A DNA stretch of 31,281 nt from a virus. The stretch spans positions 1 through 31,281 of IMG/VR virus record IMGVR_UViG_3300035158_000062, one strand, 5' to 3'. Below, one piece after another: positions 1 to 31,281 of this stretch; within the stretch, counting starts at the first letter, position 1, and the number at the start of each line of letters is the position of its first letter. The notes below the pieces were generated by a model. The model searched no databases. It was not told the DNA's origin and saw only the letters and a list, made by a program, of their open reading frames with translations. The position numbers and the translations under genes are program-made.

Positions 1-2
1 AC

Positions 3-92
3 CCTGACGCACGCCGCCATTCATGGCACGGTCTCAGCAACCACATGGCTGCCGATGGGTGCGTTCCTTTTCAGGACCAGGACGATGCCTGA
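3..92 (+). CDS. 3' end of an unidentified upstream gene (partial)
   Basis: An open frame enters from the left edge and ends at the TGA at 90-92. It encodes about 29 residues with no recognisable motif. The stop overlaps the next start by 8 bp (ATGCCTGA), the same junction form seen at 4022-4029 and 30905-30912, which is the main reason to consider it real. Only the tail is visible, so no function can be given. Confidence 0.35.
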   Translation, partial: PDARRHSWHGLSNHMAADGCVPFQDQDDA

Positions 93-789
93 CAAATCAC
101 CTGCCTTTCAATTCTACCCAGACAAATGGCTGGCCCACACGATGCACTTGAAGCCCAGAGCGTACACCGCGTTTCACCGAATGATGTGCTGGATGTGGCT
201 ACATTCGGAGGACAAGTGCAGCATAATTGATGACCCCGTCGCGGTTTGCATTGCCACAGGATTGGATCGACGGTCGTACAAAACTGTCTTTGAAGAACAG
301 ATCATGAATGTGGCACATCCGCTGCTGAAGCGGGACGGGAACCGCCTGATCCTGAACGGGTTGCGCAAAGAGCGTGACAAGCAGGAGGCATATTCAGCCA
401 GTCGGCGCAAGGGTGCACATGCAAGACATAAGCAACATTCCGCAGATGCATATGCAGTGCATAACGGTTGCTCTCTATCTCCGTCTCCATCTCCTACTCC
501 AGCGGATACTACCGTATCCGTAAACGGGGACGGGGAAATAACACGGGCGAAGATTTGGAACAGGGACATTCATCCCGTTGAGTTCTGTTCCGCTCTGACC
601 GGCGAGTGGTTCAAGAGGGAACGCAACGCCTACAAGAAGCGGATAGAGATCATCGGTGATGAGGAATCCAGGCGCATTATTGACACGTTCTGGGCAGAGC
701 TGGACAAGGGAGAGAAACCAAAGAGCCGAGCTGCTGCTCTGATGGGCCGATTCAACAAGGCATGTGAAGCAAAAGGAGTAGAGCTATGA
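85..789 (+). CDS. DUF1376-like phage replication protein (replisome organiser type)
   Basis: The 234-residue product starts with a segment (FYPDKWLAHTMHLKPRAYTAF, about residues 6-26) that resembles the DUF1376/YdaU family, where a short domain reads roughly 'Y..D...dT..L......Y..ll'. Proteins of this family sit in phage replication modules and are thought to act in replication initiation. A Ser/Pro-rich linker (about residues 135-155) separates this from a charged C-terminal part. I chose ATG 85 because AGGACCAGG lies just upstream. The in-frame ATG at 55 has no ribosome-binding site, and the frame is open to the window edge, so a longer protein cannot be excluded. The stop overlaps the next start (ATGA). 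The family call is from motif memory, not a search. Confidence 0.6.
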   Translation: MPDKSPAFQFYPDKWLAHTMHLKPRAYTAFHRMMCWMWLHSEDKCSIIDDPVAVCIATGLDRRSYKTVFEEQIMNVAHPLLKRDGNRLILNGLRKERDKQEAYSASRRKGAHARHKQHSADAYAVHNGCSLSPSPSPTPADTTVSVNGDGEITRAKIWNRDIHPVEFCSALTGEWFKRERNAYKKRIEIIGDEESRRIIDTFWAELDKGEKPKSRAAALMGRFNKACEAKGVEL

Positions 790-995
790 CCGACCAGCAG
801 GAACCAGACCCTTACGCACCCCAGCCAATGTCACGCCGCGAGATTGAAGACCGCGTCCGTGACTGCGTGAATGACCTGATGAAGTACGGCGGTGACCCCG
901 GCAGCAAGGAATGGGCCGACGTGCTCCGATACCACAAGCAGAGCACTGGCGGGAAGGCTGACACGAGAGCAAGGAAAGAGAAGGCAGCACAGTGA
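786..995 (+). CDS. Small hypothetical protein
   Basis: This is a 69-residue charged protein with no family I recognise. It begins with a Pro/Gln-rich stretch, then a predicted helix containing RREIEDRVRDCVNDLMKYGG, and ends in a basic tail (RARKEK). The ATG overlaps the previous stop (ATGA) and its own stop overlaps the next GTG start (GTGA), so it is translationally coupled on both sides. That coupling is the best evidence that it is a real gene. It could be a small DNA-binding or regulatory protein, but nothing in the sequence proves this. Confidence 0.7.
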   Translation: MTDQQEPDPYAPQPMSRREIEDRVRDCVNDLMKYGGDPGSKEWADVLRYHKQSTGGKADTRARKEKAAQ

Positions 996-1744
996 GCGAC
1001 AAAACCAAGATCGAGTGGGCCGACGCAACATGGAATCCGATCACCGGCTGCACCCGGATCAGCGAGGCGTGCGACAACTGCTACGCGATTCGGATGGGAA
1101 AGCGTGGTATGTGGGGCTACGGCATTGAAAACGAGTTTCACTTGCATGAGAACCGGTTGGAGCAGCCGATGTCTTGGAAGAAGCCGACGCGGATCTTCGT
1201 GGGTTCAATGACGGATATGCTCCACCCGCAAGTCCGCAAGGAATGGTTTTTCGAGGTGCTCGATGTCATCGCTGACGCACGATGCCAGCACCACACGTTC
1301 ATGATGCTTACGAAGCGGCCGGAGTGTTGGGATAGAGCGAAGTGGTGGATGGATGAGATATGGCCGGGGGACTCGGCCGCGAATGTGAACTTCGAGGTGC
1401 TTGGGCACATACCGAATCTATGGATCGGCGTGACAGCCGAGAACCAGCAACGTGCGAGCGAGCGCATCCCGGTCTTGATGGACATACCGGCTGCTGTGCG
1501 GTTCGTGAGCGTTGAGCCGATGATCGGGCCGGTTGATCTGCTCGAGTGGATGGGGGCACGACCACGCTTGGACTGGGTGATCTGTGGTGCTGAGACAGGA
1601 CCGGGCAAGCGCAGCATGGATGCTGAGTGGGCGTTCGATTTGCGCGACCAGTGCCGCCACACTGGCACACCGTTCTTCTTCAAGAAGGACAGCTGCGGCA
1701 ACCACATGCTGAACTGCCATGTTCACGAGGACATCCCGCAATGA
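992..1744 (+). CDS. Phage Gp37/Gp68 family protein (DUF5131)
   Basis: This 250-residue protein carries the hallmarks of DUF5131. It opens with KIEWADATWNPITGC and a C-x6-C-x2-C cluster (C20, C27, C30). These are followed by FVGSMTDMLHP, MLTKRPE, WIGVTAENQ, FVSVEPMIGPVDL and VICGAETGPGKR. The family is common in phages and mobile elements, and its core looks like a TIM-barrel with a cysteine cluster reminiscent of radical SAM enzymes. The spacing differs from the classical C-x3-C-x2-C, and the reaction is unknown to me. Translation starts at a GTG overlapping the previous stop (GTGA), and the gene ends in an ATGA overlap with the next. It lies among replication-side accessory genes, so a nucleic-acid or nucleotide modification role is possible but unproven. 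Confidence 0.88.
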   Translation: MSDKTKIEWADATWNPITGCTRISEACDNCYAIRMGKRGMWGYGIENEFHLHENRLEQPMSWKKPTRIFVGSMTDMLHPQVRKEWFFEVLDVIADARCQHHTFMMLTKRPECWDRAKWWMDEIWPGDSAANVNFEVLGHIPNLWIGVTAENQQRASERIPVLMDIPAAVRFVSVEPMIGPVDLLEWMGARPRLDWVICGAETGPGKRSMDAEWAFDLRDQCRHTGTPFFFKKDSCGNHMLNCHVHEDIPQ

Positions 1745-2088
1745 AAGACCACCTGAAGCAACACCCCGAGAAGCTGCGCCGCTACATCGCGCTGAAGGAA
1801 GACCCGAGCGTGAGCCAGCTTGCCGGGAACGTCACGGTCGACCTGCAGTGCGGCGAGCTGGAAACGTCGACACTCAAGTGCTGGCTCGACTACCGCTACC
1901 ACCAGGACGGCCAGCTGATTCACGAACACCTGCAGGTACACGGTCAGCCGATCGTCTGGTTCACGGCGTTGCAGCGCATGTGGCCCGAGTACGGCGCCGG
2001 GATTCTGCGGTTGACGAAGTACAAGCGCGACGGTACGTTCAAAGTGATACGCGAGTTTATCGCGGTCGAAACAGAAAGGCTCCAGTGA
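1741..2088 (+). CDS. Hypothetical protein
   Basis: This 115-residue soluble protein is of no family I recognise. A helical, charged N-terminus is followed by an alternating hydrophobic segment (VTVDLQCGELETSTLKCWLDY) that suggests a small beta-rich fold. There is no signal peptide or membrane segment. The ATG at 1741 overlaps the stop of the DUF5131 gene (ATGA), which decides this start over the longer frame beginning at 1627. Its stop overlaps the next ATG (TGATG). Codon usage matches the neighbours. Confidence 0.7.
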   Translation: MKDHLKQHPEKLRRYIALKEDPSVSQLAGNVTVDLQCGELETSTLKCWLDYRYHQDGQLIHEHLQVHGQPIVWFTALQRMWPEYGAGILRLTKYKRDGTFKVIREFIAVETERLQ

Positions 2089-2819
2089 TGAAGTGCATCG
2101 GACACAAAGACTGCCCCAACCACGACACCGACATCTGCGGCGAGGACCGCGGCTGCTACATCCCGAAACCTGACCTGAAGATGAAGGCGAAGGGCTGGGC
2201 AACAATCATCGCGCTGGCACTCGGAACCATTGGACTGTTCCTGGTCCTCGCGTTCTGCTGCGGCTGCCAGCACCTGCCCGACTGGATCTGGGACAAGGGC
2301 AACGAGCATCTGACGAACAACCTCCCGATTGACCCGATACCGCCGTATGACCCGAGCACAAACACTGTGATGCCGCCGCCTGCCGGTGTGTATGCCGATG
2401 AAATCCCGCTTGAGGACATCGTCTGGCTTCACCCGAGCATTGCGGACTGGGAGAAGACAACGCACCTGAACGTGCGGGTGGACCGGAGCTTCGTGCATCT
2501 GGACCGTGATACTTCGCTGGACTGGCCGCGATTCAAGGTCAAGCAGGGCGGCAAGTGGATCGACGCCAACGCCTGGGTGTTCATCGAGCGCGACGGCCAG
2601 TGGTACGGGGTGGTCTTTGACTACATGGCCGTCAATCAGGTGGCGAAGGGCAAGCACGATGTGTGCGGCAAGAAGTTCAAGAAGCCTGCCCACTTCCCGG
2701 CTGACTGGAAGCCGACCGCTGGCGAAGAGTACGGGTGGTGCGTGTCAGGTAACGTCCGCATGGCTGGTGTGCCGCAGGTGAGGGAGCGTGGGCCTATTCG
2801 GAAGGCGGTGTGGCGGTAA
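2088..2819 (+). CDS. Membrane-anchored conserved phage protein with N-terminal cysteine cluster
   Basis: The product has 243 residues. The N-terminus holds four cysteines (C3, C9, C17, C23) that could bind a metal. A single hydrophobic segment follows (about residues 37-57) and ends in CCGC, which resembles a lipobox but lies too far from the start for a normal lipoprotein signal. The rest (about residues 100-243) looks like an exported beta-rich domain, with WLHPSIADW, ANAWVFIERDGQWYGVVFDY and GEEYGWCVSG. I recall similar domains in phage and bacterial proteins of unknown function near cell-wall genes, but cannot name the family. Start at ATG 2088 in a TGATG overlap. An internal ATG (residue 32, MKAKGW) would give a classical anchor and deserves thought. 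Confidence 0.65.
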   Translation: MKCIGHKDCPNHDTDICGEDRGCYIPKPDLKMKAKGWATIIALALGTIGLFLVLAFCCGCQHLPDWIWDKGNEHLTNNLPIDPIPPYDPSTNTVMPPPAGVYADEIPLEDIVWLHPSIADWEKTTHLNVRVDRSFVHLDRDTSLDWPRFKVKQGGKWIDANAWVFIERDGQWYGVVFDYMAVNQVAKGKHDVCGKKFKKPAHFPADWKPTAGEEYGWCVSGNVRMAGVPQVRERGPIRKAVWR

Positions 2820-2820
2820 G

Positions 2821-3075
2821 ATGAGAGTGCAAAGGGAGAATTCGCTGTCGCGTGGAGCGTCTTGTTCTCCTGCGCCGTGGCAGGTGAGGCCGCTTGACGA
2901 ATGGGCGATAGTCGGCATGAACCATTACCACGTCAACGGTGCGCGGCGGCTGTTTGTCGCCATGACCAAAGATGGGCGTTGCATCCAAGAGGAAGGCGTT
3001 GACGACCAGTATCTGTGGGACCGGCTTTGGCGCAAAGCTACGCAGGAGAACAACAAGGATGAGAGGTTGTCATGA
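2821..3075 (+). CDS. Small hypothetical protein
   Basis: An 84-residue protein starting one base after the previous stop, with AGGTGAGGG-type purine runs only further upstream. The central part (EWAIVGMNHYHVNGARRLFV) suggests a small alpha/beta fold that might resemble a short protein-protein module. No family is recognised. It ends in an ATGA overlap with the next gene, supporting real translation. Codon use is less CTG-biased than in the structural genes, as often seen in phage accessory genes. Confidence 0.6.
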   Translation: MRVQRENSLSRGASCSPAPWQVRPLDEWAIVGMNHYHVNGARRLFVAMTKDGRCIQEEGVDDQYLWDRLWRKATQENNKDERLS

Positions 3076-3350
3076 GTGACACAATGGACGATCTACAGTT
3101 CAGAGCGGCGAGCAAGAGAGTATGGGCAGAGCATGACAAAGCGGCTAATGGCAATACTTCTCAATCCGCTTGTTCTGCTTGGGACTCTTGGACGCACAAG
3201 GCTCTTGAGATCGAGCTGACCGACAGGCTCCTATACGTCTTTGGGCAGACCGATGGAACGATGAGGTTCCCGAACAGTAACGAGGGCGATTTGCTCAAAT
3301 TGACATGGGCAATGCTCCGCAAGCAGAACGCCAAGCTCAGTTGTGAGTGA
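3072..3350 (+). CDS. Small hypothetical protein
   Basis: A 92-residue acidic-to-neutral soluble protein with no known motif. It is mostly helical by eye (DLQFRAASKRVWAEHDKAA near the N-terminus). ATG overlaps the previous stop (ATGA). Codon use is more relaxed than in the late genes. It is the last gene before a short gap holding a hairpin at 3363-3384. No function can be suggested. Confidence 0.6.
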   Translation: MSDTMDDLQFRAASKRVWAEHDKAANGNTSQSACSAWDSWTHKALEIELTDRLLYVFGQTDGTMRFPNSNEGDLLKLTWAMLRKQNAKLSCE

Positions 3351-3362
3351 GACGAATCAACT

Positions 3363-3384
3363 GGAGCGCCTGGTTGGGCGTTCC
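3363..3384 (+). terminator. Hairpin in the gap after the 3072 gene
   Basis: GGAGCGCC and GGCGTTCC form an 8-bp stem with one G-U pair and a 6-base loop. It lies between a stop at 3350 and the next start at 3408. There is no U-tract, so it is not a canonical intrinsic terminator. It may slow or stabilise transcript ends. The structure is plain in the sequence; the role is inferred. Confidence 0.35.
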
Positions 3385-3407
3385 GTAACGAAAGGAAAGC
3401 AAATACA

Positions 3408-3611
3408 ATGAACGAAAAAACGTACACGATTAATGGCGAGCCCGCTACCGCAAATGACATTATTCGCAAAGCAAAAGAACTCGACTCGGATTACGGATCA
3501 GACGGGTTGTGCCAGACGAGCGTAGCCGCCGGGGTCTTGCGCCACAATGGGTACACGGTCGGACACAACCCTGATTATGTGCCCAACGTGAACGAAACCA
3601 AGCCGACGTGA
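3408..3611 (+). CDS. Small hypothetical protein
   Basis: A 67-residue protein preceded by a clear ribosome-binding site (AAAGGA about 13 bases before ATG). It begins TYTINGEPATANDIIRKAKEL and has the look of a small helical phage accessory protein; I do not recognise a family. Its TGA stop lies inside the -35 box of the promoter that opens the late operon, so it marks the end of the left module. Confidence 0.65.
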   Translation: MNEKTYTINGEPATANDIIRKAKELDSDYGSDGLCQTSVAAGVLRHNGYTVGHNPDYVPNVNETKPT

Positions 3612-3636
3612 CAACGCATGCCCGGCATGGTATGAT
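3608..3636 (+). promoter_or_regulatory. Sigma70-type promoter ahead of the terminase/late operon
   Basis: GTGACA (3608-3613, one mismatch to TTGACA) and TATGAT (3631-3636, one mismatch to TATAAT) are separated by exactly 17 bases. Transcription would begin near 3643, about 24 bases before the small-terminase start. Its place at the boundary between the accessory genes and the packaging genes is what a late or structural promoter would need. It suggests use of host RNA polymerase, assuming the host uses the standard consensus. Confidence 0.7.
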
Positions 3637-3666
3637 CTTGGCGTAAGAAGTCTGGAACAAGTCACA

Positions 3667-4029
3667 ATGGCGAAGGATTCAACACAAAATAGGAACCCCA
3701 CCGGCAAGGGCGGCTTTCAGGATCGGCCCGATGATATCAACCGTGCAGGCCGACCGAAGGGGTCACGATCTTACCGCACAATTCTGCGCCAATACGCCGA
3801 CATGACGCCGAGGGAACTCTACCAGCAGATCGAAGACCGTGTGATGAAGACCCGCGAAGACATCACCATGCTGGACGTCTTGGCCATGACCGATGTGGCC
3901 AACGGTGTTGAGAACATGAACCAGCGGTTGGTAATCGCCGACCGCCTCGACGGCAAGCCAAAGGTCGAGATGAGCGTGTCGGTCGACGACTTCCGCGACA
4001 ACGTGAACGACGGCCAGGACGATGGCTGA
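3667..4029 (+). CDS. terS: Small terminase subunit (probable)
   Basis: A 120-residue protein directly upstream of, and overlapping by 8 bp with, the large terminase. Its N-terminus has the glycine/proline-rich, basic segment GRPKGSRSYRTIL (about residues 28-40), typical of DUF5681-like small terminases and related DNA-binding proteins. The C-terminal half is helical and acidic and could drive oligomerisation. Small terminases recognise the packaging site and feed DNA to the motor. The call rests on this motif plus position; no helix-turn-helix is obvious. Confidence 0.65.
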   Translation: MAKDSTQNRNPTGKGGFQDRPDDINRAGRPKGSRSYRTILRQYADMTPRELYQQIEDRVMKTREDITMLDVLAMTDVANGVENMNQRLVIADRLDGKPKVEMSVSVDDFRDNVNDGQDDG

Positions 4030-5362
4030 AACGCTGTTCTCCCGCAAGTACCTGCCATTCGCTGCCCAGAGTGAGATAGTCAACGCGCCCCAGCGATTCA
4101 TTTCCCTGTGCACCGGACGCCGCTTCGGGAAGACGGCGACAGGCGTGTTCCGGCTGGTCCACCACCTGTGGGGCGACCCCGGCGACTATGCGTGGATTGC
4201 CCCGACCTACTCTGTCACGCAGCGCGGCATCGACGAGATGTCGCAGATCATCAACCCGAAGGCGTACCGACTGAAGGGCAACCCGCCCGTTGCGCACTGG
4301 GCGAACGGTGCACGCACTGCCTACCTGTCAGCCGACAGCGACGACCCGGTCAGTTTGCTCGGATGGGGCTTCAAGGGCGGCGTCATCGACGAGGCAGCAC
4401 GCATCCGGCAGAAGGCATGGCAGCAGAACATCCGGCCCACCTTCTCAGACAAGCAGGGCTGGGTGCTGTTCATGTCCACGCCAAAGGGCCGCAACTGGTT
4501 CTACGATATGTTCGCACGTGGCAATGACCCGAACTTCCCGGACTACCTGTCGAAGACGTACCGCAGCATCGACTCACCGTACTTCCCCGAGCAGGAGTGG
4601 GATGACGCAAAGCGCGACCTGGCCGACTCGCTGTTCCGTCAGGAGTACATGGCTGAGTTCCTTGCCGACAGTGCTGGCGTGTTCAACAACATCGACCAGT
4701 GCCGCGTCCTGACTGAGCGGTGCAGCTGTGACGGCATGGTTGTCATCGGCATCGACGTAGCCAAGCACACGGACTTTACCGTCATGATCGCCATGTGCCA
4801 GCGGTGCGGCCACTGCTTCGCCATTGATCGGTTCCAGCGCCTGGACTGGACGGCACAGAAGCAGCGCATCGCCACGTTCGTCGGCAAGCACAACGGCAAC
4901 GTGTTGATTGACGCGTCCGGCGTGGGCGACCCGATCTTCGACGACCTGAAGGCCGCGGGCATGCGGATCCAGCCGTTCCTGTTCACGTCGAGCAGCAAGC
5001 AGATGCTGGTCCAGGAACTGATGCTGGCGATCGAGCAGGGCGCAATCTCGTGGCCGAACGCCGGGGAAGACTGGGACATCCTGACCGCTGAACTGCGCCG
5101 GTACGAGTACGAGTACACCAAGAGCCGGGCCATTCGCTATTCTGCCCCGGAAGGCTATCACGACGACTGCGTGGTGAGTCTCAGCCTGGCCACGCACCTG
5201 CGCGGATCGGTCCTGCACCCGACCGTCATGGGGGGCGGCGTACCCACCGAGCTGGACAACAACATTGCAGAATTGCGAAATCTGCTGCACAATGCTGATT
5301 CACCTGAAGAACGTGCAGCCATCCAGCAGGTCATAAATGACGCGGAGATCAGTCTGTGGTGA
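4022..5362 (+). CDS. terL: Large terminase subunit, ATPase and nuclease
   Basis: This 446-residue protein is the DNA-packaging motor. The ATPase domain shows a Walker A motif (GRRFGKT, residues 32-38) and a Walker B motif (VIDEA, D123-E124), followed by FMSTPKGRNWFY. The C-terminal RNase H-like nuclease domain has the expected acidic residues: D245 (GIDVAKHTDF), D297 (LIDASGVGDP) and D381-D382 (YHDDCVVSL). Length and motif order are normal for the family. It begins at ATG 4022 within the end of the small-terminase gene (ATGGCTGA) and ends in a GTGA overlap with a 53-residue gene. It acts at the portal vertex, with the small subunit and the portal. Confidence 0.97.
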   Translation: MAETLFSRKYLPFAAQSEIVNAPQRFISLCTGRRFGKTATGVFRLVHHLWGDPGDYAWIAPTYSVTQRGIDEMSQIINPKAYRLKGNPPVAHWANGARTAYLSADSDDPVSLLGWGFKGGVIDEAARIRQKAWQQNIRPTFSDKQGWVLFMSTPKGRNWFYDMFARGNDPNFPDYLSKTYRSIDSPYFPEQEWDDAKRDLADSLFRQEYMAEFLADSAGVFNNIDQCRVLTERCSCDGMVVIGIDVAKHTDFTVMIAMCQRCGHCFAIDRFQRLDWTAQKQRIATFVGKHNGNVLIDASGVGDPIFDDLKAAGMRIQPFLFTSSSKQMLVQELMLAIEQGAISWPNAGEDWDILTAELRRYEYEYTKSRAIRYSAPEGYHDDCVVSLSLATHLRGSVLHPTVMGGGVPTELDNNIAELRNLLHNADSPEERAAIQQVINDAEISLW

Positions 5363-5520
5363 GCGACGAGCCGAAAGAAAATCCTATCACCCGTGCGAAA
5401 CGTCTTGCCGCCGCTATCAACAAGCAGCAGAAGAAGTATCACGACGAGCATGCCGAGACCCGCGAGCAGCGGCGCAAGCGCATCATGAACACACCATCAG
5501 CGTGGAACAGGATTGCCTGA
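5359..5520 (+). CDS. Short basic helical protein between terminase and portal
   Basis: A 53-residue open frame starting at GTG 5359, coupled to the terminase stop (GTGA), the same junction used at 992, 27501 and 30187. It is strongly charged and helical (KRLAAAINKQQKKYHDEHAE, then REQRRKRI). Codon use fits the neighbours. No family is recognised. The location suggests a head-assembly or packaging accessory role, but this is only positional. It ends six bases before the parS-like palindrome. Confidence 0.6.
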   Translation: MSDEPKENPITRAKRLAAAINKQQKKYHDEHAETREQRRKRIMNTPSAWNRIA

Positions 5521-5526
5521 TGGGAA

Positions 5527-5542
5527 TGTTCCACGTGGAACA
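5527..5542. promoter_or_regulatory. parS: parS-like palindrome (ParB-binding centromere site)
   Basis: TGTTCCACGTGGAACA is a perfect 16-bp palindrome and fits the bacterial chromosomal parS consensus (TGTTNCACGTGNAACA) at every fixed position. ParB clamps load at such sites with CTP and spread, and ParA then moves the DNA. It lies in the 83-base gap between the 53-residue gene and the portal gene, outside coding sequence. One given 16-mer is expected about 7 x 10^-6 times in a window this size, so chance is unlikely. No ParA or ParB gene is present here, so host ParB or a phage ParB elsewhere would be needed. The match is direct; binding is inferred. Confidence 0.75.
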
Positions 5543-5603
5543 ATTTGCCATTCAGCCCGTACTTGTGCGGCAGAAACCGTCAGTGCTACGATAGGAGCCA
5601 ACC

Positions 5604-7832
5604 ATGAATCCCATCGCCAAACTCGGCAGAAGTATCCGTTCATGGACCGCGGGCCGCAAAAACATCGGCGCCGTGGTCGACCAGCAGGTGGCGCCGTATG
5701 CCACCTACGTCGAACGGCATGGCCTGCCGAACGCCACCAGGCCCGGCACGGATCTGAAACGGTTTGTCCACTGGGCGTACATCTGCACCATGATCAACGC
5801 GCAGGCCGTGGCCAGTGCGCGGCTGCGTCTGTACGTCACGCGCAGCAAGGGCGAGCAGAAGGCTGGCCTGCGTTTCGGTCGTGAGATAGCTGGCCGCACC
5901 CTGAGCCGCCGGGAACACGAACGGCTGAAGGCACGCATCCCAACGAACAAGCGCCTGCAGACATCCGAGGATGTGCAGGAGATATTCGACCACCCATTCC
6001 TCGACGTCTACAACCACCCCAACCCGAACCACAGCACCTACGACCTGAACGAGCTGACGGAAGGCTACAATTCGATAGTCGGCAAGGCATACTGGTGGAT
6101 GGAACTGGATCAGATGCAGGGCAGGCCGACAGCATTCTGGCCACTGCGATCTGACTTCATGCGCGTTGTCCCGGCCAGCGGCGGCAGGCTGGTCAAGGAA
6201 TACATCTACAGCACGAGCACCTCGCGCCAGCACCAGGTCAGCTTCCCCGTCGAGTCGATCGCCGCCTTCCGCATGCCGAACCTGACCAACCCGTATTTCG
6301 ACGGGCTGCCACCCCACAGGCAGAGCGCAGCCGTGGACCGCTACACGAAATATGATGAGTACGATGCCAGCCTGCTGGCGAACAACAACGTCCCGGACTT
6401 CCTGGTCAAGTACAAGGGCCAGATCCCGCACGAGATGCGCCACGAGATCCAGCTGCAGTGGAACCAGCTGATCAGCAGCCACCTGAGCCGTGACCGTGTC
6501 AAGGTGGCCGATGAAGACTTCGACATCGAAAAGCTGGGCCTGACCTCGCAGGAACTGAACTACATCGAAGGCCGAAAGCTGACCATGCAGGAGATCGTCG
6601 CGCTGTACGGCGTGCCGATGAGCATGGTGACGAACGAAGGGTCGAACCGAGCCGTCAGCCTGCAGGGCCGCATCCAGCATGCGACCAACGCAGTGACCCC
6701 GCGCCTGTGCCGGATGGAAGGCACGATCAACCTGGACATCATACCGCTGTATGACGAGCCGCGGCTGTTCGTGGCCTTTGACAGCGTCGTGCCTGAAGAC
6801 GTACTGCTGACCCAGAAAGTCACGACTGGGTATGTCAAGGACGGCATCATGACCCGCAACGAGGCACGGGCCGAACTGAACCTGCCGCCGATCGAGGGTG
6901 GCGACGTAATCTACATCAACATGAACGAGGTGCCACTGGGAACATCGGCAGCCGGGGCGCAAGGCAGGGAGACCGAACCGAAAGGATTTCGCCCCCAACA
7001 CGCCAAGCTCGTCGACACCGAGTTGCCCGGTGGTGCCAATCCTCCGCTGACCAGGCGCGAGAAGCGCATCGTCCGTGAGATCGAAAACATCTGGGAGGAC
7101 ATGAGCGACGTGGTCAGCAAGGTCGACCCGAACGGCAAGTTCGATCCGTCGCAGGTCAAGAGCGAAGTGTTCAGGGAACGGTCGCAGCGTGTCATGCGCA
7201 GCCACATCTCCGCGCAGGCAGAGGCTGGGACACGCGAGGCACAGCTGCAGCTGGCTGAAGCATACGGGGGTGAGCTGCCCACCGTGCGCCCGGCCCAGTT
7301 TATCGAGCGCCCTGAAGTCGTCCGTGCCGTAGACAACCAGTCGCTGAAGTTCGCGGAGAACTTCACGGACATCGCCGAGAAGGATGTGCGCAACGCTCTG
7401 GCTGAAGGCATCAAGAATGGCGAGCGCGTCGACCAGATCCGCGACCGCATCAAGGATGTGTTCGGGGACAAGATCAGCCAGCGCAAGGCTGAACAGATCG
7501 CACGCAGCGAGATGGCCCGCGCCGACAGCCTTGGCAGGATCGAACTGTGGAAGAGCGAGTCGGACATCATTACCGGCAAGGCATGGGACGCGGCCAGCGA
7601 CGCCTGCATCTACTGCCAGGAGCTGAACGGCCAGATCGTGGAAGTGGACCAGCCATTCAAGAACGCGGACGGCGGGGAGTTGACCGAAGGGTCCGAGATG
7701 ACTGTCGAGTACACCAACGCCGAGAACGAGACCAGCACTCGCACACTGAAGCTGAACTATGAAACAATCATGGGACCGCCGCTGCACCCGAACTGTCGGT
7801 GCGTGTTGAAGCCGGTCGTCGTGGAGGGATAA
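5604..7832 (+). CDS. Portal protein fused to a MuF-type head morphogenesis domain
   Basis: A 742-residue protein. Residues about 40-440 match the HK97-type portal family: FVHWAYICTMINAQAVASA near the N-terminus, then a wing/stem region with LTMQEIVALYGVPMSMV and the LxLP-type segment ARAELNLPPIEGGD. Residues about 590-742 are a Mu gpF-like domain, with QIARSEMARADSLGRIELW, DACIYCQELNGQIV and the typical ending PPLHPNCRCVLKPV. Portal and MuF are usually separate adjacent genes; here they are one frame with no stop between. The portal forms the dodecameric DNA gate; the MuF part probably acts inside the procapsid. AGGAG precedes ATG 5604. The protease gene follows within 3 bases. Confidence 0.93.
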   Translation: MNPIAKLGRSIRSWTAGRKNIGAVVDQQVAPYATYVERHGLPNATRPGTDLKRFVHWAYICTMINAQAVASARLRLYVTRSKGEQKAGLRFGREIAGRTLSRREHERLKARIPTNKRLQTSEDVQEIFDHPFLDVYNHPNPNHSTYDLNELTEGYNSIVGKAYWWMELDQMQGRPTAFWPLRSDFMRVVPASGGRLVKEYIYSTSTSRQHQVSFPVESIAAFRMPNLTNPYFDGLPPHRQSAAVDRYTKYDEYDASLLANNNVPDFLVKYKGQIPHEMRHEIQLQWNQLISSHLSRDRVKVADEDFDIEKLGLTSQELNYIEGRKLTMQEIVALYGVPMSMVTNEGSNRAVSLQGRIQHATNAVTPRLCRMEGTINLDIIPLYDEPRLFVAFDSVVPEDVLLTQKVTTGYVKDGIMTRNEARAELNLPPIEGGDVIYINMNEVPLGTSAAGAQGRETEPKGFRPQHAKLVDTELPGGANPPLTRREKRIVREIENIWEDMSDVVSKVDPNGKFDPSQVKSEVFRERSQRVMRSHISAQAEAGTREAQLQLAEAYGGELPTVRPAQFIERPEVVRAVDNQSLKFAENFTDIAEKDVRNALAEGIKNGERVDQIRDRIKDVFGDKISQRKAEQIARSEMARADSLGRIELWKSESDIITGKAWDAASDACIYCQELNGQIVEVDQPFKNADGGELTEGSEMTVEYTNAENETSTRTLKLNYETIMGPPLHPNCRCVLKPVVVEG

Positions 7833-7834
7833 AC

Positions 7835-9124
7835 ATGCAGACGCTGATGAAACTTGCCGAGCTGATGCCGCAGCTGAAGCCGAAGCTGCGCGACGCAATC
7901 AACCAGACCATCAAGAGCGAAGGGCTGTCGGCTGACGCGATCGACGTGAAACGCAACAGCACGTCCCGGCCTGTCGAGGGTCTGAACGAAGGCGAAAAGG
8001 CTGTGATCCAGCGCCCGTCGACGCGCCACCTGGACCGTGACATGGAGATCATCGTGCCCAGCGGCTGGAAACTCGACCAGTTCAAGATGGCCCCGCAGGT
8101 GCTGATCGGTCACGACTACAGCCAGCTGCCGGTCGGATCGGACGACTGGATCATTCAGGACGACATGGGGCTGCTGGCCAAGACCGTCTACGGGGAGACC
8201 CAGCTCGCGAACGACGTGTGGCTGCTGCGTCGGGATGGCCATCTGCGCACGTCCAGCGTGGGCTTCGTGCCGTTGGCGCATACCATGCCGGGGCACAACG
8301 ACTGGGACAAGACGATGCGGAAGCTGGAGAAGGACTGGCCCGAACTGAGCGGCAAGACCGATCAGGTCAGCCGCGTCATCACGAAGGCACTGCTGCTCGA
8401 ACACAGCGAAGTGAGCGTGCCAGCCAATCCCTACGCCCTGACCGTCGAGGTGGCGAAGGGCCGCATGGAACTGACCGAGGACATGATCAAACGGTTGGCG
8501 CTGCCCCGCAACCAGGGCGAGATCACCAAGGCGCTGAAGGATGGCAAGATCAGCGGGGACGATGCCCAGTTCCTAATCGACACGCTGTCCGGTGAAGTCA
8601 AGGCGTCGATCCCGTTTGCGGTCCATGGCCAGACATCGTTGGCCCCTGAAGGCACGAAGTGGGACGGTCAGCGTCAGGTTGCACGGGCCGACGTGGAGCA
8701 GCTGCGCAAGATGTGCGCGTGGGTTGACTCGGAGAACGAGGAAGACAAGAGCGCCTACAAGTTCCCGCACCACCTGGCAGAGGACAACCTGTCAGTCGTG
8801 TGGCGTGGCGTATCGGCTGCAATGGGTGCGCTGCTTGGTGCTCGTGGTGGGGCTGACATCCCGGCGAAGGACCGGCAGGGCGTCTATCAGCATCTGGCCC
8901 GGCATTACAAGCAGTTCGACAAGGAACCGCCCGAGCTGCGCGAGTACACCGCCGAGGAACTGACCAAGCTGCTCACCCCTGAAGAGCCGCAGCAGCCAGA
9001 GCCGAAGGGTGCAGTCATTCGCACGTCTGCAAAACTGATAAGCAAAGCGACACTGATTCAGCCTGCACTGATCAGCGCGGACGTGGTGAGAAACGAACTT
9101 GCGCTGCGAAGCGGCAAAGTGTAG
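7835..9124 (+). CDS. Prohead protease (HK97/U35-like) with C-terminal extension
   Basis: A 430-residue protein. The N-terminal protease domain (about residues 55-205) shows LIGHDYSQLPVG (His93), LRTSSVGFVPL (Ser140/Ser141) and LLEHSEVSVPANPYA (His190 to Glu192), matching the order of key residues in HK97-type prohead proteases. These cleave scaffold or the capsid delta domain during head maturation. A second domain (about residues 280-370) with YKFPHHL, VVWRGVSAAMGALLGARGG and VYQHLARHYKQF is found fused to proteases in other phages and might act as scaffold. Start at ATG 7835, preceded by GGAGGG; the longer frame from 7799 lies inside the portal gene and is rejected. Confidence 0.92.
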   Translation: MQTLMKLAELMPQLKPKLRDAINQTIKSEGLSADAIDVKRNSTSRPVEGLNEGEKAVIQRPSTRHLDRDMEIIVPSGWKLDQFKMAPQVLIGHDYSQLPVGSDDWIIQDDMGLLAKTVYGETQLANDVWLLRRDGHLRTSSVGFVPLAHTMPGHNDWDKTMRKLEKDWPELSGKTDQVSRVITKALLLEHSEVSVPANPYALTVEVAKGRMELTEDMIKRLALPRNQGEITKALKDGKISGDDAQFLIDTLSGEVKASIPFAVHGQTSLAPEGTKWDGQRQVARADVEQLRKMCAWVDSENEEDKSAYKFPHHLAEDNLSVVWRGVSAAMGALLGARGGADIPAKDRQGVYQHLARHYKQFDKEPPELREYTAEELTKLLTPEEPQQPEPKGAVIRTSAKLISKATLIQPALISADVVRNELALRSGKV

Positions 9125-9163
9125 ATTGGTTTCGCATATTTGATACGAGGCACACCGCAAGGG

Positions 9164-9178
9164 GGCGACACGTTCGCC
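9164..9178 (+). other. Small hairpin in the leader of the capsid gene
   Basis: GGCGA-CACGT-TCGCC forms a perfect 5-bp stem with a 5-base loop, 41 bases before the capsid start, in the 95-base gap after the protease gene. It has no U-tract. It could protect or process the capsid message, or be incidental. Confidence 0.25.
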
Positions 9179-9219
9179 AGGATGCGAGCCGACAAACGCA
9201 ACACAGGAGATTCACACGA

Positions 9220-10605
9220 ATGAAGATCAAACTGTTGGAAGACTGGGGCGAGTTCGGCAAGGGCGACGCCATCACGCTGGACGACGAAGCAACCGCCAAG
9301 GAACTGATCGCACAGGGTCTGGCCGAAGCATTTGACCCGATCGAGGCCGGGAAGGCGCAGGCCGCTGCACGTCAGCAGGCCAAAGCCGACCGCCAGGAAG
9401 TGGTCAAGGAAGTGATCGACGCGCTGAAGGAAGAGGCCAAGACCGGCGACTCTCCCATCTTCACGCACGACAAGTCCGACGACGACACCACGCATGGCTA
9501 CTGCCCGAACGGCAGCAAGGCCAGCAAGGGCGAGAAGGTCATCGGCATGGGCAAGTTCGCGTGCGACGTCGCGGCCCTCAAGATGGACGGCGTGGCCAGT
9601 GAGCGCCTCGTCAAGATGCGCCAGCGCACAGAGGAACAGCTCAAGGCGGCAAAGGCCGCAGGCGACGTCATGAACGTCGGGACCGACAGCGAAGGCGGGA
9701 TCCTGCTTCCTTCTGGTTTCTCGCTCGAACTGCTTCAGCCCCAGAGATACATGCCTATCGTTGAGCCGCGTGCCATGCGCGTCAACATGGACACCCTCAC
9801 GATGGACCTGCCGGTGATTCAGGATGATGACCGTTCGAACGGCACCGTCTTCGGCAACGTCCAGGCTTTATGGCTGGAAGAGAACGCGACGATCACGGAG
9901 TCGTCCCCGAAGTTTTCGAACCGCAGCCTGAAGCTGAAGCCTCTGGCCGCGTTCCTGAAGGCATCGCACATGGCTGTGAAGTTCAGCCCGATGGCTGTCG
10001 GCTCCATGCTTACCGGCATGGGCGGCGACGCAATCGCGTGGGCCAAGGACAGCGCCTACCTATTCGGCACCGGCGCAGGCAAGCCTCTCGGCATGTTCGA
10101 GTCAGGCGCCAAGCTGGCGATCAGCAAGGAAGACGGCCAGGAAGCGAACACGATTGTTCTCGAGAACACCGTGAAGCAGCTGGCTCGGTTCCGTGGACTG
10201 GTCGGCCCCAGCTCGGCAGTGTGGCTGGCGAACCAGACGGTCCTCCCGCAGCTGTTGCTCCTCAACGTGAGCGTCGGCACGGGTGGTGCGCCTGTGTTCA
10301 TCCAGAACAACAACGCCGCCGGGGCACCGCAGCAGAATCTGTGGGGCTTCCCGATCAGCTATTCCGAGAAGGCAAAGGCGCTCGGTACCGAGGCAGACCT
10401 GTCGCTGGTCGACCTCGCACGCTACCTGTTCGCAGTTGGCGGGGCGACCGAGATCGCCGAGTCGATCCACCTGGACTTCGACACCGGCAAGCACGCGTTC
10501 AGGCTGATCGCCTATGCAGACGGCCAGCCCATGGACGACAGCGTCTACAGGCCTGAGAACGGTGACACGCTCTCTGGCTTCGTGACCATCGAGACGCGTT
10601 CGTAG
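9220..10605 (+). CDS. Major capsid protein, HK97 fold
   Basis: A 461-residue protein. Residues 1-40 form a small module (KIKLLEDWGEFGKGDAITLD) common at the start of phage head proteins. Residues about 42-80 are a charged helix and up to about 145 resemble a delta/scaffold domain. The HK97 core starts near residue 152 (DSEGGILLPSGFSLELLQP), followed by an E-loop/spine region and an A-domain with WAKDSAYLFGTGAGKPLGMF and LWGFPISYSEKA. The N-terminal part is probably removed by the preceding protease during maturation. AGGAG precedes ATG 9220. A GC-rich hairpin follows the stop. Confidence 0.93.
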   Translation: MKIKLLEDWGEFGKGDAITLDDEATAKELIAQGLAEAFDPIEAGKAQAAARQQAKADRQEVVKEVIDALKEEAKTGDSPIFTHDKSDDDTTHGYCPNGSKASKGEKVIGMGKFACDVAALKMDGVASERLVKMRQRTEEQLKAAKAAGDVMNVGTDSEGGILLPSGFSLELLQPQRYMPIVEPRAMRVNMDTLTMDLPVIQDDDRSNGTVFGNVQALWLEENATITESSPKFSNRSLKLKPLAAFLKASHMAVKFSPMAVGSMLTGMGGDAIAWAKDSAYLFGTGAGKPLGMFESGAKLAISKEDGQEANTIVLENTVKQLARFRGLVGPSSAVWLANQTVLPQLLLLNVSVGTGGAPVFIQNNNAAGAPQQNLWGFPISYSEKAKALGTEADLSLVDLARYLFAVGGATEIAESIHLDFDTGKHAFRLIAYADGQPMDDSVYRPENGDTLSGFVTIETRS

Positions 10606-10624
10606 AACTGAGACAACGCTCTGC

Positions 10625-10644
10625 GGGGGCGTAACCGCGCCCCC
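10625..10644 (+). terminator. GC-rich hairpin after the capsid gene
   Basis: GGGGGCG and CGCCCCC form a perfect 7-bp stem around the loop TAACCG. It sits 20 bases after the capsid stop and is followed by TTGAGC rather than a U-tract. It could be a weak attenuator or a 3'-end stabiliser that raises capsid message relative to the genes downstream. Confidence 0.5.
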
Positions 10645-10679
10645 TTGAGCAAAACTGACAGGACCGACAGGAGAAGACG

Positions 10680-11159
10680 ATGAAGCAACTGACACCGGAG
10701 TTCTCAGCTCTGAAGCAGGCCGTGGAACCGCAGGCTGCAACTAGCCTGACCGCGTCCTACGCGAACCTCGCGAACTACGCGATGCTCGAGATCATCATCA
10801 GCCTGGACATTTCGTCCGGTACTGACACGGGTGCCGTCGCACTGCAGCAGGCAACGTCTGCCGCGGGCGCAGGTGCCAAGGCCCTCGGGTTTGACAAGAT
10901 GTGGGCGAACTTGGACGTCGCCGCGAACGGCTCGACCGAAACCGAGACAGCCGTGACCAGCGACACGTTCAACGCAGGCGGTGCTGCAAAGCGCATGACC
11001 TACCGCATCGTCGTCAACGCTGACAGCCTTGACTCGAACAACGATTTCGACCACGTCAACGTGACGGTCGGCGACATCACGAACGGGACCATCGACGTGC
11101 TGTACCGTGGCTATCAGCCGCGCTACCGTGGCGCTGCGTCCGAAATGCCGGCACTTTAG
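10680..11159 (+). CDS. Probable head decoration or capsid-associated protein
   Basis: A 159-residue protein right after the capsid gene, with AGGAG 8 bases before its ATG and hairpins on both sides. It is rich in Ala, Thr, Asp and Asn, lacks a signal peptide, and ends with a beta-like stretch (YRIVVNADSLDSNNDFDHV, then DVLYRGYQPRYRGAA). Small proteins with this kind of composition in this position are often capsid-decoration or virion proteins. No family is named with confidence, so the role comes from position, its own ribosome-binding site and its hairpin-bounded unit. Confidence 0.55.
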   Translation: MKQLTPEFSALKQAVEPQAATSLTASYANLANYAMLEIIISLDISSGTDTGAVALQQATSAAGAGAKALGFDKMWANLDVAANGSTETETAVTSDTFNAGGAAKRMTYRIVVNADSLDSNNDFDHVNVTVGDITNGTIDVLYRGYQPRYRGAASEMPAL

Positions 11160-11185
11160 TCGGGCACATGAACTGAAACGGAACA

Positions 11186-11211
11186 GGGCAGGCTGGGCAA
11201 CTGGCCTGCCC
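11186..11211 (+). terminator. Hairpin terminator-like structure after the decoration gene
   Basis: GGGCAGGC and GCCTGCCC form a perfect 8-bp GC-rich stem with a 10-base loop, followed by TTATCGT. The tail has few Ts, so termination would be partial. With the hairpin at 10625-10644 it brackets one highly placed virion gene. Confidence 0.55.
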
Positions 11212-11231
11212 TTATCGTAGGGAGAAACACC

Positions 11232-11720
11232 GTGAAGAAGTACGCACCTGCAATCGCAGCCGCTTTCGTTCTGACGCTGGCCCTTGCGCTGGCCGGGAAC
11301 ATCAAGGTGAAGCACACTGGTCCGTCAGGCCAGGGCGACCTGGTTTATTACGCGCCTTCAACAGGCACCACGAACATTCACTTTGGGACCAACGGCGTTG
11401 AGCTGCTGACCCTCGTGGATGGTTCACTCGAAAGTGCCGGTCTGAGTCTGGCCAGCAACAAGTTTCTCGTGGGCAACGCTTCTGGCGTGAGCGCCGAGGT
11501 GACGCTGTCCGGCGACGTGCTGAGTTCCTTTGACGGGACCATGGCACTGCAGACCAACGTGGTCGTCGACGCTGACATCAATGCCAGCGCGGCCATCGCC
11601 GAGAGCAAACTGGCGCTGGTCGGCGTGACCACCAACATCTTCGACGTGATGATGGGCGACAGCACCACGAACCGTCTCGTGTTCACTAACGGCATCTTCA
11701 AGTCGTTCTCGTCTCTGTAA
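11232..11720 (+). CDS. Exported fibre-like repeat protein in the head module
   Basis: A 162-residue protein from GTG 11232 (AGGGAG upstream). A typical Sec signal peptide (KKYAPAIAAAFVLTLALALA, cut near residue 22) leads into a beta-rich region. The later part contains NKFLVGNASGVSAEVTLSGD and DADINASAAIAESKLALVG, a motif pair I associate with phage fibre and structural proteins in environmental phages. A leader on a gene inside the head module is odd, because virions assemble in the cytoplasm. It may be a displayed head fibre, a periplasmic or surface protein, or a virion protein with a hydrophobic membrane anchor. Assignment is by motif memory. Confidence 0.6.
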   Translation: MKKYAPAIAAAFVLTLALALAGNIKVKHTGPSGQGDLVYYAPSTGTTNIHFGTNGVELLTLVDGSLESAGLSLASNKFLVGNASGVSAEVTLSGDVLSSFDGTMALQTNVVVDADINASAAIAESKLALVGVTTNIFDVMMGDSTTNRLVFTNGIFKSFSSL

Positions 11721-11731
11721 GGGGGTGCGTC

Positions 11732-12187
11732 GTGCGCGATAAAATGCTGAAGGGTGCTCTTGCCGTCTGTATTGCGGCGCTGATTGTCTTGGCCTTTGCC
11801 ATCAAGTACGAGGCCAACGCCGAAGGCACCGTCACGCTCGGCGACAGCCCGAACCGACCCATGCGGTCGGTCGCGTACAGCTGGGCGATCACGACCAACG
11901 CGTTTGTTGCAGCCGACGCCACCAGGCCGTCCGGTCAGATCGAGCGCGTGGTGATCCCCGGCCAGTCGACGACGAACACCTACGACGTGCAGCTGTTGGA
12001 CACCAACGGCGTCGACCTGTTCGCTGGGGCTTTCACGGGCCTGACCAACGCGACCAAGGAAGTGCGGTCTGGGCACAGCACGAACTTCCCCGTGGCCGTC
12101 GACGGATCACTGACCCTCGTTGTTACGAACTACGCCATAGGCGCACACGTCGAGACCAGTGGAGTGGTCCGCGTGTACTGGAGGTAA
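11732..12187 (+). CDS. Exported small virion-region protein
   Basis: A 151-residue protein starting at GTG 11732, with AAGGGGG just upstream. Residues about 5-29 form a hydrophobic leader ending in EANA, a plausible AxA-type cleavage site. The mature part is a beta-sandwich-like domain (PMRSVAYSWAITTN, QIERVVIPGQST, YDVQLLDTNGVDLFAGA). I recall similar leaderless domains in phage structural modules. It follows the fibre-like gene by 11 bases and precedes a small lysine-rich gene. Function unknown; possibly a surface or neck-associated protein. Confidence 0.55.
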   Translation: MRDKMLKGALAVCIAALIVLAFAIKYEANAEGTVTLGDSPNRPMRSVAYSWAITTNAFVAADATRPSGQIERVVIPGQSTTNTYDVQLLDTNGVDLFAGAFTGLTNATKEVRSGHSTNFPVAVDGSLTLVVTNYAIGAHVETSGVVRVYWR

Positions 12188-12193
12188 AAGACC

Positions 12194-12445
12194 ATGTCGC
12201 AAGAATTGAAGATCGAAGACCGCAGCGTCGTGTCCGTAGTCGACAAGGGCAAGCAGATTGTCATCATGCACGGCAACACCGGCTCGGGTCGGAATGAAAC
12301 GCATGTGCTGACCCGCGAGAATGACGACGAGGTGCTGAAGGTCCACGTCACGCTCGGCGAGGAAGCACCGGCGAAGAAGCCTGCCAAGAAGGCTGGCAAG
12401 AAGAAGAAGTCCGAAGACGGTGAAGACGGCTCCGGTAGCGAATAA
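12194..12445 (+). CDS. Small protein with lysine-rich tail
   Basis: An 83-residue protein with GGAGGT 10 bases before its ATG. The first 55 residues look like a small beta-rich domain (KQIVIMHGNTGSGRNETHV). The rest is a KKPAKKAGKKKK run followed by an acidic Glu/Asp/Ser end. Such basic tails occur in proteins that contact DNA or the acidic capsid interior. It lies between the exported pair and the first connector, so a head-related role is possible. Confidence 0.6.
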   Translation: MSQELKIEDRSVVSVVDKGKQIVIMHGNTGSGRNETHVLTRENDDEVLKVHVTLGEEAPAKKPAKKAGKKKKSEDGEDGSGSE

Positions 12446-12474
12446 GCAGATCACCCAGCCACGAGGTACGAAGC

Positions 12475-13344
12475 ATGCTTCTGACGAACCTGGCAAAGTA
12501 CAAGGTCTATCTGGGACTGGACACTGCCGACACGGACGACGACGGGCAACTGACGGCGATCATCACGGCGGCGTCTGCGATGATTGCCACTGTGCTCGGT
12601 CGCACGTTCGAACAGGCTGAATACCGGACGTGGCTGGATGGCACCGGCGGCCAGTACCTGCGCCTGCCGAACTACCCGATCAACGACATCCTGCAGGTCA
12701 GCCTGCAGGAGCAGCGCGTTGCGACCCTGCAGAACAGCGGGGCGCAGCGTGCCATGGTCGCCTGCGACGGCACGACGCTGAAGCTCACGGACGTGTCGAC
12801 GGCTGGCGTGAAGACCACGAACGAGATCACACTGGCCGACTACCCGACAGTGACGGCGCTGGCAGCACAGATCGAGACATTCAGCGGCTGGTCCGTGACG
12901 ATCGACAGCGGTGAAGGCACCGAGTACACGCCGAACATCAAGCCCCTGCGGGCAATGGATGCCACGGCGACGGGGCGGGATGCCGAACTGATCGTGCCGA
13001 TCGAGAGCGAGTCCGGCATGCTGGTCGATGAGACACACAGGTTGCTGCAGCGCGAACCAGGTTGCGGCTGGCCGCGTGGTCGTCAGAACGTGTTTGTCTG
13101 GTACGATGCCGGCTATGACTGCCCAGCCATTGACGGTGGTCCAGATGACGGCAACGTGCCGCCCGAGCTGGAAGCCATCACGAACGAGATCGTGCAGCAG
13201 ATATTTGACGCTAGCGAGGTCGACGCGAACATGGAGTCCGAGCGCATCGGGAACTACCAGTACAAGCTGGGCAGCAACCGCGTGCGCGGCGTAGTTACGA
13301 GCCGGCTGCGTCAGCTGAACTTCTTCCGTAATTACATGATTTGA
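12475..13344 (+). CDS. Head-tail connector (adaptor, HK97 gp6-like)
   Basis: A 289-residue protein. The N-terminus (YKVYLGLDTADTDDDGQLTAI, then ITAASAMIATVLGR) and the C-terminal helix match the phage adaptor family that binds under the portal. This protein is longer than typical adaptors (about 100-200 residues). The extra part, about residues 75-200, is beta-rich with TLKLTDVSTAGVKTTNEITL and looks like an inserted domain that could decorate the neck. GAGGT lies upstream of ATG 12475. Followed by stopper, gp10-like and tail-completion genes, the normal order. Confidence 0.75.
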   Translation: MLLTNLAKYKVYLGLDTADTDDDGQLTAIITAASAMIATVLGRTFEQAEYRTWLDGTGGQYLRLPNYPINDILQVSLQEQRVATLQNSGAQRAMVACDGTTLKLTDVSTAGVKTTNEITLADYPTVTALAAQIETFSGWSVTIDSGEGTEYTPNIKPLRAMDATATGRDAELIVPIESESGMLVDETHRLLQREPGCGWPRGRQNVFVWYDAGYDCPAIDGGPDDGNVPPELEAITNEIVQQIFDASEVDANMESERIGNYQYKLGSNRVRGVVTSRLRQLNFFRNYMI

Positions 13345-13353
13345 GGTGGCCGG

Positions 13354-13683
13354 GTGAGCATTCGCAGCCTGATCAAACGTGGTCCGGTGGTCGAGGTCTA
13401 CACCGTCACCACTGGCCAGGACAGCGGCGGCGGCCCTGTTCCTGTTGAGTCCCTGCAGTTCACGGCTCACGCATTCCGGCAGACCCTGTCCGGCAATGAG
13501 ACGCTGATGGGCGGCACGGAAGGCACGATCGTCACGCACCGCTTCTTCTTCCGCAAGAACGTCACGCTGTACGAGTCGGACGTGATCAAGTACGGGGGCG
13601 ACACCTACGACATCCAGTTCATCGACAACCCTGAAGCGTTCACCCACCACTTTGAAGTGCTGACGCACAGGAGGCGGTCCTGA
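13354..13683 (+). CDS. Head closure / stopper-like protein
   Basis: A 109-residue protein from GTG 13354 (GAGGT upstream). It shows the small beta-barrel pattern of head-tail joining proteins: TAHAFRQTLSGNE, THRFFFRKNVTLYESDVIKYGGDTYDI. In such phages a protein of this size and place seals the portal channel after packaging. It ends in a TGATG overlap with the next gene. The call rests on pattern and position. Confidence 0.65.
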   Translation: MSIRSLIKRGPVVEVYTVTTGQDSGGGPVPVESLQFTAHAFRQTLSGNETLMGGTEGTIVTHRFFFRKNVTLYESDVIKYGGDTYDIQFIDNPEAFTHHFEVLTHRRRS

Positions 13684-14213
13684 TGCCGTCAGTGTTTGAC
13701 AAGGGGGCGAACAGGTTTCGAGATGTCACCACTGGCCGCTTCGTCGCGGCAGGCACTGGGACGACCGACAAGCCAGCGGCAGCGGCTACAGAGAAGAGCA
13801 GTCGGGGCGGCCAGAAGTCTGCCACGAAAGGTGGTGGTGGTTCCAACTTCTACCCCGGCAAGTTCACTGGCACCATGATCAAGAAGAAAAGCCGCCAGCT
13901 ACGGATCATTGCCGTGAAGCTGGAAGCCGACATAATCTCGAACTTTTCCGCTGGCAACGCATCCGGAGAGACGCCGTCGGCTGCGTTTGAGATCCCCCGC
14001 GTGGTCACCGGCACGCTGAAGCGTTCAATCGGGCGGCAGAAGATCAGTCGCTTGGTGTACCGGGTGGGCAGCAGCCTGAAACCGCAGGGGGGGCACCCGA
14101 GCTACGCATGGCTGCTGGAGATCGGCACAGAGAACATGCTGCCCCGGCCTTGGCTGCGTCCAGCTTTCGATCGCAACCGTGAAGAGATGACCCGCATCCT
14201 GAGTGAGATATGA
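13683..14213 (+). CDS. HK97 gp10-like neck/tail connector
   Basis: A 176-residue protein. The C-terminal half has the signature of the HK97 gp10 family: YAWLLEIGTENMLPRPWLRPAFD, close to the usual 'y...vEfGT..mparPflrpA'. The first 60 residues are Gly/Ser/Ala-rich and probably flexible. Members attach to the tail-terminator end of the neck. It starts in a TGATG overlap and ends in an ATGA overlap with the next gene. Confidence 0.82.
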   Translation: MPSVFDKGANRFRDVTTGRFVAAGTGTTDKPAAAATEKSSRGGQKSATKGGGGSNFYPGKFTGTMIKKKSRQLRIIAVKLEADIISNFSAGNASGETPSAAFEIPRVVTGTLKRSIGRQKISRLVYRVGSSLKPQGGHPSYAWLLEIGTENMLPRPWLRPAFDRNREEMTRILSEI

Positions 14214-14632
14214 GCAACGAAATACGCGACGGAATCATGACCGTGTGGAATAGCGTCGACGGGAACGACGCCCGCAGCGTCACACCTGGCGGCCTGTGGA
14301 ATGGGCGAGCCAAGGAACAGCAGAACATGGTCTACCCCTACGCCACGTTTACGGTGGTTTCCGCGTTTGAATCTGATACAATGGGCAGCGAAATGGAAGG
14401 GCCGCTGGTCCAGTTCACTGGGTGGACGGACAAGTTGAGCAGCACCGAAGCCTGGACAGTGATCCGTCAGATCAAGACGCTTTACCGCAACAGGCTGTTC
14501 GCAGTCAGTGGTGACTGGGGGATGATCATGGCCATGCCGGTGCAGCCGGGGATGGAGCTGTTCGACGATGTCACGAAGCACTGGGGCGTGACGATGGACT
14601 TTCGGTTCATGCTTGGGAAGAACAACGCGTAG
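14210..14632 (+). CDS. Tail terminator/completion protein (DUF3168-like)
   Basis: A 140-residue protein after the gp10-like gene and before the tail tube. It has the size and shape of tail completion proteins: a helical start (EIRDGIMTVWNSVDG), YPYATFTVVSAFES in the middle and a C-terminal beta strand (WGVTMDFRFML). This protein caps the tail tube at the neck and sets where the head attaches. The ATG overlaps the preceding stop (ATGA). Sequence evidence is moderate. Confidence 0.65.
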   Translation: MSNEIRDGIMTVWNSVDGNDARSVTPGGLWNGRAKEQQNMVYPYATFTVVSAFESDTMGSEMEGPLVQFTGWTDKLSSTEAWTVIRQIKTLYRNRLFAVSGDWGMIMAMPVQPGMELFDDVTKHWGVTMDFRFMLGKNNA

Positions 14633-14647
14633 GAGAAGGAGAACGAA

Positions 14648-15088
14648 ATGAAACTGAAGGCACTGGCAGTGGGTTGTCTGGTCACACTGGCGGCCACTGT
14701 TGCGTTCGCGGATCCGGGCGACGTGGTCGAACCGGCCAGCACCAACCTGGTGAACGCACGCAGCGACGCCAACAACGAATCGCTGGGCGGCACCTATGTG
14801 GTAGGCTCCACGCTGCTGCTCACGAACTGCTACTGCTTCGACGCAGATGGCAACACTCAGGGGCTGGACAATGTGACCGTCGAGATCACAATCGGCACGA
14901 CCAGCTCGAACAACGTCTACACTGGCACAGTCTATGCGGTGGGCGTGGACACGAACTTCTGGTATCTCAGTCTCGAGGTGCCGGACGTCAGCCCGTCGAC
15001 GCTGCAGCTACAGACGAAGCTGGAAGACGAGAACACCAACATCTACTACTACCCGCTGAAGAGGGTGGGCTACCGGGACGCACTGTAA
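14648..15088 (+). CDS. Exported protein between tail terminator and tail tube
   Basis: A 146-residue protein with strong ribosome binding (AGGAGAAGGAG) and a clear Sec signal peptide: KLKALAVGCLVTLAATVAFA, cut after AFA at about residue 21. The mature part is beta-rich with TVEITIGTTSSNN, VYTGTVYAVGVDTNFWYLSLEVPD and a Cys pair (CYC), suggesting an Ig-like fold. Its place between two core tail genes is unusual for an exported protein. It could decorate the tail or be a surface/periplasmic protein expressed with the late genes. Confidence 0.6.
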   Translation: MKLKALAVGCLVTLAATVAFADPGDVVEPASTNLVNARSDANNESLGGTYVVGSTLLLTNCYCFDADGNTQGLDNVTVEITIGTTSSNNVYTGTVYAVGVDTNFWYLSLEVPDVSPSTLQLQTKLEDENTNIYYYPLKRVGYRDAL

Positions 15089-15119
15089 GCGCTCGGTCAG
15101 GTAAGAAGGAGACACTACA

Positions 15120-15497
15120 ATGGGCGAAACAATTGCAGTACACGGGCACAGCGGTGCTGTGCAGGGCGGCAACGGTGCGAGCAACGTGCAGGAGTGGTCC
15201 GGCACGCTCGTCGAAGAAGAGGTCATGGCGACCAACATGGACGGCGAAGGTTATCAGGACGTGATCCCCGGCACCAAGGGCTGCAGCGGCAGCTTCACGT
15301 GCATCGGCGTGGCGCCGACCACCGGCATCTCTGACAGCCTCGTGCTGATCACGGATAGTGCGGAGAAGGTCAAGATCAGCGGCAAGGCTCTGATCAGCCA
15401 GGTCGAGGTTTCGTCTACTGCCACTGCCACCACGCCGGTCACGTACTCGGCGAACTTCCGGTACAAGGCCGCGTTCACCGTTGAAATCGCAACGTAG
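15120..15497 (+). CDS. Major tail protein (tail tube)
   Basis: A 125-residue protein with AAGGAG upstream. It has the compact beta-rich pattern of tail tube subunits: an N-terminal strand (ETIAVHGHSGAVQGGNGASN), WSGTLVEEEVMATNMDGEGY, GTKGCSGSFTCIG and AEKVKISGKALISQVEVSST. It precedes the chaperone and tape measure genes, exactly where tubes are found. Tail tube hexamers stack along the tape measure. Confidence 0.8.
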   Translation: MGETIAVHGHSGAVQGGNGASNVQEWSGTLVEEEVMATNMDGEGYQDVIPGTKGCSGSFTCIGVAPTTGISDSLVLITDSAEKVKISGKALISQVEVSSTATATTPVTYSANFRYKAAFTVEIAT

Positions 15498-15505
15498 GGG
15501 GTGAC

Positions 15506-15967
15506 ATGGTAGACGCACACGAACTCGCTGACACACCGTTCGAGGCCGAACTGAATGGTCGGAAGCTGAAGCTGCACTGCCTCACCCTGAAGCAGTTCGC
15601 AGCCGAGTACCAGTCCAAGGTGATCAGCCAGTACTTGGAGAACGTGAACCGCATGGTCGCGTCGCAGGGACTGGTCGGCAAAGAGAAGGCGCTGTATCTG
15701 GCTGAATCCACAGCCATGATGCCCCGCGACGGTGAGCTGGAGCAGGAAGCCCTGAACGGTATCGCATCGCTGGAAGGCATGGCCCGCGTCATATTCTTCG
15801 CCGCACAGAAGGAGCATCCCGAACTCAAGTTCGAGGAAGTCGAAGACCTGGTCACGATCCAGACGGTCAGCGAAGCTGGCACGCTGGTCAACATGGTCTT
15901 CGGGTCTAACGTGCTCACGCTGGGCACAACTGCTGACAGCGAGTCGGAGGGCGACGAGGGAAACTGA
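15506..15967 (+). CDS. Tail assembly chaperone, short form (gpG-like)
   Basis: A 153-residue acidic helical protein just after the tail tube and 8 bases from its stop, with AGGGGG upstream. Helices include LKLHCLTLKQFAAEYQSKVI and FFAAQKEHPELKFEEVEDLV. It ends in GGA-AAC-TGA, with the slippery heptamer GGGAAAC at 15958-15964, as in lambda G (GGGAAAG). Most ribosomes would stop here to give the short form. In lambda-like phages this protein binds the tape measure with the longer GT form. Confidence 0.85.
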   Translation: MVDAHELADTPFEAELNGRKLKLHCLTLKQFAAEYQSKVISQYLENVNRMVASQGLVGKEKALYLAESTAMMPRDGELEQEALNGIASLEGMARVIFFAAQKEHPELKFEEVEDLVTIQTVSEAGTLVNMVFGSNVLTLGTTADSESEGDEGN

Positions 15968-16311
15968 CAGGGGGGAGGCTCGGTGAGCTGTTCCGTGCAG
16001 ACTGGGGCGAGGTGGTCGGCGTCTTCGCTGAAGCATACGGCACCTGCAACCCGGACGACGTGTTCGAGCTTACGCTTCCCCAGTTCTTCGTCTACTTTGA
16101 ACGCGCTCAGCGGATCCTTCAGACCCGCGCCGAAGCTGCTGCGGTTGCCATGTTGGGCGGCATGACCGGGACTGCGCCCGTTCGCTCTTCCGAGGCGGGC
16201 AACGCAGAACTGGGACGTGCCGTCCGTGAAGTGTCAGAACAAAACCAGAATGGCCAGGCTGGACTGGCCGACGTGTTTGGAGTGATACGCCGTGGCAGAA
16301 CAGATCGGTGA
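15506..16311 (+). CDS. Tail assembly chaperone, long form by -1 frameshift (gpGT-like)
   Basis: Read as join(15506..15964, 15964..16311): after GGA-AAC the ribosome slips back one base and continues CTG-ACA-GGG. The second frame is open from 15937 and codes for 115 coherent residues (LTGGRLGELFRADWGEVV, then YGTCNPDDVFELTLPQFFVY), giving a 268-residue fusion. There is no ribosome-binding site at the GTG 16012 of that frame, so it is not a normal separate gene. A minor fraction of translation makes this protein, needed in a set ratio for tail assembly. The rate and any downstream stimulator cannot be seen. Confidence 0.85.
15958..15964 (+). promoter_or_regulatory. GGGAAAC -1 slippery site
   Basis: G-GGA-AAC sits immediately before the TGA stop of the short chaperone. 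It fits the X-XXY-YYZ pattern and differs from the lambda G/GT site (GGGAAAG) only in the last base. Downstream purine-rich sequence with a short GCTC/GAGC stem could help pausing. Confidence 0.85.
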
Positions 16312-18712
16312 TGCATTTGTCCAAGTCGGCGCTGACATCTCGCAGTACAACAGCAAGATGCAGCAGGTCCGCACGTCGTTCAACCGACTGGGCGATGGCC
16401 TGACCCGTGTTGGCACACGCCTGACCACTCGCGTCACCCTTCCCATCCTTGGCATCGGCACCGCTGCTGGCAAGATGGCTGTGGACTTTGAAGCAGCCAT
16501 GCGCAACGTGAACGTCATCGCCCGTGAGGGCAGCGAGCAGTTCGCCAACACCAGAGAGGCAGTCCTTAATCTGGCGCGGGAGATGGGCAAGCAGCCGACC
16601 GGGCTGGCCGAAGCCCTGTTCGGCATCAACTCCGCTGGCAAGAAGGGCGCCGAAGGTCTGGCCGTTCTTGAGGAAGCCACCCGTGCCGCGGTCGCAGGCA
16701 ACACTGAAGTCGCCACCACCGCCAAGGCTATCACTGGTGTCCTGAACGCGTACAACCTGTCGGTCGAGGAAGCCGCTGACGTATCCGACATTTTGTTCAA
16801 GACGAACGAAGAGGGTGTGCTGACGGTCCAGGAACTGGCCGAAACCATGGGCGACGTATCAGCCACGGCAGCTGCGGCCAAGGTGCCGTTCGATGAGGTG
16901 GCCGCGGCGATCGCCACCATGACCAAGGGTAACATCAACGCGGCAGAATCCACGACCGCGCTGAACCGCCTGATCCTGGCCTTCATCAAACCGACCGAAC
17001 AGATGGCCCGTGCACTGGCCTCCACCGAGGAAGAGTCCGGTGCGCTGCTTCTGCAGACCCGTGGGCTGGCCGGTGCTGTAGCATTCCTGCAGGAGAAGAC
17101 CGGAGGCAGCGCACAGGCCGTCGCGGACATGGGACTGGATGCCCGATCACTGAAGGCTGCACTGTCCCTGACCCGTGCCGATGGTGAAGTCTTTGCGGAC
17201 GCGCTGGACAAGATCGCGATAAAGGCCAACCGAGCAGGTGCCACGCAGGCCGCGTTCGAGGAACAGACCAAGGCGACCGACTTCACGCTGCGCCAGGCAT
17301 CATCAGCGCTGGCCGTGGCATCGATCAAGTTGGGCGACGCACTGGCCCCTGCGCTGATCGAAGGCGCAAAGGCACTCAGCAAGCTGGCCGACTTCATTTC
17401 AGGGCTGACCGACAACCAGCGCAAGTGGCTGGTCGGCATCGGGCTGGTGGTTGCCGCGATCCCGCCGCTGCTGGGGCACACCGAGAATTTGATCAAGGCC
17501 GTCGGTCTGCTGAAGGTCGCATACGATCGCCTGGCTGGTTCGGCGACACGGGCAGCTGGAGCGAGTGACGCCCAGTCAGCAGCAGCTCAGCGGGCTGCCA
17601 TGACGAATAGGGGGGCGGCGGGATCGATGCAGACGCGGGCCATGACCGGCTCGTTGCTGTTCCCGCATGCGCTGCAGCAGGCGCAACTGAAGCAGGCATA
17701 CGCCCGCAGGCTGGCCGGGGGTGGTGGCGCAGCAGCTGGCACTGGCAAGATCTCTGGCGGCGTCGGCATGGGCGGCGGGGCTGCTGGTGCGGCGCTTGGG
17801 GTTGTCGGAGCTGCGCTCGTGGGTTGGGCTGCTGGTCGTTCCATAGCAGGCATGGACGTCGGCGGCGGCGAGACGTTCGAAGAACGCATGGTGCGCGGCA
17901 TCAACGGCGTGAACATCGAGCGGCTGAAGAAAGAGCGGGAGTACGACAAGATCCACGAGCGGCTCGACATCCAGCGCCGCGGCAAGCAGATCGACATCCT
18001 GGAGGAACTCGGCAACCTGTCCACGAAGCAGGTGCTTGAGCTGTACGACCTCGAACTGGAGCAGCTGAAGGAACTGGTGGCTGCGAAGAGGGCCGCGCTG
18101 GAAGAGGAGAAGAAAGCCACCGAAGAGGCCAAGAAGCAGTTTGAGGGTCAGAAGGTGATGAGCCAGGCGCACAAGGATCTGCTCGACACCCTGCGCGACA
18201 TCGGCTTCAGGAACGCTGACATCAACACCCAGATCAAAATGCAGGGTGAGAACCTCGCCAAGGCACGGAAGGCAGCCGCGGACGCCGAGGGCGATAGGAA
18301 GGCCGAGCTGCTTGCCGAGGTAGCCGCCGAGCAAGAGAAGCTGATGCTGCTCGAGCAGGAGCGTGATTTGGAAACCCGCAGGGCCGAAGAGAACGCACAG
18401 GACCGGAAGCGGGCAGCGAAGGAAATGGCGGGGCTGAAAAACACAGTCAAGACCGTGTTCGGTTTCACTGGCATCGCGGAAGCCGCACGCAATACGCAGA
18501 TGAGCATCGCGCAGGCCATGAGGGTTGCAGCCGGACGGGGCCGTGGTGGCATGTCCCCGGCAGAGGAACGGATGGCCAACGCCCAGAAGGTGGCCGACGC
18601 AAAGCGCGAGCGAGCCGAGCGGATCGCAGAGCAGCAGCGAACCAACATGGTCGAGAAACTGTCCAGCATCGCGGCTGCGGCTGGCGAGGAATTTGTACTG
18701 TTCGCGCAGTGA
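16292..18712 (+). CDS. Tail tape measure protein
   Basis: An 806-residue protein from GTG 16292 (GGAG upstream). Residues 60-350 contain the tape measure core (MAVDFEAAMRNVNVIAREGS, PTGLAEALFGINSAGKKGA), with many Ala-rich helices. A hydrophobic segment lies near residues 378-395 (RKWLVGIGLVVAAIPPLLG), followed by a Gly/Ala-rich stretch and a long coiled coil (about residues 520-620, rich in Glu/Lys). Tape measures set tail length and enter the cell envelope during infection. At about 0.15 nm per residue, this would give roughly 120 nm of tail. Confidence 0.9.
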   Translation: MAEQIGDAFVQVGADISQYNSKMQQVRTSFNRLGDGLTRVGTRLTTRVTLPILGIGTAAGKMAVDFEAAMRNVNVIAREGSEQFANTREAVLNLAREMGKQPTGLAEALFGINSAGKKGAEGLAVLEEATRAAVAGNTEVATTAKAITGVLNAYNLSVEEAADVSDILFKTNEEGVLTVQELAETMGDVSATAAAAKVPFDEVAAAIATMTKGNINAAESTTALNRLILAFIKPTEQMARALASTEEESGALLLQTRGLAGAVAFLQEKTGGSAQAVADMGLDARSLKAALSLTRADGEVFADALDKIAIKANRAGATQAAFEEQTKATDFTLRQASSALAVASIKLGDALAPALIEGAKALSKLADFISGLTDNQRKWLVGIGLVVAAIPPLLGHTENLIKAVGLLKVAYDRLAGSATRAAGASDAQSAAAQRAAMTNRGAAGSMQTRAMTGSLLFPHALQQAQLKQAYARRLAGGGGAAAGTGKISGGVGMGGGAAGAALGVVGAALVGWAAGRSIAGMDVGGGETFEERMVRGINGVNIERLKKEREYDKIHERLDIQRRGKQIDILEELGNLSTKQVLELYDLELEQLKELVAAKRAALEEEKKATEEAKKQFEGQKVMSQAHKDLLDTLRDIGFRNADINTQIKMQGENLAKARKAAADAEGDRKAELLAEVAAEQEKLMLLEQERDLETRRAEENAQDRKRAAKEMAGLKNTVKTVFGFTGIAEAARNTQMSIAQAMRVAAGRGRGGMSPAEERMANAQKVADAKRERAERIAEQQRTNMVEKLSSIAAAAGEEFVLFAQ

Positions 18713-18719
18713 GGTAGAC

Positions 18720-19580
18720 ATGGCAACTGTTGAGAAGTTTGAAGGTTTCAATTTCGAGAACGGCGAGAACGGTCAGAGCGGAAAGCGCACGTTCCTGGTG
18801 TCTGATAATCTGGTATCCACTCGCAACGCCAAGATTCCGAGAATCGGCGAACGCTTCCCGGACCTTGACACGTTTGCCCGCCAGGACGTGGCCGTGGAAA
18901 TCGTCGACGTCATGGAGAACTGCCTGTGCCGCAAGGTTGGCGTCAAGCTCATTGCCGACGGTCAGGGCAGGCAGCTCTTGGTGGTAGCCGACTACAACAC
19001 CAAGGTTCAGGACGACTCGGGCATCGTCGGGGGCACAGGCACCATCGGCGACCCGCAGCTGGACGACATGCCGCGGGAGATCGGCATTGTGGGGGAATCG
19101 ATCAATGTCGCGGCGCCTGGCGTCTGGAAGTGGGCCAGTGACAATGTGTCCATTCAGACGGAAGGTGAGAACGCAATCAGCCTGCCGGTGCGGATAATCA
19201 CAGGATCACTGACCATCACGAAGGTGGTCGAGGAATTTGACATCCTCAAGTACTTCAGCCTGGTGGGTCGCGTGAACAGCGAGAAGTTCCCGCAGTTCGA
19301 GGATGGCGCACTGGGTGAAGGCTTTGGCCCCGGCACTTGGCTGCTGACCGGCCTGAACCTCGAGGAGTTTTATGACGACCGCGGCAATTCAAAGTGGCGT
19401 ATGAAGCCGAATCTGATCTTCCGCTCACCGGACGGCAACCCTACGGTGGACGATCCGCGTGGATGGAATGATGTATGGCGTCCTGATAAGGGCTTTTGGG
19501 ACCGACCCCGCCACTATACTGGCACCGGCTTTCTGTATTGCTCTGCAGATCTGAACGAACTCTTCCGCACGGACGAATAG
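18720..19580 (+). CDS. Tail-module structural protein, unknown family
   Basis: A 286-residue protein following the tape measure, with GAGGT before ATG 18720. It is soluble, with no signal peptide, and has regions such as VEIVDVMENCLCRKVGVKLI, GSLTITKVVEEFDILKYFSL and NSKWRMKPNLIFRSPDGN, ending with GFWDRPRHYTGTGFLYCSADL. I recall similar proteins in environmental phages at the tail-tip position but cannot name the family. It probably belongs to the tail tip or baseplate because of its place. The longer frame from 18525 lies inside the tape measure and is rejected. Confidence 0.6.
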   Translation: MATVEKFEGFNFENGENGQSGKRTFLVSDNLVSTRNAKIPRIGERFPDLDTFARQDVAVEIVDVMENCLCRKVGVKLIADGQGRQLLVVADYNTKVQDDSGIVGGTGTIGDPQLDDMPREIGIVGESINVAAPGVWKWASDNVSIQTEGENAISLPVRIITGSLTITKVVEEFDILKYFSLVGRVNSEKFPQFEDGALGEGFGPGTWLLTGLNLEEFYDDRGNSKWRMKPNLIFRSPDGNPTVDDPRGWNDVWRPDKGFWDRPRHYTGTGFLYCSADLNELFRTDE

Positions 19581-19582
19581 CC

Positions 19583-20140
19583 ATGCTCGTATTGCCCACC
19601 GACCTGAGAGATCCACGGGCGACTGACAAGCGGCTGTGGCTACCGATGATAAAGGCAGTCCTGAAGCTGTGCCGTGCATGGAACAACTTCTGGGTGGATC
19701 CCGATTACTTCGAGTACAGCATGGATGAGTCTGGGGTGAAGCTATACGGCAAACCCCAGCCGTTCCCCTACCACCTGTTTGCGCTGGGCTTCCGGTGGAT
19801 AAACGGCACCACGATCAGGCTGAACGCTGGCGATGTGAACTTCAGCGGCGACTTCCAAGTGCCGGTCACGAAGTCGGGAAACACGAACCTGACCTACGAT
19901 CCATACGTGTGGGTCTGGATACGGGTGCAGCGCCGCGACATCCGCAACACTACTGGGGTGTGGACCGTGTCAGCGAACAAGCCGCAGAGCGACGACACCT
20001 ATTTCAAGTTGCCCGTCTACAAGTTCGAGAAGATCGGGCTGGACAGCTACAGCCTGGTGGAGGACGAAGACGAACCGCCCGTTCGGCATCTCGGTGACTT
20101 CCACTTCGGCAATCCGCTTGCCACCAACCCGGTGTCGTGA
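19583..20140 (+). CDS. Tail-module structural protein, unknown family
   Basis: A 185-residue protein starting two bases after the previous stop. It opens with LPTDLRDPRATDKRLWLPMI and contains aromatic-rich stretches (WNNFWVDPDYFEYS, YDPYVWVWIRVQRRDIRN), with a beta-rich middle. It has no leader. Its TGA stop overlaps the ATG of the 725-residue gene (TGATG). A tail-tip role is inferred from position. Confidence 0.6.
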   Translation: MLVLPTDLRDPRATDKRLWLPMIKAVLKLCRAWNNFWVDPDYFEYSMDESGVKLYGKPQPFPYHLFALGFRWINGTTIRLNAGDVNFSGDFQVPVTKSGNTNLTYDPYVWVWIRVQRRDIRNTTGVWTVSANKPQSDDTYFKLPVYKFEKIGLDSYSLVEDEDEPPVRHLGDFHFGNPLATNPVS

Positions 20141-22317
20141 TGCGTTCTTATGCCATAGTTATCATATGGTTATTGACAGCCACGGCGGCGTCCGCGCAGT
20201 TCACAAACGTTCCTGTCGCGACATCGTCCAACGGTGCGGAATACTGGCTGGCACTCCCAGACGAACCGTTCAAGCAGACGTGGTCAGGGACCACTGAACG
20301 GATCGAAATCAGTGGCGCGTTCCTGTCAGACAGTAACCTGCCGTCGATCGTCTACACCTGCGACGCTGGCTTTACGTCCAGCGTGATCACCAGCGTCTGG
20401 GCAGGCGTCACCAACGTGTCCACGAATCTTTACACTGACACCACGAACATCACGACCAACACGTTCCTGCCGTTCGAGTACACCTACACCGACGTGACCG
20501 GGCTGCACACTGGGACATGCGTGCCATCGCTGAACGTGGAATTCCTGGAGCGCCAGCGGTTCATCCTGCGTGAGCGACAGGAAGACAAGTTCGTGAACGC
20601 GGACGACGCGACCGGAACACCGCCGACGTTCGACAACTTCTTCGCCACGACCACAAACGCGAGCGGACAGCACATCACCAACCTGCCGAACTATGACGCC
20701 GTGCGGCTGTGGCAGTCTGCAGCAGTCGGCACGACGTGGGGCTACACGACGAACCAGTGGGGGCTGTTTGTGGGCAACGAGGATCACGTGTTCTGGACGT
20801 CCATTCCCGACCGTGGGTACAGCACCGTGCTTGTCGAGATGTACTACGACGGCAGCAACTGGGCCGCGACCCCTTCCATGTGGGGCGACTTCCGGCTGTT
20901 CTACACGAACGATATCTTGCCAGTTGCCATTTACGAATCACCCTACGGCACCAGCCCCACGCCTCCGGCAGTCAGCGTGACAGTGTCCGGGGAAGTATTC
21001 ATCGCAGGCATCAACCTTCCCAATGAGTTGATCACTACGACGGAAACCTTCAGCGTCACGGGGTGGACGAACGTGCTGTCGAACCAGTGGTTCCGGTTTG
21101 GCTACTGGTACGAAGGCGACAACGAGTGGATCTACGAAGGCGTCGACGTGTCCGGTGGCAGTCCCCTGACTGGTGACGTCATCAAGGTGCTGTGGACCAA
21201 TGCGCACTTTTTTGGGTTTGGTCCGCGTGTCGGCGATACCTACCGCGTGCCGTTCGATACGTGGCGCCTGTACGAAACCGACTTCGACGAGCCGTACTAC
21301 CTGGTCACGAAGATGCGCTGGACGCAGCGAGCCGGGCAGTACTCCAACGCATTCAGTGATCTGGTGACGTGGGAGGGATTCGGCTGGGCGGAGGCGAAGC
21401 TGAACGCCACGACCAGTTCAGTGACTGACGAGCCGTATGCGTGGATCCAGGCGCCCCCGGATCCGACCGTCAACCTCGGAGCCCCCTCGACGAATAGCCT
21501 TACCACGAACATATGGGACGGAGGCGACGGGATCCTCAACCCCCCGACCCATATTGACACGACCCCGAGCCCGGACCCGCTCACCCTCACGAATTGGGCC
21601 GTATACGGCTGGGACCATCGGCTCGACTTCGATATCGTCGGCGACGTTACCTTGAGCAATAGCGGCTTGAATGCCTGTACGGCGATATGGAATGTCCGCG
21701 TCACGTCCCCGGCCGGCGTCACCGGATACGGCTCGAATATCACGGTCTTGGGCGCCGGCGCGAGTTCGGTTGAATCGTACTCGTTCGCTCACTCGAACAT
21801 GGTTATCGACGAGACCGAGACCATCAATACGTACCGGCTCGACGTCTTGCAGGTTATCCCGTACGGGCATTCTGCGCTCGTCCACGTCGAGAGCGACTAC
21901 GCCGTAAGCGGGCCCTCGGTCGACACGTACGTCCGGGCAAAGCGACACATGGGCGTGCTGTTCCACGAGTCAGTGACGACCAACTACAGCAGCGCAAAGG
22001 ACTGGTATGCTCGCGGCCAGACAAACGTGCCTGGCAGTCCGAACGCGATCACTGGTGCGCCGATCTGGGAAGCCGAAACGTGGGCTGGTGCGCCGGGATT
22101 CGAGAACTTGACCAACATCCATCACAAGTACCTCACGACCGCTGAACTTGATAACAGCCCTTTTGTGACCTACAATCTGACCATGGACACCAACATCCCC
22201 TTTGTCGACGAACGCCACGCCCTGAAGTACTGGGCACTTGACGAGGCGAACGAGCCGCGAGTGGTCTGCAGGTGGGATGCCACCAATGCGCCTAGCGGTG
22301 GTATTCGCTGGAGGTAG
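20140..22317 (+). CDS. Large exported fibre/receptor-binding candidate with codon-shifted central domain
   Basis: A 725-residue protein with a Sec leader (RSYAIVIIWLLTATAASA, cut before Q). The mature part is rich in Thr, Asn, Trp and Tyr, with repeated 'TN' pairs, and seems built from beta-sandwich domains. Residues about 442-604 (nt 21463-21951) have a different codon style: of 12 Leu codons none is CTG, and of about 16 Val codons none is GTG. Flanking sequence uses CTG and GTG heavily. That domain includes SNSGLNACTAIWNVRVTSPA and looks Ig-like. I chose ATG 20140, in a TGATG overlap; GTG 20137 adds only one residue. Confidence 0.65.
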   Translation: MRSYAIVIIWLLTATAASAQFTNVPVATSSNGAEYWLALPDEPFKQTWSGTTERIEISGAFLSDSNLPSIVYTCDAGFTSSVITSVWAGVTNVSTNLYTDTTNITTNTFLPFEYTYTDVTGLHTGTCVPSLNVEFLERQRFILRERQEDKFVNADDATGTPPTFDNFFATTTNASGQHITNLPNYDAVRLWQSAAVGTTWGYTTNQWGLFVGNEDHVFWTSIPDRGYSTVLVEMYYDGSNWAATPSMWGDFRLFYTNDILPVAIYESPYGTSPTPPAVSVTVSGEVFIAGINLPNELITTTETFSVTGWTNVLSNQWFRFGYWYEGDNEWIYEGVDVSGGSPLTGDVIKVLWTNAHFFGFGPRVGDTYRVPFDTWRLYETDFDEPYYLVTKMRWTQRAGQYSNAFSDLVTWEGFGWAEAKLNATTSSVTDEPYAWIQAPPDPTVNLGAPSTNSLTTNIWDGGDGILNPPTHIDTTPSPDPLTLTNWAVYGWDHRLDFDIVGDVTLSNSGLNACTAIWNVRVTSPAGVTGYGSNITVLGAGASSVESYSFAHSNMVIDETETINTYRLDVLQVIPYGHSALVHVESDYAVSGPSVDTYVRAKRHMGVLFHESVTTNYSSAKDWYARGQTNVPGSPNAITGAPIWEAETWAGAPGFENLTNIHHKYLTTAELDNSPFVTYNLTMDTNIPFVDERHALKYWALDEANEPRVVCRWDATNAPSGGIRWR

Positions 22318-22319
22318 CC

Positions 22320-22898
22320 ATGTCGGACCTGACCAACATCAAAGAAATCTACATCAACGTCGACCTTGGGGTGCAGACCACGTCCCAGAACCTGACCATC
22401 GTGCGCCGCGGTCGGGTGCGGTTGTGGCGCATGCAGCAGGTGATCTTCCGTGCGCATCTGAAGCTGGACGCGGACACGTACTGGACGACCGACACTGGCA
22501 CCGAGTGGGCATGCAACATGGACTACCGCTTCGGCGAGTACGATGACCCGGTCGCCAGCGACAATGACCAGTTCAACATTGGCGACGACTGGCCGGGCGT
22601 GGTCAGCCCTGAGAATGGCAAAATCTGCTGGCGGTCGTACCTGAACACGACCGAACTTGCTGACGCGATGGGCACCGACGACCGCAAGGATTTCCTCGCC
22701 GAACTGTGGGTGAAGCCACCGGGCGAAGATTTCAGGGTCTTGGCGCAGCTCAACATTGACATGCGCAACATCTCGACGGACATCTCCACGACCACGCCAC
22801 TGACTTACACGCTGTCGAGCGCACTGGCCTTCGACGGCGACGACGTGGTCCTGTACTATCCTGACGGCAGCGTAGCCCAGAGGTGGACAAAGACATGA
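22320..22898 (+). CDS. Tail/fibre-module protein, unknown family
   Basis: A 192-residue protein beginning two bases after the preceding stop, with GAGGT in the upstream gene end. Leaderless, with a basic N-terminal region (LTIVRRGRVRLWRMQQVIFRA) and later beta-rich sequence (RVLAQLNIDMRNISTDIST, DGDDVVLYYPDGSVAQRW). The N-terminal pattern resembles upper baseplate or fibre-anchor domains, but I would not assign a family. It sits between two exported large fibre candidates. Confidence 0.55.
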   Translation: MSDLTNIKEIYINVDLGVQTTSQNLTIVRRGRVRLWRMQQVIFRAHLKLDADTYWTTDTGTEWACNMDYRFGEYDDPVASDNDQFNIGDDWPGVVSPENGKICWRSYLNTTELADAMGTDDRKDFLAELWVKPPGEDFRVLAQLNIDMRNISTDISTTTPLTYTLSSALAFDGDDVVLYYPDGSVAQRWTKT

Positions 22899-24634
22899 TG
22901 AAGCGAACGATTACCCTTGCATTCCTGAGCATGCTGGCCCTGACGCTGGGCGTCGTGTGGATCGCTCACGGTGGCGGCATCCATTCCACGGTCGAGTTCT
23001 ACCGTGACGTGTCGGTGGGTGAGTACCAGGCCATGAGTGGCGTGGTCGTGTACGTCACCAACAGCACAGGCGGCAGCCTGACGAACGGCTGGCACACCAA
23101 CTACTTCCGGGTCGGCGGCACGAACAGGCTGGGGCGCACCCCGGTGGGTGCAACATTTACTAACATTGCGTTCGGCACCACCAACCTGTCGAACAGCATC
23201 GTGCTCAACTGGGAGCTGCAGGACGGCATCGAGACGCCCGTGGTGCAGTGGTCAGCGGACGACACGACCTGGACCAACGTGTTCGTGTGCACGGTCACGC
23301 AGACCAGCCTGACCTGGAACGGGACGAACGTGGTGTGGACGAACCAGAACTTCACCAGCGACTACGCCGTGGTCCCGCTGCCGAGCGTGCCATGGACAAA
23401 CGGTGCGGGCAACCCGGTAGACTCGCGGCCAGTGACAGCCGCAGTTGATATGGCCACCAACCCGCTGCTGAATGTGTCCGTGCTGGATATGAGCACCGAC
23501 ACCTACTACAGCAATGACGTCTGGTGGGACGATGGCACGCAGGTGTGGGACGTGTTGAACGGCACCTACTACGAAGTGAGCGGCACCTATGACGTGTTCG
23601 ATGCGCTGTTCCAGGAACTGAAGGACACGAACGGGGTCATGTCCCATGACTGGCAGGACCGCACGCTCCATGACACCAACGGATCCGTGGCGCTGGACTA
23701 CAGCAGCCTGACGGTCACGGTGACTGCGCTGGAGATCAACGGGCAGCTGATCCTTGCCACCAACGGACTGGGCACGAACGTCAACGCCAACGGGTACACG
23801 TTCACGAATGCTCGGCAGGGCGTCGTGTCCGGGGAGCTTGCCACGGTCGAACAGATATGGGATGGCACGAACGGTCTGATCAACAGCGACGGCAGCGTTG
23901 CGATGGCTGCGGATCTGGACATGGGCAGTAACTCCATTATCAACGTGGATACCGGCACCATTGTCTACATCGACGGCGACAGCGTGCAGGACAAGATCGG
24001 CGCGGCCAGTAACAACGTGCTCGCAGAAGCAGAGACCTACACGGACGGGGCGACCAACGGGCTGGCATCGGAAGTGTTCGTGACCAACAAGACAGTCGGG
24101 GTATCGAACTCGCTGGTGGCCTACGCAGACAGCCTGACCAATGCGGTGGATTTGGCTACGGTCCTGAGCAACGGCACGGATGCGACAGATCAGGACATCA
24201 CGAATGTCGGCACCCTGTACGCGGACTATGTGGTGACGGCGCAGCAGGACTGGAAGTTCGGCATTACCAACATCCAGCCGGTCAGCGCGACCGAGTCGAA
24301 TATCGTCACGGCCAGCTTCACACCACCCTATGACGGCTACTATGACATCACGCCGGGGGCACGGTTCCACGCCCAGTTCTACACGACCCCGCCTGTGTCA
24401 TGGACGAACTACCTCAAGCGCAGCGGGGTCAGCATCAGGAGCCGCGACGAAGACGACGGCAACTTAGTGCTCAATAAATGGTTCGTTGCGGGTGGTCAGG
24501 CATGGGGGGCCAAGGTTCACTTGACGAACGGCGTGAGCGAGACCTTCACGTTCTCATGGATCGCGCCGACTACCGGCAAGACCGTGGCTGTTGAGAACGC
24601 ATCAATCAAGATCGAATATCTGGGAGCGCAGTAA
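22895..24634 (+). CDS. Exported tail-fibre-like protein
   Basis: About 579 residues from ATG 22895 (ATGA overlap with the previous stop; AGAGGTGG upstream). The longer GTG start at 22883 adds only VDKD. A hydrophobic leader (TITLAFLSMLALTLGVVWIA) is followed by Thr/Asn-rich beta domains. Around residues 330-370 is a fibre signature (DGSVAMAADLDMGSNSIINV), typical of trimeric tail fibres. The C-terminus (about residues 460-579) looks like a C1q/TNF-type or receptor-binding beta domain. This would bind the host surface. Confidence 0.65.
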   Translation: MMKRTITLAFLSMLALTLGVVWIAHGGGIHSTVEFYRDVSVGEYQAMSGVVVYVTNSTGGSLTNGWHTNYFRVGGTNRLGRTPVGATFTNIAFGTTNLSNSIVLNWELQDGIETPVVQWSADDTTWTNVFVCTVTQTSLTWNGTNVVWTNQNFTSDYAVVPLPSVPWTNGAGNPVDSRPVTAAVDMATNPLLNVSVLDMSTDTYYSNDVWWDDGTQVWDVLNGTYYEVSGTYDVFDALFQELKDTNGVMSHDWQDRTLHDTNGSVALDYSSLTVTVTALEINGQLILATNGLGTNVNANGYTFTNARQGVVSGELATVEQIWDGTNGLINSDGSVAMAADLDMGSNSIINVDTGTIVYIDGDSVQDKIGAASNNVLAEAETYTDGATNGLASEVFVTNKTVGVSNSLVAYADSLTNAVDLATVLSNGTDATDQDITNVGTLYADYVVTAQQDWKFGITNIQPVSATESNIVTASFTPPYDGYYDITPGARFHAQFYTTPPVSWTNYLKRSGVSIRSRDEDDGNLVLNKWFVAGGQAWGAKVHLTNGVSETFTFSWIAPTTGKTVAVENASIKIEYLGAQ

Positions 24635-24885
24635 TGAGTAAGAGCACTGGAATACTGTTGGCTGTGGCAACCCTGTTGGCTGGGACCGTGGGCGTGGCTA
24701 TTGGAGCGCACTACTTTCAGGAAGAGGTGTGCTTTCTTGAGGGCGCACAGATGGACTGCCTGCACCTTGTCCACTTCACGCCGATACCCAACGCACCTCG
24801 CACGAATCAGGGCGATGTCTACTTCGATTCCGACCTTGACGAAATCATGATCTGCCGGGACGGGACGAACTACGAGGCTCTCTGA
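24634..24885 (+). CDS. Small exported protein with fibre-type C-terminal motif
   Basis: An 83-residue protein in a TAATG overlap with the previous stop. Residues 5-25 form a leader or anchor (GILLAVATLLAGTVGVAIGA). Residues 50-83 hold PIPNAPRTNQGDVYFDSDLD and end ICRDGTNYEAL, a short motif I associate with phage fibre/tail proteins that reads 'P..P.....GDvwfds....l..r.dGt.w..l'. It may be a minor fibre or accessory piece for the neighbours. Confidence 0.6.
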   Translation: MSKSTGILLAVATLLAGTVGVAIGAHYFQEEVCFLEGAQMDCLHLVHFTPIPNAPRTNQGDVYFDSDLDEIMICRDGTNYEAL

Positions 24886-26681
24886 TGCGGCGTGCGCTGA
24901 TAGCCTGCGTGCTCCTGCTGCTGCCAGCCGTGGCGCTGGCTGGCACGAACGTGCTGTGGGTGGCTGGTCCCGGCTGGCTGATTCCCGCGAATCCTGGCGT
25001 GCTGGGTGGCAGCCCTGTCGTGACACCAGGCGTGCTCTACGGTGACCCCGCGTTCTATGGCTACTGGCCGCTAGAGATCACCAACGATCCGAACGACAGC
25101 GCCACCCCGAACCTCGGCTACTACACGAACCGCTGGTACATGGACTATGGCCGGGGCACACCACGCGAAGGCACGCACTACGTCATGGCCAACGGCAACC
25201 ACTACATCCTGATGAACGGTGCGGCGACCGCACTGCGTGCTGACCTGACCAACGAGGTGACATCGGACGTGCTCACGGCGGTCACCACCATGACTACCGT
25301 GACAATATCGGGCTGGATCAAACCACAGAATCCCACGAACACGGACAGCGGCGGCGAACTGGAAGGGTATGTCTGGGACATCTCCCTGGACGATACGTCC
25401 CAGGGCTTCCGGCTCTTCCACCGCAACCATGACGGGGCAGCCAAGAACTTCTTCCGGCTGGGCTACCGGACCAACCTCCCCTCTTACTTCTACTATTTCC
25501 TGGACGGGCAGGAGCGGCAACTCAACCAGCGGTGGTGCCATGTAGCCGCGTCGCAGAACGGGGTGAACGGCTGGCGCTTCTGGCTGGACGGCAGCGAGTA
25601 CACCGGGCGACTGGATCTGGCAGGCAGTGCACCCTACAATACGAACGCCTGGATGACTGACCTGATGCAGTACACCAACGCAGGCACGCCGAAGTCGTGG
25701 CGTCCCAACAGCTTCACCGTCGGCAACTTCTGGAACGGTACGCTGGACGCCTTCAACGGCCCGGTGGACGAATGGAAGTTCAGCACCAACGCGACCGAAG
25801 CCTACATCACTAACCTGATGTTCTCCGGGTTTGCCACGGCCAGCAACTTCTGGGGCTTTACGCGGGCCACCAACTGGTCAGACCCGTGGAGCAATAGCTT
25901 GGTGATGCACTTGGACATGGAGGAGGTGGGCGTCTTCACGAGCGCTTATCACGGCGATGTGAGGACCGGCATTCTGTGCCAGGTGGACGTCAGCAACTCC
26001 ATGGCGTTCAACAGCCGCTATAGTGACTGGTTCACAAACATCGTGGTGGACACGAACATAAACGGACGCACCGAGCATGCGCTGGAACTGAACACCACGA
26101 ACCTGACCGGGACACGCCGCTGGCTGGGTCCGCAGAATCTGCCCACCGAGATGAGCAACAACAACAGCTACACCGTCATGATGTGGCTCAAGTCCACGCC
26201 CAACAATCTGACATATGACGACGGCATGACAGCCTGGGCAGCGCACTCCGATTCAGACCGCTGCGCCCAACAGAACATGCTCGAACACTACTCCTGGGAG
26301 TGCGTGACCAACCCGCCGGGAACTACCACGTATAAGGTCTTCAACAAGATCACTACGCGACGGATGCGAATGGATGAGCGCTGGTTTCACTGGGCGGTCA
26401 CCGTCACCAACAACACGACGGCCAAGGTCTACATCGCCGGGGAACTGCGCCAGACGGGGCCGACCACGAACATTCCGACGCTTTCCGTGCACCAGATCAG
26501 CAAGCGGCAGGCCAGCAACCTGGACTGGCGGTCCAACTATCAGGGGCTGATGGATGACTTCAGGGTCTACGATGTGGTACTGTCGCAGGAAGCCATCGAC
26601 GAGATCCGCATTCGGACCTGCCCCGTTCGGTACGGCTCCTATGGGACATTCCCCGGATACGGCAACGTAGAGGAACGATGA
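24885..26681 (+). CDS. Exported adhesin with two LamG-like (concanavalin-type) domains
   Basis: A 598-residue protein with a leader (RRALIACVLLLLPAVALA, cut near residue 19). The first LamG-like domain spans about residues 55-305: GYWPLEI, ISGWIKP, RWCHVAASQNG, WRFWLDGSEYTG, VDEWKFS. The second spans about 335-585: LVMHLDMEEVG, YTVMMWLKS, RWFHWAVTVTNN, KVYIAGELRQTG, LMDDFRVYDVVLSQEAIDEI. Both show the order typical of LamG_3 jelly rolls, which bind sugars. The role is probably adhesion to surface glycans. The gene overlaps its neighbours by one base and four bases. Confidence 0.8.
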   Translation: MRRALIACVLLLLPAVALAGTNVLWVAGPGWLIPANPGVLGGSPVVTPGVLYGDPAFYGYWPLEITNDPNDSATPNLGYYTNRWYMDYGRGTPREGTHYVMANGNHYILMNGAATALRADLTNEVTSDVLTAVTTMTTVTISGWIKPQNPTNTDSGGELEGYVWDISLDDTSQGFRLFHRNHDGAAKNFFRLGYRTNLPSYFYYFLDGQERQLNQRWCHVAASQNGVNGWRFWLDGSEYTGRLDLAGSAPYNTNAWMTDLMQYTNAGTPKSWRPNSFTVGNFWNGTLDAFNGPVDEWKFSTNATEAYITNLMFSGFATASNFWGFTRATNWSDPWSNSLVMHLDMEEVGVFTSAYHGDVRTGILCQVDVSNSMAFNSRYSDWFTNIVVDTNINGRTEHALELNTTNLTGTRRWLGPQNLPTEMSNNNSYTVMMWLKSTPNNLTYDDGMTAWAAHSDSDRCAQQNMLEHYSWECVTNPPGTTTYKVFNKITTRRMRMDERWFHWAVTVTNNTTAKVYIAGELRQTGPTTNIPTLSVHQISKRQASNLDWRSNYQGLMDDFRVYDVVLSQEAIDEIRIRTCPVRYGSYGTFPGYGNVEER

Positions 26682-27166
26682 TGCGCTCGAGAACAGACAA
26701 CTGGCTGCCTCCTGCACTGCTGCTTTTCACGATCGTCACATTGGCGATTGCATGGCTGATGGCTGGCCCAACGCTGCGGGCTGCGCAGCCTGACGGCTAC
26801 GTCGAACGCTACATCGTGCTTGCCGTGACGAACGTGCCGACGCCTGCCGAGTCGAACACGTACTTCACCTATCTGAGCCTGACTCAGGCGTCCCGGCAGG
26901 GTGACACCAACCTGCTCACGACCAACAGTATGATCGCTTTCATCACCAACATGGCCGCATTGCCGAACGACCAGAAGCACGGCTATGTCATTTCAAACTT
27001 CAACTGGTGGGCCGACAATCCGACGAACATGGATCCGACCGGCTGGCCCGACCTAACCAACATCACGGACCAGGAGATTGCGGACTGCCAGCACATCGAG
27101 CAGCAGCTTTTCCAAGTGTGGGACATAGAAACAAACGACCTTGCCGGGGGGCAGGCGATATTCTAG
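26678..27166 (+). CDS. Small membrane-anchored or exported protein
   Basis: A 162-residue protein from ATG 26678 (or 26681), overlapping the LamG gene stop. An N-terminal hydrophobic helix (about residues 11-30, PALLLFTIVTLAIAWLMAG) may be an anchor or signal. The rest is Thr/Asn-rich, with LTQASRQGDTNLLTTNSMIA and WADNPTNMDPTGWPDLTN, resembling the fibre neighbours. No family is recognised. Last of the fibre group, before the lysis genes. Confidence 0.55.
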   Translation: MMRSRTDNWLPPALLLFTIVTLAIAWLMAGPTLRAAQPDGYVERYIVLAVTNVPTPAESNTYFTYLSLTQASRQGDTNLLTTNSMIAFITNMAALPNDQKHGYVISNFNWWADNPTNMDPTGWPDLTNITDQEIADCQHIEQQLFQVWDIETNDLAGGQAIF

Positions 27167-27177
27167 GGGGTGGTCCA

Positions 27178-27504
27178 GTGACCGAAGAGGGATTCCAGGC
27201 CAAGGTTCTGACGCACATGGGCGAACAGACTGCCGAGATGCGCAACATCCGGGGCTGGATGGAAACGCTGGACGGCAAGGTCGACGAGGTGCGCACGGGC
27301 AAGGCACCTGTCTGCCAGCAGCATTCGGAAGACATCAGGGAGCTGCAGAAGGCGAAGACCAACGGGAACGGGCAGATGAAGGCCGACGCCCGCCGGCAGG
27401 GGCTGTTCACATCAATCGCCACGATCATCGCCATGGCCATCATGCTGGCCGTTCAGTGGTTGGCCCAGCGGTTCGGCTGGCATGTTGGGGGGTCATCCCA
27501 GTGA
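27178..27504 (+). CDS. Holin-like or XhlA-like membrane protein
   Basis: A 108-residue protein from GTG 27178 (AGGGGGTGG upstream). Residues 1-75 are soluble and helical (EQTAEMRNIRGWMETLDGKV), followed by one transmembrane helix (about residues 83-103, SIATIIAMAIMLAVQWLAQ) near the C-terminus. This layout fits XhlA-type or single-span holin-like proteins. It sits in front of a lipoprotein with a second TM segment, so a lysis cassette is likely. The frame beginning at 27007 lies inside the previous gene. Alternative: a membrane scaffold unrelated to lysis. Confidence 0.5.
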   Translation: MTEEGFQAKVLTHMGEQTAEMRNIRGWMETLDGKVDEVRTGKAPVCQQHSEDIRELQKAKTNGNGQMKADARRQGLFTSIATIIAMAIMLAVQWLAQRFGWHVGGSSQ

Positions 27505-27908
27505 AACCCACCGTCCTGCTCCTGCTTGCCGTCCTGTGCCTTTGCTCCGGGTGCGTGATGTACCGGGGCGTTCGCGCTGGGATCCGGTACGGGGGGGAAA
27601 TGATCGGCTTGATGGAAGAGGGTGGCGAAGAGGTCAAAGAAAGCGAGAAGTTACAGGCTGCCGAGAACGCTCTGGTCTGGATCATACGCCACATGAAGAA
27701 CCACGAGAACGGGAACGGCAAGTCTCTGAAGATTGCTCTGGGTCCACTGAAGCTGGATGGCCTGAGCTTTCGGCACTTCCTGATCCTCATCATGCTTGGT
27801 GTCGTGATCTATCTGTTCGTTGACAGGCACGCCATGGACTTTGTGGAGGCGGGCCAGCAGATGATGCCCGCCCGTGTAGAGCGTGCGGTAGAGGGAGAGC
27901 CTGAGTAA
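27501..27908 (+). CDS. Candidate unimolecular spanin (lipoprotein with C-terminal TM)
   Basis: A 135-residue protein from GTG 27501 (GTGA overlap). It starts with a lipoprotein signal: PTVLLLLAVLCLCSGC with lipobox cysteine C18. A helical periplasmic part follows (about residues 19-88), then a TM helix (about 92-107, HFLILIMLGVVIYLFV) and a 28-residue tail. T1 gp11, the type u-spanin, has about 131 residues with lipobox and C-terminal TM. This protein would link outer and inner membranes and fuse them at lysis. The tail after the TM is longer than in T1 gp11. Not proven; it may be another membrane lipoprotein. Confidence 0.5.
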   Translation: MKPTVLLLLAVLCLCSGCVMYRGVRAGIRYGGEMIGLMEEGGEEVKESEKLQAAENALVWIIRHMKNHENGNGKSLKIALGPLKLDGLSFRHFLILIMLGVVIYLFVDRHAMDFVEAGQQMMPARVERAVEGEPE

Positions 27909-28408
27909 TGCACCCACACAACCCTACACGCTGGCAGGAAGTCTACTACCACGAAGAGCACTGGCTGGAGCGTGTTGATGACAATTGCTGGCAGCTGATG
28001 CGCTGGGTGCAGATCGTCACAAACTACGGCCTCGTCGCGGTTTATCCCGAATACCTGTTCGATAAGGACAGCGTGGTGCGCAACTCGCCAGACTTCATGC
28101 CCAGCCTAATCCACGACTTCCTGTACGACCACCGCATGTACAAGGGCGGCAAGGAAGCCACCAGGCTCGAGGCAGACCGGATATACACCGAGATGAACCA
28201 GCGCAGTGACTGCCGGTTCAATCGTCGCCGGTCTGGAATCCGGCACCGTGGCATCCGGCTGTTCGGGGTGTGGGCCTGGTGGTGGCGTCCGCGGCTGAGC
28301 AAGAAGGTGATACGCCCGAAGCCGCTGCCGACCGAACACCTGCACGTATACAGTAACCGCGACCCTGACCCCAGCCTTGGCCCCATCTTCCTGCTGATTC
28401 CCGCCTGA
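27908..28408 (+). CDS. DUF1353-like protein
   Basis: A 166-residue protein starting in a TAATG overlap. It has the DUF1353 pattern: PDFMPSLIHDFLYDH (His69-Asp70), then ATRLEADRIYTEMNQR and a later Arg-rich, Trp-rich part (RGIRLFGVWAWWW). The 'HDyLY' pair recalls the phospholipase A2 catalytic site, so some have suggested a lipid- or wall-acting enzyme, but the activity is not settled. It is commonly found in phage lysis or tail regions. Here it follows holin- and spanin-like genes, so it may be part of lysis. Confidence 0.7.
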   Translation: MHPHNPTRWQEVYYHEEHWLERVDDNCWQLMRWVQIVTNYGLVAVYPEYLFDKDSVVRNSPDFMPSLIHDFLYDHRMYKGGKEATRLEADRIYTEMNQRSDCRFNRRRSGIRHRGIRLFGVWAWWWRPRLSKKVIRPKPLPTEHLHVYSNRDPDPSLGPIFLLIPA

Positions 28409-28428
28409 CGAAACCTGCAAAAAACTGC

Positions 28429-28457
28429 TTGCTTCCCATCACGGCTAGTCGTAGTAT
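28429..28457 (+). promoter_or_regulatory. Possible promoter in the 98-base gap before the right module
   Basis: TTGCTT (28429-28434) and TAGTAT (28452-28457) are spaced by 17 bases, in the only gap near this point and just before a run of small genes of different type. The match to consensus is moderate (three and two mismatches). Position supports it as the start of a second transcription unit. Confidence 0.45.
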
Positions 28458-28506
28458 GCTCCTGACGGTACGGGAATCAACCCGGCCAAACAGAAAGGCT
28501 CCAGCC

Positions 28507-29067
28507 ATGATGAAGCGTACTGATCCCAGCCCCATCTGCCCCAGCTGCAACGCCGAGATTGACACCGACCTGGAATTCGCGCTGACCTGCGACCGCTGCG
28601 GCAAGGAAGTCTGCGCCAAGTGTTCCGTGCCGGTGGAGGACGGTGCCGAGCACTACTGCCGCCAGTCCTGCTACCGTGAGGAGCTTGGTCACCCGCCACC
28701 GCTGCCGCAACACTGTGACAGCACGGCGCTCCAGGAAGCACGCAAGCGCGGCGAGGATCCCCGCACCGTCACCGTGACAGCGCAGGAGTTGCAGGCGCTT
28801 CACAGCTACAAGGACAGGTGGGAGACCATCGGCAAGATCCGCTGCACTTGGTATCACGACGGAGACTGTGACGACGATGCGTACGTGTCTTGCATGCACA
28901 GGGAGTGCGGCAGCGTGGACATCCTGCGCGACGAGTACGCGGAGCACTGTCCATACTGCGGTGACCAGATCCGGGTTGCCACAATGGACGACCTGCGCGA
29001 CAAGTGGCGTGACGACTACCACGAGGCGAAGGGCGACCGGGAGCGCGAGGAAAGGGAGGAGCGGTGA
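28507..29067 (+). CDS. Zinc-finger-like cysteine-rich protein
   Basis: A 186-residue protein with GAAAGG before ATG 28507. The N-terminal 60 residues contain eight cysteines (C11, C14, C28, C31, C36, C39, C51, C55) in CxxC pairs, suggesting a FYVE/RING-like two-zinc treble clef. A second cysteine group (about residues 117-155, including HCPYCGDQI) may be another zinc ribbon. The end is a highly charged helix (REREEREER). Probably a protein- or nucleic-acid-binding regulator; no specific family is recognised. It opens the right module. Confidence 0.6.
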   Translation: MMKRTDPSPICPSCNAEIDTDLEFALTCDRCGKEVCAKCSVPVEDGAEHYCRQSCYREELGHPPPLPQHCDSTALQEARKRGEDPRTVTVTAQELQALHSYKDRWETIGKIRCTWYHDGDCDDDAYVSCMHRECGSVDILRDEYAEHCPYCGDQIRVATMDDLRDKWRDDYHEAKGDREREEREER

Positions 29068-29459
29068 TGCAATCCAGCGTCCTGAACCCCACACCCGAGC
29101 CGCAGATGGGCCTGTTTGAAGACCGCCCGCTCTCATCCGACACCGACCTGCGAGCCATTGTGCGCGTCCTGACGGGCCGACGCTGGCAGACCGCAGCGGA
29201 GGTTGCGAGGTTGGCAGGCTGGGAACGACCGGACAGTGAATCAACGCGGCGCCGGGTGCGGAAGGCGCTGGAGTCGGCAGAAGCGCGTGAGCAGGTTGTG
29301 AGTGGACCGGGCACGCCGGGTTATTGCCTGACCAGCGAGATCACGGTTGAGGAGTTCAGGCGTGCGTGCGCGGCGCGTGTCGCTCAGATCAAGGCAGAAG
29401 GCAAGGCGCTGACGGCGATGCGGCGCGGTTATCATAGGTATGGGAAGGGTGGCAAATGA
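29067..29459 (+). CDS. Winged-helix-like small protein
   Basis: A 130-residue protein. Residues about 25-95 look like a winged helix-turn-helix (LRAIVRVLTGRRWQTAAEVA, STRRRVRKALESAEAR, PGYCLT), followed by a basic helical tail. Such proteins are common phage DNA-binding accessories. ATG 29067 lies in a TGATG overlap; GTG 29064 is an alternative adding one residue. AGGGAGGAG is close upstream. Its stop overlaps the next ATG (ATGA). Confidence 0.65.
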   Translation: MQSSVLNPTPEPQMGLFEDRPLSSDTDLRAIVRVLTGRRWQTAAEVARLAGWERPDSESTRRRVRKALESAEAREQVVSGPGTPGYCLTSEITVEEFRRACAARVAQIKAEGKALTAMRRGYHRYGKGGK

Positions 29460-29875
29460 CCAGAGAACAAATGCTCAAACGGTTCGATGAGCTTGGCGGC
29501 AAGACGCCACGCAACGCCCTGATAATAACCATCGAGAAGTACCGCAACCTGTGGCGGTATTGGGATAATATTCGGGTTTGTGGAGATCATGACCCACATA
29601 GCACGAACTGTGCTCTGTGCAGCGTTCATCTCGCAGACGCACGCACATGCACAAACAACGGCGGCTGCCCTCTGAGGGATAACGACACGCACGGGTGTTG
29701 GACTGACAGTGATTGGGAGGTTATGGATATCGCTATCACACTCAACGACCGCCCCAGATTCAATCGCTACCGCCGCCGCATACTTGAGAGGTGCAAGGCT
29801 GCACTGAAGCAGATGGAGGAATCAGAACGACCCGGCTCACCGGACTCCGGGGGCTGGGTCAACCAAGGAGGATAG
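29456..29875 (+). CDS. Cysteine-rich small protein
   Basis: A 139-residue protein in an ATGA overlap. The middle holds six cysteines with histidines (C42, H45, C52, C55, C65, C71, C81), giving a probable zinc-binding core. Flanks are helical and basic (YRNLWRYWDN, RYRRRILERCKAALKQ). Function unknown. It is the second cysteine-rich gene of the right module. Confidence 0.6.
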   Translation: MTREQMLKRFDELGGKTPRNALIITIEKYRNLWRYWDNIRVCGDHDPHSTNCALCSVHLADARTCTNNGGCPLRDNDTHGCWTDSDWEVMDIAITLNDRPRFNRYRRRILERCKAALKQMEESERPGSPDSGGWVNQGG

Positions 29876-29878
29876 ACC

Positions 29879-30190
29879 ATGACAGAGACGCCGGCACAAC
29901 CGAAACGCGCCCCCGGAGGCACGTGTGGAGCCGATGGTTCGACGATCCCCGAAGTACATATCTACGGATCTCCGGTTCCGTGTCCGCATTGCGGCAAGAT
30001 GTGGACGGCGGACAATGGGCCACAGATGCGCGAGTCACACTGCAAGTACGTCATGCCGACGGGGCCGCATTGCCCCCACTGCGGCGGCATCTGTCGCGTG
30101 TTTCTGCATACGTCGAACACCTCGGATGATCGGCACAGTCCGCTCGATCCGGTTGTTGGGCGAGCAGCCACGGAGGAGGACCAGCCGTGA
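29879..30190 (+). CDS. Zinc-ribbon-like small protein
   Basis: A 103-residue protein with GGAGG a few bases before ATG 29879. Two CPHCG motifs (C35/C38 and C65/C68), plus C55 and C72, indicate one or two zinc ribbons. The rest is low in structure. Probably a nucleic-acid-binding accessory protein; role unknown. Ends in a GTGA overlap with the next gene. Confidence 0.6.
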   Translation: MTETPAQPKRAPGGTCGADGSTIPEVHIYGSPVPCPHCGKMWTADNGPQMRESHCKYVMPTGPHCPHCGGICRVFLHTSNTSDDRHSPLDPVVGRAATEEDQP

Positions 30191-30912
30191 GTGACAATTG
30201 CATAAGCTGCCTAGTCAACAAGCGAACGGGACCAGATCTCAAATGTGATGACTGTCGAGCGGGCAAAGACCCCGGCGCGACACGCCATGAGTATGAGATT
30301 TCATCCAAGGCCATGCACGATCCGCGCTGCCCTGCCGTCATGACTGACAAAGCAGATGCGCAGGAGTTGAAGCCGTGTCGATTACGCGACGCGCTAGCGC
30401 AACTGATTGAGGACTCAGAAGGCGTTGCAGGGCTACACCATAACGGGGACGTAGCCCCGTGGGAGAGCCTTCTTGAGGGTGGCGAGTATGAAGCATGGTT
30501 GCGTGTGTTTGATGAACGTTGCCCCAACCGCCAGCCCTGCGAGGAGTGTGGCGAAAAAGACTTGATTATCCACGGCATCGAAGAGGGGTGTGCTGAGTGG
30601 GAAGACATGGCGAAAAGGCTGGAATGGGAGCGCGACCAAGCACGTGAGGAGTGCAAGGCCAAGGCTGCCGAGATCGAGCGGTATCGGAAGTATGTCGGCC
30701 TTGAGATGACACCGGAGGAGATTGCCTCAATGGGCATGACTGTGATTCGGCAAACGAATGACCAACTCCGCGAACAGGTCAGGGTGTTGCGGGAGGCTAT
30801 CTTGTCTGTTTGCTGCGATCCTGAAGGCAAGGCATGTATGCATGGAAGTGACGGTGACAGGGCTGTGATTGACGAAGCCCTAACCGCAACCGAGGAGACT
30901 GACAATGTGTGA
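30187..30912 (+). CDS. Zinc-ribbon plus coiled-coil protein
   Basis: A 241-residue protein from GTG 30187 (GTGA overlap). The N-terminus has CISC and CDDC pairs (C5, C8, C20, C23), a zinc-ribbon-like start. A further CEEC pair lies near residue 118. Residues about 135-205 form a coiled coil (EDMAKRLEWERDQAREECKA). No family is recognised. Codon use is less CTG-rich than in the structural genes, as in other accessory genes here. Confidence 0.6.
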   Translation: MSDNCISCLVNKRTGPDLKCDDCRAGKDPGATRHEYEISSKAMHDPRCPAVMTDKADAQELKPCRLRDALAQLIEDSEGVAGLHHNGDVAPWESLLEGGEYEAWLRVFDERCPNRQPCEECGEKDLIIHGIEEGCAEWEDMAKRLEWERDQAREECKAKAAEIERYRKYVGLEMTPEEIASMGMTVIRQTNDQLREQVRVLREAILSVCCDPEGKACMHGSDGDRAVIDEALTATEETDNV

Positions 30913-31281
30913 GGCAATGAGTGGAGTAATGACCAGGGGCCACAACGTTCACTGGTCCGAGCATACAGACAGCCACCACGAGATCATCAAGGAACATGGC
31001 ATCAAGGATCACAACGTGCGCGGAGAGGTTACTTGCGTGCCGTTTGAGATAGTGCCGCCAGACTGGGACTACAGCCTGCCACTGAACAAGTGGGAGTACA
31101 GCGTTGATTACGCCAATATCCCACGCGAGTTGCCGGACTGGTACGATGCGAAAGAGGCAGAGGCGGCAGCAAGGGTGGCACTGAAAGCATGGGCCAAGAG
31201 CAATCTGGTTCGTAAATCACAGACCGTGAAAGAGATCGCAGAGGGTGAATACAAGGCTGTTGTTGTTGGTAGGGTGAAGAG
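30905..31281 (+). CDS. Unknown phage protein, N-terminal part (cut by window end)
   Basis: The open frame starts at ATG 30905, overlapping the previous stop by 8 bases (ATGTGTGA), and runs off the window after about 125 residues. It contains SEHTDSHHEIIKEHGIKDHN, EIVPPDWDYS and DYANIPRELPDWYD, followed by a segment QTVKEIAEGEYKAVVVGRV. I recall similar N-termini in environmental phage proteins that continue into pentapeptide-like or beta-helical repeats. Whether that is true here needs the sequence beyond the edge. Confidence 0.6.
   Translation, partial: MCEAMSGVMTRGHNVHWSEHTDSHHEIIKEHGIKDHNVRGEVTCVPFEIVPPDWDYSLPLNKWEYSVDYANIPRELPDWYDAKEAEAAARVALKAWAKSNLVRKSQTVKEIAEGEYKAVVVGRVK

Follow-up and report, generated by a model that had tools for sequence, protein, structure and literature searches.

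The assembly of tailed phages is taught as an entirely cytoplasmic process. Their particles may carry capsid decoration or cement proteins, such as Hoc and Soc of T4, pb10 of T5, gpD of lambda, and Dec of phage L. The filamentous phages synthesize their virion proteins pIII and pVIII with Sec leaders and add them to the particle outside the cytoplasm, and phage lambda encodes the exported protein Lom in its late region as well as the lipoprotein Bor. In a review of decoration proteins (PMC7602432), words beginning with "signal", "secret", or "periplasm" occur zero times, and phage DGR target proteins were reported to be without detectable signal peptides (PMC6199706). The open-access literature searched, which offers partial coverage, yielded no description of leaders on the virion proteins of tailed phages.

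The window analyzed here, a virus contig of 31,281 bases, was recognized as a tailed HK97-type phage, whose modules follow the order TerL, portal, protease, MCP, connectors, tail tube, and tape measure characteristic of HK97-type siphoviruses (Table 1). The leaderless gene 10680 has 73 homologous ORFs in the relatives, nearly all of them directly downstream of MCP, and from this position its product is a probable head decoration protein. The GTG start of the gene at 27501 overlaps the stop of the preceding gene; its product showed no Pfam match and fits the definition of a unimolecular spanin (lipobox, C-terminal transmembrane segment, and, judged by eye, no periplasmic cysteine), with the topology described for T1 gp11 (PMC6139136). 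This spanin topology, together with the presence of terminases from Verrucomicrobia and Kiritimatiellae MAGs among the nearest ones, makes it likely that the host has an outer membrane.

Table 1. Features of the window. Numbers in the fourth column are leader scores unless a profile is named; arrows mark predicted cuts.
Feature	Position	Strand	Score or match	Remarks
Terminase large subunit (TerL)	4022..5362	+	phrog_2 2.3e-36	
Portal protein with MuF-like head-morphogenesis C-terminus	5604..7832	+	phrog_2662 5.7e-90, nearly full length	head-morphogenesis families match residues about 490-740
Protease	start 7799			
HK97-type major capsid protein (MCP)	9220..10605	+	Pfam Phage_capsid 1.3e-27; phrog_10 7.5e-28	
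Leaderless gene directly 3' of MCP	10680..11159	+		widespread family at that position
Leader gene 1, fibre-like mature protein	11232..11720	+	8.31	leader 11232-11294 (MKKYAPAIAAAFVLTLALALA); ALA↓G
Leader gene 2, jelly-roll domain, "MAGTVTxTE" family	11732..12187	+	9.25	leader of 23 or 30 residues; AFA↓I or ANA↓E
Leaderless head-tail connector and tail-completion genes 12475, 13354, 13683, 14210	12475..14632	+	phrog_442, phrog_25, phrog_5, phrog_957	
Leader gene 3	14648..15088	+	7.95	MKLKALAVGCLVTLAATVAFA↓DPGD; AFA↓D
Leaderless tail tube (15120), chaperone-position genes (15506, 16012), and tape measure (16292)	15120..18712	+	phrog_1407, phrog_1533	
Leader gene 4	20137..22317, start 20140	+	8.51	MRSYAIVIIWLLTATAASA↓Q; ASA↓Q; mature part ~706 residues
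Leader gene 5	22883..24634, start 22895	+	6.82	weak cleavage site (AHG)
Leader gene 6	24634..24885	+	7.17	83 aa; weak cleavage site (AIG); three cysteines in mature part
Leader gene 7	24885..26681	+	9.43	MRRALIACVLLLLPAVALA↓G; ALA↓G
Leader gene 8	26678..27166	+	7.9	162 aa; RAA↓Q
Predicted lipoprotein, ninth exported product (predicted)	27501..27908	+		lipobox LCSGC at N-terminus; C-terminal transmembrane segment

The preliminary description had claimed that eight genes of the virion region begin with hydrophobic leaders, several with AxA sites, and that such a number is unusual, head and tail proteins being ordinarily leaderless. All eight leaders were indeed found, each composed of a basic n-region and a hydrophobic core; the cleavage sites of six genes were good, and those of 22895 and 24634 were weaker. 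In a home-made scorer that weighs the basic n-region, the hydrophobic core, and the residues at -3 and -1, and that was checked on ten known signal peptides from E. coli and filamentous phages, the eight leader genes scored 6.82-9.43, the known peptides scored 6.45-9.07 (pIII 6.45, pVIII 7.81), and the remaining called genes of the window reached at most 5.03, the majority being unscorable. Whole-protein shuffles matched the observed score 0-3 times per 1000, and N-terminal shuffles 0-5 per 1000, with the exception of 22895 (42 per 1000). The unusualness was borne out by background counts of genes scoring ≥6.4 in related phages, namely 19/1067 in TerL relatives, 26/1032 in MCP relatives, and 8/637 in a further MCP set, a rate of about 2% (1-3%) as against 8/40 in the window (Fisher p about 7e-7 to 2e-5 for the three sets). 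These observations indicate that the leaders are almost certainly real, and we strongly infer that the proteins bearing them are likely exported through Sec. The earlier suggestion of lipid-associated virion parts was not borne out, as nothing indicated lipid-containing particles and a lipobox was absent from all eight.

Structural relatives were gathered by MCP-based scans, and the 11732 family by iterative HMM searches, which at E ≤ 1e-4 yielded 23 loci, lying near MCP (within a few kb) as decoration-protein genes do. Of these, the members in the window, L171, and L189 are leadered; L183 and L378 hold further leadered ones, making five in all. The leaderless members begin with M-AGTVTxTE or a similar sequence at the ribosome-binding site and occupy the same MCP-connector slot, in which the leadered version replaces them with no extra copy. 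The gene order of L171 is that of the window: MCP, 10680-homologue, leadered fibre-like protein, and leadered 11732-homologue. Although the cut sites were chosen by the scorer without regard to homologues, the predicted cleavage products in L171 (against L237, L199, and L215) and L189 (against L170 and L193) start at offset 0 from the second residue of the leaderless protein, and thus equal the leaderless protein minus its Met (...AYVWA↓AGSAMTFTEV versus M↓AGSAMTFTEV). In L189 the leader end ...AYVWA is followed by AGSAMTFTEVTHGTVK, the leaderless L170 protein reading M-AGSAMTFTEVTYGTIK. In the window's own 11732, the cut favored by the scorer (AFA↓I) falls seven residues short of the homologous start; ANA↓E would correspond to offset zero. 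A leader fusion in the 11732 family is accordingly regarded as highly probable.

Comparable pairs were observed in the 11232 slot and in the slot before the tail tube, whose families are unrelated to the 11732 family. In the former, L237:11668 and L210 are leadered as against about 45 leaderless members, most of which start close to the motif KSxWxxGxLxFYD, and this motif is retained behind the leader in L171, L210, and L237. Alignment of the sister pair L156/L210 at the DNA level shows that what sets them apart is an in-frame leader immediately after the shared ribosome-binding site, and the gene downstream is alignable. Neither the L210 leader nor that of L237:11668 has a net positive charge in its n-region, and neither passes the scorer. 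In the slot before the tail tube, L237:14945 is leadered, with the scorer's cut at offset 0 against the leaderless proteins of L122 and L199. Gene 11232 itself, which matched phrog_2012 (minor tail protein) at 0.006, is syntenic with L171:6872 and lies in the same slot as the KSxWxxGxLxFYD-type capsid-module proteins, direct homology to this motif family not being significant. Gene 14648 sits between the tail terminator position and the tail tube, the slot of L237:14945, and no sequence homologue was found in the relatives searched. Since neither gene has a significant homologue, the fusion argument for 11232 and 14648 rests on position.

The new part of this work is comparative: by sequence, predicted leaders stand directly before capsid-accessory proteins that are usually leaderless in related phages. 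The unusual assembly route, which had been listed as one of several options, is favored at least for the 11732 and 11232 positions, because leaderless homologues occupy the same MCP-connector slot and the leaders precede a conserved N-terminus.

On a quick MCP tree with long branches for the window and L174, the leader state changes four times per family, parsimony leaving gain and loss unseparated. In family A (11732), the mature domains of the leadered/leaderless pair L189/L170 are 71% identical, the leaderless pair L170/L193 is 75% identical, and the MCPs of L170 and L189 are 75% identical; by these sequence comparisons, the mature domain of L189/L170 is conserved like that of the leaderless pair and nearly like MCP. 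The B and C pairs are more diverged (pN/pS 0.63-0.69). Leaders also cluster within phages, 10 same-locus pairs being observed versus 3.1 expected (p 0.0036; without the window, p 0.019), as exemplified by L374 with three and L171 with four; the tape-measure hit of L192 stayed among the 30 of this test. The tape-measure hits (L192, L193) and the alternative starts inside the 10680-type gene (L231:6868, L373, L232) were rejected as false positives of the scorer.

The mature domain of 11732 was predicted to form a beta jelly roll (AF2, mean pLDDT 77). The model matched the capsid chains 8h89_J (GP4) and 7eel_H (Pam1), which we take to be cement proteins, at Z about 7.5; because these matches were tied with unrelated jelly rolls, the predicted fold is only compatible with a decoration role. 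The 11732 product shares with decoration proteins its small size, a predicted beta-rich make-up, a probable accessory role, and a gene position shortly behind that of the major capsid protein, but differs from them in carrying a Sec leader. No function could be assigned to its family from the PHROGs, and a PDB sequence search gave nothing convincing. The family was not found in 388 Verrucomicrobiota genomes; MCP-like matches exist in this phylum, and two prophage-like stretches holding such matches showed no leaders. A tblastn search of 11732, 20137, 24885, and leaderless homologues against cultured phages returned no match, no relatives came from scans run with MCP, portal, or 20137 individually, and TerL-based scans yielded many terminases with few shared structural genes. 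Oxidative folding is unlikely as a common reason for export, because the mature products of 11232 and 11732 contain zero cysteines.

For the tail-end genes (20137-27166), no homologues were found, and their virion role is argued by analogy. The product of 20137 had no match in PHROG, Pfam, or PDB, the 22883 sequence is tail-fibre-like by eye, and 24885 ends in a LamG/concanavalin-like domain (Laminin_G_3 3.3e-16). On the reading given next, this fibre block and 14648 would probably also encode virion accessory proteins.

Our preferred reading, tentatively held, is that the eight products are Sec precursors of accessory virion proteins that are exported and attached at or after lysis. Accessory proteins of the decoration, head-fibre, or tail-fibre type would gain a leader at the start codon; the precursor would pass through Sec, and signal peptidase I would cut the leader to leave an N-terminus nearly that of the cytoplasmic leaderless homologues. 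The mature protein would be held in the periplasm until lysis mixes the compartments, whereupon it could bind finished particles, so that part of the virion surface would be added outside the cytoplasm. Actual export, cleavage, virion location, and attachment at or after lysis are all what we infer here, the virion location from gene position. Late attachment, which we hold to be somewhat less likely than not, makes chemical sense: T5 pb10, once purified, attaches to expanded capsids with picomolar affinity (PMC5292684), and in vitro the Dec protein of phage L attaches to P22 capsids (PMC7602432). Whereas pIII and pVIII are anchored in the membrane and belong to a virus that is extruded without lysis, the window's proteins come from an HK97-type tailed phage whose capsid is cytoplasmic and for which a lysis gene is predicted.

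The main rival, a cell-envelope role, is doubtful though the most serious of the alternatives. The leadered proteins would then be exported and either stay on the host envelope or be shed, their recycled virion domains serving in adhesion, superinfection exclusion, or lysogenic conversion. Such a role agrees with the Sec leaders in themselves, the lectin-like LamG domain of 24885, and the Fn3-type leadered proteins in relatives (L170:13175, L376, L390), and purifying selection on the mature domain fits a non-virion function as well. It is opposed by the replacement of leaderless homologues by 11732 in its slot and by the KSxWxxGxLxFYD motif kept after the leader in three relatives. Like the morons Lom and Bor, the window's predicted exported proteins are encoded among or near late genes; they differ in that the same slot holds leaderless homologues for one family or more, that flanking signals of moron type stay at chance level, and that eight occur in one phage. 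Moron-type promoter and terminator signals did not exceed chance, with six promoter-like matches versus 4.3 expected in a sigma-70-type scan only and eleven terminator-like matches versus 14.8 expected. Of the two marks of an exported moron, an own promoter and terminator gained no support from these scans, and absence of the gene from relatives did not hold for 11732.

That the hydrophobic N-termini are uncleaved anchors tethering assembly to the inner membrane is unlikely. The cores could form a transmembrane helix and the sites of 22895 and 24634 are weak, yet six genes have AxA-type or similar sites, the predicted cuts yield exactly the leaderless N-terminus in three non-window cases, and the usual topology would place the domain in the periplasm, away from the capsid. 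Slightly less probable again is that the tail-end group comprises captured host-type secreted surface proteins with their host leaders kept. The LamG domain and Asn/Thr-rich sequence resemble, by eye, a leadered LamG-like protein on the Kiritimatiellae contig L103, and TerL relatives occur in Verrucomicrobia and Kiritimatiellae MAGs; however, a search of 193 genomes from the class to which the Kiritimatiellae MAG belongs gave no 20137 homologue, the 22883 sequence looks like that of a phage fibre, and 11732 would be left unexplained. A start-site artefact, in which the true starts lie downstream and the hydrophobic stretch is untranslated, is very improbable: all eight leader starts have a Shine-Dalgarno-like motif upstream, in several contigs the leader separates the conserved domain from a ribosome-binding motif, and the possibility of misplaced starts, raised in the preliminary description, is largely refuted for 11232, 11732, 14648, 20140, and 24885, which have no internal start with a ribosome-binding motif near the mature start, but not for 22895, 24634, and 26678, for which a leaderless form is possible because of internal start codons with weak ribosome-binding motifs.

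Returning to export followed by late attachment, a wider version, to which we give somewhat less credence, is that in some tailed phages accessory virion proteins have gained Sec leaders time and again, and that these phages complete their particles outside the cytoplasm, either in the periplasm or upon lysis. Repeated, precise leader addition to capsid-module proteins would mean that virion parts can be routed via the envelope, for late attachment or for action at the host surface, and the leadered/leaderless pairs L156/L210, L170/L189, and L237 versus L199/L122 make the question directly testable. For annotation, a signal peptide does not exclude a structural gene. The comparisons suggest that some tailed phages may export parts of the particle before attaching them, and, if this is true, export would be an evolvable switch in tailed-phage assembly.

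Apart from the window, leadered genes, namely those whose products have a predicted N-terminal Sec-type export leader, were densest in L374 and L171, contigs of related phages. In L374, three of them lie in a row downstream of the major capsid protein (MCP) gene, and one of the three products is fibre-like. Several of the MCP relatives also encode small leadered proteins in the head or connector region, part of them fibronectin-III-like; that of L170 fell narrowly short of the Pfam cut-off for fn3 and weakly matched a Hoc-like PHROG. A number of proteins encoded in the slot after the MCP share a short N-terminal motif, KSxWxxGxLxFYD, and differ in their C-terminal domains. The motif is possibly a capsid-anchoring peptide.

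Terminase-large-subunit relatives with at most 50% identity to that of the window, some over short stretches only, occur in Verrucomicrobia and Kiritimatiellae MAG contigs (L092, L102, L103, and L104). Beyond the terminase, nothing in these contigs matched the structural genes of the window, and their terminases are orphans or remnants. The early-region DUF5131 gene has a 42% relative in L093, a contig also carrying a terminase relative.

Features in the window and related contigs (contig:gene position)
Feature	Position
DUF5131 gene	window 992-1744
FCCGCQ product	window 2088-2819
Candidate spanin	window 27501-27908
Three leadered genes	L374:6494-9120
Small leadered proteins	L170:13175, L376:10433, L390:17100, L184:7220, L202:12427, L231:9445
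KSxWxxGxLxFYD carriers	L137:9178, L171:6872, L237:11668, L210:6741, L205, L154:3817, and others

Another product of the window, whose hydrophobic segment near the N-terminus ends in FCCGCQ, is possibly another lipoprotein or membrane protein. Near the window's end, a gene whose GTG start codon overlaps the preceding stop encodes a predicted lipoprotein with a transmembrane segment at its C-terminal end, a candidate unimolecular spanin, which hints at a host with an outer membrane.
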